Assembly (NCBI GenBank): GCA_013215055.1 | Contig: JABSRQ010000007.1 | Coordinates: forward strand, 62,001-126,000 | Reading direction: 5' to 3' | Length of the DNA stretch: 64,000 nt | From: Pseudomonadales bacterium | Lineage (GTDB): Bacteria; Pseudomonadota; Gammaproteobacteria; Pseudomonadales; DT-91 | Shown here: one piece after another, positions 1 to 64,000 of the stretch | Position numbering within the stretch: the first letter of the stretch is position 1 | How the letters are laid out: each line of letters opens with the position of its first letter | Program-made: the position numbers and the translations under genes | The notes under the pieces: generated by a model | Databases searched by the model: none | What the model was told of the DNA's origin: nothing | Seen by the model: only the letters and a program-made list of their open reading frames with translations

Positions 1-376
1 ATCGTCACCATCTTTTAATAGCAATAAACCTATTCCTTTAAAATCTAATGAACTCGACTACTTATTTGTACGAGTGCAAGAACATTCCAATATCACAAGT
101 ACCGAAGAATCACTGAATAATCCTAAGTATGGAATATTCATTTTTCCTGTTTCACTATTGATTGAAAAAGGAATTGTTTCTTCAGTAAATAGTAAAGGTA
201 AAACCGGATTTCGAGTTTTCCCACCGTGGAGTCAAGATAGAGGTGTGGTAGGAACGAAGGTCTTTTCAGAGTCCGGTAAAAGAACTCAGCGTTGGCAGTT
301 ACCCTATTTTATAGAGATTGATGAACATGGTTTAATCGATCCTTGCAAATTAAATAAAGTGCTCAGCCATCAATAG
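1..376 (+). CDS. MepB-like protein, C-terminal part (5' truncated by window edge)
   Basis: The frame is open from base 2 to the stop at 374-376, so the gene starts outside the window; the in-frame ATG at 74 is internal. The visible ~124 residues include YGIFIFPVSLLIEKGIVSS and GFRVFPPWS, then QRWQLPYFIEI near the end. This is the pattern I associate with the MepB family, small proteins of unclear function first noted beside the staphylococcal MepA efflux pump. No catalytic motif is recognised and the function is unknown. It is followed by a clear attC site, so it is probably the first visible integron cassette gene. Assignment is by motif recall only. Confidence 0.65.
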   Translation, partial: SSPSFNSNKPIPLKSNELDYLFVRVQEHSNITSTEESLNNPKYGIFIFPVSLLIEKGIVSSVNSKGKTGFRVFPPWSQDRGVVGTKVFSESGKRTQRWQLPYFIEIDEHGLIDPCKLNKVLSHQ

Positions 377-424
377 TTGAGATATAGAATCGTCAAAGTA
401 TTATCGTATTCTAACGGTCATGGT

Positions 425-519
425 GCATAACCTAGTGCTACATTTTACCTACGGGCCTTGTCGTCTTTTGTGTTTAAACGCCGCACAAAAGTCTACGGAG
501 AATGAGCACGGCGTTATGC
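425..519 (+). repeat. attC recombination site 1
   Basis: GCATAAC at 425-431 and GTTATGC at 513-519 are exact reverse complements, as expected for the outer core sites of an attC. The ~80 bases between contain partly complementary arms (CTTTTGTG near 464 and CACAAAAG near 484). Recombination would occur within the right core after its G. An in-frame ATG at 502 lies inside this site and is not a plausible start for the next gene. Confidence 0.8.
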
Positions 520-570
520 CAATTGCGAGAACGGGAAATTATTCAATCACGGGTTAAAGGAAAGTTAAAA

Positions 571-876
571 GTGCTTACAGTAATGATCCATGCAAAGATA
601 AAGCATGAAATGCTTAATGAGTATCTCGATTTAATAAAGGTTCTGATTAAGCAAACCACAAGAAAAGGATGCCTTACATATTCTTTTAATCAAAGCAAAG
701 ATGAGCCAACTGAATTCGTACTATATGAGCAATGGGAAAATCAAGCAGCTCTAGATATTCACATTAGCGAACTGTTTGATATTCTTGGGCCTGCTAAACC
801 AGGCGATCCTATTCCCGAAAAATTAATGAACATGTATGAAAGGGCTACTCCTGTTTATTATGACATTGTTAGTTAA
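571..876 (+). CDS. Antibiotic biosynthesis monooxygenase (ABM) fold protein, YgiN-like
   Basis: A ~101-residue protein beginning VLTVMIHAKIK. The sequence fits the small dimeric ferredoxin-like ABM family (YgiN-type quinol monooxygenases and relatives): an N-terminal IHAKIK strand, a central CLTYSFNQSKDEP, and FVLYEQWENQAALDIH, where the family's E-x-W motif lies. I chose the GTG at 571 because AAAGGA sits nine bases upstream; ATG 583 is the alternative, and ATG 502 would lie within attC 1. Function is probably oxidation or degradation of a small aromatic or quinone-type compound, but substrate cannot be inferred. It lies between two attC-like sites, hence is a cassette gene. Confidence 0.75.
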   Translation: MLTVMIHAKIKHEMLNEYLDLIKVLIKQTTRKGCLTYSFNQSKDEPTEFVLYEQWENQAALDIHISELFDILGPAKPGDPIPEKLMNMYERATPVYYDIVS

Positions 877-914
877 CAAGCATAACGTCGGCAGGAAATA
901 TGGCAGCGTTAGGC
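873..914 (+). repeat. Short or degenerate attC-like site
   Basis: GCATAAC (880-886) and GTTAGGC (908-914) are nearly complementary core sites, but only 21 bases separate them. That is shorter than well-studied attC sites, which are usually at least about 55 bases. It could be a deletion derivative or a mis-delimited site beginning at AGTTAAC (872-878). Confidence 0.45.
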
Positions 915-945
915 TTCATAAATTTCATTGAAAAGGTTAGGGTAA

Positions 946-1323
946 ATGACAATTGCATATTGGTGTGTATTAGCTGCTGCAATAATTCCATACATTTGGG
1001 TAATAGCAGCTAAAGCCTCTAAGCCAGGCTTAAATAATAATGAGCCAAGGGTTTTCCTTAACGAATTAGAAGGATGGGGGAAAAGAGCAAATTGGGCTCA
1101 GGCTAATAGTTTTGAAGCATTTCCTGCATTTGCAGCTGCAGTCATTATTGCTAGTATAGTCTCAAATATCGAACAAAATACATTGGATGCATTAGCGCTA
1201 CTGTTTGTTGCATGTAGGCTTTTGCATGGCGTTTTTTATATCACTGATAAAGCAACATTTAGATCTATTGTTTGGTTTATTGGTATTTGTAGTTGGGTAA
1301 GTATCTTTGTATTATCAGCCTAA
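946..1323 (+). CDS. MAPEG family integral membrane protein
   Basis: A 125-residue membrane protein with about four hydrophobic helices: residues ~3-25, ~60-75, ~78-95 and ~105-123. The segment ANSFEAFPAFAAAVIIA matches the conserved E-x-F-P-A-F core of the MAPEG superfamily (membrane-associated proteins in eicosanoid and glutathione metabolism). Relatives include microsomal glutathione transferases, so a glutathione-linked detoxification role in the inner membrane is possible but not shown. The ATG follows TTAGGG as a weak ribosome site. It is flanked by attC-like sites and so is likely a mobile cassette gene. Confidence 0.75.
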   Translation: MTIAYWCVLAAAIIPYIWVIAAKASKPGLNNNEPRVFLNELEGWGKRANWAQANSFEAFPAFAAAVIIASIVSNIEQNTLDALALLFVACRLLHGVFYITDKATFRSIVWFIGICSWVSIFVLSA

Positions 1324-1332
1324 AAAGGCCCA

Positions 1333-1418
1333 GCCCGACTACGCAACTTTGTCACTTTTTGTGCAAAGAGCCGCACAAAAACCGCCAAAATCACTCCACT
1401 GTGTAAGCGGCGTTAAGC
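1333..1418 (+). repeat. attC recombination site 3
   Basis: The right core GTTAAGC (1412-1418) is canonical and preceded by GCGGC. The left core is imperfect (GCCCGAC, 1333-1339). The interior contains TTTTGTGC (about 1354) facing GCACAAAA (about 1373), and shares GCCGCACAAAA with attC site 1, placing both in one attC subfamily. Confidence 0.7.
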
Positions 1419-1430
1419 CTAAGGATAGGT

Positions 1431-1943
1431 ATGGAATTTAAAGTCGTTCAGCTAACACCTAAAGATTACCGAGAGTATTTAACTTTACGTAAAGAGTCAG
1501 AGATTGAATTCCCACAATATGTCGGCCCTAGTGCAGAACGTGAGTTGTTAGCTGGTGAAGACAATATCGCATCAATACTGGAATCATATCCTGAGGAAGG
1601 AACAAGAGTATTTGGTGCATTTAATAATGAAGGTTTAGTTGGTGTACTAGCATTGTCTCGTCGCCTAAGCCCTAAGTTTAAACATCGTGCTTTTATTTGG
1701 GGAATGTATATTTACAAGAGTTACCGACAATCGAATGTTGGTGCTCTTTTACTTGATTACGTAAAAGTATGGGCAGCTTCTAACAAAGAAGTAAATGTAT
1801 TATGGCTTCAAGTCACTGAGACTAATCAGCCAGCTATATCTTTTTATAAGAAGCATGGTTTTATTACATATGGTACAGAGCCTATGGCTTTGTTTACTCA
1901 AGATGAATACCATGATGTACATTATATGCAAATAATGGCTTAA
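1431..1943 (+). CDS. GNAT family N-acetyltransferase
   Basis: A 170-residue single-domain GNAT protein. Motif A, which binds the acetyl-CoA pyrophosphate, is visible as YRQSNVGALLLDYVKVWA at about residues 101-118. Motif B is visible as TETNQPAISFYKKHGFITYG at about 128-147. It transfers an acetyl group from acetyl-CoA to an unknown amine. GNATs are among the commonest cassette-borne genes and some confer drug resistance; nothing here identifies a substrate. The start ATG follows AAGGATAGGT. The stop codon overlaps the left core of the following attC (1938-1944), as is typical of tightly packed cassettes. Confidence 0.85.
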   Translation: MEFKVVQLTPKDYREYLTLRKESEIEFPQYVGPSAERELLAGEDNIASILESYPEEGTRVFGAFNNEGLVGVLALSRRLSPKFKHRAFIWGMYIYKSYRQSNVGALLLDYVKVWAASNKEVNVLWLQVTETNQPAISFYKKHGFITYGTEPMALFTQDEYHDVHYMQIMA

Positions 1944-1986
1944 CCAGCAGCGCCAATTCGCTACGAAGTTGAGCTGGACGTTATGT
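1938..1986 (+). repeat. attC recombination site 4 (compact)
   Basis: GCTTAAC (1938-1944) overlaps the stop of the GNAT gene. The right core is GTTATGT (1980-1986). The interior folds back on itself: CCAGC pairs with GCTGG, and CAATTC faces GAAGTTG around a small loop. At about 49 bases it is short for an attC but has the right organisation. Confidence 0.6.
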
Positions 1987-2001
1987 TTATTAGGTCATCA
2001 C

Positions 2002-2391
2002 ATGTCGTTTCTGAAATCGCTAAATAGATACATGGAAAGAAATCGAGCTGCTAGTAGAGCTTTAATTGAACAGTTTGATAAATCAACCATCTCAGATATG
2101 GACGATTTTAGTGAAAAACTTTGGGTATCTATCGATTCCAGCTCAAATAAACAATACCTGCTAGAGATCTTCAATAATGAAGAGACTCCATTAGAATTCA
2201 TCGTAAAATTATTTATCAAAATCGGTTTCAGCTGTGTGGATTCTGTGAGGCTAATGATGAAAATACAGAAAAATGGAAGCGTCGTTCTGGCCAGGGCTGA
2301 GGAGACGATTCTTTTAAGTCTTCAGGAATATATCAATACTCAGGCGAAAGCTCATGGCTTTTGTTTAGCAAGCCGCATAAAAAAAACATAA
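2002..2391 (+). CDS. Divergent ClpS-like adaptor domain protein
   Basis: A 129-residue protein starting at ATG 2002; the in-frame ATG 1969 lies inside the attC. Residues ~52-128 resemble ClpS, the adaptor that delivers N-degron substrates to ClpAP. LLEIFNNEETPLEFIVKLF corresponds to the ClpS strand and helix containing NDDYTPMEFV, and VRLMMKIQKNG to the following helix and loop. The Asn that contacts the substrate N-terminus is kept, and two acidic residues follow. The histidine of the E. coli binding pocket appears to be Gln. The first ~50 residues are a charged extension without known match. It might alter ClpAP specificity, or bind a different partner. Recognition is by eye. Confidence 0.6.
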   Translation: MSFLKSLNRYMERNRAASRALIEQFDKSTISDMDDFSEKLWVSIDSSSNKQYLLEIFNNEETPLEFIVKLFIKIGFSCVDSVRLMMKIQKNGSVVLARAEETILLSLQEYINTQAKAHGFCLASRIKKT

Positions 2392-2497
2392 TAAGGCCAT
2401 CTTACGTAACGCCGTGTACTATCACGTTTCGTGCAAGAGAGTTCCCCCCATCAAGTAAATCTAAATGCGTTAATAACGAGGTTCTGCTTATCAGCGC

Positions 2498-3382
2498 TTA
2501 TAAAAGCCCTCGTTTTTCCAGCATAAACTCGATAAATCGTTGGTGCCGGGCGGTGAGTCGTTGATTGTCCAGGTAGACCAAAAACATTTCAGAGGCCTTG
2601 GGCCAGTGGTTCTCCAGTATCGGCACAAGTTGGCCGCTTGCTACCGCGTCTTTGGTCATGCTCTGCGCTAAAAAACCAATGCCCAGACCTGACTCAACGG
2701 CTTGGTAAATGAGCCCGGCATCATCCAGCAAGGTGTATTGCTTGGGGCGAAAAATGATGGATTTTTCGGCTTCATTAAGAAAGAAGCCTCTCATGCGTCC
2801 GTCGCTGCCGTTACAAATACAGGGGTAGTCGCCGAGTTTTTCCAGACTCTCTGGTAAACCATATTGTTGTACAAAGTCGGCACTGGCGAATAGACCAAAA
2901 TAGATATCGGCGAGTTTACGGGCGTAGAAATTGGAGTCGGGCAAGGGGCCCTGCCGAATGGCAAAGTCGAGTTCATATTGATGAAAGTCCAGATTGTGAT
3001 TGCTGGATACCAGCTCCACGGTGACATCCGGGTATCGTTGTTTAAACTCAATCAGCCAGCCACCCAAATATTCTCGGCTGAGGGCCAACGGAGCGCTGAT
3101 GCGTAGTCGTCCCGAGGCCTGACCATTGCTCATATTCGCCAGGGCCTGCATTTCATCGCCGATAACTAACATCTGCCTGGCTTTATCGTGCAGGGTTTCG
3201 CCTATTTCGGTCAGCCGTACCTGCCGTGTGGTGCGGTAGAACAGGCGAACATCAAGTTCCTGTTCAAGCTTCTGTATCTGATGACTGACTTTGCTTGTTG
3301 ATAAACGTAGATGCCTAGCGGCTTCAGCAAAGCTTTGATGCTCTGCAACGGTGACAAATACAGTAAGTGCGGTGTTATCCAC
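2498..3382 (-). CDS. LysR-family transcriptional regulator
   Basis: A 294-residue LTTR starting at GTG (3382), with AGGG just upstream. The N-terminal winged helix-turn-helix is clear: VFVTVAEHQSFAEAARHLRL then STSKVSHQIQKLEQELDVRLF. The rest is a periplasmic-binding-like effector domain containing the segment GRLRISAPLAL, typical of the group resembling DsdC/AaeR-type regulators. It is transcribed divergently from the SDR gene at 3530, with a short dyad in between, so it probably controls that gene and itself. The effector is unknown. It is the only minus-strand gene within the cassette-rich left region. Confidence 0.9.
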   Translation of the reverse strand: MDNTALTVFVTVAEHQSFAEAARHLRLSTSKVSHQIQKLEQELDVRLFYRTTRQVRLTEIGETLHDKARQMLVIGDEMQALANMSNGQASGRLRISAPLALSREYLGGWLIEFKQRYPDVTVELVSSNHNLDFHQYELDFAIRQGPLPDSNFYARKLADIYFGLFASADFVQQYGLPESLEKLGDYPCICNGSDGRMRGFFLNEAEKSIIFRPKQYTLLDDAGLIYQAVESGLGIGFLAQSMTKDAVASGQLVPILENHWPKASEMFLVYLDNQRLTARHQRFIEFMLEKRGLL

Positions 3383-3412
3383 GAGGTGCCCTAATCAGTC
3401 ATTAGCCTATAT

Positions 3413-3435
3413 ATTATCCTTATTTACAGGATTAT
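3413..3435. promoter_or_regulatory. Candidate LysR operator dyad
   Basis: ATTATCCT, seven bases, AGGATTAT: an almost perfect inverted repeat in the gap between the divergent LysR and SDR genes. Its spacing fits a T-N11-A type LysR binding site. It is the only obvious dyad in this gap. Binding is inferred. Confidence 0.4.
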
Positions 3436-3529
3436 TCATCCCGATTACCGTGGTATATCTAACGTATCTGCCTGGCGTATGCTGTTATCAAATCTGACAA
3501 TAACCACCTGCTTTACAAGAGGAAGCCCC

Positions 3530-4531
3530 ATGACAATCACATCAACGAATTTTAATGCCGAAAGTACCTGTGATGAGGTCTTGGCAGGCCACGACCTTAC
3601 AGGCAAAACCGTGGTTATTACCGGTGGTTCCGGTGGTCTGGGGGCTGAGGCGGCCCGCTCAATGGCCTTAAAAGGTGCAAACGTCGTATTAGCCTCACGA
3701 AATAAGGTTAAAACCCGGGCAAAAGCCGATGAGATTAACCGCCTTAGCGGTAAGGCCTCCGTGTCAGCCGTTGAAATGGATCTGGCAAATCTAGTCAGTG
3801 TGCGTGAGGCGGCACATCAGATCCTAAGGTCTCATGCCCAGATAGATGTTCTGATTAACAATGCAGGCATTATGGCCAGTCCTTTAGCACGCACGGAACA
3901 AGGTTTTGAAATGCAGTTTGGGGTGAACCATCTGGGACATTTTTTATTGACCAATTTATTGGCCCCGGCTTTAAAGGCAGCAAAAGGGCGTGTTGTCATT
4001 TTAAGTTCGGGGGGGCATAAACACAGCGATATTAACTTCGATGATCCCAACTGGTTGCAACGAGATTACGATAAATGGGGCGCTTATGGTGCGGCTAAAA
4101 CCGCCAATGCGTTATTTGCCGTCGCTTTAAATAAACGCGCCAATATTTATGGCGTGACAGCCAATGCCGTTCACCCTGGGGTAATTGTGACGGATCTTGG
4201 TCGTCATCTTAGCGCCGAAGATATTGCCTTTTTAATGCGGGGCGCTGATCAGGATGTGAAACCTGCCCCATCACAAAATCAGGATCAGGCGCCACGTGGA
4301 AAGCTTGTGATGAAAGCCGTTGAGTCTGGAGCTGCGACGAGCGTCTGGGCCGCAACAGCAGCAGAGTTGGAGCAGATGGGCGGCTTATACTTGGAAGACT
4401 GCAGTGTCTCCAAACAGGTTGACGTCGGTAATCAGGAACGAGGTTATTATGACTATGCATTGAATGAGATCCGTTCAGAAAGGCTTTGGGAAGTAAGCGA
4501 GTCCTTACTATTAGAGTCATTTGCATGGTAA
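3530..4531 (+). CDS. Short-chain dehydrogenase/reductase (SDR)
   Basis: A 333-residue classical-type SDR resembling the retinol-dehydrogenase/WWOX-like group. The Rossmann nucleotide-binding motif is TGGSGGLG (about residues 31-38), followed by NNAG near residue 108. The catalytic Tyr186 and Lys190 lie in YGAAK. It would oxidise or reduce an alcohol/carbonyl with NAD(P)(H); the substrate is unknown. ATG 3530 was chosen because AGAGGAAG lies just upstream; a start at 3479 would add 17 poorly conserved residues. It is longer than the ~250-residue core, with a C-terminal extension after residue 260. Probably regulated by the divergent LysR. Confidence 0.88.
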   Translation: MTITSTNFNAESTCDEVLAGHDLTGKTVVITGGSGGLGAEAARSMALKGANVVLASRNKVKTRAKADEINRLSGKASVSAVEMDLANLVSVREAAHQILRSHAQIDVLINNAGIMASPLARTEQGFEMQFGVNHLGHFLLTNLLAPALKAAKGRVVILSSGGHKHSDINFDDPNWLQRDYDKWGAYGAAKTANALFAVALNKRANIYGVTANAVHPGVIVTDLGRHLSAEDIAFLMRGADQDVKPAPSQNQDQAPRGKLVMKAVESGAATSVWAATAAELEQMGGLYLEDCSVSKQVDVGNQERGYYDYALNEIRSERLWEVSESLLLESFAW

Positions 4532-4550
4532 TGGCTTACTGATGCATGAT

Positions 4551-4576
4551 GGGGGAATCATAGTTATCTCCCCTTT
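4551..4576 (+). terminator. Terminator after SDR gene
   Basis: GGGGGA and TCTCCCC form a GC-rich hairpin followed by TTTGATTTT, 20 bases beyond the SDR stop codon. Confidence 0.5.
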
Positions 4577-4588
4577 GATTTTACTTTA

Positions 4589-4798
4589 ATGTCTTTGATT
4601 ATCGTTATTCTGATCGTCAATATGTGTTTTATGTATTGGAGCATCTGCCCCATTCACAATCGTGATGCATTGCTTAAGTGGAAATATCACATTAACGGTA
4701 AAAAGAAGAACGTCGGCTTTCAACTTACACAGCTCAGTACTGGGTTTTCATTCATACCACTCTGCCAAACACGGTGTGTTTACGACCTTGATGGATAA
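4589..4798 (+). CDS. Hypothetical 69-residue ORF, possibly a gene remnant
   Basis: An open frame starting with a hydrophobic stretch (SLIIVILIVNMCFMY) and ending in RCVYDLDG. Its stop overlaps by one base the ATG of the broken YoeB-like toxin gene, where a partner antitoxin would normally be, but it does not look like a YefM/Phd antitoxin. It may be a decayed cassette gene or a chance ORF. I do not recognise it. Confidence 0.25.
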   Translation: MSLIIVILIVNMCFMYWSICPIHNRDALLKWKYHINGKKKNVGFQLTQLSTGFSFIPLCQTRCVYDLDG

Positions 4799-5041
4799 TG
4801 TGGCAAGTCTTTACAACTAAATAAGCAAAGAAAATTAGCCTCTGCAGGATTAAATGCAAAAGACTTGTTTGAAATCATTGATATAAATCTCTATCAAAAC
4901 GCTCCTGCCTATGAAAAATTAGTAGGAGATTTAGAGGCTGCTTATTCAATAAGGATTAATCTCCAGCATCGGCTTGTCTATCAAGTTTTGGAACATAAAA
5001 AAGCTATTAAAATCTTGCGGTTATGGACGAATTACGAGTAA
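4798..5041 (+). pseudogene. Decayed Txe/YoeB-family toxin gene
   Basis: The sequence reads MWQVFTTK, then an in-frame TAA. A one-base shift reopens the frame as KLASAGLNAKDLFEII, followed by AYEKLVGDLEAAYSIRINLQ and HRLVYQVLEHKKAIKILRLW, ending TNYE. The C-terminal half closely follows the YoeB/Txe RNase toxin pattern (YEKL-GDL, R-I-N-Q-HRLVY, W-HYE), with the usual terminal H-Y-E reading N-Y-E here. At least one stop and one frameshift make it inactive. No antitoxin gene is recognisable upstream. Toxin-antitoxin pairs are common in chromosomal integrons, where they help keep the array, so this fits a dead cassette. Confidence 0.75.
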
Positions 5042-5186
5042 AACTATCATCCGGTAGTCTGAGGTCTCTAAGCCCTTGCCATTCGCTAGTAGTTAGCATC
5101 TAATAACGACATAAATCGCTAGGGTAGATCCTGCAAGAAGAGAATTAACCAAACAAAATATATTCTCGGGCATATATGCCGGTATT

Positions 5187-5375
5187 ATGGCTAACGTAAA
5201 TGTTTTATTATACGGATGCAATATCGTCGTAGGTTCTAGTGCTAATATAGGCATGCTTACTTGGTGCAGCTTATGGGTAGCAATAATTGCAGTATGTTAC
5301 TTGTTTATCCTTAAGGTAATATACGGCTGGGGGGCTAATAAATACGCCTCCAAAAAGTTAACCAGCGACATATAA
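5187..5375 (+). CDS. Small membrane protein, unknown
   Basis: A 62-residue ORF with one strong hydrophobic helix ([20 protein letters not shown]) and a basic C-terminus ([12 protein letters not shown]). No family is recognised. Its ribosome site is weak. It is directly followed by an attC-like sequence (5370-5431), which supports it as a cassette gene rather than a chance ORF. Confidence 0.4.
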
Positions 5376-5431
5376 CAAGCGCTGGCAATCAGCACTTACC
5401 GCCTGGTCATTTTTTGTCCATGGCGCTATGT
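5370..5431 (+). repeat. Degenerate attC-like site
   Basis: ATATAAC at the left and GCTATGT at the right, with complementary arms inside (AGCGC-TGG facing CCA-TG-GCGCT). The right core has GCT where GTT is essential for integrase strand exchange, so the site is probably inactive. Confidence 0.45.
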
Positions 5432-5517
5432 GTTTTTGTCGCAGATTTCGTTTTATATTTGAACGGGTGAATTCAGATATAAATTTTATTTATCACCAAC
5501 AAGTAGGAGAAAAGAAG

Positions 5518-5724
5518 ATGGCTAAAGGTACAGTTAAGTGGTTCAACGCAGATAAAGGTTTCGGCTTTATTACACCTGAAGATGGCAGCAAAGATTTGTT
5601 TGTTCATCATTCAGAAATTCAAGCTGGCGGCGGTTACGCTACATTGAATGACGGCCAAGAAGTTGAGTTTGAAGTTGGCCAAGGTCAAAAAGGTCCATGT
5701 GCAAATAAAGTTGTTCCTTTATAA
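5518..5724 (+). CDS. Cold-shock domain protein (Csp family)
   Basis: A 68-residue protein of normal CspA-family size, binding single-stranded nucleic acid and acting as an RNA chaperone. RNP1 is visible as KGFGFI (residues ~16-21) and RNP2 as DLFVHHSEI (~28-36); KWFN precedes RNP1. ATG 5518 is preceded by AGGAG with eight bases of spacing; an upstream in-frame start at 5428 lies in non-homologous sequence. The gene is flanked by an attC-like site on each side (5370-5431, 5732-5800), so it appears to sit in a cassette. A ~90-base leader precedes it, which could hold cold-responsive structure, though none is evident. Confidence 0.93.
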
Positions 5725-5731
5725 AGTAAGC

Positions 5732-5800
5732 ACATAACAAACACCAACATTGGGCTTGCAGAAGTGTTACTTCTGAAAGCCCATGTGGTGGGCGTTACAT
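5732..5800 (+). repeat. attC-like site after the csp gene
   Basis: ACATAAC (5732-5738) and GTTACAT (5794-5800) bracket a long imperfect palindrome: CACCAACAT-GGGCTT-CAGAAGT, loop, ACTTCTG-AAGCCC-ATGTGGTG, with a few unpaired bases in one arm. Unpaired bases in one arm are the signature of an attC folded as a single strand. It could double as a terminator, although no T-run follows. Confidence 0.65.
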
Positions 5801-5819
5801 GCTTAGGAAGTTGTAGCAT

Positions 5820-6083
5820 TTGAATATCGAAGAAAACGGATTTGAGCTACACAGAGACGTCCTGGATCAAGTCTCTATTGAAGAAATCATCAAAGAAATT
5901 GAATCGCTAGATTCTAATTATCCCAAACATGGCATTCGTCATGCTGAGAAAAAATTATACTCCGAACATCATGTTCAGCCAGATATACATGTCTTGGAGG
6001 ATATGAACACATTTAAAATTCACCTTGATGATGCCAACGAGCGTAACGGCTGCTTAAATAGCCATAGCCTGCAACCTCACTAA
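5820..6083 (+). pseudogene. Phytanoyl-CoA dioxygenase-like gene with internal deletion
   Basis: An 87-codon frame from a TTG start with AGGAAG nine bases upstream. The N-terminal ~60 residues (FELHRDVLDQVSIEEIIKEI, then YPKHGIRHAEKK) match the start of PhyH-type Fe(II)/2-oxoglutarate oxygenases. It then jumps directly to HLDDANERNGCL, which in intact PhyH proteins is the IHLDD-x-x-x-NGCL segment that normally continues as PGSH. The middle, including the iron-binding H-x-D region, is missing, and the frame ends soon after. Intact proteins are ~250-300 residues. Interpreted as a dead cassette gene. Confidence 0.65.
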
Positions 6084-6210
6084 GACGGTTCACAATAGTA
6101 TATAACCATCAAATAGAGTGGCTAATAAGCTGCGATGTGTACATAGCTTTGGGGGAGTTGGTTAAATACCCTTATTTGACTAGACTCAGAAGGCTGACCA
6201 CCGTTTATCC

Positions 6211-7383
6211 GTGATCGCCTTTTTGTTAAAAATGACAAGTGGTTTCACTTTGCTCTCATCGCCTTTACATTATTTCATTGAAATCACCCTGTTTGGCCTT
6301 GTTCTGGCACTCCTAATTATTGGCTACCGTTTTTTCATCCAGCTTAAGCGCCGTGAAGAGCAATATCGCCATCTATTTAATCATGCTGAAGTGTGCATCT
6401 GGAATGAAGATTTTTCTGAAGTTTACCGCCACTTGCAAAAACTGAAGCGCCAAGGTGTTGATAATCTGCAATTACACCTGCAAAAACACCCGGAATTAGT
6501 CATTGAATTAATTGCCAAGGTCAAAGTTCTGCAAGTTAACCGCGCCTCATTAACGCTATTTTCAGCAACCAGCGAAGCTCAATTAATCAACTCTCTGCAA
6601 TCGGTATTTGGCCCCGGTGCCACTGACATTTTCATTCAGGAACTGTGTGCGATATGGGATAAAAAAAGCCTATTTAAGGCCGAAGTTTCGCATTTAACCC
6701 TGGCTGGGAATGCACTTACGGTGATTATCTCTATGCCGATTCCCAACACAGAGTCTGGCTTTAAAAGCATTCCCGTCAGCCTGATCGATATCACCGAACG
6801 TAAGAAAACCGAGCAACTGGTCTGGCAGCAGGCAAATTTTGATGCGTTAACCCAGCTGGCGAATCGCAACCTGTTATTTGATCGGATTAAACAGGAAATC
6901 CTTAAAGATGAAAGGGCCAGCATCTCTTTTGCATTGGTGTTTATTGATCTGGATGGTTTTAAAAAAATCAACGATGTTTATGGCCATCATATTGGTGATG
7001 TCCTATTGATTGAAACCGCCAGAAGAATTAAAAACTGCGTAAGGGAATCCGATACGGTGGGGCGATTTGGCGGCGATGAATTCTGTATTATTTTATCCTC
7101 TGTTTCAAAAAAACAGGATATTAAACACATAGCCGCCAAGCTAAATACAGCGCTCAGTGATGACTTCATGATCAATCAACAAGCGCTCTCGATTTCGGCC
7201 AGTATTGGCATCACGCTTTTCCCCGATGATTCAACATCCTTTAATCAGCTGTTTAAATATGCTGATCAAGCCATGTATTCGGCCAAAAATGCAGGAGGGA
7301 ATGATTATGCTTTTTATGACCAGCTAGGCGATGCCAAGCCATACCCGCAACCCATCACAAAAAACATAAAGCTCTCAAATTAA
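6211..7383 (+). CDS. Membrane PAS-GGDEF diguanylate cyclase
   Basis: A 390-residue protein starting at GTG 6211. One or two hydrophobic segments (residues ~5-45) precede a PAS sensor domain (~52-195; EEQYRHLFNHAEVCIWNEDF). A GGDEF domain follows (~208-370) with an intact active site RFGGDEF and an upstream RESD in the position of the c-di-GMP inhibitory I-site. It should make c-di-GMP from two GTP and be product-inhibited. The signal sensed by the PAS domain is unknown. It stands alone, converging on the minus-strand gene at 7389, only 5 bases after its stop. Confidence 0.92.
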   Translation: MIAFLLKMTSGFTLLSSPLHYFIEITLFGLVLALLIIGYRFFIQLKRREEQYRHLFNHAEVCIWNEDFSEVYRHLQKLKRQGVDNLQLHLQKHPELVIELIAKVKVLQVNRASLTLFSATSEAQLINSLQSVFGPGATDIFIQELCAIWDKKSLFKAEVSHLTLAGNALTVIISMPIPNTESGFKSIPVSLIDITERKKTEQLVWQQANFDALTQLANRNLLFDRIKQEILKDERASISFALVFIDLDGFKKINDVYGHHIGDVLLIETARRIKNCVRESDTVGRFGGDEFCIILSSVSKKQDIKHIAAKLNTALSDDFMINQQALSISASIGITLFPDDSTSFNQLFKYADQAMYSAKNAGGNDYAFYDQLGDAKPYPQPITKNIKLSN

Positions 7384-7388
7384 ATCAA

Positions 7389-8129
7389 TTATTGGCTTTT
7401 TAAGGCCTGTATTAACGTGAAGTTCAGCAGTGTAGAGGACGGAATATGCACCTGATTCCCGCCTTTTAATACCGCCACACCCAAGCCGACTTTAGCACCG
7501 GTTTTAGCCCCCGAAGAGCCATCTGCCAATGCACCTATCGCCGCCCCCCTAGCGACTTTACTCGCCGTACTTTTACCTGTGGCCTGGGTATAAGCGTTAA
7601 TCGCATTACTCTGAATTGGAATCATCTGCCCGCCGATATTAATATCGCTAAGCGTTAATATCATTTTGGCCTTACCTGCCACTCGGCGAGCTTTTACCGC
7701 TTCGCTGATTTTGCCATAAACCCTGCTACCAGCCGGCGCTACGGTGACACCGTCTTTAATTAAGGCACCTTCCAAAGTGGCTGTAAATTTATGCCCGGTT
7801 GAATGTTTACCGGTATCCAAAGCCTCAAGCAGGCGAATGGTTAATACCGAACCCGCTGGCATCTCAACCGGCCCGGTTGCTGGTTTTACCGCCTTTACTG
7901 CTGCGGCTTCAGGTTTTGAGGCACTATCACCTATCGCAATATTTTTAACATCGCCGGCTTTAAAGCTCATCGATATGCCATCCACCTCAAAGCTGACACT
8001 ATCACCTTCGCGACCTACAAAACTGCCTTCTAAGGTCTTGCCATTTTTTAGCTCTATCGTGTCAGCGTGGGTGAAAACGCTGAATAGCATGAAACATGCA
8101 GCAGTAGAAAATAAACCAAATTTTTTCAT
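7389..8129 (-). CDS. Exported protein with glycine-zipper-like C-terminus
   Basis: A 246-residue protein with a clear signal peptide (MKKFGLFSTAACFMLFSVFT, cleavage after HA-D). The mature N-terminus ADTIELKNGKTLEGSFVGRE resembles small SH3/Sm-like beta repeats seen in periplasmic proteins. A central beta-rich region (~95-200) contains AGSRVYGKI. A Gly/Ala-rich segment (ARGAAIGALADGSSGAKTGA) resembles a glycine zipper that can insert in or span the outer membrane. AAGGAA precedes the ATG. Function is unknown; a cell-envelope role is inferred from the features only. Confidence 0.8.
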   Translation of the reverse strand: MKKFGLFSTAACFMLFSVFTHADTIELKNGKTLEGSFVGREGDSVSFEVDGISMSFKAGDVKNIAIGDSASKPEAAAVKAVKPATGPVEMPAGSVLTIRLLEALDTGKHSTGHKFTATLEGALIKDGVTVAPAGSRVYGKISEAVKARRVAGKAKMILTLSDINIGGQMIPIQSNAINAYTQATGKSTASKVARGAAIGALADGSSGAKTGAKVGLGVAVLKGGNQVHIPSSTLLNFTLIQALKSQ

Positions 8130-8213
8130 AATAAATTCCTTTGTGTGCGGTAATTATGCGATATAAACAAATAAATATATCGGCAAGCATCATATAAATA
8201 AATAGATGCCTGT

Positions 8214-9179
8214 CTAGTTTAGACAGACCTTCTGATTTCTGGCCAAATTTAAATAAACCGGATTAGCTAAAATAGCCTCTCTAGCCACCGAATAGGTAAT
8301 ATTGCTATAACGTCTATTACCATCTTTTACGCCCTGCTTTTTGCCTTCACAAACCTGACCACGCTGCACACGTTGAGCATCAAAAAGGCTGATTAATTTC
8401 ATGCCAAAATCGGTTCTTATTTTCATCAGCAATTTGTCACAACAAACATCCTGAGCCGCCAGCTGAGCCAATTGAAAAAACATATTTTCTACCCCATCAC
8501 GGGTGCCGCTATAACCGCTGTATAAATAAAGCACATAAGGTTCTGCCTCATGAGCAAAGGCGTCTAAAGGTATTTGATCATCGGGGATGTTATTAAAGGC
8601 TATTTTTTTGGCAAATTCTGGTTTCAGACGTAAGGCAATCACATGTCCCAGTAACAGGTCTTCTGCGATATAAAAGATACGTGCAGCCTGTGAATGTTCA
8701 ATCAGACCCTGTAAATAATCCACTGGCACAATTAATTCAGCTCGGGTGATGTTTTTTAAATACGCGGCAATTTGTCGACTTAGCGCGCCTATATTTTCCG
8801 GTACATCGGTGATGATCTTAAACTCAGCCTCGGCATCGATATAAGGGTGTGCGGCAAAAATATGCTTGTATTCAAGCTCCGCCGACAGATGTTTTTCATA
8901 ACCTTTTAAAGAAGATAATAACGGTAACTCGAAATCAACGCGGGTTAACAGCTGATGCGCATCGCTATGAAAAAAACGCATCAACAGCACCTGTCTATGA
9001 ATGCTGGGCGAGACCTTGCCTAATTCCCAGCGGCTGATGGTTTGCGCATCAACCTCACTAAAATCGGCATCAAACGCTGCCAACTGATTAGCCATTTCTT
9101 CCTGTGACAAAGCCGCCTGCATACGTTTATTCAACAGGTATTGCTGAATATTTGTATATTGATCATCGTCAGAATTCAC
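8214..9179 (-). CDS. XRE-type HTH regulator with unknown C-terminal domain
   Basis: A 321-residue protein starting at GTG 9179, preceded by a perfect AGGAGG. Residues ~12-65 form a Cro/C1-type helix-turn-helix: LSQEEMANQL, then AQTISRWELGKVSPS. The remaining ~250 residues, probably a sensor or effector domain, match nothing I recognise; they include paired cysteines (DVCCDK) and a Lys/Gly-rich loop. It is transcribed divergently from the small operon beginning at 9309 and is the likely regulator of it. The ligand is unknown. Confidence 0.75.
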   Translation of the reverse strand: MNSDDDQYTNIQQYLLNKRMQAALSQEEMANQLAAFDADFSEVDAQTISRWELGKVSPSIHRQVLLMRFFHSDAHQLLTRVDFELPLLSSLKGYEKHLSAELEYKHIFAAHPYIDAEAEFKIITDVPENIGALSRQIAAYLKNITRAELIVPVDYLQGLIEHSQAARIFYIAEDLLLGHVIALRLKPEFAKKIAFNNIPDDQIPLDAFAHEAEPYVLYLYSGYSGTRDGVENMFFQLAQLAAQDVCCDKLLMKIRTDFGMKLISLFDAQRVQRGQVCEGKKQGVKDGNRRYSNITYSVAREAILANPVYLNLARNQKVCLN

Positions 9180-9308
9180 AAGACCTCCTCTGCCCTATAT
9201 AACCCCGCCAGACTCATTAGGCATGGGGATTATTATTTTTCTCTAGCATGCCCTCAAAGTCAAAACAGGTAAAGGGTTTAATAAAGCCACACAAAAAGGA
9301 AAGCCCCA

Positions 9309-9478
9309 TGAACTATGCAGACTTAATGCCCAGCCACTATGACCCAGCCTTGATTATCGCAGCCAGCCTGGAAGAGCTGTATTTACAAGACGAATGGCCT
9401 CTTGAAGAGAGCTTCAACAGTGCCGATATGCAACGCAGTAAATTCGATTTTGAGCAAGACATCAGCGCCTCATCATGA
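9309..9478 (+). CDS. Small acidic protein, unknown
   Basis: A 55-residue ORF (MNYADLMPSHYDPALIIAAS to the end) starting at ATG 9309, with AAAGGAAAG just upstream. An alternative in-frame ATG at 9248 lacks a ribosome site. The protein is strongly acidic (many Asp/Glu in the C-terminal half) and has no signal peptide. Its stop overlaps the start of the next gene by four bases (ATGA), suggesting translational coupling in an operon with the exported YtfJ-like proteins. No family is recognised. Confidence 0.6.
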
Positions 9479-9996
9479 ACCGGGCACTATTATTGACCCT
9501 GCTGGGCCTCTGCCTTCTGCAAGTTAATAGCGTGATGGCCACCCCAGTTGAAGGCTGGAAGTTATCACCATTAAATATTACCGCCGTCGATACAAAACTG
9601 GATGCCTGGGATAGTGAGGCGCTAAACCAAAACACCTTATTACAATATACCTCGGTACGCTGGGCCGCAGAAACCTTAAATCCGCGGTTGATACAAACAA
9701 TTCAGCAACAGTCACTGGCCAGTAACCGCTGTGCCGCCGTGACCATTATTAACTTCAAAATACAGGAACCCGGCCTGCTTGCCCAAGCCTATAAAAATGC
9801 CCATGCGGTAAAACAGCAATACCCACAATGCAAGGTGGTTGCCGATACATTTGGCCAGGGGAAAAACCGCTGGCAGTTAGACAAAGATAAAAATATGACC
9901 CTGGTTGTCAGCGCCGAAGGACGTGTGTTATTCAGATCTGACTCGGTCCTCAGCGAAGATGAAGAACGTTATGTATTGGCCCTGCTGCAATCGTAA
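9475..9996 (+). CDS. YtfJ-like exported protein, copy 1
   Basis: A 173-residue protein with a signal peptide (MNRALLLTLLGLCLLQVNSV, MA-TP cleavage region). The C-terminal half (about residues 95-172) resembles YtfJ/thioredoxin-like proteins: VTIINFK, then NRWQLDKDKNMTLVVS, GRVLFRSDSVLSEDEE and a closing ALLQS. YtfJ of E. coli is periplasmic and uncharacterised. There is no CxxC pair, so thiol-disulfide activity is unlikely. It overlaps the preceding small ORF and is paralogous to the next gene. Confidence 0.7.
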   Translation: MNRALLLTLLGLCLLQVNSVMATPVEGWKLSPLNITAVDTKLDAWDSEALNQNTLLQYTSVRWAAETLNPRLIQTIQQQSLASNRCAAVTIINFKIQEPGLLAQAYKNAHAVKQQYPQCKVVADTFGQGKNRWQLDKDKNMTLVVSAEGRVLFRSDSVLSEDEERYVLALLQS

Positions 9997-10029
9997 CGAT
10001 TGCCGCTCCATATAATAGAGTGAACCCTG

Positions 10030-10521
10030 ATGATTAAAATATCCTTAACCCTGCTAATAATCGCGATAAGTCACTCAATCTTGGCTGCAGAGGTGGGCAA
10101 GCCGCTAACGGCTCTGAGTATAGAGTCCACACCGAATAATTTTTTTTATGCCGCCAATGGTAAAACCCAACTGATTACCGTATACCCAGCCAAACCGTCA
10201 TCGGCCCAAAACGGTGTTTTTAATCAACATGCACAGGCACAAGGCATCTGCCCGTTATCACTTACCGATATCAATAATAAAGCCTGGTATGCACCGGTTT
10301 CTATGGTCGAGAGCGAGTTGAAAAAAGAAGCCGAATCGGTAGAAAATAACCCGCTGGGCTGCACGGTTTCCAGCGATTATGCAGGATTAGCCGTTAAACA
10401 ATGGCAGCTAAAAGAAGAGGCTGCCACGATTGTGGTTGATGGAAGTGGTGAGATTATCTTTTTGGCTTATGGTGTATTAAGCGAAGCTCAGGAGCAGGCG
10501 ATTTTTACCCTCTTTATTTAA
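10030..10521 (+). CDS. YtfJ-like exported protein, copy 2
   Basis: A 163-residue protein with a signal peptide (MIKISLTLLIIAISHSILAA). It shares with its upstream neighbour the terminal pattern KQWQLKEEAATIVVDGSGEI followed by YGVLSEAQEQ, so the two are likely tandem duplicates that have diverged. Two cysteines (GICPLS and LGCTVS) are far apart and do not form a redox motif. It lies 33 bases after copy 1 and is probably in the same operon. Function is unknown. Confidence 0.7.
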   Translation: MIKISLTLLIIAISHSILAAEVGKPLTALSIESTPNNFFYAANGKTQLITVYPAKPSSAQNGVFNQHAQAQGICPLSLTDINNKAWYAPVSMVESELKKEAESVENNPLGCTVSSDYAGLAVKQWQLKEEAATIVVDGSGEIIFLAYGVLSEAQEQAIFTLFI

Positions 10522-10616
10522 TGCCACCAAGCGCACAAAAAAAACTAAGCAGTATATTGTTGATTTTCTAGCGGTGCTAAGATGTAGCTTCATAAAACGT
10601 TATAAAAGGCCTTTGA

Positions 10617-11195
10617 GTGAAAACCATCACACGTATCTTAGCCCCGGCACTACTTCTTGTTTTAACAGCCTGTGCATACACCCCACAGCAGGTTGAAATT
10701 ACACCTAAAGTGCAGGCCAATAATCAAGCCGGAAATGGACAAAACATCGCCATATCGGTGCTTGATCAACGCCCACAAAAACACTTAGGCAACCGCAGCC
10801 ATGATGAAGATCATAACAGTGTGATCAGTGTTGCCAATGACCTGAGCGCCAGTATCAAATCCAGCGCCAAAGCTGCATTAATTGCCCAGGGTTTTAATGT
10901 TGACCCATCGCTACAGGCCGATGCCGAATACCATATTTTCATCACCCAACTGGCCTATACCAATACGGCCGAAGACTCCCATCAACATACCATTTCATTA
11001 CAAGCCGAGCTGAAATCAGAGCTGCGTAAACTGAATCAATTTTATAAAGGCCAATACCTGACCAAAACCGATCACAATCTGGGTATCAGCCCCAGTGCGG
11101 CCAAAAACACCGCCATCATCAATGAGGTTTTATCCAAGAGTTTACAAAGCCTTTTAGATGACCCCAAGGCCATGGCTTTTTTATTAAATAAATAG
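10617..11195 (+). CDS. YajG-family lipoprotein
   Basis: A 192-residue lipoprotein starting at GTG 10617. The signal peptide ends in the lipobox LTAC, with lipidated Cys19. The mature start (YTPQQVEITPKVQ) and the central NIAISVLDQRPQKHLGNRS match YajG, an outer-membrane lipoprotein found across gammaproteobacteria that is encoded near ampG in E. coli. Position +2 is Ala, not Asp, so outer-membrane sorting is expected. The exact role is unknown. Confidence 0.85.
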   Translation: MKTITRILAPALLLVLTACAYTPQQVEITPKVQANNQAGNGQNIAISVLDQRPQKHLGNRSHDEDHNSVISVANDLSASIKSSAKAALIAQGFNVDPSLQADAEYHIFITQLAYTNTAEDSHQHTISLQAELKSELRKLNQFYKGQYLTKTDHNLGISPSAAKNTAIINEVLSKSLQSLLDDPKAMAFLLNK

Positions 11196-11254
11196 CCTGA
11201 GCCAAGCTAATATCGTCTACAATGCGCGGCAGATAATGCCGATCAGAGAATGCC

Positions 11255-11722
11255 ATGACCAATAACGAATTATTACACAAGCTCAAACAAATTCTGGACT
11301 ATGATGATCAGCAGATGCTTGACGTGTTTACGGCGACTGACTTCGCTACCGATATCGAGCAGGTCAGCGGTTGGGTTAAGAGCCATGGCGATGCCACCCA
11401 TAGTAAAGTTGAAGATAAGATTCTGGCCACCTTCCTGAATGGTTTAATCAATCAACTACGTGGCAAAAAAGATGGGCCACAGCCGGTTGCCGAAGACGAA
11501 TTAAGCCATAATGCCAAATTGATGAAACTTAAAATCGCTTTTAACTTACAAGGTGATGAGCTGCTTGAACTTTTTGAATTAGCCGAGCTTAGCTTCAGTA
11601 AACACGAGGTTTCGGCCTTTTTCCGTAAACCCGGCAGCAAACATTTCCGCCCCTGCAAAGATGATACGCTAAGAGCCTTTATCACAGGTTTAGCCGTTAA
11701 AAGGAATTCAGCCGCTATTTAA
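11255..11722 (+). CDS. yehS: DUF1456 family protein YehS
   Basis: A 155-residue soluble protein made of two related ~70-residue repeats: NNELLHKLKQILDYDDQQML in the first and AKLMKLKIAFNLQGDELLEL in the second. Each is followed by an FF/FL segment with basic residues. This is the YehS/DUF1456 pattern. No signal peptide is present and function is unknown. The stop overlaps the stop of the convergent DUF4124 gene by four bases. Confidence 0.88.
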   Translation: MTNNELLHKLKQILDYDDQQMLDVFTATDFATDIEQVSGWVKSHGDATHSKVEDKILATFLNGLINQLRGKKDGPQPVAEDELSHNAKLMKLKIAFNLQGDELLELFELAELSFSKHEVSAFFRKPGSKHFRPCKDDTLRAFITGLAVKRNSAAI

Positions 11723-12222
11723 GGTTTAAAAACCATCACCCAGCCGGTGGTGGTTTTTTGCACGGTATCTTCACCAAAGTCAAAATCCATCACCGCTTGC
11801 TGCAAAGCCGCATTCAACGCGCGGCTATCAAAATCCGATGCCACAATATCACAGGCACTGACTTGCCCACTTGGCTCAATCATCAACTGAAAACGTACCT
11901 GCCCTTCTAAGCTTTTATCCTGTTTTAACGCGGCCAAATAAAGTTCAAACAAGGCCTGTTTATGCGCAGAGAAGGTCAGGCGCATATTTCTAAGGCTACG
12001 GGGCTCTGGAGTTTTGGCTATAACATCATCAACCGCTGGTTTTTTGTCCTGAGGGCCATAATGGCGACTCTGTGACTCTACTCCATCGGGCTTTTTATCG
12101 GTAAAGTGCCGCTCGCCCTGTTCATCAACCCAGATATACACATCCCCCGCCCAAAGCCCGGGGCTCAGAAACAACAAAAAACAAAGCCCGAGCCAAGCTG
12201 GTTTAATTTTGTTCATATTCAT
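11719..12222 (-). CDS. DUF4124 protein with TonB/AgmX-like C-terminal domain
   Basis: A 167-residue exported protein: signal peptide to about residue 25 (FLLFLSPGLWAGD), then a DUF4124 domain (VYIWVDEQGERHFTDKKPDG). A C-terminal ~65-residue segment has the shape of TonB-C/AgmX-PglI domains (VRFQLMIEPSGQVSACDIVA, then SRALNAALQQAVMDFDFGED). DUF4124 proteins are envelope-associated in proteobacteria. A link to outer-membrane energy transfer is not shown. It overlaps convergently with yehS. Confidence 0.75.
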   Translation of the reverse strand: MNMNKIKPAWLGLCFLLFLSPGLWAGDVYIWVDEQGERHFTDKKPDGVESQSRHYGPQDKKPAVDDVIAKTPEPRSLRNMRLTFSAHKQALFELYLAALKQDKSLEGQVRFQLMIEPSGQVSACDIVASDFDSRALNAALQQAVMDFDFGEDTVQKTTTGWVMVFKP

Positions 12223-12533
12223 CTTAAAAAATCACTTAATTAACTGTTTTTATTCCATTTATCATCAATATGAACGTTAAACCAATTTTTTTCTACAAAC
12301 TCCTCAATTTTCAGCAAACTTATGCATATAAAGCTATGCCTAATGTGCCAAGCATTTTAGAATATTCTTAAGCTTTAAGGCCCTTACAATAATAAATAAC
12401 CCCCGCGAAAATTTCCGCTGGTGTACAGAATACCAAGCCTTAGCGATTGATGGTTGCATTGTTATCCTGCAGGTTTCTTCCCTCCTGCTTTTACCCGTCA
12501 ATCTCTACCGCAACATAGAGAGGAAATCAGCCC
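12223..12533. promoter_or_regulatory. NRPS upstream region with palindrome
   Basis: A 311-base gap between the divergent DUF4124 and NRPS genes. It is AT-rich at first, then holds the near-palindrome GCGAAAATTTCCGC (12405-12418; six of seven pairs match), a possible operator. AGAGGAAA (about 12519) sits upstream of the NRPS ATG as the ribosome site. No clear sigma-70 promoter is evident to me. Confidence 0.4.
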
Positions 12534-12690
12534 ATGAGTCTGGTTGATGTTTTAAAAAAATTACAAGAAAAGAACATTTCAATCTCACTTGACGGTGATC
12601 AACTTAAGGTCAACGCCGCCAAAGGTGCGATGACCAAAGAGTTGATGCAGCTGCTAAAGCAAAACAAAGAGGCCTTATTAAGCTGGGCCA
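12534..12690 (+). other. NRPS: TubC-type N-terminal docking domain
   Basis: Residues ~1-52 begin LVDVLKKLQEKNISISLDGD and continue with a LKVNAAKGA strand and two helices (LMQLLKQNKEALLSWAK). This matches TubC docking domains, which receive a growing chain from an upstream synthetase. No such partner is encoded in the window. Confidence 0.7.
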
Positions 12691-15600
12691 AGCAGCAGCA
12701 AAACAAGGCAGATAACAGCAAGCCTATTCCACAACGTGATAATAACAAACCATTAAAGCTGTCTTTCTCGCAGCAACGTTTATGGTTTGTGGAACAACTG
12801 GCCCCAGGCAATGCCACCTACAATGTACCGGCTGCGATTGTTTTAACCGGCAGCTTAAACACGGATATTTTACAGCAGGTTTTAAACACATTAATTCAGC
12901 GCCATGAAGCCCTGCGCACATCATTTATCGATAACGATGGTGATGCCGAACAAATCATTCATAACGCTGTTCATATGCCGATTCAGGTAGAACATTGTGA
13001 TTATGCCTTGGCCGATAAAGACGCTCTATTAGCACTGGCTGCCGATGAATTATTGAAACCGTTTGATTTAAGCCAAGCCCCTTTATTTCGGGTGCGGGTA
13101 TTAAAACTACGCAGCGAAGAACAAGATCAGCATTTATTACTATTAAACCTTCACCATATCATCACCGACGGCTGGTCTAACGGTATCTTGCTACAAGAAA
13201 TCGCACAATGTTATGCGGCAATTTCCCAACACAAAATACCTTCGTTGCCTGACGTTCAAGTGCAATATGCCGATTATGCGCAGTGGCAGCAGGAGCAGTT
13301 ATCGGTAGAACAGCTGCAAGAAAAAACCCTGTGGTGGAAAGAGCAATTAGCCGATGTTGCCATCCTCGAGCTGCCTATTGATCACAGCCGCCCGGCGCAA
13401 AAATCTGGTCGTGGAGGTCTGCTTAAATTTCAAGGTGATGAAAAAATCAGCCAAGGTATGGCGACACTCACCAGCCACCAAGGTTGCACCGCATTTATTG
13501 GGCTCTTAAGTGCTTACCAGGTTTTATTAAATCGCCTAACGGGCCAAAGTGACATCTGCATAGGCACACCTTCGGCTAATCGACATAGACCCGAAGTTCA
13601 AAACACCCTGGGGTTCTTTGTGAATACTCTGGCGTTAAGAACCAAGCTAACAGACTCACTTAACTTCAATGAATTATTGGCTTTAAGTAACAAAGTATTT
13701 ATTGACGCAAATGATCATCAAGATGTGCCGTTTGAATCCATTGTTGATAGCCTAGGTTTATCCAGGGAAATGAGCAGCACAGCTATTTTCCAAACCATGA
13801 TTTCCTACCAAAAAGGTGAGTTACAGAAAAGCTTTGCTTTGGAACATCTCAATATCGAAGCCCTGGAAGTAGAAACCCACACCGCCAAGTTTGATTTAAC
13901 CTTAGGCATATTGGAAACCGATGCCGGTTATGCCTTTTCTTTTGAATACGACAGCGATATTTTTAGCGCCGCAACGATTCAATCTTTTGCCGATTATTAT
14001 CTGCAGTTATTAGAAAACATTATCCAACAGCCCGCTAATAATATTCATCAACTGGATATATTAAGCTCGGCCCAAAAGCAGCAATTAATTCAACAAGGTC
14101 AAGGTCCGGTTACCAACTACCCCAAGGCTGTGAACTTGGCTCATCAAGTTGAGCAATGGGCGATAAAAACCCCCGATGCTATAGCGGCAGAATTTGATCA
14201 ACTAAAAATCAGCTATCAACAGCTGGATCAACAAGCCAGTCAGTTTGCGCATCAGCTTAAAGACTCGGGTTTTTGCCGTGGTGATATTTTAGCCTTAACA
14301 CTGCAGCGCAGCCCCGAGATGCTGATAGCCATTCTCGCCGCGGTAAAGGCCGGCGGCATATATTTACCGATTGACCCTAACTATCCCGATGACCGCATAA
14401 AATATATGTTAGAGGACAGCCAGGCTAAGTCTATTATTTGTGATGCCTCGCAACTTATCCGGTTAAAAGGTTTATTAAAAAATTCCACATTAGCTTCACG
14501 TTTAATCGATTTAGATCAGCTGCAACAAGAAGCAGCCAGCAGAAGTAGACAATGGAAAACAGAGCCCGATAATAATCAGGGCCAGGATGGCGCCTATTTG
14601 ATGTATACCTCAGGTTCCACCGGCCAACCCAAGGGTGTATTGATTCCACAAGCCGGTGTTAGCCGCTTGGCGGTAAACACCAATATGTGTACCACCACAT
14701 CAAGCAGCCGTATCGCGCATGTATCCAATGTCGCCTTTGATGCGGCGGCTTTGGAGATTTGGACCGCGCTGTTAAACGGCGCCTGTCTGGTAGGCATAAA
14801 ACAAGATGATTTATTAGATGGCCAACGCTTCGGCGAAATCATTCAGGAAAAAGACATCTCCTTCCTGTTATTAACTGTGGCGTTATTTAATGTTTTTGTC
14901 AGTGAAAACCCTGCCATCTTTGCCAATATTGATTACCTGTTTGCCGGCGGTGAAGCGGTAGATATACACAAGATCAATGCGGTGTTAGCGGCTAAAAACT
15001 CACACGGTGAACCTGCAGCACCCAAACATTTAATTAATGCCTATGGCCCCACCGAAAATAGTTGTATCAGCAGCTTTTATGAAATCACTGAAACTCAAAC
15101 GCGCCAGGTACCTATAGGTTCGGCGATAAGTAATTCCAGCTGTTATATTCTTGATGCTTTTGACCAGTTATGCCCACCGGGCATAAGCGGAGAATTATGT
15201 ACCGCCGGTGATGGTTTAGCGATTGGCTATTTAAATAAACCCGAACAGACAGCAGCGGCCTTTATCACTCATCCGTTTAAAGCCAATGAAAAACTATACC
15301 GTACCGGCGATATCTGTCGCTGGAATACGCAGGGTGAAATTGACATCCTAGGGCGTATCGATGAACAGATAAAACTACGTGGATTTCGTATAGAGTTAGA
15401 TGAGATTAATCGTCATCTAGGTTTGGTTGAAGGCATAAAAGAAGCTGCCGTTGTGGTAAGAGATACTGGCCATCAATATTTAGCCGCTTATATCGTCGCC
15501 GAAGGCATTGATTCAAGCTCCGATGATAAAGAGGCTGCCTTACAATTTATTCAAAAAATAAAAACCGTATTAGGCGCACAGCTTCCTCACTATATGGTGC

Positions 15601-18600
15601 CACAGGCTTTTGAATTTATGCCCGCACTGCCCATCAGTGCCAATGGTAAATTAAATAAAAAGGCGCTGCCTGAACCTAGTTTCTCCTTAGCCGGTGCCAA
15701 TGAATATATCGCTGCAAGAAATCCATTTGAACAAGCCATCGCAGATATCTGGGGCGACATTTTAAACCTGGAAAAAATCAGCGTTTTAGATAACTTCTTT
15801 GAAATCGGTGGTCACTCGTTATTAGCCACACGTGTTATTGCACAAATTCGCCAACGCTTTTCTATCGACATTCATCTACGCGAATTATTTGATAATCCAA
15901 GCATTGCCGAATTAGCCTTACAGGCACAGATGCTGCAAGGCCAGCAGCAAAACATGCCAAAACTGATTGCGATTACAGAGGCAGACAGACCAGAACGTTT
16001 ACCACTCTCTTTTGCCCAGCAACGCCTGTGGTTTATTGATCAGCTGTCTCCCAACACCTCCGTTTACAATATGCCCTTTGCAGTAAGGCTGCAGGGTGAT
16101 GTCAACATCACAGCCTTACTGCAAGCGTTTACTCAACTGGTACAGCGCCATGAAAGTTTACGCAGCCGTATCATCAGTGAAAAAGGCCAAGCCTGGCAGA
16201 TTGTTGATAAGCTCAAAGATGATGCCATATGTCCGTTCTATGAAGTTAACGATGATGAACAGGAGATTCTCAACCGAGCCAGCGAATTTTTATTAAAGCC
16301 GTTTAATCTTGCTGACGATAAGCTTATGCGTGCCGAATTATTATTACAGAAAAACAGCGGTGATTTTGTGTTATTGGTTTGCATGCATCACATCATCTCT
16401 GACGGCTGGTCTATGGATATTTTTATCCGCGATTTATTGACGCTTTATCAAGCCAATGATAAAAACCTGCCATCCCCGTTAAAACCCTTGGCCGTGCAAT
16501 ATGCCGACTATGCCATTTGGCAAAAGACCTACCTTAATGATGATGTATTAGGCAAACAAACCACCTATTGGAAGCAACAACTTGCCTATTGCGAGGTGTT
16601 AGAATTACCGATTGATTACCCTAGACCTGCTGTATTAGATAACCGCGGTGCTCAACATCACTTTAATCTACCACTTAAACTCAGCCAGCAACTGAGGCAA
16701 CTGAGCCAACAACAAGGCTGTAGCTTGTATATGACCTTGCTGGCCAGCTTTAAAATATTATTAGCCAAATATTGTAATCAAACCGATATCGCCATAGGCA
16801 GCCCGATTGCTAATCGCCCGGTCGCCGAACTGGAAGATATGATTGGCCTCTTTCTCAATACGCTGGTTTTACGCAGTCAGGTTGATGATCAGCAAAACTT
16901 TAATAGCTTTTTACACGATGTTAAAAATACCACGCTGGATGCCTACCAACATCAGGACCTGCCTTTTGAACTGTTGGTTGATGAATTAAACGTAAGCCGG
17001 GATACCAGCCAGACACCGTTATTCCAAGCGATGTTTATTTTACAAAGTTCATCTCAGGCAGGCTTCTCAGAGTTATCAAACTCAGAAGTTAACGGCATTA
17101 AACTCACCGCGCTGAATGAAAACAGCACGGAGCAAACCGCCAAATTTGATATCACGCTTAATATTATCGATACCGAAGCACAGTTATCGGCGGCCATTGA
17201 ATATCGAAGCAGCTTGTTTTCTCAGTCAAGCATGGCGCGTATGGCAGAACATTTAATCGGCCTATTGGAAACCATTGTTGATCAACCTCAGCAAAAAATC
17301 GCCGATATCAGTTTTGTTACCGAGGCCGAAATCCAGCAACAAATGGATTTTGAACACGGCTTAAATGCAACAGATCATCAATACCCACACGTTGATGCCT
17401 TACATTTATTGATTGAAAAACAGGTCGCTAAAACCCCCGAAGCCACCGCCATTATTTATGCCGATACTCAACTTACTTATCAACAGTTAAATCAACAAGC
17501 CAATTTATTAGCCCAGAAATTAATTCATAGTGGTCTTCAAATCGGCGAGCCGGTAGGTTTATGTGTATACCGCAGTGAAAAAATGTCTATCGCCTTATTG
17601 GCCATTTTAAAAGCCGGCGCTGCGTATGTGCCGTTTGATCCCGACTTCCCGTTAGAACGCTTAAACTTTATGGCCAAAGATACGGCCATCAAAGTATTAA
17701 TCACCGATGTCGATATAAAAAATCATCGCGACATCAATGTCAAAGAAACCATTTTGATGAGCGATGCTGCGCAATGGCAAGATTATAGTGATGCCAATAT
17801 CAATATTGAGTTTTCCAAAGACGCGCTATTTAATATCATCTACACCTCGGGTTCTACCGGCGTACCTAAGGGCGTTATGGTGCCCCACCAGGGCATCATT
17901 AATCGCCTGCAATGGATGCAGAAATTTTATCCACTAGGCACAGAAGATGTGGTTTTACAAAAAACCCCGTATAGCTTTGATGTATCGGTTTGGGAATTAT
18001 TCTGGCCGTTGATGCAGGGCAGCAGCTTGGTTTTTGCCGAAAGAGACGGACATAAAAACCCGCAATATCTAAGTGACATCATTCAACAACATCAAGTCAC
18101 CACCCTGCATTTTGTGCCCTCTATGTTAGGTATATTCTTGCAGCTGAAAGACATCAAAGATTGCAAAAGTATTAAGCAGGTATTCTGTTCCGGTGAAGCG
18201 TTACAGTTAGAACATGCACGCCAGTTTTATCAGCAACTGAAACAGGCCCAGTTACATAATTTATATGGGCCTACCGAAGCCTCTATCGATGTCTCCTTTT
18301 ACCACTGTGTAGAAAATGAGACACGGCGCAGCATTCCTATCGGAAAACCAATTCATAACACCCAACTGCATATTCTGGATTCATCGCTGAATATCGTGCC
18401 TACCGGTGTAGCAGGCGAACTGTATATCGGCGGCACAGGTTTGGCATTAGGTTATTTAAATCGCCATGATTTAACCCAGCAAACCTTTATCGAAAATCCG
18501 TATGCCAAAAGTCATGGCCATGCCAGCAAAAAACTCTATAAAACCGGCGATGTTGCTCGCTATTTAAGTGATGGTAATATCGAATACCTGGGCCGCACAG

Positions 18601-21600
18601 ATCATCAAATTAAAGTACGTGGCCAACGTATAGAGCTGGGAGAGATTGAATCCCGCCTACAACAGTTGGAACACGTTAGAGAAAGTATTGTGGTGGCTAA
18701 ATCACCCGATGGTGATCAAACTAATATGCAGCTGATTGCCTATTGCTTATTACCTAAAGGGCAGGAAGAATTAGATCACAATCAAATCAAGGCCAAGCTA
18801 AAACAAGATTTGCCCGATTACATGTTACCCAGCTATTTTATCAGCTTGGATAAATGGCCGTTATCTGCAAACGGAAAAATTAATCGCAAGGCCTTACCCG
18901 ATCCACAGTGGCATGAAAGCAGCCAAGTTTATATTGCTGCAGCAACCGATTTAGAAAAATCGTTAACAGCCATATGGTTAGATCTTTTAAAAGTTGAAAA
19001 AATCGGCATACAGGACAATTTCTTTGAGATCGGTGGCCATTCATTATTAGCCACCCGTTTAACCGCAGAGATTGCCAGTCAATTTGATATTGACTTAAAA
19101 GTCGCCAACATCTTTGACTCACCAACGATTCAATCGTTAGCCGAGTTTATCGAAAATACCGAACTGCACAGCAAAGCTTTACCTGCTATCACCCCGGTTT
19201 CTCGAGATCAAAACCTGCCGCTGTCATTTAATCAGCAGCGCCTTTGGTTCATCTATAAATTGCAGCCTACCGCAGCCAGCTACAATATTCCCACCGCACT
19301 TAAGCTCAACGGGCATCTTGATTTAAAGGCGTTTAATAAAGCGGTGGCCAGTATCTTCCAGCGCCATGAAATTTTACGCACCGTGATTGTTGAACAAGGT
19401 GATGAAGCCTATCAACAGGTTTTGGAAAGCATCGACAATGCTCTTAGCATAGAAACCTTAAACGAGGCGGATCAATTACAAGACATCATTGATGATGAAG
19501 CCAAACGCCCCTTTGATTTAAAAACCGCACCATTAATCCGTCTACGTCTTTTACAAAAAGAAAAGCAGCCTGAGAAAAATATTTTATTAGTCACCATGCA
19601 TCATATTATTTCCGATGCGGTGTCTCTTCAGAATATGGTGCAAGAATTAGCGATTGCCTATTACGGCTTCAAAGAACAAAAGCCACTAACACTGCCACCG
19701 TTAACCGTGCAATACGCCGATTATGCCTGGTGGCAAAACAATATCTTAGCCGGTGACTATTTAGATGAACAATTACACTACTGGCAGCAGCAATTAGCCG
19801 ACGCACCGGCCTTATTAAATCTGCCCACCGACAACATCAGGCCCGCACAACAAAGTAATCATGGTGCAATTTTTAATGCGCAGTTATCAGAAGCCACCGT
19901 TAATCGTGTACGTAGCTTTGCCAAACAAAACCACTACACCCCCTTTATGTTGTTGCTATCAGCCCAGCAATTATTATTGGGACGTTTAGCAGGGGATACG
20001 GACGTATGCATAGGTGTACCTATTGCCGGCAGGCATCAAAAAGGCACCGAAGATTTAATTGGTTTCTTTGTTAACGCACTTATCATCCGCAGCCGCTTTG
20101 ATCACAACCCCAGCGTTGCAGATTTTATTCACAGCGTTAAACAACAGGTGTTAGCAGGTTTTGCACATCAAGATGCACCTTTTGAACAAGTGATTGAACG
20201 CTGCAAGGTTAAACGCTCCAGCGCCTATAACCCGATAGCGCAGATCGGTTTTAATTATATCACCCAACAAAATCAGATTTTATCTCAGCTTTCCAATGAA
20301 CTAGCCGGCATCAGTATTGAAGCGATAGAACAACAAATCACCGATGCTAAATACGACATGATCTGGGCCTTCCAGGACACCTTAACAGATGCAGAAAATA
20401 CTTTTGGCAGCATTACGATCAACCTGGAATACAATACTGATTTATTTAATGCGACAACCGTGCAGCACTGGTTTGAACTGTATGAACAGCTAATCAACAA
20501 TATGTTAAGCGAGCTTGAAGCACCGGTATTAAAATTGGCTTTAAACAATCAAGACCAGCTTCTAAATTGCATCAAAGATAATCACGCCACCCCACAAGCC
20601 ATCGCCGAAGTGCGCCCACTCACAGCGATGCAACGTGACCTATATTTAGATACGGTATTAACACCGGATAATCGCCGCAACTATTTTGGTTGGATACACC
20701 GTATACAGCACACGTTAGATGTAGAGCTCTTTCAACAAGCTATCGATATCATCACCCGACAATTCAGCAGTTTTCGAATGCGACTTGTTGAACCCAATAA
20801 ACCATATTTAGAGTTAGCCTATGCGGCTATTATCGATAAAGACCATGCAGATTCAAAAATTCAGGTTCAGCATTTAGACTGGAGCCAGGATCAATTATCC
20901 AGCGCAGACTTTAATACACGCTGCAAAGAAGAGTTGGCGTTTAAACCTTATAAATTGGCTGATGAGCCACTTATTCGTTTTATAGCCATCAAAGAAACGG
21001 CCAATAGCTATGCCATTGTACTAACAGCACACCATAGTTGCATCGACGGCATCAGTTTACAAACCGTGACCGATGCTTATACCCACTCCTATGCAGCTCT
21101 ACTGAATAAAGAAGATGCCTCAGCCATTCAAGACAGCTTAGTTAAGGATAACTATGCTGCCTATGTACATCAGCAGAATTTGACGTGTGACAATGGCCCA
21201 AGCTACGAATTCTGGCAGCAACAAAGCCAGGGTGTAGAAGCATTAACCGCTGCAACTAAAGCGCTAAACAGCCAGGCGATTAAAGGCAATTATTTCTTTA
21301 AGGAATATTCCGATAGCGCCGAACATTACGCGGCAATACAGCAATATTGCAAAGATAATAACACCACCGCCTTCTTGTATATCAAGGCTCTGTATACGCT
21401 GATGTTGCAAAGCACTTGTTATGCCGATGAAAGCTTTTATTTCACCGACATCATCGCCGCCAGACCCAAAGGCCACATAGCTGAAACCGGCTGTTATTTT
21501 GAACAACGCCCTACCGTTATCGATGCTTCTGCCGTCGATAAAGAGGCAAGCTTTACCGAGTTATTAGACTATTTAAACCAACAACGCATCAAGGTTAGAG

Positions 21601-24600
21601 GTGATACACATATCTCTAATAGTTTACAAAATCGTGTATTCAGCCAATCCAATACGCAATTTATGTTTAACTTCTATCTTACCGAACGTTATCTGCCATT
21701 TTTAGATGGGCAATCGGAAACCACCTTCATCGTACCGGAAATGGATGATGCGGTAACATTCACGACCATTGTTGATGGTGATCATTTATTATTTAACTTC
21801 ACCTATACCGACAATGTTTTTACCGATAACAACTTTGTGCGACGTTTATTACATTTATCCCAGCAAGTCTTAGCAGGTAACAATCAACTTGCAGCACTTC
21901 AGTTACACCTGGCAGAAGAACCTATACCCCTAGCAACCGCGGCCTGTGAATATAATCATAGCAGCGTCATTAGCATGATAGAGGCACAAGCACACCGTAA
22001 CCCTAACGCTTGTGCGATTATCGACTGTGATGCCGGACTTGCTGAACAAACACTGAGCTATAGCGAACTAAACCAAAAATCTAACCAGCTGGCACATTAT
22101 CTACAGCAGGTTCAAGGCATTAAACAAGGTGATACCGTCGCGTTATGTCATGCGGCCAATAGCCAATTTATGATTGCTTTATTAGCCACATTAAAATGTG
22201 GCGCTGTATATATTCCGGTAGATATAAATTATCCGATTAAGCGCATCAACTATATTCTTGAAGATTCGTCAGCCCGTTGTATTCTCAGCGAATCAGGCAT
22301 GCAAGAAACCTTAAAGGATATTCAGGCAAATAAAGTCTATCTGGATTCCTTATCTGCAGAGATTCAAAAACACAAAACCGATAACTTAAATCTCACTATC
22401 GACATTGATGATCTACTGTATTTAATTTATACCTCTGGCTCTACCGGTTTACCCAAGGCTGCGATGGTAAAACAGCGTGGCGAGATCAACCTTATTCAAT
22501 GGTATATCAAAGAGTTTACTTTAAACGAAAGTGACAAGGTACTGATCAGCTCAGCCACCGGTTTTGATTTAACCCAGAAAAACCTGTTGGCATCTTTAAC
22601 GGCAGGGTCCAGCATCGTATTCCCTAATATGCAGGACTATGACCCACAACTATTATTAAACACGATACAGCAGCAAAAAATCACTTTAAGTAACTGTGCG
22701 CCTTCGGCCTTTTACCCGGTAGTAGAAGCTGCTGCAGATGAAAATAACAACTTCAAAAGTTTGAGTTCTTTACGCTTGATGTTATTTGGTGGTGAGGCTA
22801 TACGCATCAACAGCTTTATCGACTGGCTGCAATCTCCTTTAACGGGATGTCAGTTGGTGAATATGTATGGGCCAACCGAATGTACCGATATTGCCAGCTT
22901 TTATCGCATTGAAGAACCTGCCAACTTTATCAACACGGCTATTCCTATAGGCCTGGCTAATGACAACGTTCAACTTTTTATTGCCGATAGCAGCTTAAGA
23001 TTATTGCCTGCAGGTTTTTCAGGTGAATTATTAATTGGCGGTGAAGGTATCGGTGCCGGGTATTTAAATAATGAGGCTCTGACACAGACAAGTTTTATCA
23101 ACCACCCCATTGCAGGGCTTGTGTATAGAACCGGGGACCTGGTTCAGCTTCAACCCGATGGTAACTTTGTTTTTATTAATCGCATCGATCATCAGGTTAA
23201 AATACGTGGCCTACGTATAGAGCTGGGTGAAATTGAATACGCTTTAAAAGATTTGTCTGAAGTGATAGATAGCTTAGTTCTCGTTAACGAGGAAGAAAAA
23301 CTCTGCGCCTATGTATTAACTGATACCGGCAGTAAGCCTGAGAACTGGCGTCAAACTTTGGCTTTATCGCTTAGCGATTATATGATTCCACAGCAGCTTA
23401 TAGCTATGAAATCCTGGCCTCTGACCGCCAACGGCAAGATTGATAGGAAAGGCCTGCCCAAAGCTAATGATGAAGATCAAGCCCATAACACCGCGTATAT
23501 AGCGCCACGTAATGAGACCGAGCAGCAGCTTTTAACTATTTGGCAGGAAGTACTGGGCCAGGAAATTATCGGCGTTAACGATAATTTCTTTGATTTAGGT
23601 GGCCATTCATTATTGGCGGCAAAAGCCGTTACCCGTATACGGGAACACTTCCAGCAAGACTTACCATTGAGAGAAGTTTTCCTTTCCCCGACTATTGCGG
23701 CTATTGCCGAATTATTAGAACAAGGGTCTAACAGCGAAGAAAATAACAACTCACTTTTACCTATGATAGAACCCGCGAATCGTGATGTGTATCAGGGGCT
23801 TTATCCATTATCGTTCACCCAGCAACGCCTGTGGTTGATCGAACAAATTCAACAAGCCAGCAGCATGTACAATATTCCGCTGGCCTTAGAGCTAACAGGT
23901 GCTGTAAATCACTCGGCACTGAATGCTGCGCTGAGAGCGTTATATCAACGCCATGAATCGTTAAGAACACGTATTGTCATCAAAGATGGCAGCGCGTATC
24001 AGCAGGTTTCTAACGATGATCTCATTATTATCGAAAAAACCTCTGAGCAAGTAGACAGTCAAGTTCAAAGTTTTTTACAGCAGCCGTTCAGGCTGGAAAA
24101 TCAGGCATTATTTAAAGTTCAAATAATCCACTGCGCCAAAGATAAAACCGTTTTATTACTAAATAAACACCATATTATTTCCGATGGTTTATCTTCCAAT
24201 ATTCTGTTGCAAGACTTGGCCAGCTTTTACCAAGCTTATAGCAACCAGGAAAAATCTAACTTAGCAGAACTGCCTATACAATATATTGATTACAGCATCT
24301 GGCAAAAAGAACATTTAACTAACAGCGTTTTACAAACTCAAGTTGACTATTGGAGCGGTAATCTAAAACAAAGCCAGGTGCTAGATCTGCCTTTTGATTA
24401 TCCACGTTCAGCTAACAACAGCCTGCAAGGTAGCATCGTTGAGTTTAGCCTACCCGAGGCGACCTCTAAAAAACTAATCCAGCTGGCTAAACAAGAATCC
24501 GCAACGCCGTTTATGTTATTAATCACTGCCTATTATTTATTACTTAGCCGTTACAGCGGCCAATACGATATTAATATCGGTACGGCTGTGGCTAACAGGC

Positions 24601-27600
24601 CACAATCGGCGCTTGAAAACGTTATTGGCTTTTTTGTTAATACCTTAGTCATACGTACCGACATTGAGGCTTCAGAAAACCTGACATTTAAACAGCTTTT
24701 AACCCAAGTTAAACACGTTTGTAGCGAAGCCTATTCTCATCAAGACTTACCTTTTGAACGATTGTTAGATGATCTGGATATCGAAAGAGACTTATCTCAC
24801 TCACCTTTATTCCAGGCATTTTTCACCTTGCAAACGGCAGCTGAAATAAGCAGCCAGACCCTGGATATAAATGGCACTCAAATAAATGCTTATCAGGCCA
24901 ATAGCGTCAATTCTGGCAACATAAACACTGAAGCCAAATTTGAATTAAGCCTTAGCATGTTAGCGGTTGATGGAAAACTCTCAGGCAGTTTTGAATATCG
25001 TACCGCCTTATTTAAGCCTGAGACCATTCAACGGTTGGCTGAGCATTTTGTTGGACTTTTAAATGCTATTGCTGCAGATGCATGCGTTGATATTCATCAG
25101 CTAGACTTTATTTCTGATAACGAAAAAAATCAGTTGCTGAGCAAACTTAATAACGAGGTTATTGATACAGCCAATCAACAGAATGTTCATGCCTTATTTG
25201 AATCACAGGTAGAGACAACACCTGATGCCACAGCCGTTATTCATGGTGATGAAAAAATAACCTATCAACAAATAAATAATAAAATTAATCAACTGGCGGC
25301 CTATTTACAACAAGAGCTGGCGATAAAAAGCAATAGCCCCGTTGCGCTTTGCCTGGCACCCGGCATTGATTTTATCACCGCGGTATTCGCCGTTGTTAAA
25401 GCCGGCTGCAGCTATATCCCGCTAGATATCATGTATCCGGATGAACGCCTGAAATACATTATTGAAGATTCAGGCACAGGCATCGTGTTATGTAATCAAA
25501 CACAAAAAGACCGATTAACCGCACTGATACAAACGCATGATATAAATCTTATTAACATCTGTGCCGACAATAATACTATTGCCACACACAGCGTTGATAA
25601 CCCTGCCAATATCATCAGCCCAGATACGGCTATTTATAATATCTACACCTCAGGTTCAACCGGAAAACCCAAAGGGGTCACGGTTAAACACCAGGGTGAG
25701 AGTAATTTAATCGACTGGTATATTCACGAGTTTAACTTCTGTGCCCGCGATAGCTTTTTGATTGTCTCGGCTATAGGTTTTGATTTAACCCAGAAAAATT
25801 TCTTTGCACCGTTATGTAGTGGTGCTGCCATTGTATTCCCTGAAGACGTTTTGTTTGATCCTGAAAGAGTCAGAGCACTGATCAACAAAGAACAGATCAG
25901 TATTTTAAATTGCGCCCCTTCTGCGCTATATCCGCTTATCGACAACAAAGAATATTATGCCGAAATCCAAAGCCTACGCTGTGTTTTATTAGGTGGTGAA
26001 CCTATCCACACGGCTACTGTTAACACTTGGTTAAGCGCTACTGAGTTTAACTGTGAGTTGGTAAATATGTATGGTCCAACTGAGTGTACCGACATCAGTA
26101 CTATTTATAGAATACGCAGCCAGGCTGATTTAGAACATGCGGTTATTCCTATCGGCAAAGCCATTCGTGGCACACAGACACTGATTCTTGATGCCAACCT
26201 ACAATTGCAAGCTAAGGGCATTGTGGGTGAACTGTATATAAGCGGTGTGAGTTTATCGGCAGGTTACATCAATAACGATGCTGAAAACCAAAGCAGCTTT
26301 ATAGACAATCCCTTTGCCTCTGGCTTGATGTATAAAACTGGCGACTTGGTTAGATTAAAAAGCGACAATAATATTGAATATATCGGTAGAACAGATCATC
26401 AAGTAAAAATCCGAGGTCTGCGTATTGAGCTAGGTGAAATTGAACAACGCCTGGAAAACATCGATGGCATTGAAAAAGCGCTGGTACTGGCTGTCAATAC
26501 TGACGATGGAGAAGCAAGCCTTGTGGCCTATTATAGTTTCTCAGAAATTGGGCTGTTTATTGAGCCTAAAACACTTCGCCTGGCATTAGCCACACAGCTG
26601 GCCGATTATATGTTGCCGGCCTTCTATCAGCCTATGGATGCCTGGCCGCTTAATGCTAATGGTAAAATCGACAGGAAACAGCTACCGGAACCCAGATGGA
26701 AAAAATCTTCCCGCAGCGATATTGTTAAAGCTAAAAATGCGATTGAAAGGAAATGTGTCGCTATCTGGTTAGACGTTTTGAAACTGGAAGAAGTGTCGAC
26801 TCAAGATCATTTCTTTCAAATCGGAGGTCACTCGCTAAAAGCTGCACAGGTGGTAGCCGATTTACGCAAAGCCTTTGTTATCGATATCAGCTTACGTGAT
26901 ATGTTTGATGCCACCACCATCATTGATTTGGCACTGTTGATAGAGCAAAAACAACAGCAAGGTATGGTGATACCCTCCATCGAAAAAGCCGACAGATCTC
27001 AAACGCTGGTTTTATCCTATGCCCAGCAACGCTTATGGTTTTTGTCGCAACTCGATGCAAGCAGCCCAGCTTACAATATGCCAGCGGCTTTCCGATTAAA
27101 AGGCCAGATCAATACTCAGGCCCTGGAACAAGCTTTAAACAGCATTATTCAACGCCATGAAAGCTTACGCAGCAACTTTATCAAGGTTGAAGGTGAGCCG
27201 CAGTTAATCATTCATGCTGAACGTAAAATGTCTCTTCCCATTAAAAAGGTCGGTTCAGAAGCACAATTGCAGCAGTGCATCAATGACGATGCGAAAGAAA
27301 GCTTTAGCCTTGAAAGCGGCCCCTTGCTTCGCGCTAAATTAATCCAGATAAGCGCTAACGATCACTGCTTATTATTAAATATGCACCACATCATTTCTGA
27401 TGGTACATCGGTGCAAATATTAATTCGTGAGCTGGGCAGCTTATACCTTTCATATCTTAATGGGGTTGGTAATACCTTGCCCGAGCTGGATTTGCATTAT
27501 ACCGATTACGCCAACTGGCAACGACAGTGGCTTCAAGGCGATGTGTTAGATGAGCAAATCAACTTCTGGTCTCAGCAGCTTAGCGGTGCACCCACATTAT

Positions 27601-30600
27601 TACAGCTGCCATTAGACAGGCCACGCCCAAAGGTACAAAGCTTTAACGGCGGCGTTTATAAAACCGTTATCGATAGCGATTTAACCGAATCATTACGCCA
27701 GTTGTCCATGAATAATGGCTGCACGTTATTTATGACCTGCTTAGCTGCGTATCAAACCTTATTAACAAAATACAGCCACCAAAAAGACATCTGTGTAGGT
27801 ATTCCTTTAGCGGGTAGAAGCATTTCAGGTGTTGAAAACATTATTGGTTTCTTTATCAATGCGTTAATTATCCGTACTGATTTCAGCGCCAATTTATCGG
27901 TTCAGGAATTATTAGCCAATATTAAAAATACCACGCTAGCAGCTTTTGCACATGAGCATGTGCCTATAGAAATGCTACTGAATGAACTGGATGTAGAGCG
28001 TAACCTGTCTTTTACACCTTTGGCGCAATGTGCCTTTAATATGTTATCCGCCAGCGATGATGTTTTACCTGAAGGTATCAACGACATCCTGGGTGATTTA
28101 AATATCGAGTTAATGGAAGCCGATACCGTCGTCTCCAAGTTTGATCTGCAGATGAACCTGTTGGACATTCAGGAACAAGGTGAATCAAAACTTAGCCTCA
28201 GCATGGAATACAATAGCGATATATTTGATGAAAGCACCATCAGCACGATGATGACTTTCTATATCGAGATGTTAAAAACATTTACAGAGGCTCCAGAAAC
28301 AACATTAGAAAATATCACTTTAGGGCAGTTTAATCTGCCGACACAGTATGAAAAAGCCTTACCACTCACAGCCATGCAACGGGATATTTACTTGGCTACA
28401 CTGGCTCAGCCCGACACATTAGAAAACAGTTTGGGTTATGCATGGGATGCACCTATCGCTGTTGATGAAGCGTTATGGGAACAAACTTTAATCGACATCA
28501 GCGGCTTATTTGATGTGCTGCGGGCTGACCTTATTCAGAACGATGTGCCGTATCAAGATATTGCCTACCTGGCGGTTAAACCAGTTTCTCAACATCAGAT
28601 CGATTTTGAATTATTAGATTGGACTGAAGAAAAATTAAGTGAAGATGCGTTGCAGCAACGCATCAAAGACTTTGTGGTTAAACCTTATGATTTAGAATCT
28701 GACAGCGGTATTAGCTATCGACTGATTAAAATCAAAGAAGACCATTATTGGGCAACCTGTGCATCACACCATTTATATCTGGATGGTTTTGCAGGTGCGA
28801 TTCATATTGCGTTATTTGCGGCACGTTATGAACAGCTTTATAAAGGTAAACAAGATTTCCCTGAAAAAGACGCCAAGGCGCTTTCGCTTCATTTTGATGA
28901 GTTCAAGATGGAAGATCACTTCCCTGATTATCTACAACAAAGCCGTGCCGAATTTGACAGTATAGAAACGCTGGAATATTGGCGCAATAAATTACAGCAG
29001 TGTGAAGGTTTGCAACTATCCAGCCCGATCATTTTTGAGCCATCATCAGATAATGACAATGGCGAAGCCAAGCTTATTTCACAGGAGATTCCGGTTGAAC
29101 ACTACAAGGCGGTCAAGAAATATTGCCGCCAATTCGCCATCACTCCACCGCTTTATTTTAAGTGTTTATATGCATTATTAATTCAACAATATACCCGTGC
29201 TAACGCCGACTTTGTCTTAACCGAATTTAATGCGGGAAGAAACAAATTCAATAAAGGCAGCATAGGTTGTTTTTATCATACTCAGCCTTTCTGCTTTACT
29301 GCAGAAAGCCTCAGCAATACGCTGGAAGATTTATTTAAATCCAGTAAAAAACATCAGAAAGCCAGCCGTAAACATCTTCAAATATCCAACTTAATGTTGC
29401 GTCAACTGCTGCCAGAATCGGGTGTCTATTTTTCTTATAACTATCTGATGATGCCACATCATACATATATGCTGGATCAGTATTTTACCGGTAATCGTTA
29501 CACTCCTAATGCCACCGGCATGGTTGATTTACGGGTACAGGCCGACGGTGATGAATTGTGTTTATGGCTTGCTTATAACAGCAGCATATTTACTGACCAT
29601 CAGTTCCTGCAGCGTTTATTATCGCTCAGCGAACAATTGCTAGGCGGTGATATTGAACATACTCAACAATTACAATTTATATTGCCAGAGGAAGAAAATA
29701 GCAACACTAATATCAGTAATTATGATATCGATAAAATAGCGCATCAGCTTAAACCTGCAACGGTGCAGCAGCAGTTAGTGCATAATCGTATCAGCTCACA
29801 GGTCATAAAAACGCCAGAAGCAACTGCGGTGAACTGTGCAGATAAAAGCCTTACATACAGCCAATTAGAGCGATACAGTAATGCCTTGGCCAACCAGCTT
29901 ATAGAGCAAGGTCTGCATAGCGGTGATAAAATCGCGATTGTATTAGATAGGTCTATAGAGCTGATCATTGCCATCTTGGCCAGCATCAAAGCGGGGGCTT
30001 GTTATATCCCGTTAGATACAGCCTATCCCGATGAGCGCCTGCAATATATTGTTAATGATGCCCAAGCCCAATTCATTATTGTGCATAATCAACAACAAGC
30101 TAGATTCGAAAATTCATCGGCGCAGCTTATTAATATCGATAACATTAATTTTGAATCAAACACATCACAAACCCCACAGGTGGATATCAACGGCGATGAT
30201 CTGCTGTATATGATTTACACCTCGGGCTCAACAGGCCAACCTAAAGGTGCTTCGGTTTATCATAAAAGCGAAAGCAATCTTTTAAATTGGTATTGTGATG
30301 AATTTGATTTTAATCATACGGATAAAACCCTGATCATCTCCGCCACGGGTTTTGATTTAACCCAAAAGAACTTCTTTGCGCTGTTAACCGTAGGCGGCAC
30401 GGTGGTCTTACCAACGGGTAATGATTTTGATGTCAACAACATCATCAATACCATTAACACGCAGCAGATCAGCCAAATCAACTGCGCACCTTCGGCCTTC
30501 TATGCTTTATTAGAAAGCGCTGAAAACTTATCGCTCTTTAACAGCCTTAAAAATGTCTTTTTTGGTGGTGAGCCAATTCAAATTAAACGTCTACGCAACT

Positions 30601-32351
30601 GGATAGAATCGGATAATTACAGCACTAACATTATTAATATGTATGGCCCTACAGAATGTACAGATATCAGTACTTTCCATACAGTGACCGCAGATGATGC
30701 CAAGAGATTACTGCAAGAGCCTTTACATAATGAAATACCGTTAGGTAAGGCCAATGCAGGTATTAAGCTTTATGTGCTGAATGATCAGTTGCAGAAAGTA
30801 CCGGATGGTTTAGCCGGCGAGCTGTGCATAGCAGGTATTAGCGTAGGGGCAGGTTATTGGAAAAAGCCTGAGTTAAGCCAAGACGTCTTTGTTGTTAATC
30901 CTTATTCAAATACCGAACACGATAAGGTGCTTTATCGCACCGGTGATTTGGTTAGGATACAAGATTCCAAGCTTTATTATATTGGCCGTAAAGACTTCCA
31001 AATAAAGCTGCGTGGTTTACGTATTGAATTGGGTGAAATTGAACAACAGATCAAAGCCTTGCCGGGTCTGATGGATTGTCAGGTCATGCTAGACAATGAC
31101 CAGCTTCTGGCTTTTGGCCTAACACAGGAAAAAAGCATCGATAACTGGCGTGAAATTTTAGCCCAGCAATTACCCGAGTATATGCTACCGGCGCAACTGA
31201 TTTGCATCAAACAATGGCCATTAACGCCTAACGGGAAAATAGACCGGAAAATGCTATTACAGCTGGAACGCCAAACAAGCGATACACAAGTAAGCTTTAT
31301 TGCACCACGTACCGATATGGAAAAAAATCTGGCGACGTTGTGGCAGGAAGTTCTGGGCCTGGGCGAAATTGGTGTACACGAAAACTTCTTTGAAGCAGGT
31401 GGAGATTCGTTATCGGCTGTGCGTTTAATTGCCCGAATAGAATTACGTTTTGAAGTGAAGCTGGCCGTTGCCTCTTTATTTGGTGCGCAAACCATCGCAC
31501 AGCTGGCCCATGTCATTCACAATCAAACGGATGACTGGTCACCGATAGTACCGATTCAGCCTCAAGGCAATAAAACCCCACTATTTGCCGTACATGCTTT
31601 AGGCGCAATGGTATTGAGCTATGAACCTCTGGCCAGAACACTTGGCAAAGATCAGCCGTTTTATGGCATTCAAGCCTATGGCTTTGAAGATGAACAAACG
31701 CCGTTTACCGATATGGATGAAATGGTGACATTTTATGTTGATGCAATAAAACAAACTCAAGCGCAAGGCCCTTATCAGATTATAGGCCATAGCTTTGGTG
31801 GATTAATCGCATTGGAAATTGCCAAGCAATTGATAAACCGCGGCGATAAGGTCCAATACCTTGGATTAATAGACACCTATAAACCCGTGAAATATGTCAA
31901 TATGCCATTGGATGATGCTTTTATTCTGAAAACTTTTGCCGAGCATAATTTTGGTGTAGTGGATATTCCTCTTAATGCTTTAAGGGTCATGAAGCCTGAA
32001 CTTATGATTACAAAGGTTGCGGATAAATTTAACGGTATCGTCAGTGAAGATTTTATTCGTGCGGCTATCAATGTCATACGTGGCTTCCAGCGCATGACGA
32101 TGAATTACAAAGCCAAGCCTGTTGACCTGCCTATACATTTGTATAGACCACAAGATTCATTGGATAACCTTAAAGGAAAAATCAAGAAATTGGTGCTTAG
32201 AGGTAATGCAGATAATCTAGGCTGGCATAAAGTGACAGAAAATTTAACTGTGAGTAAAGTTGAGGGGGATCATCATAGCTTGTTAAACGTGGATAATGTG
32301 GCCTCTATTGCTAAACAGCTACAACAACAGCTAAATGATTTATCGAACTAA
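12534..32351 (+). CDS. Giant five-module nonribosomal peptide synthetase
   Basis: A 6605-residue NRPS that would build a peptide on carrier-protein thioesters in the cytoplasm. Domain order by motif: TubC-type docking (1-52); C1 (HHIITDG, H207), A1 (YTSGSTG, Y691), T1 (S1095); C2 (H1285), A2 (Y1770), T2 (S2170); C3 (H2356), C*1 (H2833), A3 (Y3299), T3 (S3692); C5 (H3879), A4 (Y4371), T4 (S4767); C6 (H4951), C*2 (H5412), A5 (Y5895), T5 (S6292); TE (S6420, D6447, H6580/6581). There is no epimerisation, methylation, heterocyclisation or reductase domain. It is flanked by unrelated genes, so any partner enzymes are elsewhere. Release is by thioesterase, possibly as a cyclic product. The product is unknown. 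Confidence 0.97.
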   Translation: MSLVDVLKKLQEKNISISLDGDQLKVNAAKGAMTKELMQLLKQNKEALLSWAKQQQNKADNSKPIPQRDNNKPLKLSFSQQRLWFVEQLAPGNATYNVPAAIVLTGSLNTDILQQVLNTLIQRHEALRTSFIDNDGDAEQIIHNAVHMPIQVEHCDYALADKDALLALAADELLKPFDLSQAPLFRVRVLKLRSEEQDQHLLLLNLHHIITDGWSNGILLQEIAQCYAAISQHKIPSLPDVQVQYADYAQWQQEQLSVEQLQEKTLWWKEQLADVAILELPIDHSRPAQKSGRGGLLKFQGDEKISQGMATLTSHQGCTAFIGLLSAYQVLLNRLTGQSDICIGTPSANRHRPEVQNTLGFFVNTLALRTKLTDSLNFNELLALSNKVFIDANDHQDVPFESIVDSLGLSREMSSTAIFQTMISYQKGELQKSFALEHLNIEALEVETHTAKFDLTLGILETDAGYAFSFEYDSDIFSAATIQSFADYYLQLLENIIQQPANNIHQLDILSSAQKQQLIQQGQGPVTNYPKAVNLAHQVEQWAIKTPDAIAAEFDQLKISYQQLDQQASQFAHQLKDSGFCRGDILALTLQRSPEMLIAILAAVKAGGIYLPIDPNYPDDRIKYMLEDSQAKSIICDASQLIRLKGLLKNSTLASRLIDLDQLQQEAASRSRQWKTEPDNNQGQDGAYLMYTSGSTGQPKGVLIPQAGVSRLAVNTNMCTTTSSSRIAHVSNVAFDAAALEIWTALLNGACLVGIKQDDLLDGQRFGEIIQEKDISFLLLTVALFNVFVSENPAIFANIDYLFAGGEAVDIHKINAVLAAKNSHGEPAAPKHLINAYGPTENSCISSFYEITETQTRQVPIGSAISNSSCYILDAFDQLCPPGISGELCTAGDGLAIGYLNKPEQTAAAFITHPFKANEKLYRTGDICRWNTQGEIDILGRIDEQIKLRGFRIELDEINRHLGLVEGIKEAAVVVRDTGHQYLAAYIVAEGIDSSSDDKEAALQFIQKIKTVLGAQLPHYMVPQAFEFMPALPISANGKLNKKALPEPSFSLAGANEYIAARNPFEQAIADIWGDILNLEKISVLDNFFEIGGHSLLATRVIAQIRQRFSIDIHLRELFDNPSIAELALQAQMLQGQQQNMPKLIAITEADRPERLPLSFAQQRLWFIDQLSPNTSVYNMPFAVRLQGDVNITALLQAFTQLVQRHESLRSRIISEKGQAWQIVDKLKDDAICPFYEVNDDEQEILNRASEFLLKPFNLADDKLMRAELLLQKNSGDFVLLVCMHHIISDGWSMDIFIRDLLTLYQANDKNLPSPLKPLAVQYADYAIWQKTYLNDDVLGKQTTYWKQQLAYCEVLELPIDYPRPAVLDNRGAQHHFNLPLKLSQQLRQLSQQQGCSLYMTLLASFKILLAKYCNQTDIAIGSPIANRPVAELEDMIGLFLNTLVLRSQVDDQQNFNSFLHDVKNTTLDAYQHQDLPFELLVDELNVSRDTSQTPLFQAMFILQSSSQAGFSELSNSEVNGIKLTALNENSTEQTAKFDITLNIIDTEAQLSAAIEYRSSLFSQSSMARMAEHLIGLLETIVDQPQQKIADISFVTEAEIQQQMDFEHGLNATDHQYPHVDALHLLIEKQVAKTPEATAIIYADTQLTYQQLNQQANLLAQKLIHSGLQIGEPVGLCVYRSEKMSIALLAILKAGAAYVPFDPDFPLERLNFMAKDTAIKVLITDVDIKNHRDINVKETILMSDAAQWQDYSDANINIEFSKDALFNIIYTSGSTGVPKGVMVPHQGIINRLQWMQKFYPLGTEDVVLQKTPYSFDVSVWELFWPLMQGSSLVFAERDGHKNPQYLSDIIQQHQVTTLHFVPSMLGIFLQLKDIKDCKSIKQVFCSGEALQLEHARQFYQQLKQAQLHNLYGPTEASIDVSFYHCVENETRRSIPIGKPIHNTQLHILDSSLNIVPTGVAGELYIGGTGLALGYLNRHDLTQQTFIENPYAKSHGHASKKLYKTGDVARYLSDGNIEYLGRTDHQIKVRGQRIELGEIESRLQQLEHVRESIVVAKSPDGDQTNMQLIAYCLLPKGQEELDHNQIKAKLKQDLPDYMLPSYFISLDKWPLSANGKINRKALPDPQWHESSQVYIAAATDLEKSLTAIWLDLLKVEKIGIQDNFFEIGGHSLLATRLTAEIASQFDIDLKVANIFDSPTIQSLAEFIENTELHSKALPAITPVSRDQNLPLSFNQQRLWFIYKLQPTAASYNIPTALKLNGHLDLKAFNKAVASIFQRHEILRTVIVEQGDEAYQQVLESIDNALSIETLNEADQLQDIIDDEAKRPFDLKTAPLIRLRLLQKEKQPEKNILLVTMHHIISDAVSLQNMVQELAIAYYGFKEQKPLTLPPLTVQYADYAWWQNNILAGDYLDEQLHYWQQQLADAPALLNLPTDNIRPAQQSNHGAIFNAQLSEATVNRVRSFAKQNHYTPFMLLLSAQQLLLGRLAGDTDVCIGVPIAGRHQKGTEDLIGFFVNALIIRSRFDHNPSVADFIHSVKQQVLAGFAHQDAPFEQVIERCKVKRSSAYNPIAQIGFNYITQQNQILSQLSNELAGISIEAIEQQITDAKYDMIWAFQDTLTDAENTFGSITINLEYNTDLFNATTVQHWFELYEQLINNMLSELEAPVLKLALNNQDQLLNCIKDNHATPQAIAEVRPLTAMQRDLYLDTVLTPDNRRNYFGWIHRIQHTLDVELFQQAIDIITRQFSSFRMRLVEPNKPYLELAYAAIIDKDHADSKIQVQHLDWSQDQLSSADFNTRCKEELAFKPYKLADEPLIRFIAIKETANSYAIVLTAHHSCIDGISLQTVTDAYTHSYAALLNKEDASAIQDSLVKDNYAAYVHQQNLTCDNGPSYEFWQQQSQGVEALTAATKALNSQAIKGNYFFKEYSDSAEHYAAIQQYCKDNNTTAFLYIKALYTLMLQSTCYADESFYFTDIIAARPKGHIAETGCYFEQRPTVIDASAVDKEASFTELLDYLNQQRIKVRGDTHISNSLQNRVFSQSNTQFMFNFYLTERYLPFLDGQSETTFIVPEMDDAVTFTTIVDGDHLLFNFTYTDNVFTDNNFVRRLLHLSQQVLAGNNQLAALQLHLAEEPIPLATAACEYNHSSVISMIEAQAHRNPNACAIIDCDAGLAEQTLSYSELNQKSNQLAHYLQQVQGIKQGDTVALCHAANSQFMIALLATLKCGAVYIPVDINYPIKRINYILEDSSARCILSESGMQETLKDIQANKVYLDSLSAEIQKHKTDNLNLTIDIDDLLYLIYTSGSTGLPKAAMVKQRGEINLIQWYIKEFTLNESDKVLISSATGFDLTQKNLLASLTAGSSIVFPNMQDYDPQLLLNTIQQQKITLSNCAPSAFYPVVEAAADENNNFKSLSSLRLMLFGGEAIRINSFIDWLQSPLTGCQLVNMYGPTECTDIASFYRIEEPANFINTAIPIGLANDNVQLFIADSSLRLLPAGFSGELLIGGEGIGAGYLNNEALTQTSFINHPIAGLVYRTGDLVQLQPDGNFVFINRIDHQVKIRGLRIELGEIEYALKDLSEVIDSLVLVNEEEKLCAYVLTDTGSKPENWRQTLALSLSDYMIPQQLIAMKSWPLTANGKIDRKGLPKANDEDQAHNTAYIAPRNETEQQLLTIWQEVLGQEIIGVNDNFFDLGGHSLLAAKAVTRIREHFQQDLPLREVFLSPTIAAIAELLEQGSNSEENNNSLLPMIEPANRDVYQGLYPLSFTQQRLWLIEQIQQASSMYNIPLALELTGAVNHSALNAALRALYQRHESLRTRIVIKDGSAYQQVSNDDLIIIEKTSEQVDSQVQSFLQQPFRLENQALFKVQIIHCAKDKTVLLLNKHHIISDGLSSNILLQDLASFYQAYSNQEKSNLAELPIQYIDYSIWQKEHLTNSVLQTQVDYWSGNLKQSQVLDLPFDYPRSANNSLQGSIVEFSLPEATSKKLIQLAKQESATPFMLLITAYYLLLSRYSGQYDINIGTAVANRPQSALENVIGFFVNTLVIRTDIEASENLTFKQLLTQVKHVCSEAYSHQDLPFERLLDDLDIERDLSHSPLFQAFFTLQTAAEISSQTLDINGTQINAYQANSVNSGNINTEAKFELSLSMLAVDGKLSGSFEYRTALFKPETIQRLAEHFVGLLNAIAADACVDIHQLDFISDNEKNQLLSKLNNEVIDTANQQNVHALFESQVETTPDATAVIHGDEKITYQQINNKINQLAAYLQQELAIKSNSPVALCLAPGIDFITAVFAVVKAGCSYIPLDIMYPDERLKYIIEDSGTGIVLCNQTQKDRLTALIQTHDINLINICADNNTIATHSVDNPANIISPDTAIYNIYTSGSTGKPKGVTVKHQGESNLIDWYIHEFNFCARDSFLIVSAIGFDLTQKNFFAPLCSGAAIVFPEDVLFDPERVRALINKEQISILNCAPSALYPLIDNKEYYAEIQSLRCVLLGGEPIHTATVNTWLSATEFNCELVNMYGPTECTDISTIYRIRSQADLEHAVIPIGKAIRGTQTLILDANLQLQAKGIVGELYISGVSLSAGYINNDAENQSSFIDNPFASGLMYKTGDLVRLKSDNNIEYIGRTDHQVKIRGLRIELGEIEQRLENIDGIEKALVLAVNTDDGEASLVAYYSFSEIGLFIEPKTLRLALATQLADYMLPAFYQPMDAWPLNANGKIDRKQLPEPRWKKSSRSDIVKAKNAIERKCVAIWLDVLKLEEVSTQDHFFQIGGHSLKAAQVVADLRKAFVIDISLRDMFDATTIIDLALLIEQKQQQGMVIPSIEKADRSQTLVLSYAQQRLWFLSQLDASSPAYNMPAAFRLKGQINTQALEQALNSIIQRHESLRSNFIKVEGEPQLIIHAERKMSLPIKKVGSEAQLQQCINDDAKESFSLESGPLLRAKLIQISANDHCLLLNMHHIISDGTSVQILIRELGSLYLSYLNGVGNTLPELDLHYTDYANWQRQWLQGDVLDEQINFWSQQLSGAPTLLQLPLDRPRPKVQSFNGGVYKTVIDSDLTESLRQLSMNNGCTLFMTCLAAYQTLLTKYSHQKDICVGIPLAGRSISGVENIIGFFINALIIRTDFSANLSVQELLANIKNTTLAAFAHEHVPIEMLLNELDVERNLSFTPLAQCAFNMLSASDDVLPEGINDILGDLNIELMEADTVVSKFDLQMNLLDIQEQGESKLSLSMEYNSDIFDESTISTMMTFYIEMLKTFTEAPETTLENITLGQFNLPTQYEKALPLTAMQRDIYLATLAQPDTLENSLGYAWDAPIAVDEALWEQTLIDISGLFDVLRADLIQNDVPYQDIAYLAVKPVSQHQIDFELLDWTEEKLSEDALQQRIKDFVVKPYDLESDSGISYRLIKIKEDHYWATCASHHLYLDGFAGAIHIALFAARYEQLYKGKQDFPEKDAKALSLHFDEFKMEDHFPDYLQQSRAEFDSIETLEYWRNKLQQCEGLQLSSPIIFEPSSDNDNGEAKLISQEIPVEHYKAVKKYCRQFAITPPLYFKCLYALLIQQYTRANADFVLTEFNAGRNKFNKGSIGCFYHTQPFCFTAESLSNTLEDLFKSSKKHQKASRKHLQISNLMLRQLLPESGVYFSYNYLMMPHHTYMLDQYFTGNRYTPNATGMVDLRVQADGDELCLWLAYNSSIFTDHQFLQRLLSLSEQLLGGDIEHTQQLQFILPEEENSNTNISNYDIDKIAHQLKPATVQQQLVHNRISSQVIKTPEATAVNCADKSLTYSQLERYSNALANQLIEQGLHSGDKIAIVLDRSIELIIAILASIKAGACYIPLDTAYPDERLQYIVNDAQAQFIIVHNQQQARFENSSAQLINIDNINFESNTSQTPQVDINGDDLLYMIYTSGSTGQPKGASVYHKSESNLLNWYCDEFDFNHTDKTLIISATGFDLTQKNFFALLTVGGTVVLPTGNDFDVNNIINTINTQQISQINCAPSAFYALLESAENLSLFNSLKNVFFGGEPIQIKRLRNWIESDNYSTNIINMYGPTECTDISTFHTVTADDAKRLLQEPLHNEIPLGKANAGIKLYVLNDQLQKVPDGLAGELCIAGISVGAGYWKKPELSQDVFVVNPYSNTEHDKVLYRTGDLVRIQDSKLYYIGRKDFQIKLRGLRIELGEIEQQIKALPGLMDCQVMLDNDQLLAFGLTQEKSIDNWREILAQQLPEYMLPAQLICIKQWPLTPNGKIDRKMLLQLERQTSDTQVSFIAPRTDMEKNLATLWQEVLGLGEIGVHENFFEAGGDSLSAVRLIARIELRFEVKLAVASLFGAQTIAQLAHVIHNQTDDWSPIVPIQPQGNKTPLFAVHALGAMVLSYEPLARTLGKDQPFYGIQAYGFEDEQTPFTDMDEMVTFYVDAIKQTQAQGPYQIIGHSFGGLIALEIAKQLINRGDKVQYLGLIDTYKPVKYVNMPLDDAFILKTFAEHNFGVVDIPLNALRVMKPELMITKVADKFNGIVSEDFIRAAINVIRGFQRMTMNYKAKPVDLPIHLYRPQDSLDNLKGKIKKLVLRGNADNLGWHKVTENLTVSKVEGDHHSLLNVDNVASIAKQLQQQLNDLSN
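12741..15930 (+). other. NRPS module 1: C1-A1-T1
   Basis: C1 has an intact HHIITDG (H207-G213). A1 pocket residues aligned by eye to GrsA-PheA read D, A, L, L, F, G, A, C, I, suggesting a hydrophobic amino acid; I cannot name it. T1 carries FFEIGGHSLL with the phosphopantetheine Ser1095. C1 follows the docking domain, so it may condense an upstream chain or an acyl starter. Confidence 0.8.
15999..19150 (+). other. NRPS module 2: C2-A2-T2, predicted serine
   Basis: C2 has HHIISDG (H1285). A2 pocket residues by eye are D, V, W, H, F, S, L, I, D, within one residue of known serine codes such as DVWHLSLID of EntF. T2 carries FFEIGGHSLL with Ser2170. This is the most confident substrate call in the enzyme. 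Confidence 0.85.
19200..23714 (+). other. NRPS module 3: C3-C*1-A3-T3 with tandem condensation domains
   Basis: C3 (H2356) has HHIISDA: the usual Gly of HHxxxDG is Ala. After a ~40-residue linker a second condensation-superfamily domain, C*1 (about residues 2690-3125), begins PLTAMQRDLYL and contains HHSCIDG (H2833). No A or T domain separates them. The A3 pocket reads D, L, K, N, L, G, M, D, I; its core motif has PKA where PKG is usual. T3 has FFDLGGHSLL with Ser3692. Confidence 0.85.
23790..26940 (+). other. NRPS module 4: C5-A4-T4
   Basis: A conventional module: C with HHIISDG (H3879), an A domain with pocket D, L, K, N, L, G, M, D, I (identical by eye to A3) and a T domain FFQIGGHSLK (Ser4767). 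There is no tandem C* here, although the same substrate pocket is used. Confidence 0.85.
26970..31515 (+). other. NRPS module 5: C6-C*2-A5-T5 with tandem condensation domains
   Basis: C6 has HHIISDG (H4951). C*2 (from about residue 5270) begins PLTAMQRDIYL, is a clear paralogue of C*1 and keeps HHLYLDG (H5412). The A5 pocket reads D, L, K, N, F, G, M, D, I. T5 has FFEAGGDSLSA (Ser6292), the GGDS form often found before a thioesterase. Confidence 0.85.
31540..32351 (+). other. NRPS thioesterase domain
   Basis: Alpha/beta-hydrolase type I thioesterase, about 265 residues. The nucleophile is Ser6420 in GHSFGG. A candidate acid is Asp6447 (LGLIDTYKP) and the base is one of the histidines in GDHHSLL (6580-6581). 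It would release the peptide by hydrolysis or cyclisation. Confidence 0.88.
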
Positions 32352-32377
32352 AAAAGCTGGCTCACACCATAGCCAGC
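32351..32377 (-). terminator. Shared terminator between NRPS and kinase
   Basis: GCTGGCT (32356-32362) pairs with AGCCAGC (32371-32377) around an eight-base loop; AAAAA at 32351-32355 gives a U-run on the minus strand. The kinase stop codon (32362-32364) lies in the stem, so the convergent genes share this structure. Confidence 0.6.
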
Positions 32378-33870
32378 AAAGCGGTTTTAACCTCAAGCAT
32401 GCTTTGATAACGATCTGCGGGCTTCTTTGCCAACATTTTTAAGATGATTTTATTTAAGCTTTTTTTAATCGCCGCATTGAGTTTTTGCGGATTCGGCGGG
32501 GCCTGGGTTATATGCTGAGACATCACCTCGGCAGTATTACCCTTAAAGGGTAATTCACCGGTTAATAATTGATACAGCATGACTCCCAGAGAATAGATAT
32601 CGGTGCGGGCATCCAATGTTTGCCCTGCGGCTTGTTCCGGGCTCATATAACCAGGGGAGCCCATAACCGCACCCTCGACGGTTTTAATGATGGATGAACT
32701 GAGTTTGGCGGTGCCAAAATCGGAGAGCTTGACCTCGCCGGCTTCATCTAATAACACATTCATCGGTTTCACATCGCGGTGAATAATATCTTGCTTGTGC
32801 GCAAAGTCTAACGCATCAGCCACATCGGCTGTAATACTCACTGCCCGCTGTAAATTCATGCCGCCTTTTTTTATCAACGAGGATAAGTCATTACCTTCCA
32901 GCCACTGCATCACTATCCAGAAGTGCACGCCGTCATCTAACATATCGTAAACAGGCACAATATGTTTATGATTCAATTTCGCTAACATCAGGGCTTCCTG
33001 TTTAAATCGTTCAACCTGTTCTGTATCTTCGGTTAAATGACTAAACAGCTCTTTTACCGCCACCTTACGTTTTAATGTTGTATCTTCACCGCCATACACT
33101 TTTCCCATGCCGCCGCTGGCTATATTCACATCGATACGATATCGATCTTCGGCACCAATATAAAAAGGCAAGGTAAAATCTTTGGCTTTATTAGGTTGGC
33201 GTTTCTTTACAATCTTTTTATTATACGGTTTGTTATCAACCTTTAAGGTTTTAAACTGGCGTTTTTCTCCCGCCCTGGTTTTTGTGCGAGTCCGCGTAGA
33301 CGTACGGGTATCGACTATCGTAGAAGAAAGATCTTCAGATGCTTTTTTCTTTTTATTCAGATTGTTTTTAGCATTTTTATTCGGTGCAGGAAAGATAGAG
33401 GTAAATTCTTTTGCGGCTCCCAAACCTAACAACCCCATTGCCTGCTTCCATAATCGCAGCGATTTTTTATAATCCGAACTTTTATCCGCGTTTTTTAAGA
33501 TTGCCCAGGATTTTTTCTCTGCCGAGTTGATTAGCGATGGCAGGCTAATAAGAAAAGCCATAATGGGTAAGGCGATAAAAACAGATAAAAACATATTTTC
33601 ATAGGCGCTAATGCTGGATATTTTTATTGCAGATAGTTGAATCAACAGCGTTAATCCATTTTCAAATGGTCCCGAATCCGCCATTGATAATAATGTCTGT
33701 TGAATATCAGAAATATTTAACAACCATAAACCCGCCAAACTTATAAAAAAAGCCAGATATAATGGCCACGATCTTAACAGACAATAGAAGAAAAGCCGGG
33801 GCTTAATTATTAAGGTAAATATCAACAGACTTTTTTGTAAAACACTCAACTGCGTTGTTTTATCATGCAT
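32362..33870 (-). CDS. Membrane-anchored Ser/Thr protein kinase (Hanks type)
   Basis: A 502-residue protein. The N-terminal ~130 residues hold two or three hydrophobic segments (PLYLAFFISLAGLWLL; FLSVFIALPIMAFLISLP). A basic linker (~150-235; rich in Lys, Arg and Thr) follows. The C-terminal kinase domain (~245-500) has the glycine loop ASGGMGKVYGG, the ATP-binding lysine in VAVKEL, the catalytic HRDVKPMNVLL, DFG and the SPE activation-loop end. All catalytic residues are present. This is reversed from the common PknB layout (kinase, membrane helix, external sensor): here no sensor domain is visible outside. It converges on the NRPS with an 11-base gap; no functional link is shown. Confidence 0.92.
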   Translation of the reverse strand: MHDKTTQLSVLQKSLLIFTLIIKPRLFFYCLLRSWPLYLAFFISLAGLWLLNISDIQQTLLSMADSGPFENGLTLLIQLSAIKISSISAYENMFLSVFIALPIMAFLISLPSLINSAEKKSWAILKNADKSSDYKKSLRLWKQAMGLLGLGAAKEFTSIFPAPNKNAKNNLNKKKKASEDLSSTIVDTRTSTRTRTKTRAGEKRQFKTLKVDNKPYNKKIVKKRQPNKAKDFTLPFYIGAEDRYRIDVNIASGGMGKVYGGEDTTLKRKVAVKELFSHLTEDTEQVERFKQEALMLAKLNHKHIVPVYDMLDDGVHFWIVMQWLEGNDLSSLIKKGGMNLQRAVSITADVADALDFAHKQDIIHRDVKPMNVLLDEAGEVKLSDFGTAKLSSSIIKTVEGAVMGSPGYMSPEQAAGQTLDARTDIYSLGVMLYQLLTGELPFKGNTAEVMSQHITQAPPNPQKLNAAIKKSLNKIILKMLAKKPADRYQSMLEVKTALLAMV

Positions 33871-33891
33871 AGTTTCTAACCGTCAGTCGAC

Positions 33892-36800
33892 TTAATGCGG
33901 TAAATGACTAGAAGGGCTTTGTAAGTATTCGGCAAAGTTATCCGAGGGTATCGGTTTGGAATATAAATAGCCCTGGGCATAATCACAGCCCGCGATAGCT
34001 AAAAGATCACGCTGTGCACAGGTTTCTACGCCTTCGGCGATAACCTTTAAGCCCAGCTTATGCGCCATTACTACAATCGCTTCGCACAGGGCTAAATCAT
34101 CTGTATTCTCTTCAATATTCATTACAAAAGATCTATCTATTTTGATGTAGTCAATGTCGAATTTTTTTAAATACGATAAAGATGAATACCCGGTACCAAA
34201 ATCATCCAGGGATATGCCAATACCCGCCTGATGGAATGCCTGCATTTTTTCCAACACCAAATCCGGTGTATCTAACAAAATACCTTCGGTTATTTCTATA
34301 ACAATGGCCTCACCTGGAATATCATTCTCCTGTAAATAATCTAGCCAGCTTTGACCTCTGTTTTTTTCCGTTTCAATAAACTGAACAGGGGATTTATTCA
34401 CTGATATCTGAAAATTATCGATAAACTCCGCACGCCATTGTTTCGCTTGTGTTGCCGCCTGTTTAAATACCCACTCTCCTAACTCTATAATAAGGCCTGT
34501 ATCCTCAGCCAATGGAATAAAATCGTTGGGGCTTACAATGCCTTTTTCCGGGTGCAGCCAGCGGATCAACGCCTCGGCTTTATAGGTTTCTCCGGTAAGC
34601 AGATCTACAATCGGCTGATAATATACTTCAAACTGTTCGGTATTAATCGCGTTGCGTAACTCCCGGGTTAGGTACATGCGTTTATCCGCGGCCTGCTGCA
34701 AGGCACGGGTAAAATAGCTATAACGATTACGGCCCAGTTTTTTAGCTTGATACATGGCCTGATCTGCATATTTAAACAAATCCTGCATATTATCTGCATC
34801 ATCAGGATAAAGCGTCACACCAATACTGCCCGAGATAAATACTTTTTCTCCATCCAGATTAAATGGTTCGGCCAGTGCATGAATCATACTTTGCACAACA
34901 CGTTCTATTTGGTTTTGCTCATGTAAACCACATAACATCACGCTGAACTCATCCCCCCCTTGCCTAGCCACCGAATCAGTCTCCCTAACACAATACCTTA
35001 TGCGCTTGGCAGCTTCTATCAACAGAACATCCCCCATCAAATGCCCCAGCGTATCGTTAACTTCTTTGAACCTGTCCAGATCAACAAACAGTAAAACAAA
35101 GGGGTTGTGTTCACGTTTTCCTTTGGAGACTTCCTGCTCCATTCTATCGCTGAACATATTACGATTAGGCAAGTCGGTAAGATTGTCATAATTGGCTTGA
35201 TGCCAAATCATTTCTTCAGATTTTAGTTTTTCAGTCACATCGGAAAATAGCGTGACATAGCGATGAACCTTGCCATCTTTATGATAAATAGCATTAATCG
35301 TAAGCGATTGTGCAATCTCATCGCCGTTGCAACGCCGACTCCATATTTCGCCCTGCCAGCAGCCACTTTCAAACAAGGCTTTTTGAATCGTGGCAAAGGA
35401 ATGTTCATCTCGGATATCAGAAATATAACGTCGACTGCTTTGACCAATCATTTCATGTCCGGTAAAACCGGTCATTAACGTAAAAGCCGGATTGATCGCA
35501 ATCACATTAAATTTTGCATCATTCACCATCATCGCTTCACTGCTGTGTTCATAAACCATCGCAGCCAGCTCTAGCTCTTGCTGTATTTTTCTGCTGTCGG
35601 TAATATCAATCACCGAACCTGCCATGCGATAAGGCTGGCCATGCTCATCGCGTAACGCCTCTCCACGCAGATAAAACCAGCGATATTGCCCGGCCCGATT
35701 TCTTAAACGCATTTCCATTTCATAAGCCTTGGTTTCCCCGGCAAGATGACTGGCTATGGCCTTGCGAAAATTGAGTTTATCGTCTTGATGAATAATGTCT
35801 AAAAATGAAGAGGTCTTATCGGGGAATTCGGCATTCGAATAATCCAGCATTTCTTTGCAACGATCAGAATAAAAAATCGCATCGCTGCTCATCTCCCAAT
35901 CCCAAACCCCAAAACTGGCCCCCTTGGCAGCAAGTTGAAAGCGCTCTTCACTTAAACGTAAATTGTCCTCGGCCTGGACTCGCTCGGTCATATCCACAAA
36001 GGTCACAACAATATGGCTGAGTTCTTTATTTTCGTCATATTCCGGATAGGCATTAATCATCAGCCAGTGAATATTTTCACTGCCGCGCTGTTGAATGCCT
36101 AATAATTTATCGGTGATTCTAACACCGCTATTAACCACCTCATTCACCGGGTAATCATCCACCGCCAAACGCTGTTTTTTATTATCGATAAAATACCATT
36201 CGGCCTGATCGTGAAGCACCCCTTGCATCTGCGCGAGGCTATAACTGAGTAAATTAGAGGCCTGAAGATTACACAATAAAATCGATGTATCCGGCGCATG
36301 TACCACAACACCCGATTGTAAATTATCGATCAAGACTCTATGGCGCTGCTCACTTTCAAACAGCAGCTCTTCGGTTTTTTTGCGTGAGCTGATATCCGTA
36401 CAAGCGCCTATCATGCGTGTTGCCGCGCCCTCTTCATCGCAGCTAACAACAACACCCCTATCTAATACCCATTTATATTTTCCATCTTTGCATAAGATGC
36501 GATATTCATTTTGATAATTATTGCTTTCACCCTGCAAATGTAAATTTAATGCCTGCTCCATAGCCGGTAAATCATCGGCATGGATTCTGCTGATCAATTC
36601 TTGCCGAGAATTAGAAATTTCCGTCTCTTCATAGCCCAGCAGATGTTTCCAGTGCTCAGAATAATCAATCCTATGTTTGCTGATATGCCAATCCCAAACA
36701 CCGTCGCCAATGCTATCGATGGCCAAACGCCAGCGATTTTCACGCTGCGCCATCGCATGCATCAACACGACTCTGGCGCTAATATCTCGCATCATCCACA

Positions 36801-37185
36801 GCCAATAACGACCAAAATCGTCCATATCCAGAGGGGCACCCTCCAGCTCAACCCAGCACTCCTCACCATATTTATAATTAAGTATCAGCTCTCTACGCAA
36901 AGGTTTTTTATTATTGAGCGCATCTTTAAGCATCTCAATATCATCCGCTCTTGTTGCCTGTCCCATAAAGATACGCATATCCTGATGTTCTAGCTCAGAG
37001 GCGCTATAACCGGTCATTTTTTCCAGTGCCGCATTGGCAAATACAATTTTTTGACAGGAGGGTTCACGGCGTGATGTCGTAATAAAAACGGGACATTTAA
37101 AATGGCTAAAGCCGGCCTGTAATAGCGACAACCCCGGCATGGCCAAGGGGGGGGTTAAGCCTTTAGGCAGCTCACTATCAAACAT
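33892..37185 (-). CDS. Multi-PAS GGDEF-EAL c-di-GMP enzyme
   Basis: A 1097-residue cytosolic protein with about five PAS/PAC repeats (~25-655; two begin with forms of FGVWDWEMS/DGVWDWHIS), then GGDEF (~660-825) and EAL (~845-1085). GGDEF has an intact RQGGDEF and an upstream RETD in the I-site position. EAL has the AEALIRW signature and the DDFGTGYSSLSYLKKFDID loop, so both c-di-GMP synthesis and breakdown residues are present; net activity cannot be read from the sequence. No membrane helix is seen. It ends 21 bases before the start of the kinase gene on the same strand, so the two could be co-transcribed. Confidence 0.93.
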   Translation of the reverse strand: MFDSELPKGLTPPLAMPGLSLLQAGFSHFKCPVFITTSRREPSCQKIVFANAALEKMTGYSASELEHQDMRIFMGQATRADDIEMLKDALNNKKPLRRELILNYKYGEECWVELEGAPLDMDDFGRYWLWMMRDISARVVLMHAMAQRENRWRLAIDSIGDGVWDWHISKHRIDYSEHWKHLLGYEETEISNSRQELISRIHADDLPAMEQALNLHLQGESNNYQNEYRILCKDGKYKWVLDRGVVVSCDEEGAATRMIGACTDISSRKKTEELLFESEQRHRVLIDNLQSGVVVHAPDTSILLCNLQASNLLSYSLAQMQGVLHDQAEWYFIDNKKQRLAVDDYPVNEVVNSGVRITDKLLGIQQRGSENIHWLMINAYPEYDENKELSHIVVTFVDMTERVQAEDNLRLSEERFQLAAKGASFGVWDWEMSSDAIFYSDRCKEMLDYSNAEFPDKTSSFLDIIHQDDKLNFRKAIASHLAGETKAYEMEMRLRNRAGQYRWFYLRGEALRDEHGQPYRMAGSVIDITDSRKIQQELELAAMVYEHSSEAMMVNDAKFNVIAINPAFTLMTGFTGHEMIGQSSRRYISDIRDEHSFATIQKALFESGCWQGEIWSRRCNGDEIAQSLTINAIYHKDGKVHRYVTLFSDVTEKLKSEEMIWHQANYDNLTDLPNRNMFSDRMEQEVSKGKREHNPFVLLFVDLDRFKEVNDTLGHLMGDVLLIEAAKRIRYCVRETDSVARQGGDEFSVMLCGLHEQNQIERVVQSMIHALAEPFNLDGEKVFISGSIGVTLYPDDADNMQDLFKYADQAMYQAKKLGRNRYSYFTRALQQAADKRMYLTRELRNAINTEQFEVYYQPIVDLLTGETYKAEALIRWLHPEKGIVSPNDFIPLAEDTGLIIELGEWVFKQAATQAKQWRAEFIDNFQISVNKSPVQFIETEKNRGQSWLDYLQENDIPGEAIVIEITEGILLDTPDLVLEKMQAFHQAGIGISLDDFGTGYSSLSYLKKFDIDYIKIDRSFVMNIEENTDDLALCEAIVVMAHKLGLKVIAEGVETCAQRDLLAIAGCDYAQGYLYSKPIPSDNFAEYLQSPSSHLPH

Positions 37186-37402
37186 CAGCTAACCATGCGC
37201 TTTGCGGTTAGTGCCTGAAGGTTTTGTTGCTGAGCCCTGGGGCTAATGATGCTGTTGGGCATATCCTTATTCCTTGCCTGGTTACGGCGCGAATTTCACA
37301 GCAATGTATCTATCCCTATAAACTTAAGTTTCAGGCTTAATGACTGATAGATAATAATCATTTAAGCCTAGTACAAAATAGCCGAGCAACAAGCGCTTTT
37401 TA

Positions 37403-37597
37403 TTAACTGTTGATGCCGGTCATTTTCACCAAAATCATCGCCAGCACCAGTAGAAATGTCACTGAACCCAGGCTTAATAACGTGAAATACAGCGGCCTAA
37501 AGGGTGGCCGCTCGGTTTGATGAATAGGTGAATTAAGATATTCCTTGACCCTATCCTGATCTTCTTCGGTTAATTGGCGTTGCTTATCCATAATCAA
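37403..37597 (-). CDS. DUF3094 small membrane protein
   Basis: A 64-residue protein: an N-terminal amphipathic part (RQLTEEDQDRVKEYLNSPIH), RPPFRP, then one transmembrane helix (LGSVTFLLVLAMILVKM). This matches the DUF3094 family of gammaproteobacterial small membrane proteins of unknown function. Its ATG overlaps the stop of the upstream acyl-CoA dehydrogenase gene by four bases, implying translational coupling. A role in membrane association of beta-oxidation is possible but speculative. Confidence 0.75.
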   Translation of the reverse strand: MIMDKQRQLTEEDQDRVKEYLNSPIHQTERPPFRPLYFTLLSLGSVTFLLVLAMILVKMTGINS

Positions 37598-39372
37598 AAC
37601 TGCTCCAGATCTAATGCCATGGTTGATTGTGCACCCTGCGTAATGGCCATAGCCAAGGCGCTGATTTGCGGTAATAAACGTTGAATAAAGAATAAGCCGG
37701 TTTTAATTTTTCCATCATGAAACACGGCCGTATCACCCTGGGTAATGTCAATCGAGACATCCGCCATTTTCGCCCACATATAGCTGCAACTTAATAAACC
37801 TAATAATTGCAGATAATCATTAGCCGCCGTACCTGCCATATGAGGGTCGGTGTTGCTGGCGGAAAATATAGCCTTGGTGACTTGTTCTACCGTGTTGCTG
37901 GCAAATTTTAACGCCTCGGAAAAAGGCATCATTTTAGATTTTTTTGATATTTCATCAATAAAGTCATTAATTTCGGTGAGGTAGACAATCAGATATTCGC
38001 CTTGATTCGCCAACACCTTACGGCCAATTAAATCCATCGCCTGAATGCCGTTGGTGCCTTCATAAATTTGATTGATGCGTGCATCACGCACAATCTGCTC
38101 CATGCCCCATTCACGAATATAACCATGGCCACCCAGCACCTGTTGGCCCATCACCGCCAACTCAAAACCCTTATCGGTTAAAAAGGCTTTTACAATCGGG
38201 GTTAGCAGTGCCACCAACTTTTCAGCCCGCTCTGCCTCGGCTCCATCACTTGATTTGGTTTTATCCAGCTGCATGCCGGTATACACCGCAAAGGCCCTAC
38301 AGGCTTCTATATAAGCCTTCTGTGTCATCAACATGCGGCGCACATCACCGTGATCAATAATTGCATCGGCTATGCCTTCTTTACTGGAACCCGGTGCGCG
38401 GCTTTGCACTCGATCTTTGGCGTATTCCACCGCGCCCTGATAAGACAGTTGTGCCATAGACAGGCCCTGCACCCCAACAAAAACCCGCTCGTAGTTCATC
38501 ATCGTAAACATCGCATTCAGGCCCTGATTCACCTCACCGATTAAGAAGGCCTCGGCCGCGTCATAATTCATTACACAGGTGCTGGAGGCATGTAAACCCA
38601 TTTTCTCTTCCAGCGAACCACAACTAAACGCATTACGCTCACCTAATGAACCATCGTCATTAACCTTATATTTAGGCGCCAAAAATAAAGATATACCCTT
38701 GGGGCCTGCCGGAGCATCGGGTAATTTTGCCAAGACCAGATGAATAATATTTTCACTTAAATCATGATCACCGCCGGTGATAAAAATTTTCTGGCCAGTA
38801 AGTAGATAACTGCCATCGGCTTGAGGATCGGCTTTAGTGCGAATAAGGCCCAGATCGGTTCCAGCATGAGATTCCGTTAACGCCATCGCCCCAGTCCATT
38901 GGCCTGTGTACATATTGGGTAAATAACGTTGTTTTAATGTATCACTCGCATGCGCATTGATGCAAAAAGCGGCACCGGAAGTGAGGTTGGAATATAAACA
39001 AAAAGCCGGGGATGCGGCATTAACCATCTCATCAAACATATTGGTTAACATCTTTGGCAGACCCTGGCCGTCATAATCGGGGTTTCCGCCTAAACTCATC
39101 CAACCATTTTCGGCAAATGTGCGAAAAGCGGCTTGATAACCGGCTGCGGTTTTTACATTGCCATCTTCCATAGATACGCCCTCTTCATCGCCAGGGCGGT
39201 TGATAGGGGCAATTAACTGCTGACAAATCTTAGCGCCTTCGTCTAACACCGTAGTCGCTAATTCCGCATTACAATGGGAAAAAGCCGGTATCGCCTGCCA
39301 AATGCTTTCGGCATCAAAAACCTGCGTTAATAAATACTGCATATCCGCCATAGGGGCTTTATATTCAGGCAT
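37594..39372 (-). CDS. Acyl-CoA dehydrogenase, FadE5-like (copy 1)
   Basis: A 592-residue flavoprotein of the long acyl-CoA dehydrogenase type with an extra C-terminal domain. It catalyses the first step of beta-oxidation. The N-terminus PEYKAPMADMQYLL is characteristic; TESHAGTDLGLIRTKA and the FITGGDHD region form the FAD/substrate site. QIYEGTNGIQAMDLIGRKVL (around residue 434) contains the catalytic Glu. It is paralogous to the gene at 41429. It starts an operon with the DUF3094 gene. Substrate chain length cannot be told from the sequence. Confidence 0.92.
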   Translation of the reverse strand: MPEYKAPMADMQYLLTQVFDAESIWQAIPAFSHCNAELATTVLDEGAKICQQLIAPINRPGDEEGVSMEDGNVKTAAGYQAAFRTFAENGWMSLGGNPDYDGQGLPKMLTNMFDEMVNAASPAFCLYSNLTSGAAFCINAHASDTLKQRYLPNMYTGQWTGAMALTESHAGTDLGLIRTKADPQADGSYLLTGQKIFITGGDHDLSENIIHLVLAKLPDAPAGPKGISLFLAPKYKVNDDGSLGERNAFSCGSLEEKMGLHASSTCVMNYDAAEAFLIGEVNQGLNAMFTMMNYERVFVGVQGLSMAQLSYQGAVEYAKDRVQSRAPGSSKEGIADAIIDHGDVRRMLMTQKAYIEACRAFAVYTGMQLDKTKSSDGAEAERAEKLVALLTPIVKAFLTDKGFELAVMGQQVLGGHGYIREWGMEQIVRDARINQIYEGTNGIQAMDLIGRKVLANQGEYLIVYLTEINDFIDEISKKSKMMPFSEALKFASNTVEQVTKAIFSASNTDPHMAGTAANDYLQLLGLLSCSYMWAKMADVSIDITQGDTAVFHDGKIKTGLFFIQRLLPQISALAMAITQGAQSTMALDLEQF

Positions 39373-39573
39373 ACGTTTTACCTATTATTCCATGATTTAT
39401 CAAAAGTTTAGCATAGCTAAAGCCAACTTGAGCAAGGACTTAAACGATTTGATTATTTAGATAAATGTCTAACTCTGAAGACTGGACTTAGAAAAAATAA
39501 AGCTACCTATGGAACAAGCCCACCCGTATGTAATAAACTGATTGATTAACCGCCACTTAAAAAGAATGCTTAC

Positions 39574-41322
39574 ATGGGCTTTTTATCCTCCCTCTTAGCC
39601 AGCTTTAGCCAACGTGATAAATTATTGCTGGCTTGCATCATATTAACGACGCTTGGCTGCCTGTTATCCCTTGCGATTCCATCGGTTCAACTAACTAAAA
39701 TTTATCATGGCACAGGCTTTTATTTATTGTTTGCCAGCTTTGTCTATTGGCTGTATCTGATTTTGCCCAGAAAATCCGATAAAGCAGCCTTGTTCACGTT
39801 TATCAGCCAACAAGGCTGGGTATTACTGTTATTTACAGTGATTGTGGCGCTGATGTTTTTTGTCAGCCCTATACAGTTTCGAGTGCTGGCCGATGAAACT
39901 AATTTATTAGGCATCGCTAATAGCATGTATCAGGAACACAGTTTTGCTAATCGCACATCCAGCCTGCTTTATTTTCAGCAACAGCATGAAATCACCAGTG
40001 AATGGGGTATACGCCCAAACCTATTCCCCTTTATGATTTACCTGATGCATAGCATCAAAGGTTATAGCGCCTATAACGGCTTTATTGTGAACTTTATTGC
40101 CGGTGTTAGCTGTTTATGGTCTTTTTACTGGCTGCTATCACGCTTCTTTCAACAAAGCCTGGCCTTATTAGGCGCCATCACGTTAGCCGCCTTCCCAGTA
40201 TTTGTATTATGGGTCACCTCCAGCGGTTTTGAAATTGTTAACCTGGCCTTGGCGCTTATTGCTTTTTGCTGGTTTTATCAATACCAGCAAGATCATGATG
40301 GCTATCATTTGGAACGCCTGGCTTTAACCTTGGTATTACTGGCCCAAACCCGCTATGAATCGGCAGTGTTTGTTTTCACGTTAGGCGCGGCGGTATTGCT
40401 GATGTTGCGTGTGCCCCACCTTAAAAAACTGTCGTTCCGATTAGCGATATTACCGTTATTTTTCTTACCCATCGCCTGGCAGCGGGTGATAAAAACCAAT
40501 AAAGGCGATTATCAGGTGACCGGCGATGATGCGATATTCAGCATCGATAACTGGTTAAAACATATCGATTTAGCCTGGCAATACTTCAGCACCGATAAAG
40601 ACTTCTACGGCACAATTGCCGCGGTTTTTTATCTGGCCTTGATCGGTATGGCCATCGCTTGTGTGCAGCTCATACGTAAACGTAAGACTCTCAGCACCTC
40701 CACCACGGCCCTGTTAATCGCCTCCAGCTTATCGTTATTAGCGCTGAATACGGTGGTGTTTGCCTATTTCTGGGGAAATCTAACCGCGGCTTTTACGATT
40801 CGCTTAGGCATTATCTTCCTGCCATTTATTATCGCCCTGGCTATTTATGCGATCCAGCAATTGGCCGACCAATTTGCCTTACATCACAGAGCCTCAACCA
40901 AGGCCTTATTGGTTGCAGGTTTCAGCCTCTGTTTATTTTATTGGCCCACCGCCGGTAAAAATGAGGCAGCCTCGCAACTCACGTTAAATAGACAATATCA
41001 CACCTTATTAAACTATTTAGAAACTCACTATCCCGAAAGAAATATTCTTATCATCACCGATAGGCCGGGCATGTATAGCGTACATGAATGGGGTGCGGTA
41101 AATTTCCGTTATGCCGACAAACATCAACAACGTATTAAAAACGAGTTAAAACGTAAGCTTTATCAAGATGTGCTGGTGCTACAGCTAATAGAATATGACA
41201 CGGATGATGCGATTAAAGGCACGGCCTTAAAAGCGGATTTTGATTTGGAAATTGAGTTTGAATCGCAGCACAGTGCCACGGCTAAGATGCGTATATCGCA
41301 TATCAAAAAAGGACAGCCTTAA
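39574..41322 (+). CDS. GT-C type multi-pass membrane glycosyltransferase-like protein
   Basis: A 582-residue membrane protein with about ten hydrophobic helices. The first large outer loop carries an acidic DE pair (FRVLADETNLLGIANSMYQE), the position where GT-C/ArnT-like enzymes place their metal or catalytic acid. A soluble C-terminal tail of ~120 residues includes YPERNILIITDRPGMYS. A lipid-linked sugar transferase role at the periplasmic face is likely from the fold, but donor and acceptor are unknown. It sits between two FadE paralogues and converges on the second. Confidence 0.65.
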   Translation: MGFLSSLLASFSQRDKLLLACIILTTLGCLLSLAIPSVQLTKIYHGTGFYLLFASFVYWLYLILPRKSDKAALFTFISQQGWVLLLFTVIVALMFFVSPIQFRVLADETNLLGIANSMYQEHSFANRTSSLLYFQQQHEITSEWGIRPNLFPFMIYLMHSIKGYSAYNGFIVNFIAGVSCLWSFYWLLSRFFQQSLALLGAITLAAFPVFVLWVTSSGFEIVNLALALIAFCWFYQYQQDHDGYHLERLALTLVLLAQTRYESAVFVFTLGAAVLLMLRVPHLKKLSFRLAILPLFFLPIAWQRVIKTNKGDYQVTGDDAIFSIDNWLKHIDLAWQYFSTDKDFYGTIAAVFYLALIGMAIACVQLIRKRKTLSTSTTALLIASSLSLLALNTVVFAYFWGNLTAAFTIRLGIIFLPFIIALAIYAIQQLADQFALHHRASTKALLVAGFSLCLFYWPTAGKNEAASQLTLNRQYHTLLNYLETHYPERNILIITDRPGMYSVHEWGAVNFRYADKHQQRIKNELKRKLYQDVLVLQLIEYDTDDAIKGTALKADFDLEIEFESQHSATAKMRISHIKKGQP

Positions 41323-41360
41323 CCCTGAGACTAAGAACTAAAGCTAAGAAATCTACATAT

Positions 41361-41384
41361 AAAAAAACAGGCCAAGGCCTGTTT
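41361..41384. terminator. Bidirectional terminator
   Basis: AAACAGGCC (41365-41373), two-base loop, GGCCTGTTT (41376-41384), preceded by an A-run that reads as U's on the minus strand. It lies between the convergent GT-C gene and the second FadE gene and can serve both. Confidence 0.7.
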
Positions 41385-41428
41385 AAAAGTATTATAAGCC
41401 CTGCTAAACACAGGGCGGGTAATCGTAT

Positions 41429-43225
41429 TTAGAACGCAAACTGATCTTCGTCCATATCCATCAAACAATCTGCACCACCCAAGGCTGACTGCGCATGTGC
41501 TTGAGCACGTGGCAATAAACGTTTGAAGTAGAAATCAGCGGTTTTAACTTTAGCACTGTAGAACGCTTCTTCTGTGGTGCCTTCAGCTAACTTCTCCTGC
41601 GCTACTTTAGACATGCGTAACCAGGTGTAAGCCATCGCTACATAACCACCAAACATCAAGAAATCAACAGACGCTGCACCAATCTCATCCAGGTTCTCAG
41701 CCTTGCCGCCGATTTCCATGGTCAGCTCGCCCCACTGTGTATTTAATGCTAACAGCTGCTCAACTTGCTCTTTTAAAGCTTCATCGGCTTCGTTAGCTTT
41801 ACAGAACTTGTAGATCTCTTTGGTGTAGTTACGTAATAACTCACCACCTGAGCCTAATACTTTACGGCCAATTAGATCCAGCGCCTGAATACCGGTAGTA
41901 CCTTCATAAACCATGGAAATGCGACAATCTCTAACGATTTGCTCCATGCCCCATTCGTGTACATAGCCGTGGCCACCAAAGATTTGTAACCCTAAGTTTG
42001 AAGATTCAAAACCTAATTCGGTACAGAAGGCTTTGGCGATAGGCGTTAATAACGCCATTCTATCGCCAGCGGCTTTTTGGATCTCTTCGGTAGCACCGTT
42101 GTTGATCTTGTCGCCGTCAAAAGACAGTTCATACAAGAACGCACGGAAACCTTCGGTGAAGGCTTTTTGGGTTAATAACATTCTACGTACATCTGGGTGT
42201 ACGATAATAGGATCGGCTGGGCCGTCCGGATTTTTAACACCGGTTAATGAACGCATCGCCAAGCGGTCTTTGGCATAAGCCAGAGAGCCTTGATACGCCA
42301 ATTGCGCCATACACAGGCCTTGTAAACCGGTGCCTAAACGCGCTTCATTCATCATCGTGAACATTTGTTGTAAACCGGTGTTTTCACCACCTACGATGAA
42401 GCCAGTTGCGCCATCGAAGTTCATCACGCAGGTAGAAGAACCCTTGATGCCCATTTTTTTCTCTATAGAACCTGCAAATACCGGGTTACGTTCGCCAGGG
42501 TTACCCTCGGAATCCGGCATAAACTTAGGCACGATAAATAAAGAAATACCTGCGGTGCCTTCTGGAGCGCCAACAATACGTGCCAAGGTTAGATGCACGA
42601 TATTCTCGGCCATGTCGTGATCACCACCGGTGACAAAGTGCTTGGCACCGGAAATTTTATAAGAACCGTCTTCCTGTGGCTCGGCCTTGGTTCTGGCCTG
42701 ACCTACATCCGAACCACAATGCGCTTCGGTGATACACATGGTGCCGGTCCAGATACCTTCAACCATCTTGGACACATACACTTCACGTTGTGAATCATTG
42801 CCGTGTTCGTTGATACATTTAACCGCACCAAACGTCAGGCCGGTATACATATTCCAGGCCCAGTTTGCAGAACCTAATAATTCATTGACCAGGATACCGG
42901 CAGAAGCCGGTAAATTTTGGCCACCCACTTCTTCAGTCGCAACCATGCCAGCCCAACCGCCTTCGGCGTAGGCTTTAAAAGCATCAGCAAAACCGGTAGG
43001 GGTTGTCACATTACCATCAACAAACTTACAGCCTTCTGCATCACCGGATTGGTTGATAGGGCTTAATACATTTTCAGCCAGCTTTGCCGCTTCATTGATG
43101 ATCGCATCACGCGTCTCGTTATCGAACTCGGTACGCCCTTGTAAAGCTGCATAATGGTTTTCAGCATCCAATAAATCGTCTAAAACAAAACGCATATCGC
43201 GTAATGGCGCCTTATAATCTGGCAT
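41429..43225 (-). CDS. Acyl-CoA dehydrogenase, FadE5-like (copy 2)
   Basis: A 598-residue paralogue of the enzyme at 37594. It shares the PDYKAPLRDMRFVLDDLLDA start, TEAHCGSDVGQARTKAEPQ, and MVYEGTTGIQALDLIGRKVL with the catalytic Glu. It oxidises acyl-CoA to enoyl-CoA using FAD, passing electrons to ETF. The strong upstream sequence AGGAGAGA fits a well-expressed gene. Codon use looks even and GC slightly above its neighbours. The C-terminal ~130 residues are the extra helical domain of this subfamily. Confidence 0.93.
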   Translation of the reverse strand: MPDYKAPLRDMRFVLDDLLDAENHYAALQGRTEFDNETRDAIINEAAKLAENVLSPINQSGDAEGCKFVDGNVTTPTGFADAFKAYAEGGWAGMVATEEVGGQNLPASAGILVNELLGSANWAWNMYTGLTFGAVKCINEHGNDSQREVYVSKMVEGIWTGTMCITEAHCGSDVGQARTKAEPQEDGSYKISGAKHFVTGGDHDMAENIVHLTLARIVGAPEGTAGISLFIVPKFMPDSEGNPGERNPVFAGSIEKKMGIKGSSTCVMNFDGATGFIVGGENTGLQQMFTMMNEARLGTGLQGLCMAQLAYQGSLAYAKDRLAMRSLTGVKNPDGPADPIIVHPDVRRMLLTQKAFTEGFRAFLYELSFDGDKINNGATEEIQKAAGDRMALLTPIAKAFCTELGFESSNLGLQIFGGHGYVHEWGMEQIVRDCRISMVYEGTTGIQALDLIGRKVLGSGGELLRNYTKEIYKFCKANEADEALKEQVEQLLALNTQWGELTMEIGGKAENLDEIGAASVDFLMFGGYVAMAYTWLRMSKVAQEKLAEGTTEEAFYSAKVKTADFYFKRLLPRAQAHAQSALGGADCLMDMDEDQFAF

Positions 43226-43393
43226 GTGTCTCTCCTGAACATAGGATTAATGAAAAAGTGTCTATCTGGCATCATAGCGCCAGGGTGAATGCTTGGCTAT
43301 GGTAATTCAGATAGTTGACCGTTTAAGCCAATGTTCTGTAAAAAAGGTGCAGAAAATGCCAGTTTTTTAACATTCGCTATCATGGAAATACCC

Positions 43394-45565
43394 TTATAAA
43401 AAACGCAGATGGCCTATGCTATACATGCCATCACCACCAACACCTTCAATTTTTATCTTATAAATGCCTGCTTGCACAGATGAAGCCTTCAAAGAAACTT
43501 GATGCAGAGACAAACCACCACCGACTCTAAACTTAGGTTTCAAGACCACCGTTTCTAACACCATATCCCCTCCCCTCTTATCGCGGGAATAAAAAGACAG
43601 TGTATAAGCATCGTTATGATCTAAACTCAATTCCAGCTTTTCAGTCACTTGCCCAGGAACTATGGATAATTCTAAATACTGCTTATCTTCAATCACAATA
43701 TTACCGGCTGCTCGCCAGAATGTTCCCACAGGTTTTATCATCTGCAGTTGCTGATACGTCACAGAAACAGCTTTCCTGCCTAGGTTTAATGGATATACCC
43801 GCCAGCGTGGTTGGCGCAGCTTCTTGCCTATAATGGAAGACAAAGCCTGATTGCCCGAATCTAGCCAAATTACCAGTAAATCATAACCCGGGGTGATGGG
43901 CATACGCAGGAATTGTGCAGAGTTCAGTGCATCTCTAGCCTCCTGACCCGACATTCTATGACGCAGCCAGAAGCGCCCTTTAATCTGTTGAAAGTTAAAA
44001 TCCTTCGCAGTCAACTTCACGTTTTTCCGAATCAATTGAGGATGCGCAATAATAAAATCGATATTGCTGTCCAGCATATATTGCAAAGATGTGATGCGTT
44101 GATGTCCCGGAGCTGCATTTTGTGTCATGCCATGTTTAGCCACCCATTTATCATTCAGTCCCAACATATCCAGGGTATATAAACCGGAAAAATACGGGAT
44201 GGCGCCCGCAGCCGTAATCGCAATTTTAACATCAGACGAGGCAGGGAAATATCGCTTCAAAGCCAGGCCAATGCCCTTCCAGTTATGGGCAGGGTGATAA
44301 ACATGTGCCTGTAAACTGCCTCGGCTTTCAACCCCTCTGGGGCGCTCACCCAAATACATATTATTCTGATAACTGGCCATTACCAGAACCAGCAAGACAA
44401 AAACACGGGTTTTGTTGGACGACGTTAATGCACTCAAACAATAAACCAGCAATAAACTCAGAAACGGCAGTAACATTAATGCAAAGCGATACTCCATAAA
44501 ATCACCACCCACACGCACCAAATAAGCCGACCAGATCAGCACCGTCATCAACGACGTCGCCGCAATCACATGTCGTTGTTTGCTTAGCGCTTTTCTCAAG
44601 GCTCTCAGATTTGATATGGATATTAATTTTGTTAAGACATCGGCGCTATGCAGCAGCATCCACAGTAAAAATATCGACGCAGGCCAATATAAATAGGACT
44701 GAGCAAAAGACTTGATATATTCCATGCCACGCTCAGAATTACTTGTTAGCGTCGTAGACTCGGCTCCGGCAACCTTGATATAAAAAGTATTAGGTAAAAT
44801 ATCGCCATAATAAAAAAACTTCCAGGTCAGATAGACCGTTAGAAGCAGGCCTATGGGCAACAGGGCGTGCATTGCCATAACCATAAAACGTTTAATAACC
44901 CCTTGTGAATCATCCCGCTGGGCATCCTCATAAGCCAAATCCAACATCAACAACATCTGAAAGAAAAAAATAAGGCTTAACGGAATAAACGCATCCAGGC
45001 GAGTTAACATGGCACAGGTCGCAACGAGCGAGGCTGCAATACGCCATCTTTTTGCTTTTCCCCCTGTATGTTCTGATGCGCGCGTAAATAGTAGCAGGCT
45101 CGTCAATACCAGCGAAATCACCATCGCCGTTTCCAAGCCCCCGGTGGCATAGATGGCATAAGAAGCATTGCTGGCAAGTAGCAACACAGTCGCTAATGCC
45201 GCTGCCACAGAAAAATCAAACTGACGACGGCAAAGGCTATAAACTGCCCATAAGCCCAGCAGCCAGAAACTCATATTCATCAGATTCGAAAAAGATTCTA
45301 CATCCACACCCAATAAATGTGGCACCACCATCAGCAAGGTGTAGAGGAAGTTTGAATACCCCTCCACTTTATCGCCGATATTAAAAACCAGACCGTTACC
45401 CTCAGAGAGGTTCAGAGCATAACGAAAAGAAATAAACCCATCATCCTGAAGAAAACGCAGCTGCCAGGCCTGAAAAATACTATAGATCAGCAACGGTAGT
45501 ACCAACGATAAAGCCAAAGCGTGTGACACGGCCAGCTTGTGGAATGAAGTAAGTCCTTTAAACAT
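43394..45565 (-). CDS. GT-C type membrane glycosyltransferase-like protein
   Basis: A 723-residue protein with about eleven hydrophobic helices in its first ~430 residues. The first loop has QDDGFISFRYALNLSEGNGL, followed by VFNIGDKVEGYSNFL, an acidic-pair pattern typical of GT-C polyprenyl-sugar transferases resembling mycobacterial arabinofuranosyltransferases. A soluble periplasmic C-terminal portion (~430-720) ends in a beta-rich region. Substrate is unknown; I would not read an arabinan role into it. It is divergent from the FabH-like gene. Confidence 0.7.
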   Translation of the reverse strand: MFKGLTSFHKLAVSHALALSLVLPLLIYSIFQAWQLRFLQDDGFISFRYALNLSEGNGLVFNIGDKVEGYSNFLYTLLMVVPHLLGVDVESFSNLMNMSFWLLGLWAVYSLCRRQFDFSVAAALATVLLLASNASYAIYATGGLETAMVISLVLTSLLLFTRASEHTGGKAKRWRIAASLVATCAMLTRLDAFIPLSLIFFFQMLLMLDLAYEDAQRDDSQGVIKRFMVMAMHALLPIGLLLTVYLTWKFFYYGDILPNTFYIKVAGAESTTLTSNSERGMEYIKSFAQSYLYWPASIFLLWMLLHSADVLTKLISISNLRALRKALSKQRHVIAATSLMTVLIWSAYLVRVGGDFMEYRFALMLLPFLSLLLVYCLSALTSSNKTRVFVLLVLVMASYQNNMYLGERPRGVESRGSLQAHVYHPAHNWKGIGLALKRYFPASSDVKIAITAAGAIPYFSGLYTLDMLGLNDKWVAKHGMTQNAAPGHQRITSLQYMLDSNIDFIIAHPQLIRKNVKLTAKDFNFQQIKGRFWLRHRMSGQEARDALNSAQFLRMPITPGYDLLVIWLDSGNQALSSIIGKKLRQPRWRVYPLNLGRKAVSVTYQQLQMIKPVGTFWRAAGNIVIEDKQYLELSIVPGQVTEKLELSLDHNDAYTLSFYSRDKRGGDMVLETVVLKPKFRVGGGLSLHQVSLKASSVQAGIYKIKIEGVGGDGMYSIGHLRFL

Positions 45566-45794
45566 GATAACGCCGTGTGATAAGTGAATAAGTCGACTTA
45601 AATAAAGTCAGACATATTACCCGTAAGCCGCTAGCAAAACTACATGAGCGGGCACCATCATAATAAACAAGGCGATTGAGCAATTGCATATTGCACACTC
45701 AAGTCATACCCTGTAGCCAGAGCCTTGGCAGCTACGATACCGCCCTACTTACTCCCATATTCCACCCTATTCATTCCATAAAGAGGCGTTTGTA

Positions 45795-46925
45795 ATGCAC
45801 TCAAAACTCACTTCATCCCGCTGTATTATCTCCGGCACTGGTTTATTTTCTCCTACAGAAACTATCAACAACGATGAGCTTGTGACGGCCTTCAACAGCC
45901 ATTTAATCAACCAGACACCTGACATGGCCGATGAAGAACGCAATAAATTACTCTCTAGCAGCGCCTTTATCGAAAAAGCCTCAGGCATTCAATCCCGCCA
46001 TGTGGTGAATAAACAAGGCATAGTCGATAGCACGGTTATGCATCCGGTATTGGTCGAGCGTGCCGACGATGAATTAAGCCTTCAGGGAGAGATGGCCGTG
46101 GCTGCAGCCAAACAGGCGCTGAAAAATGCCGGTAAACAGGCCGCCGATATCGATGCGGTAATTGTCGCCTGCTCAAATCTGCAACGCGCCTATCCGGCGA
46201 TAGCCATAGAAGTTCAAGCCGCCTTGGGCATTCAGGGATTTGCCTATGATATGAATGTTGCTTGCTCATCCGCCACCTTTGGTATCAGCAATGCGGTCAA
46301 CAGCATTGTCGCCGGCCAAGCCAAAGCCGTGCTGGTGATCAACCCGGAGATTTGCTCGGGTCATCTGGATTTCACCGACAGGGACTGCCACTTTATCTTT
46401 GGTGATGCCTGCACGGCGCTGGTGGTAGAACATAGCGAAACCGTGAATAAAACCAAGCCTGCGCCTTCGTTTGAAATTGTCGATTGCCAGCTAGTCACTC
46501 AGTTTTCAAATAATATTCGCAATAATTTTGGTTTCTTAAATCGATCAGAAGAGAACAGCAATCCTCGTGATAAGTTGTTTATGCAAAATGGCCGACAGGT
46601 CTTTAAAGAAGTTTGCCCCATGGCCGCCAAACATATTCGCAGCCAATGTGAACAGCAGGATTTAGACCCCAGCACGTTAAAACGCCTGTGGTTACATCAG
46701 GCCAATTTATCCATGAATGAATTGATTGCAAAAAAGGTGTTAGGCAAGGCAGCAAGCCGTGAACAGGCACCTGTGATTCTGGACCAATACGCCAATACCA
46801 GCTCGGCCGGCTCCATCATCGCCTTTCATCTACACAATGAGGGGTTTGAAGCCGGTGAGTTTGGCTTGATCTGTTCGTTTGGCGCGGGGTATTCCATAGG
46901 CAGTGTGCTGCTAAAAGCACTTTGA
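45795..46925 (+). CDS. Beta-ketoacyl-ACP synthase III (FabH-like)
   Basis: A 376-residue thiolase-fold condensing enzyme. The catalytic triad is visible: Cys157 in NVACSSATFG, His301 in WLHQANLSM and Asn334 in YANTSSAGS. It is ~60 residues longer than E. coli FabH, with an insertion near residues 40-75, like FabH paralogues in Pseudomonas that use medium-chain acyl-CoA primers. It could start fatty-acid synthesis or salvage acyl-CoA. The stop codon sits inside a perfect inverted repeat. A second, relic copy of its 3' end occurs at about 48673-48720. Confidence 0.9.
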   Translation: MHSKLTSSRCIISGTGLFSPTETINNDELVTAFNSHLINQTPDMADEERNKLLSSSAFIEKASGIQSRHVVNKQGIVDSTVMHPVLVERADDELSLQGEMAVAAAKQALKNAGKQAADIDAVIVACSNLQRAYPAIAIEVQAALGIQGFAYDMNVACSSATFGISNAVNSIVAGQAKAVLVINPEICSGHLDFTDRDCHFIFGDACTALVVEHSETVNKTKPAPSFEIVDCQLVTQFSNNIRNNFGFLNRSEENSNPRDKLFMQNGRQVFKEVCPMAAKHIRSQCEQQDLDPSTLKRLWLHQANLSMNELIAKKVLGKAASREQAPVILDQYANTSSAGSIIAFHLHNEGFEAGEFGLICSFGAGYSIGSVLLKAL

Positions 46926-46974
46926 TCGGATACCGATCAATAAAAATCAGGCTGCCCACAAAGCGGCCTGCCTG
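46922..46974 (+). terminator. Hairpins after FabH-like gene
   Basis: TTGATCGG-ATA-CCGATCAA (46922-46940) is a perfect dyad overlapping the stop codon. It is followed by CAGGC-GCC...GGC-GCCTG (46948-46974), then TAATTT. The second hairpin is the better terminator candidate, though the T-run is weak. Confidence 0.45.
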
Positions 46975-47034
46975 TAATTTCTACAGTACTATTTACAAAC
47001 ATGAAAAACCGCCGTTCAGGCTTTCATTGGTTGA

Positions 47035-48381
47035 TTACAATATTTTGTTAATGTCACCGGCGGGCTGATTAATGCTATAAGAATGCTGTCCTGTAGGTTT
47101 AATCTGAACCGCGCTTCGCTCAGAACGGTCTACTCGATTTGGACTGTAATACTGTGAAAAAAACAGTGCGATGAGCAACAACAGCGGTGAATAAAGAAGA
47201 ACACGGCTTTCATTGGCATACTGTTCACGCACTCCGTCCATAAGCGGCGTAAATATAAACAACTGCGTCATCATGACCATAAGAAAAATGATGCTGAAAA
47301 AGAGCGAATCTCTTTCAGTACGTTCCTCAACAGGGAACGTTTCACTTATCCCCCACAATCCCAGCATGGCGACAACAAGCGGGTAAGTCCAGATCCGGCT
47401 GGTATCCCAGGCTATCAGGTGAAGTGACAGAGGCAATACCGATATTAAGACAAGCACGAAAAAAATCGTTTTCCTAAAGGCTGCCCCTCGAAGTCGGTGC
47501 CAGCAATAACCCCAAATTACTAATAAAGGCAATCCAATATGAACCACATGAATCTGTGCCGTTATGCGATTAAAAAATGCTGGACTTTGCCTGGTTAAAT
47601 AATCGATAAAAGAAGTCGTAAATGCATCAGGAACATAGAGGTTTCTACGCGCCTGTACAAAATCGAATTGTGATAGGTGCGCAACTAGTTCCTTTCTAAT
47701 CATTGCAGCATCTATGAACAATGTTTGATTAATAAAAATACCCGCAAATATTAATAGCGGCATTAAAAACAGCAATTTATATCGATAAATAAAATCAACA
47801 AACATCCTCAAAAACCCATGCACTCCCGAGATTCTCATCTGTTGAATCAATGCAACAAAGATGACCGATGGAAAGCCCACTAAAAATGTCGTTTCATGAA
47901 TAAGAATGCCGATTGAAAGCAGTATTGCACTACTCCATATCTTTCCTCGCATCACAAGGGCACTGGCGAACACGGAGATAAGTATGATGATATTATCGAA
48001 ATAGCCATTTAAATGGCTACTCATCACGATATATGGGCAGGTTAAAAATATTGATGAGATTAGAACACTGTGAATATTAAATTGAAATTTTTTAATGATT
48101 CTAAAGCAGACCCAAAATATCGCTAGGCAAAAAAATAACAGGAATGATGTTGATACAATCTTGATCGCCAGGTAGGCATTGCTATTGATATCACCATAAT
48201 TTGTAAAAGGCGAAATAAGTGTTCCAGCCAGAGCCCGTTTGATAAAACCAAATTCATAGCTTATCAACCAATGCGCCTCAGCCCAATCATTTGGCCATCT
48301 AAAAGCCCTTAACACGGTGATAATAAATGCCCAAAATAATCCGCCTAGAATAAGTGGCAGACTATATTTATTTCTTATCAT
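47035..48381 (-). CDS. Multi-pass membrane protein, unknown
   Basis: A 448-residue hydrophobic protein with about ten transmembrane helices (SLPLILGGLFWAFIITVL near the start; LFFSIIFLMVMMTQLFIF near the end). An arginine-rich loop and the segment NDWAEAHWLISYEFGFIKRA follow helix 1. The start at ATG 48381 was chosen; an in-frame GTG at 48435 would add 18 residues lacking hydrophobicity, directly abutting the small ORF upstream. It looks like an EpsG/GT-C-type or polysaccharide-related membrane protein, but no motif fixes that. It lies within the block inserted between fabH and a relic fabH 3' end. Confidence 0.6.
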   Translation of the reverse strand: MIRNKYSLPLILGGLFWAFIITVLRAFRWPNDWAEAHWLISYEFGFIKRALAGTLISPFTNYGDINSNAYLAIKIVSTSFLLFFCLAIFWVCFRIIKKFQFNIHSVLISSIFLTCPYIVMSSHLNGYFDNIIILISVFASALVMRGKIWSSAILLSIGILIHETTFLVGFPSVIFVALIQQMRISGVHGFLRMFVDFIYRYKLLFLMPLLIFAGIFINQTLFIDAAMIRKELVAHLSQFDFVQARRNLYVPDAFTTSFIDYLTRQSPAFFNRITAQIHVVHIGLPLLVIWGYCWHRLRGAAFRKTIFFVLVLISVLPLSLHLIAWDTSRIWTYPLVVAMLGLWGISETFPVEERTERDSLFFSIIFLMVMMTQLFIFTPLMDGVREQYANESRVLLYSPLLLLIALFFSQYYSPNRVDRSERSAVQIKPTGQHSYSINQPAGDINKIL

Positions 48382-48435
48382 AATTTGGCTAAGCCTTAAT
48401 ATCTGAACTCTAACGACTGCACGACACCTTAACAC

Positions 48436-48666
48436 TTATGGGTTGTTTTCCAAGAATTCCCGAGCCCTTTTCATGTATATTGCGGGAATCAGATTATTTA
48501 TAAGTTGATCGCTCCACCATATGCCATATGCCAGATGCAATGATTCAGTAATGCAATTAACAGCATTCTCACCAGAATGGCATGATGCGTATTGGCGATA
48601 GAGAACAGCGCGTTTATGATTGGTGACATACTTGCGAGCAGCAATACATTGATCCAACCTCATCAA
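48436..48666 (-). CDS. Hypothetical 76-residue protein
   Basis: A small ORF (MMRLDQCIAARKYVTNHKRA near the start) with four cysteines and a C-terminal RAREFLENNP. There is no signal peptide, motif or known family. It ends directly before the next gene on the same strand, so if real it is co-transcribed with the membrane protein. It lies inside the block inserted after fabH, with composition like its neighbour. Confidence 0.4.
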   Translation of the reverse strand: MMRLDQCIAARKYVTNHKRAVLYRQYASCHSGENAVNCITESLHLAYGIWWSDQLINNLIPAIYMKRAREFLENNP

Positions 48667-48672
48667 TGTTCG

Positions 48673-48720
48673 TCTGGACCCAGTTATTCGATAGGCAGTG
48701 TTTTGTTAAAAGCAGTCTAA
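48673..48720 (+). pseudogene. Relic of a fabH-like 3' end
   Basis: The bases encode GPSYSIGSVLLKAV then TAA. The intact fabH-like gene ends GAGYSIGSVLLKAL. About 27 of the last 36 bases agree. The remainder of the gene is absent, so this is a leftover of a diverged copy, separated from fabH by ~1.75 kb carrying two minus-strand genes. Confidence 0.65.
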
Positions 48721-48730
48721 GACGGCTAAG

Positions 48731-49624
48731 TTAATCCGGCAGAGTAAAAAGCTCACCTTCGATTAAAGGCCGCTTCTGCGTGATGCGCTCAACCATAAAA
48801 CGCACAAAACATTGTATCTTGGCATTGTGGCGCATATCCGGGTGGCTCAAAATCCATAAATCATAACGGGGCACGGCAATATAGGGTGGAATGCGCACCA
48901 GCTCGTCATCATTATCGGCGCAGAAACACGGTAAAATTCCTACGCCCATACCGTTTTTACAGGCTTCAATTTGTAACGCGGCATTGATGATTTTATGTTT
49001 GGAATCCAGGCGTGGGTATTCTCTGGCGATCTTGCCAATCGGGCGGCGTAGTTTATCGGTCCAGCCTAACCAGTTTTGCTGTTCCAACCAGCCATCTTCA
49101 TGCAATTTAGGGTATAGCTTTTTGGCGATATAACAGGATCGGTGAATGTTGGCGAGTTTACGTCCAATCAAATAATCCGGTGGTGTATCACATAAGCGAA
49201 AAGCGACATCGGCTTCACGATTAGCCAGATTCAAAGCCCGGGTGGAATCGATGATCTCCAGCTGTATTTCCGGGTATTGCTCACAGAAATCGGCAAAGTC
49301 GGGCATCAATAAACGCTCGGCAAGAATATCTGGCAGCGTGACGCGAATATCACCTACCATAGTATTGTCTTTACCCGCAACACGGCGCTCTATCGACTTT
49401 AGACATTGTTCCAGCTGCGATGATTCAACAAAGATCTCATCACCCAGAGCCGTACAACGATAGCCCTTGGCACTGCGTTCAAATAAACGTTCTCCTAAAG
49501 AGGCTTCAAAGCTATTGATGCGACGGGACACTGTGGCGTGATTGACCCCCAATTCAATTGCCGCCGCACGAATAGAGCCTGTGCGACATACCGCCAGGAA
49601 ATATTTAAGATCATCCCAATTCAT
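48731..49624 (-). CDS. LysR-family transcriptional regulator
   Basis: A 297-residue LTTR. The N-terminal helix-turn-helix is clear: WDDLKYFLAVCRTGSIRAAA, then VNHATVSRRINSFEASLGERLF. An effector-binding domain follows (DIRVTLPDILAERLLMPDF). It is divergent from the SRPBCC gene at 49788 across a ~160-base gap, so it probably controls that gene. The effector is unknown. Confidence 0.9.
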   Translation of the reverse strand: MNWDDLKYFLAVCRTGSIRAAAIELGVNHATVSRRINSFEASLGERLFERSAKGYRCTALGDEIFVESSQLEQCLKSIERRVAGKDNTMVGDIRVTLPDILAERLLMPDFADFCEQYPEIQLEIIDSTRALNLANREADVAFRLCDTPPDYLIGRKLANIHRSCYIAKKLYPKLHEDGWLEQQNWLGWTDKLRRPIGKIAREYPRLDSKHKIINAALQIEACKNGMGVGILPCFCADNDDELVRIPPYIAVPRYDLWILSHPDMRHNAKIQCFVRFMVERITQKRPLIEGELFTLPD

Positions 49625-49787
49625 GTAAGCGTCTTTATCAATAAATTAAAGAAAGTGTAATCTTATTGCCAGGAATTAACCCGGATAATATTTGCACCAG
49701 CAGTTCGCAATATCTACGTCTTACTTAAATATAAAATCCTGCATAAAATTAATTCAATCCAATAACGCAATAAATAGAGGACTGAAA

Positions 49788-50291
49788 ATGAATAAACCAT
49801 CATTAAGCGGTAAATATCAGGTGAATGCCAGCATCGATATAAATGCACCAATAGATAAAGCCTGGAAAGTCTTGCGGGATTTTACCGATGTCACTTGGGC
49901 ACCAGGTGTGAAAGCCTCTCATGCCATTGGCAAAAACGAGATGGGCATCGGGGCTGGGCGTCATTGCACATTAGATGGCTTTGGAGAAATCGATGAATAC
50001 ATTACAACCTGGTCTGAGGGCGAAGGCTTTGTTTATAGCGTCACACCTTTGGGGCCATTACATAATGCCAGTAGCCGCTGGTGGTTAAGCCAAACAACAA
50101 ACAATCGTTGCAAGCTTGATGTTGTGTTCAGCTATGATCTGCGTTTCAGCTTTTTAGGCCAGTTGATGCATGCCTTGATCATGCGTAAGAAACTAGAGAC
50201 ATCTCTACCACAAACCGTCGCTGCCGTGAAAACACGTGTAGAAGCAGGTGTTATCAATGCAGATATGGGTGAACCTCAATTAACAACATAA
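49788..50291 (+). CDS. SRPBCC (Bet v1-like) domain protein
   Basis: A 167-residue protein of the START/Bet v1-like hydrophobic-ligand fold. It begins MNKPSLSGKYQVNASIDINA and shows the family's PIDKAWKVLRDFTDVTWAPG and a long C-terminal helix (MRKKLETSLPQTVAAVKTRV). Members bind lipids, polyketides or steroid-like ligands, or act as cyclases or dehydrases. ATG 49788 follows AGAGGACTGAAA; an earlier in-frame start at 49692 lacks a ribosome site. Its neighbour is a P450, converging on it, suggesting a shared hydrophobic substrate, but this is inference. Confidence 0.82.
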   Translation: MNKPSLSGKYQVNASIDINAPIDKAWKVLRDFTDVTWAPGVKASHAIGKNEMGIGAGRHCTLDGFGEIDEYITTWSEGEGFVYSVTPLGPLHNASSRWWLSQTTNNRCKLDVVFSYDLRFSFLGQLMHALIMRKKLETSLPQTVAAVKTRVEAGVINADMGEPQLTT

Positions 50292-50296
50292 AACTA

Positions 50297-50331
50297 GAAG
50301 GCATCTCGTTTATTCAGAGATGCCCTTCTTT
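50297..50331 (+). terminator. Terminator after SRPBCC gene
   Basis: AGAAGGCATCTC and GAGATGCCCTTCT form a 12-pair stem with one bulged base around a nine-base loop, followed by TTAAG. It lies between the convergent SRPBCC and P450 genes and may act in both directions. Confidence 0.7.
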
Positions 50332-50335
50332 AAGT

Positions 50336-51727
50336 TCAATTTGGAGGGAAAATCCTTTCCAGTTTTAACGGCAAATTATCCATGGGTTTGGGCATCGGAA
50401 TAATCATCAGCCTGGGCTGATAATTCTCCGCCACAGTAAAACGATAGTTACGAAGAAACTGGTGTAAAAAACATTTCACCTGAATATTGGCAAAATGCAT
50501 ACCTATACATTTATGTGCACCACCACCAAAGGGCACAAATAAAAATTTGTGTTTTTTATGTTCGCAGCGTTCTGCTGAAAATCGATCGGGGTCAAACTGA
50601 TCGGGATTGCTCCACCACTTTTCATCTCGATAATGTAATAACATCGGCGACCAGATAGTGGTATTCGCAGGGATATGTTGGCCATCAATATCACAATCCC
50701 GAATGCTACGCCGCCAAGAAATCGGTACCGAGGGATATAAACGTTGAGCCTCCAGCATCACATGATCAAAATCCGGCATATTTTCCAGATCACTGTAATC
50801 AAGAAACGGCTTATCTAAGACAAAAGCCTGTTGTCGCAAACGTTCTTGCCACTGTGGATTTTTAGCCAGCTCCATAACAATATTGGTTAACGCGGAGGTG
50901 GTGGTATCGTGCGCCGCCATTAGCAGGAAATTGATATGGTCAACAATTTCATCATCACTAAAAACACCGCCATCTTCTTTGGTTTCTTGACTAAGATAAG
51001 TCAGAAAATCAGTGCCTGTGTTATCTTCACGCCTGGCGGGAATAAGACTTTGATAATGGGAGCGTAAATTGCGTAATGCTCGTTTGGCTTTATGCCACTT
51101 GGTGCCGGGTATCTCCATTTGAATAAGCCCAACCATGCCATCAAACATATCGACAAAGTTTTTATTCAGGAACTGTACCTGTGCCTCCTCTTCTTCGCCG
51201 ATAAAGATTTTTGCAGAGGTGCTTAATAAACATTTTTTGATCTGCGGATAAAACCTAAAGCTGTTATCACCCTGCCAGTGCTGGATATGTTTATCCATAA
51301 TGACATTCATCTGCGATATATAGGTTTTCATCGCATCGTTTTTAAACGCCGTCTGAAAAATACGCCGCTGGGTTTTATGCTCGTCAAAATCAATAAGCAA
51401 TAAGCCACCAGAGAAAAATCGACCCAGGGTATTTTCAAACGCCTTTTCATTAGAGAAGTTTTTATCTTTATCCAGAAAGATAGCTTGCTGTATATCCAGA
51501 TCGGCGATGATCAGCCCCTTGCTACCAAACATATTAAACTTGCTGATAGGGCCATAGTCTTTGTCTAAGCGCTGACACAAGCCACGTAAGTCTGTGACAA
51601 TGGCATAACCATGGCCTATGACAGGCAAGCCAAACGTTCCGGGGAAATGCGCCAGCTGAGTATTATCTGGCTGTACCTTATAATCGTAATCGGGCGGAAA
51701 GGTATCTGGACTTATGTTGATTTTCAT
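50336..51727 (-). CDS. Cytochrome P450 (CYP120/CYP26-like)
   Basis: A 463-residue haem mono-oxygenase. The oxygen-binding I-helix is MAAHDTTTSAL, the K-helix ExxR is in EAQRLYP, and the haem cysteine (Cys407) lies in PFGGGAHKCIG. The pattern IPGTKWHKAKRALRNL near residue 220 recalls CYP120 and CYP26, which oxidise retinoids. No membrane anchor is visible, so it should be soluble and needs a ferredoxin/reductase not encoded nearby. ATG 51727 is preferred; an upstream in-frame ATG at 51775 would add 16 residues. The substrate is unknown. Confidence 0.92.
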   Translation of the reverse strand: MKINISPDTFPPDYDYKVQPDNTQLAHFPGTFGLPVIGHGYAIVTDLRGLCQRLDKDYGPISKFNMFGSKGLIIADLDIQQAIFLDKDKNFSNEKAFENTLGRFFSGGLLLIDFDEHKTQRRIFQTAFKNDAMKTYISQMNVIMDKHIQHWQGDNSFRFYPQIKKCLLSTSAKIFIGEEEEAQVQFLNKNFVDMFDGMVGLIQMEIPGTKWHKAKRALRNLRSHYQSLIPARREDNTGTDFLTYLSQETKEDGGVFSDDEIVDHINFLLMAAHDTTTSALTNIVMELAKNPQWQERLRQQAFVLDKPFLDYSDLENMPDFDHVMLEAQRLYPSVPISWRRSIRDCDIDGQHIPANTTIWSPMLLHYRDEKWWSNPDQFDPDRFSAERCEHKKHKFLFVPFGGGAHKCIGMHFANIQVKCFLHQFLRNYRFTVAENYQPRLMIIPMPKPMDNLPLKLERIFPPN

Positions 51728-51775
51728 CAGGCATTCCAAATGGTGAATATGTCTTTCGGTTTGGGATAAAAACAA

Positions 51776-52351
51776 CGAGTTATAAATCGTTTAGAACAAG
51801 AATAGCAGGGATTTGAGTGCAGACTGTTATTAGTCAATGGGCTATCTGCACGCTTTTTAGCGTGCTGCATTTTTTATCTAGCAAAATTTTTACCATCTCA
51901 AAGCTGCCCTATTTTTAACATTGTGAACATAAGTTCCTTATTCACGGGTGAATTTTATAGATTGAGCATTCTGACGGGAAATACAGTTATAAAAGCATGC
52001 CATTCAACCAATACTTAACGATTTCAGCCGATGGCATTCGTAATAAGCGAATAAGGTTGTAACAAATCACCGAGCACCAGCCAAAAGCTTAGCAGCCATC
52101 TTCCTTCCTCCACATTGCCTTCACCCTGGTGCCAGACCTGTACAAAGGGGAATAATGGTTTTTTATCGATCAAACGAGCCATATATAATCTATGCCCAAG
52201 TAAAATTGTGGAATAATTTCCATATTTTTAATTATTCGTATAAAGTAAACGATGATTTCATGATTTCACTGTTTGGAAGTGAAATGAGTAAGCGTTAATT
52301 AATCCGGTAATGATTAGTTACTTTACGACATAAAATAATTAAAAAAGGGAT
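51776..52351. other. Intergenic region between P450 and lipoprotein
   Basis: 576 bases. AT-rich toward the right end, where the lipoprotein promoter must lie. It contains a 52-codon minus-strand ORF (52024-52182) and no other coding potential I can support. No hairpin of note. Confidence 0.5.
52024..52182 (-). CDS. Possible 52-residue ORF
   Basis: Reads MARLIDKKPLFPFVQVWHQG, then a Trp/Leu-rich segment (RWLLSFWLVLGDLLQPYSLI) ending TNAIG. The start lacks a good ribosome site and no family is recognised. It could be the relic of a longer gene or chance. Confidence 0.25.
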   Translation of the reverse strand: MARLIDKKPLFPFVQVWHQGEGNVEEGRWLLSFWLVLGDLLQPYSLITNAIG

Positions 52352-53137
52352 ATGGATATGAAGCAACTAACACCATTAATTGCTTGTGTGATGACGGGAT
52401 TCTTTAGCTCTGGCTGTGTTGATGTAGATAGTTTGGGGATTGATGCAGATGATATGTTTGCCACTTATTCGAGTCGAAATTTTCAGGGCGAGGCCGGATC
52501 TAATATTTATGCAACACTGAGGACCAATAAGATTGCGATTGAGTTGTCACATGGCGAGGAATTTTATGCCTCGTTAAATGGTGAACAGAAATGGATGGAG
52601 CAGGATAATATTCTGAGCTTTTTTGAGACAACCTACCAAGCTAGCTTTCCATCGATGCAGTTTAATGATGAAGTTAGTATTTTCTTGGATAGGGTTGAAG
52701 CTAACAACATCACCAGCTCTATAAAGAATCCGGATTACCCCTCGCTTCACTTACCCGTGAATGGCTCTAGTTATATGACAACAGATACTATAGAGATTAG
52801 CTGGGATACAACCGAAGCAACCGAAGCAACCGAAGCAACCGAAGCAACGAATTATGAAATCTATGTTGAAGCTATCGTAGATTGCTCTTTCAACTATGAA
52901 GGCAATGGAAACTATGTGAGTTACAAAAATTATACCTTCGAGGATAATGGTACGGCCTCATTGACCATTGCAAACCTTATGAGTGGCGTCGATATTGAGG
53001 CGGGAGCCACAAACTGTTCCCTGTCATTCAACATCGCCAGGGTAAATGTTAAAGATATAAGCCAGGATGGTTATATGGCGGGCAGTACCTTAAAAGCGTA
53101 TATGTTTGTGCCGCAGAACCATAGCATTAATTGGTAA
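52352..53137 (+). CDS. Secreted lipoprotein with Thr-Glu-Ala repeats
   Basis: A 261-residue lipoprotein: signal peptide with lipobox SSGC (Cys22), followed by Asp and Val residues. A central tract TEATEATEATEAT (about residues 154-166) comes from a 9-bp tandem repeat. The following part (TNYEIYVEAIVDCSFNYEGN) is beta-rich and looks like an Ig-like fold (immediately before the repeat is an IEISWDTT strand). Asp at +2 could retain it in the inner membrane. No family is recognised. AAAAAAGGG precedes the ATG. GC is lower than in the neighbours, hinting at acquired DNA. Confidence 0.65.
   Translation: MDMKQLTPLIACVMTGFFSSGCVDVDSLGIDADDMFATYSSRNFQGEAGSNIYATLRTNKIAIELSHGEEFYASLNGEQKWMEQDNILSFFETTYQASFPSMQFNDEVSIFLDRVEANNITSSIKNPDYPSLHLPVNGSSYMTTDTIEISWDTTEATEATEATEATNYEIYVEAIVDCSFNYEGNGNYVSYKNYTFEDNGTASLTIANLMSGVDIEAGATNCSLSFNIARVNVKDISQDGYMAGSTLKAYMFVPQNHSINW
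52811..52851 (+). repeat. 9-bp in-frame tandem repeat
   Basis: ACCGAAGCA occurs four times exactly in a row plus a partial fifth, within the lipoprotein gene. Each unit encodes three residues (Thr-Glu-Ala), so copy-number change keeps the frame. Confidence 0.9.
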
Positions 53138-53145
53138 GGCAATAG

Positions 53146-53175
53146 AGAGGCCTTCATTCAGGCCTCTTCTTTTTA
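53146..53175 (+). terminator. Rho-independent terminator of lipoprotein gene
   Basis: AGAGGCCT, six-base loop, AGGCCTCT, followed by TCTTTTTAA. A perfect eight-pair stem just after the lipoprotein stop codon. Confidence 0.85.
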
Positions 53176-53247
53176 ATTTACTCACGTAAAATACGCTTGC
53201 CCTGAGAGCACCGTAAAATACAGGAGAGTAAGCGTTCCATCAGAATT

Positions 53248-53288
53248 AAATAAAGGCCTCTTTGTGTGACACAATGAGGCCTTTATTT
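53248..53288. terminator. Bidirectional terminator before cytochrome gene
   Basis: AAATAAAGGCCTC (53248-53260) pairs perfectly with GAGGCCTTTATTT (53276-53288) over a 15-base loop, with A/T tracts at both ends. It lies 23 bases beyond the cytochrome stop and suits the minus strand. Confidence 0.8.
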
Positions 53289-53310
53289 TGATCTATGAAA
53301 CTGCTTTGGA

Positions 53311-55044
53311 CTATAGAGACTTCAGATAATCAATAAGCAGTTGTTTGTCCGTATTGGATAAACTGTTATCGCAGGTCATTGTATGGCCCTTGTCACTGAA
53401 AACGGGCACATCAATCGCAGGAGTTGGACGGCTACTGCCTAAACAAAAAAGTGCCTCCAAACTATCCACACTGCCATTATGTAAAAACAGTTTTTGGGCC
53501 CATAAACCATTCATTTTAGGGGCCTTAAGTTTGTGTGTTAACAGGGCGCCATTTTGAAATAATTCCGGCACTTCCGGATTACCATCAACATCGGCATCAC
53601 CCCATGCCATCAGAGCATCATCAACCCCCAAGGCAGCATAATCATAAAGCCCGGTACTGCTGCCATGCGGCCCGTCATGACAGGCTGTGCAGTTTGCATC
53701 AAATAAGGTTTTACCTGCGGCAATATTGGCCAGCGGTGCTGGATTAGGATTATTGGGCGCCTGTAACGTCATGATGAAATCATGTAACGGTTGTCTGCGT
53801 TCAAACGGGTATTTATCAGCACCCAGGGATAACACAATAAAATCCTGAATAAAGGCATCAAGATTATGGGTGGAGCCGGTCAGGCCTAACTGCATAGAGG
53901 CATTGCTATTGGCATCCTGGTAGTCCTGTAATTCCTGCAAACCCCATAAAGGTAACATCTTAGACACCGTATGGGCCTGATCATCCAAACCTACCGGGTC
54001 GATAACAAAATCTTGGGTACCGGCTTTCCAGCTCAGGTGCATATCTTGTTTTGCTGGCGAAGGCAGAGGTAAACCCGAGCTGTTATTTAACAAAGGTAAC
54101 ATCGGGGCCATCTTGAATAACAGCTTGGCTTTACTGATATTACGGTTAAATTCGGCAACCTGCGGCGCCACCCAGGCTTTAACGTTGTCGGAAACGGGTT
54201 GATCGATAAGGCTGTTATCGGCAGCTTGCACAGTAATAAAAGATAATGCCATCAGATGTTTACCATAATCGTAATCATGATTAGCCTGGCCAATACTGTA
54301 TTGATCTCCGGCTTTTGCAAAATGGCAGCTGGCACAGCCAAAGGCTTTGGAGTTGACCCCAGACATCTTTTTACCGTTGACTAAACCTATGGGGTAGCGG
54401 CTATAGGGATCATCATATAAACCAAACTTGCTGAAGCTTGGCCCCATGCTGTTGGGCGCGTTTTCTAATAATAAATCGACGATAATGGTAGGAATACCTA
54501 ATAACTCAAAACCTTCATAGAAAAACATATCTTTACCACACATCAGTTTCAGGTATTCGGTGGCAATTTTCACATCATTGAGGTTGTCGAAGTAGCGGTC
54601 ACAGGCACCATTCGTTTGCCCAAACTCCATCACTTCCTGAATATTTGTAGAGGTATTGGTCAGCGGTAATAAAGAGTTTGTAGGCACAAACTTCGCAGTT
54701 AAATTAAACGCTTTTTGATCTTTTAAGCTGATGTGGAATTCTTTGTTGGTAAAAATTTTACAATAACCCAGCCCCCGGCAATCACCCGTCCAGCCAGCAA
54801 ACTCAGAACCATCTTCGGCATGCGGTGTTAAGACAACGTCACGCATAAATTCCGTCACCCAACACTGATCGGCATCTTCACACTCACTGAGATGCTGGCT
54901 GATAGTGACATGGCCAGGGCCGGTAACATCAACGGTAATCTTGGACTGCAGCATGATGGTGAAACCCAGCTCACCTATGCAGGCAGTAAGCCCAAAGATC
55001 AGTAAAAGCACGATACAAGTGCGAGAACATAATGCTAAAAACAT
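53311..55044 (-). CDS. Di-haem cytochrome c lipoprotein (MauG/CcpA-like peroxidase family)
   Basis: A 577-residue lipoprotein (lipobox LTAC, Cys22). An N-terminal beta domain (~30-110; GPGHVTISQHLSE, EFAGWTGDC) resembles the divergent InlB-type repeat. Two c-type haem sites follow: CASCH at about residue 236 and CTACH at about 450. The two-haem layout with ~210 residues between the sites resembles bacterial cytochrome c peroxidases and MauG, though no full family match can be claimed. It should act in the periplasm in peroxide reduction or substrate oxidation. A Cys-Cys pair in the N-terminal domain may form disulfides. It stands alone with its own terminator. Confidence 0.8.
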   Translation of the reverse strand: MFLALCSRTCIVLLLIFGLTACIGELGFTIMLQSKITVDVTGPGHVTISQHLSECEDADQCWVTEFMRDVVLTPHAEDGSEFAGWTGDCRGLGYCKIFTNKEFHISLKDQKAFNLTAKFVPTNSLLPLTNTSTNIQEVMEFGQTNGACDRYFDNLNDVKIATEYLKLMCGKDMFFYEGFELLGIPTIIVDLLLENAPNSMGPSFSKFGLYDDPYSRYPIGLVNGKKMSGVNSKAFGCASCHFAKAGDQYSIGQANHDYDYGKHLMALSFITVQAADNSLIDQPVSDNVKAWVAPQVAEFNRNISKAKLLFKMAPMLPLLNNSSGLPLPSPAKQDMHLSWKAGTQDFVIDPVGLDDQAHTVSKMLPLWGLQELQDYQDANSNASMQLGLTGSTHNLDAFIQDFIVLSLGADKYPFERRQPLHDFIMTLQAPNNPNPAPLANIAAGKTLFDANCTACHDGPHGSSTGLYDYAALGVDDALMAWGDADVDGNPEVPELFQNGALLTHKLKAPKMNGLWAQKLFLHNGSVDSLEALFCLGSSRPTPAIDVPVFSDKGHTMTCDNSLSNTDKQLLIDYLKSL

Positions 55045-55388
55045 GTGTAACCTCTATGCACATCCATGTCTGTTTAATAGGCTCATTAAACTGAGGACGT
55101 GATTATTTTTATTATTAATTACCGCGCATGCTAACTGATAGCTTGTACAATTTAAATACAAATGACCGGATGCGGCAGATATCAGATAGCTAAGGAATGA
55201 AAAAAAATAAGTATATGCTATTGATATATATTGAATAATTATCTATTTATCGCTAATACAAAAACTCAACATTACATAAGTGTCATCACTGGGCATAGGC
55301 AATATAAGTACCCAATGCCGCTGAATCTTGATCATCAAGCGCTACACAGCTTCACTGTATGTTCAGATCATAATCGAACTAAATTAAG
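55045..55388. other. Intergenic region between kinase and cytochrome genes
   Basis: 344 bases, AT-rich, between two minus-strand genes. It must contain the promoter of the cytochrome gene at its left start and the end of the histidine kinase operon at its right. No hairpin, ORF or known RNA motif was identified. Confidence 0.4.
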
Positions 55389-57503
55389 TTAAATCGGTAA
55401 GCTGATGGTAAAGCAGCATCCCTCGCCGGGATGAGATTCCACATCCAGCTTGCCTGCATGTTGCTCAACAATAATTCTATAAGCCATAGACAAACCCTGA
55501 CCCGTGCCTTTTCCGACTTCCTTGGTGGTAAAAAAAGGATCATAGATTTTGTCTATGATCTCGGGCTCTATGCCTGCACCCGTATCACTGATTTTGATAA
55601 AGATATTTTTTTCATCGGCAAAACTTTGAATATTAATAAGCCCCAGGTTTTCACTCTGCAATTGTTCTATGGCATGAGCAGCATTAACAATCATATTCAA
55701 AAATACCTGGCTCAACGCACTATGATAACCCTGAATACTCGGTAGCTCAGCCAGATCGGTTTTTACTTCGGCAATAAAACGCCATTCATTACGTGACACA
55801 TTAACCGTACTTAATATGGTTGCGTTGATATCAACGGCCTCTGGGTGCTCGGAATCGGGGTGAGAGAAATCTTTCAGCGCCTTGACGATGGTACTGATAC
55901 GTTGAATGCCATCCAGGGATTGAGCGATACACTGGGGGATATCCTCCAATAAGAAGTCCATATCCATGGCCTTGGCTTGCGTATTTAAGCTCTGGGTTAA
56001 TGCCGCCAATGTGCTGTCGTCGTGAACCGTATTGATGGTCATCGCCGCCTGACAAAATCTGCTGAGATCAACAAAGGCCTTCTGCAAAAAATCGGTATTA
56101 TCGTAAACAAACTGCACCGGCGTGTTGATATCATGCGCCACACCTGCGGCCAACTGCCCTATGGATTCCAGCTTCTGTGCCTGATTCAGTTGCGCCTGCA
56201 TAGTCCTTTGCTGTTTGGCCATATTTTTAAAACGGGTAATATCGAACATTAGCCCCGTGCTACTGATCACCACAGAATTTTCAGCCGTATTAGAGATAAT
56301 ATTTCTGACCCAGACCAAGCTCCCATCTTTATGTAACATGCGAAATTCAATGTTTTGGCTTTCTCCCACATTGTTCCGCAATGCCTGAAATTTCTCCTTC
56401 ACCATGGCTATGTCATCGGGGTAAACCATCGACAATGCCCCCTTCTGCAGCTGTAAAATTTCCGCAGCCGTGATACCTAATAAATCTTCCACCTGATCAC
56501 TGACAAAGCTGTATCTTTTAGCCTTAATATCATAGCGCCATAACACACCATGCACGGAGTTGATTAACGTATCCATCTCCTGTCGGGATGAGATTAACTT
56601 TTTGGTTTCATCGTTAAAACGAGACTTAAGACCTTGTAATAAAAAGAACAGATGACTCTGATAGATAAATAAAAAAAGCGTAATTATGAGCCCGGATAAC
56701 AGCGGAGAATAGCGATACAACCAGAAAATCAGGGGTCTTTTTGCTGGTGTAAATTGATACTTTAGCGGAAAACGACTGTTAAAAAAATGAATATCAGCAG
56801 GCAAGATAATCGGGCTATCTGTCGCAACAGGTTTCCGACCGCCGACTTTATCTAACGAGTTTAATGTTTTTTCATCTGCCGGTGTATGTGTACCATTAAC
56901 AACAGGTAGCAAATCAAAAACCTGGGCATCTATCAATTTAATATTATTCTGTATCAATGCCGCCAGATGAATTTTCACCAACAAAAATAGCGGTTCTTTA
57001 AGCGTTTTTTCACCCTGTCTTTTAAGTTTTATAGGGCTAAAAACCAGCATATCCATTGCAGCCTTATCTTTATCGTAATAGATCAATTGCCAGGTTATTG
57101 TATCTTCTGATGATAATTGAGTGAGGGATGGTAGCCATGAAAAACGGTTTTTTTTATCGTTATTAAATACATAAACTGCACGTTTTTCTGCATCAAACAA
57201 TGCCAGAGCTTTTAGATATTTCAGCTCTTCATTCTGTAAACTCAGTTTTTCATCCCAGCTCTGCCTCACCTCAGCTATAGAGTGTCGACTTAACTCCGTA
57301 TGCAGGCGCTTAATCTGCGACTGTAACAATAGAAAATCATCTTGAATTTCGGCATCAAGAATATGGCTTAAACGTAAAACTTCTTGTTGCTGCTGGGTCT
57401 TAAATATCCTATCTACATAGCGCTGAGCAATAATAGAGACACTAGCTCCAATTAAAATCAGCAGCGCCAGGGAAAAACTCTGCCTCTTTAGGAGGTTCAT
57501 CAT
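55389..57503 (-). CDS. PAS-containing sensor histidine kinase
   Basis: A 704-residue membrane kinase. Two membrane segments (LALLILIGASVSIIA near residue 18; PLLSGLIITLFLFIYQSHLFFL about 270-290) bracket a ~240-residue periplasmic sensor. A PAS domain (~310-435) is followed by the H-box GVAHDINTPVQF with His at about 455, an N-box MIVNAAHAIEQ, and the ATP lid DTGAGIEP...GKGTGQGLSM. It should autophosphorylate and phosphorylate a receiver. It is co-transcribed with the response regulator at 57510, six bases upstream, its likely partner. Confidence 0.9.
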   Translation of the reverse strand: MMNLLKRQSFSLALLILIGASVSIIAQRYVDRIFKTQQQQEVLRLSHILDAEIQDDFLLLQSQIKRLHTELSRHSIAEVRQSWDEKLSLQNEELKYLKALALFDAEKRAVYVFNNDKKNRFSWLPSLTQLSSEDTITWQLIYYDKDKAAMDMLVFSPIKLKRQGEKTLKEPLFLLVKIHLAALIQNNIKLIDAQVFDLLPVVNGTHTPADEKTLNSLDKVGGRKPVATDSPIILPADIHFFNSRFPLKYQFTPAKRPLIFWLYRYSPLLSGLIITLFLFIYQSHLFFLLQGLKSRFNDETKKLISSRQEMDTLINSVHGVLWRYDIKAKRYSFVSDQVEDLLGITAAEILQLQKGALSMVYPDDIAMVKEKFQALRNNVGESQNIEFRMLHKDGSLVWVRNIISNTAENSVVISSTGLMFDITRFKNMAKQQRTMQAQLNQAQKLESIGQLAAGVAHDINTPVQFVYDNTDFLQKAFVDLSRFCQAAMTINTVHDDSTLAALTQSLNTQAKAMDMDFLLEDIPQCIAQSLDGIQRISTIVKALKDFSHPDSEHPEAVDINATILSTVNVSRNEWRFIAEVKTDLAELPSIQGYHSALSQVFLNMIVNAAHAIEQLQSENLGLINIQSFADEKNIFIKISDTGAGIEPEIIDKIYDPFFTTKEVGKGTGQGLSMAYRIIVEQHAGKLDVESHPGEGCCFTISLPI

Positions 57504-57509
57504 AAGTCG

Positions 57510-58658
57510 TTAATCATTATTAACAATCACTCCAATAGGCTCCTGTACCACTTTTTTCTCGGCAAATTCCTTCAGTCTGAACAATAAAACCTCATCAACA
57601 GCGCCGCCTTTTTTAACGATAATAGAGCCGTCCTTGGTCATCACATCCTGATCCAGAATCATACCCACTTGCAAATCTCTGACACGTAACTTACCTTCTT
57701 CTTCCAGGCTTGGAGCCTTGCTGGCTTCCAGTTTCAGCAAATGATCTTTGAGTTTGATCAAGGCATCTCGGTGATAACAGTCCCCCTGTTCATACATCTG
57801 ATTAAAAACCGCCTCAATCGCATGCCCAGCCGTTAATTGAAATTGCATTTTCACCACCACCTTTAAAACCTCTGCTGACAGGCTCGCATCTGTTTCCTCC
57901 TCATTATTAGGTTCTGCATTGATATGCAGAATCATTTTGGCCACATGCTCCAGCTTAGGAAGATTCGCAATCAACTTCGCCGAGCTTTCAAAAGACGATT
58001 GCAATAGCAATTCTTCATCATCGCTTAACGCAGCGCCGGAAAATATTTTTTCCTTTAGCTCAACGGCCAGGGAAAAAATGCTGAGATGGCACATCATCGC
58101 CGCCAGATCCAATTCCCAACTATCATCTAACTCCATCACCTGGCTCAAGTACTGGCAATGCTGTTTCACGGCAGTAACATGATTGGCAATAACCGGATCC
58201 ATTGTCATCACCAGGGAAGATAATACGTTGATGGAACCGGTAAGTGTTTTTTCCAATAACTGCTTTTCAGATTGCAGCAGGCGGTATTGAGTTAACCCGG
58301 CGATAAGCGCATTACCCAATGTTTCGGCCGGACAGGGTTTATTAAGGAAGCGAAAAATTTCGCCGTTATTGACCGCATCAATCGCCGATTGAATATCGCT
58401 TTGACCGGTGAGAATTATACGAATAGAGTCGGGACTCAGGGTTTTTACCTGGGTCAGAAATGCCGCGCCATTCATATTGGGCATACGCATATCCGACATC
58501 ACCACGGCAAAGGGGCCATCAGTCTCTATCAGCGCCAAACCTTCTTCACCACTGGTTGCAGTGCTGAGGTCTATTTTCCCGCGGTATTGACGCTTAAAGC
58601 TATGCAGGATATTGGCATCGTCATCAACAAACAGGAACTTCTCTTTGATTACCGCCAT
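57510..58658 (-). CDS. Response regulator with inactive HD-GYP-like domain
   Basis: A 382-residue protein. The receiver (1-125) has phosphoacceptor Asp56 (VVMSDMRMPN) and an acidic pocket at VDDD (residues 11-14), plus Lys near 107 (FLNKPCP). The remainder is arranged like an HD-GYP phosphodiesterase, but the metal motif HD reads CHLS and the HHERxDGxGYP segment reads ILHINAEPNN. It is therefore unlikely to hydrolyse c-di-GMP, and may act by protein contact. A C-terminal segment (VRDLQVGMILDQDV) is often attached to HD-type proteins. It is the first gene of an operon with the histidine kinase. Confidence 0.88.
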   Translation of the reverse strand: MAVIKEKFLFVDDDANILHSFKRQYRGKIDLSTATSGEEGLALIETDGPFAVVMSDMRMPNMNGAAFLTQVKTLSPDSIRIILTGQSDIQSAIDAVNNGEIFRFLNKPCPAETLGNALIAGLTQYRLLQSEKQLLEKTLTGSINVLSSLVMTMDPVIANHVTAVKQHCQYLSQVMELDDSWELDLAAMMCHLSIFSLAVELKEKIFSGAALSDDEELLLQSSFESSAKLIANLPKLEHVAKMILHINAEPNNEEETDASLSAEVLKVVVKMQFQLTAGHAIEAVFNQMYEQGDCYHRDALIKLKDHLLKLEASKAPSLEEEGKLRVRDLQVGMILDQDVMTKDGSIIVKKGGAVDEVLLFRLKEFAEKKVVQEPIGVIVNND

Positions 58659-59526
58659 ACTGCACCTCCGGGAGATTTAATATCAGGCTGATCAAACAGC
58701 CTTCAAGCACTGACATCATCCCTACGGTATTATTCAAAAACCTTCCGTTAACAAACTATAGCGCCGGCATTGCCTTAGCCAACAACAGCGCTGTTCAACA
58801 TCAGTTTAGACCACCTAGACTATTTTTAAGCAATTAGGTCTCCCCAACCCTATGAAAGACATAATAAGAACAACTGCCCTTACTGCTTATATCACATTGA
58901 ACTCTCTTTGCTTGTCTGCAGCCTAACGGGATTTTTCCATGCAAAATTTCCTGTCTATACCCTTGGAAACTTTTCTTTAGCATAAGCTTTTGAAAAGTGC
59001 CAAAACGGGTCTGCCTTAGCGGTTTTATCTTTATAAGGTTCACGCTGTGCCTCTTATAAATTGACGCCGTGTATTGAACTGGTGAACTTATACCGGGCAG
59101 TCAATTAAGTTTTTCCTGCCCGGTTTTCTAACCCAGGTAAATAACTGTTGATCATATAATCCCTGATGAATGTTTGATCTTTAAAATGACACATGTGCTA
59201 ATTCTGCATAAATAGCGAACGTTTTAAATACGATAAAATGATCTAGAATAATAAAGACTATTTGATGGCTAAACTCGCAGTGGTAGAAGAGTTAGTATGT
59301 GATTCCCCCCCTAAATAGTCCTGCTAATAATTACCTGCGATAAAGACCTGTGCAGCATATTCCGGACGAGTGATATGGATAATCTATCAAGATATATTTT
59401 TTATAATCATTCCTTCTTATAACAAAGTTTTATATCCGATAATTTGTCTATAGTGAGTGAACCCTATACATAAAATAATGACCGTTATGGGGCTGTGTAT
59501 GAACTTTTATAGGCGAAAAAAGAAGA
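58659..59526. other. Large intergenic region between two-component and TonB receptor genes
   Basis: 868 bases. It holds both divergent promoters and, on the + strand, a terminator-like hairpin at 59093-59127 with no gene before it. The remaining sequence is AT-rich from about 59130 onward and shows no coding frame I would support (a 69-codon minus-strand frame at 58834-59043 is unconvincing). Confidence 0.45.
59093..59127 (+). terminator. Orphan terminator-like hairpin
   Basis: CCGGGCAG (59093-59100) pairs perfectly with CTGCCCGG (59116-59123) over a 15-base loop and is followed by TTTT. There is no protein-coding gene on the + strand for ~400 bases before it, so it may end an unannotated small RNA. 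Confidence 0.5.
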
Positions 59527-61635
59527 ATGAATAGTCATCAATACCTACCATTACTATTTACTATTTTTTTTTATTGTCATTTTTCATTAGCGGAATCAGC
59601 CTCATCAAAAACCAGACTTGAAGAAGTGATTGTTACTGCTACAAAAACAGGCCCAACCAATCAACAAAAAACACCTTTATCGATCACGGCTATTGGGGCG
59701 GATGCATTGAGACTTTCATCGCTGCAAACGATCAAAGATCTGCCGTTAATGGCCCCCGGGATTTCTATTAGCCAAAATGTAGGTTATGGGCAGTTATATA
59801 TTCGAGGCATTGGCAGTAATAGTGTTTTTGCCGGCAGTGATCCCAGCAGCACAATTCATGTTGATGGGGTTTATTTGTCTAGACCCCTGGCCGTATTTAA
59901 TGAATTTTTAGACTTACAACAAATTGAAGTTTTACGTGGCCCGCAGGGCACCTTATATGGCCGTAATGCAACAGGCGGCACCATCAATCTCATTACTAAA
60001 AAACCCACGCAGGCTTTTTCTTTTAAGGGTAATGTTGATTTAGGCAGTTTTAATAAACGTGGTGTTCAGGCGACGGTTAATGGTGCAATAACGCAAAAAG
60101 TCAGTGCTAATTTAGCGTTATCGGCACTTCAACGTGACGGCTATATTGAAAACATTCATGCTTTGGGTTCTTCCGACTTTAATGATCAAGACAGGGCACA
60201 AGCGCGCATGGCCGTGCGTTATCAAGCCACTGAACATTTACTGATTGATCTGAGTGCAGATTATTTTGATCGTGATGAGAGTGCGCCACAGTTTAGGCCT
60301 CAGGTTCAGCCTGCAAGTAATAAACCTCCTCTATCACCTGCGTTAACACCGCAAAAAATGAAGGACTGGGAGTTAAACATTGCCTTTGAATCCAGTGGTA
60401 AGGAACGCAGTAAAGGCACTGCTTTACATGTGGGTTGGCGCATTAATGAAAGCTCAAAATGGGTCTTTATTTCATCCTATCGGGAAAATGATTATTCCTT
60501 TGATACAGACAGTGACTTTTCCGAAATAGATGCATTGATCAGTCATTTTTCCGATATTCAGAGCCAAGCTTCTCAGGAAATACAATACCATTTTCGTAAT
60601 GAATATCTGACGCTGGTGAGCGGGCTTTATTGGTTTAACGAAGATTTACAAACAGCCGCCGCCGTAGACCTTCTATTTTTAGGCATTCAACCTGCGCCGA
60701 TAAATACCTTTGATATAGAAAACGAAACCCGAGCTTCAGCTTTTTTCATTGATAGCCAATATGCCCTAACAAGCGAGCTCTCCTTGCTGCTCGGTGGCCG
60801 GTATAGCTATGAAGAAAAAGATTTTCATATTACAAAAAATAGCCCGGTGACCGATAAAACAGTTAATGATTCATGGTCAGATTTTAGTCCCAAGTTAGGT
60901 CTGCAGTGGTTATATCGTGAAAACATTTTTACCTATGCCACCATCACTAAGGGCTTTAAAAGTGGTGGTTTTAATGTATCCGATGGTTTGAGTTTTGAGC
61001 CTGAACATTTATTGGCTTATGAAGTGGGCAGTAAAACAGATTTTCTACAGCAAAGATTGAGGCTTAATAGCAGTGTTTTCTATTACGATTATACCGATTT
61101 GCAGGTGCTTACTGCCATCGGTGCAGGCGCAGGTTCTATTATAAATAATGCGGCAGATGCAAGGCTCTATGGCTTTGAGATTGAACTGACAGCTCAAGTG
61201 AATAATTGGTGGCAGCTTCAAAGTAATGTGAGTTTCCTCAGCGCTGAATACCAGGATTACCAGTTAACCATTACAAATAATGCTGCCGGTAATACGTTAA
61301 ATTCCGCGCCTAAAGGCAGTTTTAGTCTGATCTCTGATATGTATCAAAACTTTAACTGGGGTAATTTACTCTATCGCGTAGAGTTTTTTTGGCAAGATAC
61401 GGTGTATTTTTCAGCTTTAAATGATGATGTGATGAAACAAGATGCCTACAGCCTGGTTAATGGCAGCATCAATTATTATTCCCGTGATGAGACTTGGCTG
61501 ATACAGCTTTATGCTAAAAACCTGGCGAATACGGTTTATGCCAATGCGGGATTGGATTTTTCTCCAACAGGGGTAAACCTGAGCATCAACGAACCCCGTA
61601 TTGTTGGTATTAAAGCCTCATATAGTTTTCAATGA
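59527..61635 (+). CDS. TonB-dependent outer-membrane receptor
   Basis: A 702-residue receptor. A signal peptide (LFTIFFYCHFSLAESA) is followed by the TonB-box-like EEVIVTATKTG, the plug domain (~45-165; LIKDLPLMAPGISI-type segment, VLRGPQGTLYGRNATGGTIN) and a 22-strand-type barrel ending in YSFQ. The plug motif GPQGTLYGRNATGG marks the TBDR family that often imports complex substrates other than iron. Substrate is unknown. It stands alone, ~870 bases from the divergent two-component operon, without an adjacent transporter. Confidence 0.92.
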   Translation: MNSHQYLPLLFTIFFYCHFSLAESASSKTRLEEVIVTATKTGPTNQQKTPLSITAIGADALRLSSLQTIKDLPLMAPGISISQNVGYGQLYIRGIGSNSVFAGSDPSSTIHVDGVYLSRPLAVFNEFLDLQQIEVLRGPQGTLYGRNATGGTINLITKKPTQAFSFKGNVDLGSFNKRGVQATVNGAITQKVSANLALSALQRDGYIENIHALGSSDFNDQDRAQARMAVRYQATEHLLIDLSADYFDRDESAPQFRPQVQPASNKPPLSPALTPQKMKDWELNIAFESSGKERSKGTALHVGWRINESSKWVFISSYRENDYSFDTDSDFSEIDALISHFSDIQSQASQEIQYHFRNEYLTLVSGLYWFNEDLQTAAAVDLLFLGIQPAPINTFDIENETRASAFFIDSQYALTSELSLLLGGRYSYEEKDFHITKNSPVTDKTVNDSWSDFSPKLGLQWLYRENIFTYATITKGFKSGGFNVSDGLSFEPEHLLAYEVGSKTDFLQQRLRLNSSVFYYDYTDLQVLTAIGAGAGSIINNAADARLYGFEIELTAQVNNWWQLQSNVSFLSAEYQDYQLTITNNAAGNTLNSAPKGSFSLISDMYQNFNWGNLLYRVEFFWQDTVYFSALNDDVMKQDAYSLVNGSINYYSRDETWLIQLYAKNLANTVYANAGLDFSPTGVNLSINEPRIVGIKASYSFQ

Positions 61636-61816
61636 TCCGATCAATTTATGATGACATTGAAGGGAATGGGATTTACTTATCTAGGAAGGAACCCCAACAG
61701 GTTGTTTGCAAGCTGTAAGTCAGTAGAGCCCAATATCCAGCACTTAATGGCCTAACAAGCTAATCAAGTATTGTTTGAGAGCTCGTTAGGTGTACTTGAG
61801 TCACTAGCACTTATCT

Positions 61817-62947
61817 TTATTCTTGCTCTAATAAGCGATTAACACGTTCCAGCGAATCAACATACTCGGTCAATAAACGTTGCATAACGTGTTTAACCGT
61901 TTCTACTTCATTGATTTGGCCAACCACTTGACCCACCGGGTTAAACCCAACTTTTTGACACTCACCAACACCTGCATATTTTTTTGTTCTGCGCATAGCA
62001 TCAAAAGTGATCATGCCTTGTAAGGGCATGGGTAAATAACCGGGTGAGTCTTTTTCTTCCCAGGCATCGGTCCAGACATTTTTTAACATACGCCCTGGTT
62101 TGCCGGTGAATGAACGTGAACGCACAGTGTCTTCTTCTGTCGCATCAAAATACGATTGTTTTTCGGCAGGTTCAGCCTCAGCCTCTTCCACCGCCAACCA
62201 TAATGAACCGGTCCAAACCCCTGCTGCACCCACTGACATAGCAGCTAACATTTGGCGGCCATTGCCTATTCCGCCTGCGGCTAAAACCGGGGTTGGATAA
62301 ACCGCATCAATCACTTGTGGCCATAAAACAATCGAGCCGACATCACCGGTATGACCTCCCCCTTCCGTGCCTTGGGCGATGATAATATCGACACCGGCTG
62401 CTTTATGTTTAAGTGCATGTTTAACCCGGCCACAGAGCGCTGCAACTAAACGGCCACTGTCATGAATCTGTTTAATAATTTCAACGGGGGGGGTGCCTAA
62501 TGCATTGGCAATAAGCGTAACATTGGGGCGTTTTAACGCTTCCTCTAAAAGCGGGCGGGCAGTCTCTTCAGTCCAACCTAATAATCCACCTTTAGGGCCT
62601 GAATCATCGGGAAAAGCCGGCACGCCATGATCTTTTAATAGTTTTTCAGCAAAGTCGCGATTTTCTTGGGGAATCATCGCCTCCAAGTTTGCCAGCATCG
62701 TATCGGCATCAACATCATCCATACCTTCATATTTGGATGGAATAACAATATCCACTCCATAAGGGTAGTCGCCAATATGGGCATCGATCCAATCCAGCTC
62801 TTCACGTAATTGCTCTACGGTAAAACCCACAGCACCTAATACACCTAAGCCCCCGGCTTTAGATACTTCAACCACCACATCTCGGCAATGGGTAAAAGCA
62901 AAAACAGGCACATCAATTTTTAGTTTTTTACAAATTTCAGTTTTCAT
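61817..62947 (-). CDS. Nitronate monooxygenase-like flavoprotein
   Basis: A 376-residue TIM-barrel FMN enzyme of the 2-nitropropane dioxygenase family. It begins EICKKLKIDVPVFAFTHCRD and has the C-terminal FMN-binding stretch AAGGIGNGRQMLAAMSVGAA followed by GVWTGSLWLA. Family members oxidise nitronates or serve other flavin reactions; the family is often mis-assigned, so the reaction is tentative. Its ATG overlaps the stop of the acyl-CoA synthetase gene by four bases, indicating an operon, a pairing I have seen in acyl or steroid catabolism contexts. Confidence 0.88.
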   Translation of the reverse strand: MKTEICKKLKIDVPVFAFTHCRDVVVEVSKAGGLGVLGAVGFTVEQLREELDWIDAHIGDYPYGVDIVIPSKYEGMDDVDADTMLANLEAMIPQENRDFAEKLLKDHGVPAFPDDSGPKGGLLGWTEETARPLLEEALKRPNVTLIANALGTPPVEIIKQIHDSGRLVAALCGRVKHALKHKAAGVDIIIAQGTEGGGHTGDVGSIVLWPQVIDAVYPTPVLAAGGIGNGRQMLAAMSVGAAGVWTGSLWLAVEEAEAEPAEKQSYFDATEEDTVRSRSFTGKPGRMLKNVWTDAWEEKDSPGYLPMPLQGMITFDAMRRTKKYAGVGECQKVGFNPVGQVVGQINEVETVKHVMQRLLTEYVDSLERVNRLLEQE

Positions 62948-64000
62948 ACAATCTCTCCTGCGGCAATCGCTTTGGCCCAGCGATAATCCGGTTTACCTGA
63001 AGGTGCACGTAGCACCTTGGTGACAAAATGTAATTCCCGTGGCACTTTATAGCGGGCAATATGCTTTCTACATTCTTCTTGAACAGCTTCCAAGTCGGGT
63101 TGATGCTCGCCACGTAATTCAATAATGGCGGCAACTTTGCTGCCCCAACGTTCATCGGGCACACCCACCACTACGCAGTCATAAATATCCACATGATTTT
63201 TACAGGCTGATTCAACTTCTTCGGAGAAGATTTTCTCCCCTCCTGAATTAATACAACCCGAGCCGCGACCTAACATGGTAATAGTACCGTCTGCTTCATG
63301 AATTGCATGATCCCCGGGAATGGCATAACGCTTTCCATCGGGAGCGGTAATAAATGTTTTGGCGGTTTTTTCTGGGTCTTTATAATAACCGATAGGGATA
63401 TAACCGGTAGTGGCGACAAAACCTGTTTTACCACAACCCGGTTCTAAAATTTCATACGTTTCTTGATCTAAAACCACAGTACCAGGGCCTGGTTCAACCG
63501 TTGGCCCGCCTTTCATTGCGGTTTTGCCTTTTTCAGCTTTTAAAATACCGTTGCCGCCGGTTTCTGAAGAACCGATGCTGTCTAATAGCATCACATTAGG
63601 AAAGTGGGCCATGACTCGGTCTTTTACAGAGGATGAAAAAATAACCGCAGAGCTAGCAAAAACAAACATCGATGATACATCCACATCATCTTTTATTTTT
63701 TCATAAGCATCCATTAATGGAATCGCCATCGCATCACCGGTAATAAAAATGCCGTTAATTTTTTCGGCATCAATATCACGCCAGGTTTGCCCTGCATCAA
63801 ATTGTTTTCTTAAGACTAATTTTCGGCCTTCAAATGAACCACCCATCACGGCCCATTGTGAAGCCCCATGCATTAAAGGCGCCAAAGGGAATAAACATAA
63901 TTGAAATGCCGCGCCTTTTTTAACAACCTCTTCGGCGGTTTTATATTCGACGCCTGTGGTTTGATCGATACCACCACCTAAAGCCATAAATACATCTTTG
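62944..64000 (-). CDS. Acyl-CoA synthetase (AMP-binding), 5' part beyond window
   Basis: At least ~352 residues of the C-terminal part of an AMP-dependent synthetase; the frame runs off the right edge with KDVFMALGGGID upstream of the first in-window Met, so the start is outside. Motifs: SIGSSETGGNG (A5-like), YIPIGYYKDPEKTAKTF, AIPGDHA and INSGGEKIFSEEVE, with the catalytic Lys near the end (SGKPDYRWAK). It ligates a carboxylic acid to CoA via an acyl-adenylate. The substrate is unknown, perhaps a long or cyclic acid given the neighbours. It is translationally coupled to the nitronate monooxygenase. Confidence 0.9.
   Translation of the reverse strand, partial: KDVFMALGGGIDQTTGVEYKTAEEVVKKGAAFQLCLFPLAPLMHGASQWAVMGGSFEGRKLVLRKQFDAGQTWRDIDAEKINGIFITGDAMAIPLMDAYEKIKDDVDVSSMFVFASSAVIFSSSVKDRVMAHFPNVMLLDSIGSSETGGNGILKAEKGKTAMKGGPTVEPGPGTVVLDQETYEILEPGCGKTGFVATTGYIPIGYYKDPEKTAKTFITAPDGKRYAIPGDHAIHEADGTITMLGRGSGCINSGGEKIFSEEVESACKNHVDIYDCVVVGVPDERWGSKVAAIIELRGEHQPDLEAVQEECRKHIARYKVPRELHFVTKVLRAPSGKPDYRWAKAIAAGEIV

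Follow-up and report, generated by a model that had tools for sequence, protein, structure and literature searches.

The window, by which we mean the whole analyzed stretch of 64,000 nucleotides, belongs to a gammaproteobacterial genome (G000; 7.19 Mb, completeness 84.7%) and contains one open reading frame (12534-32351, plus strand) encoding an NRPS of 6605 aa. HMM searches gave the domain order C-A-T-C-A-T-C-C*-A-T-C-A-T-C-C*-A-T-TE, in which C* denotes the second condensation domain of modules 3 and 5, and thereby confirmed the tandem arrangement C-C*-A-T, with no A or T domain between C and C*, described in an earlier note on this DNA. The features are as follows (window coordinates, strand).

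12534-32351 (+), NRPS gene, 6605 aa, with the domain order given above
12534-12701 (+), TubC-like N-terminal docking domain, by-eye resemblance to the N-termini of other subunits
12753-14084 (+), C1, ordinary condensation domain
14136-15665 (+), A1, code DALLFGACI (hydrophobic-type)
15996-17339 (+), C2, ordinary condensation domain
17394-18893 (+), A2, code DVWHFSLID (Ser-type)
19209-20558 (+), C3, ordinary LCL-type C domain immediately 5' of C*1, motif HHIISDA
20607-21908 (+), C*1, second condensation domain of module 3, residues 2692-3125, HHSCIDG at 2833-2839
21960-23450 (+), A3, code DLKNLGMDI (homoserine-like)
23505-23714 (+), T3, carrier domain
23793-25133 (+), C4, LCL-type C domain with no C* behind it
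25179-26681 (+), A4, code DLKNLGMDI, in a module without C*
27000-28322 (+), C5, ordinary LCL-type C domain immediately 5' of C*2, motif HHIISDG
28350-29681 (+), C*2, second condensation domain of module 5, residues 5273-5716, HHLYLDG at 5412-5418
29772-31253 (+), A5, code DLKNFGMDI (homoserine-like)
31305-31514 (+), T5, carrier domain
31539-32351 (+), TE, terminal thioesterase, GHSFG at residue 6418

About 28 kb upstream of the NRPS gene lies a TubC-docked single-module C-A-T NRPS with a Ser-type code (L001:1274-4696; contig C428:43274-46696), and in a congeneric genome, G004, two TubC-docked single-module C-A-T genes adjoin the large NRPS gene. A cytochrome P450 gene is found about 18 kb downstream of the NRPS gene (50336-51775, minus strand), with no link to C* shown. 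On contig C4, an NRPS (L007:3679-9402) carries a luciferase-like flavin monooxygenase segment inserted in its A domain, and its C-terminus resembles, by eye, a thioester reductase.

Each C* domain is separated from the full-length ordinary C domain before it by a short linker alone. C*1 (HHSCIDG) and C*2 (HHLYLDG) share the PLTAMQRD start and an intact HHxxxDG motif, as the earlier note had read them, and their paralogy also stands, both domains falling in the same clade with 28% identity to each other. The Pfam Condensation profile (PF00668, cut-off 30.6 bits) recognized C*1 at 87.5-88.3 bits and C*2 at 77.2-78.1 bits, which makes them members of the superfamily, whereas the ordinary C domains of the same NRPS scored 321-390 bits; these low scores, together with a clade of their own in the trees, bear out the claim that C* is unlike the ordinary C domains. 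The AlphaFold2 model of C*1 adopts a condensation fold with high confidence (pLDDT 93.6; Z 36 to C-domain structures). One detail of the earlier note needs correction: the motifs do start at H2833 and H5412, the residues proposed for mutation, but the catalytic histidine is normally the second of the pair, and the sites should therefore be H2834 and H5413.

C* is a family present in some marine bacteria. A third copy was found in the same genome (contig C450:37963-39252), as part of a lipopeptide NRPS line with TubC docking and an acyl-AMP ligase/ACP at its start (L009, G000:C450:33100-41154, together with L006); this line and the window NRPS may belong to the same assembly line. Profile searches detected C* in 12 of 57 relatives, in 28 of 391 genomes of the order and in two more families of the gammaproteobacterial class; a 398-genome sample of the phylum yielded no further genome with a C* match, and plasmid records gave weak matches only, with less than 60% identity. 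The profile separates the family widely, since scores run from 427 to 537 bits within C* and do not exceed 116 bits for other C domains. Altogether 67 distinct C* domains were collected, with the order C-C*-A in nearly all. The full NRPS architecture is conserved in the congeneric genome G004, where identity amounts to 41% for C*1 and 57% for C*2, and orthologous lines show a dN of 0.38-0.57 with saturated dS. Because of the third copy, the recurrence in G004 and the 67 distinct domains, chance or an assembly artefact was rejected as an explanation of C*.

Across the family, identity to C*1 is only 22-40%, and the catalytic motif is nevertheless retained: the second histidine is present in 66 of 67 domains, the aspartate in all 67 and the first histidine in 46 of 50. 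Decay of C* was rejected on account of this retention. Since the His and Asp residues of HHxxxDG are kept across such divergent members, C* is probably catalytically active, in keeping with the earlier suggestion that it may be a catalyst. Family-specific positions include a conserved Asn, Ser and Arg, as well as an Asp at the LCL gate position. The C domains upstream of C* keep both histidines and the aspartate (47/47) and mostly the LCL gate Arg (44/47), the Gly of their motif being replaced by Ala in 8 of 47.

In a tree built from 180 domains, the 50 C* fell on one side of a branch with a support of 100, and a mixture-model tree to which true starter domains had been added gave the same C* clade. 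The trees covered LCL, DCL, E and starter domains and one interface domain, with X, CmodAA, Cy and C_T sequences left out; with respect to the classes covered, C* is a separate monophyletic class. The phylogeny, which the earlier note had named as the decisive check, thus places C* outside the LCL domains and outside the single interface domain included. Ordinary LCL identity was rejected on the separate clade and on a different gate residue: at the position of the acceptor-gate Arg, 40 of 50 C* carry Asp, whereas 38 of 42 ordinary C domains carry Arg. This Arg corresponds to R2577 of the fuscachelin C domain and is thought to favour an aminoacyl acceptor (PMC8097023). C* shares with LCL domains the fold, the HHxxxDG motif and, in the model described below, the seat beside A, but differs in its own clade, the gate Arg to Asp change and the lineage-specific Asn, Ser and Arg. 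Membership of the starter clade was likewise rejected, as the starter references L126 and L127, validated by 478-656 bits to RzmA Cs structures, form a separate clade. E or dual E/C identity was rejected because C* precedes A and because the C domains following C* modules are LCL-type, with the gate Arg in 29 of 29, which gives no sign of epimerization by C*. X domains, which recruit P450s, are located between the last T domain and TE; C*, in contrast, stands before A, and its profile scores 39 bits against the X-domain structure 4tx2, compared with 172 bits for the best C and 62 bits for CmodAA. Structural neighbours of the C*1 model (Foldseek, VIA) were SrfA-C, AmbE CmodAA and RzmA Cs, tied and offering no discrimination among them. 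In the mostly open-access literature on tandem C domains, we found no description of C-C*-A-T, and an earlier one is possible. Judged by sequence, C* appears to be a new subclass in the condensation-domain superfamily with a putative function.

The C*1-A3 pair was also modeled (pLDDT 87.7, pTM 0.80) and superposes as one unit on EntF (867 residues, 3.5 Å), FmoA3 (789 residues, 3.2 Å) and Txo2 (829 residues, 3.9 Å). In this model C* would occupy the seat usually taken by C, with the ordinary C displaced upstream; AlphaFold may have learned the C-A arrangement, and the seating is therefore weak evidence. C* also occurs without a preceding C domain: in genome G025 (G025a), subunit P2 begins with C*, and a subunit starting with C* is found in G493 too, HHxxxDG being kept in both. 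The C*-first subunit of G025 lacks the TubC-like N-terminus that the other two subunits have, and TE resides on another subunit; for these reasons it is probably the initiating subunit.

To read the substrate codes, every A domain was aligned to A3 of the window; the substrate identities given here are code predictions, the Ser, Lys and Orn calls resting on Stachelhaus-type codes. Among 73 A domains that follow C*, 48 carry DLK[NS]xGxD[IV], 16 DIWEMTADD, three a Ser-type, one a Thr-type, two a Lys-type and one an Orn-type code; the two exceptions are of Gly type, where a divergent C* precedes the A domain (G025b), and of Leu/Val type, where the N-terminal C* does (G025a). Codes for residues with a side-chain nucleophile thus make up 71/73 after C*, compared with 32/73 after ordinary C domains (Fisher p = 1e-13). 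The bias persists after thinning of the A domains at 50% identity (p = 2e-7), which lessens but does not abolish shared ancestry among them, and after removal of the DLK codes (p = 0.0099 to 8e-7 across thresholds). DLKN codes also occur behind ordinary C domains in 14 modules without C*, so the residue itself is independent of C*. As to the residues, homoserine is the antiSMASH 4 call for DLKNFGSDVK (PMC7524897). DIWEMTADD is putatively a diaminobutyrate (Dab) code, because EctB-type diaminobutyrate transaminases scoring above the TIGR02407 cut-off adjoin NRPS lines with that code in G032 and L018; EctB-type transaminases also adjoin C* places in G070, G128, G152, G254 and G274. In the literature we found no support for DIWEMTADD as Dab and no source for DIWELTADDK. 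The codes would fit, if indirectly, the branching or ester formation that the earlier note had considered for C*.

By assembly-line logic, one condensation domain makes one bond. Two active C domains in a module, together with residues offering two nucleophiles, would imply two acyl bonds per residue. From the computed layout, monophyly, catalytic motif and substrate-code bias, we infer the acylation, its donor and its regiochemistry as follows. The ordinary C domain upstream would make the chain-elongating bond, and C*, in its predicted seat beside A, would acylate the nucleophile left over where the residue is bifunctional (homoserine, diaminobutyrate, Ser/Thr or Lys/Orn), leaving the residue doubly acylated or branched. 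The alpha-amine could be taken by either C or C*. As donor, C* may use a free (diffusible) acyl thioester, for instance acyl-CoA, in the manner of starter C domains; since the RzmA-like starters cluster apart from C*, donor use is not transferable from them. That C* is a distinct, catalytically competent class adding a second acyl bond to its own module's amino acid is the reading that we prefer, at a confidence a little short of even. More tentatively, C* may be a new functional class that acylates the side chain of bifunctional amino acids in cis, inside an otherwise normal C-A-T module, so that branching or double acylation of a peptide could be predicted from how many C* domains its synthetase has and where they lie, a claim that we regard as possible but rather doubtful.

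The nearest reported precedent is the icosalide synthetase of Burkholderia gladioli, with five C domains in four modules and a Cstart, embedded in module 3, that acylates Ser (PMC8949500), and double acylation or branching is therefore favoured here. The likeness lies in a pair of condensation-type domains at a place meant for a single one, of which the embedded domain acylates the residue of its own module, as C* would; icosalide owes its two lipid tails to two Cstart domains. C* differs in lying outside the starter clade and in occurring up to several times per line. If a second bond per residue is made, current product predictions would fail wherever a C* module occurs, and C*-A-T might serve as an engineering unit to branch or lipidate homoserine and diaminobutyrate. 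The rule that combines the C* motif with the substrate code could be tested by one product structure.

Another possibility, which we consider unlikely, is that C* acts, via the side chain, on the bond that C has made, either by a cyclodehydration (for example homoserine giving dihydro-oxazine, Dab tetrahydropyrimidine and Ser/Thr oxazoline) or by a CmodAA-like dehydration. A side-chain nucleophile would likewise be required, and pyoverdines are known to contain Dab rings of the tetrahydropyrimidine kind. AmbE CmodAA is among the top structural matches of the predicted C*1 fold (Z 36.4, 2.7 Å, 404 residues), but it is tied with SrfA-C and RzmA Cs, which makes the match non-discriminating, and its identity to C* is 17%. 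Moreover, Lys and Orn would give larger rings, the residues after C* include some with nothing to dehydrate (Dab, Lys and Orn have no hydroxyl to lose), and an N-terminal C* has no amide upstream to cyclize. Cy domains are generally known to carry DxxxxD instead of HHxxxDG; C* retains HHxxxDG, which sets it apart from the Cy class.

It is improbable, in our estimate, that C* is a cousin of the interface domain, offering a docking surface through which a trans tailoring enzyme such as a hydroxylase would reach the aminoacyl-T. The siderophore interface domain was reportedly described by Reitz et al. in 2019 and is said to have a profile in antiSMASH 8. Our interface reference was found through a TauD gene fused to an NRPS in genome G077, where the gene after C-TauD opens with a C-type domain, behind which come an Asp-coded A domain (DLTKIGHVG) and T. 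A condensation-superfamily domain immediately before A is thus common to both, and the tree places C* near interface and starter C domains, weakly (support 30). However, SAxxxDR replaces HHxxxDG in the G077 domain, which stands between a fused TauD and an Asp A domain, whereas C* almost always keeps HHxxxDG and precedes Hse-, Dab-, Lys-, Orn-, Ser- or Thr-like A domains; the G077 domain, a single long-branched reference, also falls outside the C* clade in both trees. TauD (PF02668), the oxygenase family searched, was found neither in G000, at its 84.7% completeness, nor in 9 of 18 other C* genomes searched, among them the complete G032 with five C*, and a siderophore beta-hydroxylation partner was rejected for this reason. 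Housekeeping genes surround the G506 lines inspected; a type II thioesterase is the most that adjoins them, and no adjoining tailoring gene was seen. Recruitment of a trans enzyme, the other option of the earlier note, is weakened by the kept motif, by the lack of a hydroxylase gene beside the lines inspected and by the C* genomes without TauD. The G077 interface domain (L110-L112 join, 38968-39426 and 39414-42164) spans two overlapping frames, owing to a sequencing error or a true frameshift.

Quite improbably, C* could perform ordinary condensation beside A, with the upstream C serving in editing or gating or persisting as a relic. The match of the C*1-A3 model to the canonical C-A platform and the Gly to Ala replacement in some upstream C domains would suit such an exchange of roles, but the upstream domains keep both histidines, the aspartate and nearly always the gate Arg, and the substrate-code bias would be left unexplained. 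Very unlikely is an internal starter-type C* that, as in icosalide, always N-acylates the alpha-amine with acyl-CoA while C links the upstream chain as ester or amide to the side chain or to a hydroxyl of the acyl group: the Cstart in module 3 among four modules and five C domains is a precedent (PMC8949500) and N-terminal C* domains exist, but C* stands apart from the RzmA-like starters L126 and L127, and the LCL gate Arg, with its presumed preference for an aminoacyl acceptor (PMC8097023), is present in the upstream C.

Two minor observations concern other loci. The L057/L058 join (15576-27941, minus strand; residues 2079-2217) includes a C-C*-T module with no recognizable A domain, in which both C (HHIACDA) and C* (CHAMFDG) are off the consensus motif. 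Adjoining C* lines at L120:17790-19031 and L056:12113-13414 are stand-alone proteins of 414-434 aa with marginal, below-cut-off matches to Condensation/wax-ester-synthase profiles, and these are possible acyl-transfer partners.

Follow-up and report, generated by a model that had tools for sequence, protein, structure and literature searches.

A nonribosomal peptide synthetase (NRPS) encoded in the window (the whole stretch of 64,000 nucleotides analysed here) contains two modules in which an ordinary condensation domain (C) is directly followed by a second, divergent one (C*), and the adenylation domain (A) of both modules carries a homoserine-type code. Coherent and open to testing, these paired C-C* modules are unusual, more so than the adenylation pocket itself. 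To judge from the sequence, the whole is best explained if C* is an acyl-transferring domain that would put a second acyl group on homoserine, most likely on the side-chain oxygen, a reading that we consider evenly poised between right and wrong.

The NRPS occupies one open reading frame of 6605 amino acids (positions 12534..32351, forward strand, as are all domains given below). ORF, motif, alignment, profile and Pfam parsing gave the layout TubC_N-C-A-T-C-A-T-C-C*-A-T-C-A-T-C-C*-A-T-TE, where T denotes carrier and TE thioesterase domains; A codes were read by alignment, the carriers T1, T2 and T4 were found by motif search, and C2 to C5 and T3 came from profile parsing, with alignment in addition for C3. 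A TubC_N docking domain (12546..12686; PF18563, 40.3 bits) precedes the first module, made up of the ordinary C1 (12753..14066; scoring 518 bits against the C profile and 101 against that of C*), A1 (14037..15752) and T1 (GGHSLLA at 15807..15827). The A1 code, DALLFGACIK, comes from the smaller of two alignments, position 278 being a gap in the larger one. The second module combines ordinary C2 (15999..17321), A2 (17289..18980; DVWHFSLIDK, serine type) and T2 (GGHSLLA at 19032..19052). In the third, ordinary C3 (19215..20546; HHIISDA) stands ahead of C*3 (20610..21920), A3 (21852..23543) and T3 (23478..23690), while the fourth has C4 (23802..25115), an ordinary C without a C* behind it, A4 (25083..26771) and T4 (GGHSLKA at 26823..26843). 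The tandem arrangement returns in the fifth module with ordinary C5 (27006..28322), C*5 (28359..29699), A5 (29649..31343) and T5 (31329..31514; PF00550), and the protein closes with a C-terminal thioesterase domain (31578..32330; PF00975, 103.8 bits; GHSFG at 31785). The A-domain core motif YTSGSTG occurs at nucleotides 14604, 17841, 22428, 25644 and 30216.

Alignment gave the homoserine-type codes DLKNLGMDIK for A3 and A4 and DLKNFGMDIK for A5. The sequence-only reading had picked out by eye the code DLKN-L/F-GMDI between 22428 and 30700 and was correct on both counts: the third YTSGSTG lies exactly at 22428, and the YGPTE motif of A5 at 30639 falls inside the far end. Profile parsing also agreed that two of the three A domains are preceded by C* (A3 and A5, not A4), and the three similar residues of an uncommon amino acid that had been proposed are borne out by homoserine-type codes. 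A likeness to the threonine code at N278, G301 and M322 had been pointed out rightly, M322 being as in that code. Threonine as a reading of the pocket was rejected; in the published passages threonine codes are DFWN, and K239 and D330, proposed in the same reading as a possible charge pair, belong to the homoserine code.

The view of the pocket as one without precedent did not survive, since DLKN-x-G-[ST]-D-V-K has already been published as a homoserine code. A passage on the laxaphycin family (PMC7524897) states that DLKNFGSDVK was assigned to homoserine by an earlier antiSMASH version, the peptide of that pathway being one that contains homoserine, and a passage of an A-domain signature survey (PMC12283262) lists homoserine or its lactone as the substrate of DLKNVGSDVK and DLKNLGTDVK. 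With the laxaphycin-family and other homoserine or homoserine-lactone A domains, A3-A5 share K517 and the core D235, L236, K239, N278, G301 and D330 of the published codes. A correct alignment, the sequence-only reading had added, might yield a common, known code: the code is largely a known one, but it is rare, and A3-A5 depart from the published strings with M322 (S or T published) and I331 (V published), the nearest string being 8/10 identical. Across related lines, position 322 is mostly S, T, N, H or M and 331 is V or I, and because the DLKN-G-D core stays constant while these two positions vary, we read A3-A5 as homoserine domains. The pocket is not a product of chance, being common to three paralogous domains, occurring in the same order (Ser-Hse*-Hse-Hse*) in orthologous lines of two other genomes of the genus (G002 and G004), and sharing its DLKN core with dozens of A domains from related lines. 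By its sequence the pocket is a variant of the known homoserine code, and the window NRPS would probably build a chain with three homoserines. Another unusual A code, DPRH-x-[GS]-[FVC]-Q-x-K, recurred in the C*-bearing loci L054, L059, L066, L099, L105, L051 and L068.

C*3 and C*5 scored 87.5 and 77.2 bits with PF00668, against 321-390 for the five ordinary C domains and a cut-off of 30.6; with both copies above the cut-off and a C-domain fold in the model of C*5, C* belongs to the PF00668 superfamily. Profiles built here gave 438 bits (C* profile) and 84 bits (C profile) for C*3, and 503 and 84 bits for C*5. When C*3 was used as the query in 95 relatives and in 369 genomes of the class, its strong matches were split from the rest in one search (1.7e-43 versus 7e-12), and in the other some partial copies lay between. 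The locus set was made up of 40 stretches surrounding some of the strong matches and 46 loci from one genome-collection scan, and was parsed with the same profiles. Among its 126 near-complete C* domains (duplicates included), scores ran from 223 to 563 bits against the C* profile and from 44 to 146 against the C profile. A midpoint-rooted FastTree phylogeny of 338 non-duplicate domains joined all 112/112 C* in one clade with support of 1.0, and gave the front C domains, those ahead of C*, no clade of their own.

The catalytic motif HHxxxDG is intact in both window copies (HHSCIDG in C*3, HHLYLDG in C*5). Among C* domains the second His was kept in 111/112, the Asp in 112/112, the first His in 94/112 and the whole motif in 87/112, compared with 223/226 for the first His and 185/226 for the whole motif in other C domains. 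Both His and the Asp were present in 106/106 C domains ahead of C*, in which DA replaced DG in 24/106 cases (5/120 in other C). A Trp following the motif, found in 167/226 other C domains, was present in 0/112 C*. Because nearly all front C and C* retain the second His and the Asp, both look active by sequence. Two further arrangements were seen in the parsed loci: a C-C*-T module in which no A was recognised between C* and T (L041 on C4 of G002 and L127 on C56 of G004), and, in L099, L105, L106, L107 and L055, an initiating C*-A followed by a very divergent C-like stretch (81-99 bits) and then a C at 187-328 bits, some cut by the locus end, which makes another odd C pair.

An AlphaFold2 model of C*5 (mean pLDDT 90.5, pTM 0.89) adopted the condensation-domain fold. 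A fold search with this model placed the starter domain RzmA-Cs with C8-CoA (7c1l) first among the matches listed, tied with others (Z 33.7; rmsd 3.3 over 405 residues at 16% identity), and since the Z values of starter and elongating C domains tie, the ranking gives no subtype for C*. According to a passage of PMC7804268, the acyl chain of the RzmA starter is flanked by helix alpha-5 and the sheet and comes close to residues 136, 138, 143 and 148. Position 138 (RzmA-Cs numbering) was small in 79/103 tandem C* and 9/9 N-terminal C*, and in about 17/226 other C; position 148 was small in 35% of tandem C* versus 4-12% of other C; and position 143 was bulkier in C*, being mostly L, M or F where other C have mostly S or A. 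This pattern fits a remodelled donor pocket in C* while not proving an acyl donor.

We then compared the A domains that follow the two kinds of condensation domain, C* in the parsed loci being found mostly in C-C*-A modules. A domains were deduplicated on identical central stretches, matches of at most 300 amino acids were dropped, and a readable context was required, which placed outside both counts six A domains behind C* cut by the locus end (five Hse, one Dab), nine behind N-terminal C* and 18 with no readable domain in front. We assigned Dab, Orn, Lys and Gly by codes that we take to be theirs. Thr and Ser were assigned from such codes together with a passage of PMC12283262. Codes for residues with a side-chain hydroxyl or amine made up 93/95 after C-C* and 50/112 after ordinary C (Fisher p=7e-19, optimistic, like the other p-values given here, because the sequences are related). 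After tandem C-C* there were 74 Hse, 8 Dab, 4 Thr, 4 Ser, 2 Orn, 1 Lys and 2 others; after ordinary C there were 23 Hse, 15 Ser, 10 Thr, 2 Dab and 62 others. The ordinary-C set is a background drawn from the same lines, as every locus was picked for holding C*, and the DLKN code was common there as well (23/112). The two tandem modules of 95 without a clear side-chain nucleophile had the codes DILQLGVIWK (Gly-type) and DVFSLALIHK.

The bias persisted after dereplication at 75% identity (82/84 after C-C* versus 44/100 after C) and among non-Hse residues alone (17/19 versus 23/79, p=2e-6). Shuffling the C* labels within loci reached a maximum of 78 in 20000 trials, against the observed 82 (p=5e-5). 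A later set of 20 further stretches came from the same families and partly overlapped the earlier loci, 11/54 of its A domains being already in the first set; over all 54, 26/26 tandem contexts followed the bias and 12/20 ordinary ones did, and after dereplication at 75% identity, both within the later set and against the first one, the figures were 14/14 and 6/9 (p=0.047). Two cut C* in this set stood before an aliphatic-type code and Hse, respectively.

C* also heads some assembly lines. Nine C* of the first set were at a protein N terminus, three before Ser or Thr and six before codes without a side-chain nucleophile (DAFxLG[IG]VFK and DLIxIGITLK), which we take to be aliphatic; the later set added two, one before an aliphatic-type code and one before Hse. 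In these six of the nine, C* would have to act on an alpha-amine with an outside donor. In L055/L097, L099, L105, L106 and L107, an NRPS with a tail of thioesterase size (about 300-330 amino acids) is followed by an MFS gene and then by the N-terminal C*; the tail in L055/L097 contains a match to GHSLG, and the pattern had no match in the other four (L099, L105, L106, L107). Among the NRPS genes of L090, the one that comes first encodes a C*-A-T protein.

At E 1e-40 or better, C* was present in 29/390 genomes of the order, the window genome included, and in the window genome alone within a sample of 398 genomes of the phylum. The 46 scan loci are mostly metagenome bins or draft genomes (Gammaproteobacteria, Pseudomonadales, Methylococcales, Moraxellaceae, Ketobacter, the BD1-7 clade and the like), with single records labelled Fluviicola, Acidobacteria and Deltaproteobacteria and weaker ones labelled Mesorhizobium, Taibaiella, Rudaea and Xanthomonas. 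Plasmid records gave 16 weak matches, with 19-25% identity among the 12 matches listed.

The window genome (G000) contains a second such NRPS line at C450:20000-41200 (L035, L129). It comprises two plain DLKN modules and a C-C*-A module whose code starts DLK before the locus end truncates it; directly upstream of the line, a weak AMP-ligase-like match shares a frame with a terminal carrier domain, perhaps as a fatty acyl-AMP ligase with a fused carrier. The orthologous lines of G002 and G004 adjoin two further one-module NRPS genes. An ortholog of the first, with the layout TubC_N-C-A-T and a Ser-type code, lies on C428 of the window genome (L128:1274-4696), about 15-19 kb before the window start and about 28 kb upstream of the window NRPS, with other genes between; the second was not seen between these two NRPS genes. 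Recurrent neighbours that could be identified (at least three locus groups, flanks partly fetched) were an MFS transporter, TE, MMPL, chemotaxis, GGDEF, LysR and Ig-like proteins. The MFS transporter gene, beside or between C*-bearing NRPS genes in 11 loci (e.g. L137:3823-5226, L106:8502-9881), perhaps encodes an exporter of the products. A protein of 566-668 amino acids whose start reads as a multi-pass membrane protein occurs near C* lines (L130:11913-13652, L136:4433-6436, L038:3530-5251, L125:5711-7408, L082:376-2208); it had no Pfam match in the two copies scanned and no NCBIfam match under E 0.05 in the five scanned, and it could be either unrelated or a partner of the C* lines. A cytochrome P450 gene lies at 50336-51775 on the reverse strand of the window, about 18 kb downstream of the NRPS, and a homolog with 43% identity is found near the G004 line (L123).

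We propose that A3, A4 and A5 would activate L-homoserine and that C3 and C5 would make normal peptide bonds, while the homoserine on the carrier would gain a second acyl group through C*3 and C*5, the side-chain oxygen being the likeliest site and an acyl-CoA or an acyl carrier the likeliest donor. The A3 and A5 positions would thereby become O-acyl-homoserine and the A4 position plain homoserine, and the peptide released by the thioesterase domain would be branched and multi-tailed, with X-Ser-Hse(acyl)-Hse-Hse(acyl) at its end. Given two domains that both look active and a residue that nearly always offers two nucleophiles, the simplest account is that the residue behind C-C* would be acylated twice, by C with the upstream peptide and by C* with the second group. 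As for a donor, no free acyl carrier was found on the contig, all of its carrier domains lying in two NRPS frames, and free carrier domains are present elsewhere in the window genome. No acyl-AMP ligase was seen near the window NRPS; an AMP-ligase-like ORF lies 30 kb from it, at 62944-63999.

The closest precedent for C* is the icosalide synthetase of Burkholderia gladioli, whose embedded starter domain we take to be likewise a second C directly behind an elongating C in one module. There the added beta-hydroxyacyl group supplies the next nucleophile, so that no nucleophilic side chain would be needed. C*, which stands directly behind an elongating C in the 95 tandem A contexts, C3-C*3 and C5-C*5 of the window NRPS among them, is likened to it by position and description rather than by sequence, and shares with this type a place at the head of assembly lines. 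It differs in being tied to nucleophilic side chains, mostly homoserine, and in having two copies in the window gene. The nearly constant presence of such a side chain, which the icosalide route would not require, points to its use here.

The two acyl groups could be placed the other way round, with C* acylating the alpha-amine and the front C joining the upstream peptide to the side-chain hydroxyl or amine, giving a backbone that runs through homoserine esters and bears N-acyl tails. We hold this to be unlikely, if deserving of some weight. It accords with the need of N-terminal C* for an alpha-amine before residues such as that of DAFxLGIVFK, with a passage of PMC8949500 in which the icosalide embedded starter acylates the following Ser, and with the more frequent DA for DG in front C domains, yet it obliges an ordinary-looking front C, with no clade of its own, to use a side-chain nucleophile. 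Side-chain acylation by C* is itself weakened by the small residue at 148 in only part of the tandem C*, the bulky 143, the Ser, Thr or Hse behind some N-terminal C*, the loss of the first His in some C*, the two exceptional tandem codes and the failure of the fold ranking to separate starter from elongating C. We nevertheless prefer it to an alpha-acylating C* with the chain growing on through the side chain.

A C* that condenses nothing and acts as a platform, like a siderophore interface or X domain, recruiting an enzyme such as a hydroxylase or acyltransferase to the carrier-bound homoserine, is improbable in our view. Its position beside A domains of one residue type would suit that role, and the recurrent membrane protein, found in five groups of C* loci, makes a partner possible. 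The siderophore interface domain is, like C*, an extra C-family domain in its module, and is marked by a lost HHxxxDG motif, whereas C* keeps the catalytic His and Asp and the window genome lacks a match to TauD-type hydroxylases (PF02668, E 0.001, in the whole genome at 84.7% completeness, with a positive E. coli control). These two findings disfavour a platform and led us to reject a beta-hydroxyaspartate/interface-domain reading of C-C*-A; no obvious modifying enzyme appeared among the identified recurrent neighbours either, in flanks that were partly fetched. Interface domains are reportedly treated by Reitz et al. 2019, as cited in a passage of PMC12230676, and a passage on antiSMASH 8 mentions new profiles for them and for siderophore beta-hydroxylases. 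Least credible of all, and very improbable, is a redundant or degenerate duplicate with no separate role: divergence from ordinary C, low PF00668 scores and occasional loss of the first His would agree with decay, against which stand the nearly invariant second His and Asp, the single clade across several families and the strong residue bias.

In the titles and abstract openings of the open-licence PMC papers listed, nothing described tandem C modules that act on homoserine, which does not prove their absence elsewhere, and passages of PMC10212144 and PMC11446937 contained nothing on such a module. Turnercyclamycin was considered as a possible known product, and the passages on it showed no link to homoserine residues or C*.

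While the pocket is already known in kind, as a variant of the homoserine code, a homoserine reading of DLKN-x-G-x-D-[VI], where position 322 may be M, N, H, S or T, widens a code with few published strings. Beyond the window, C* may be a dedicated side-chain-acylating clade, such that the C-C*-A modules of a set of gammaproteobacterial families would make multi-tailed peptides with O-acyl-homoserine, and with acylated Dab, Ser or Thr, directly on the assembly line and not by tailoring enzymes, a generalisation that we advance tentatively, at slightly under even confidence. If C* does acylate side chains, a tandem C-C*-A would be a readable signal for branched, multi-acylated peptides, C* would be a portable part for placing acyl groups on chosen residues, and O-acyl-homoserine peptides would become predictable from the genomes of bacteria mostly known from metagenome bins alone.
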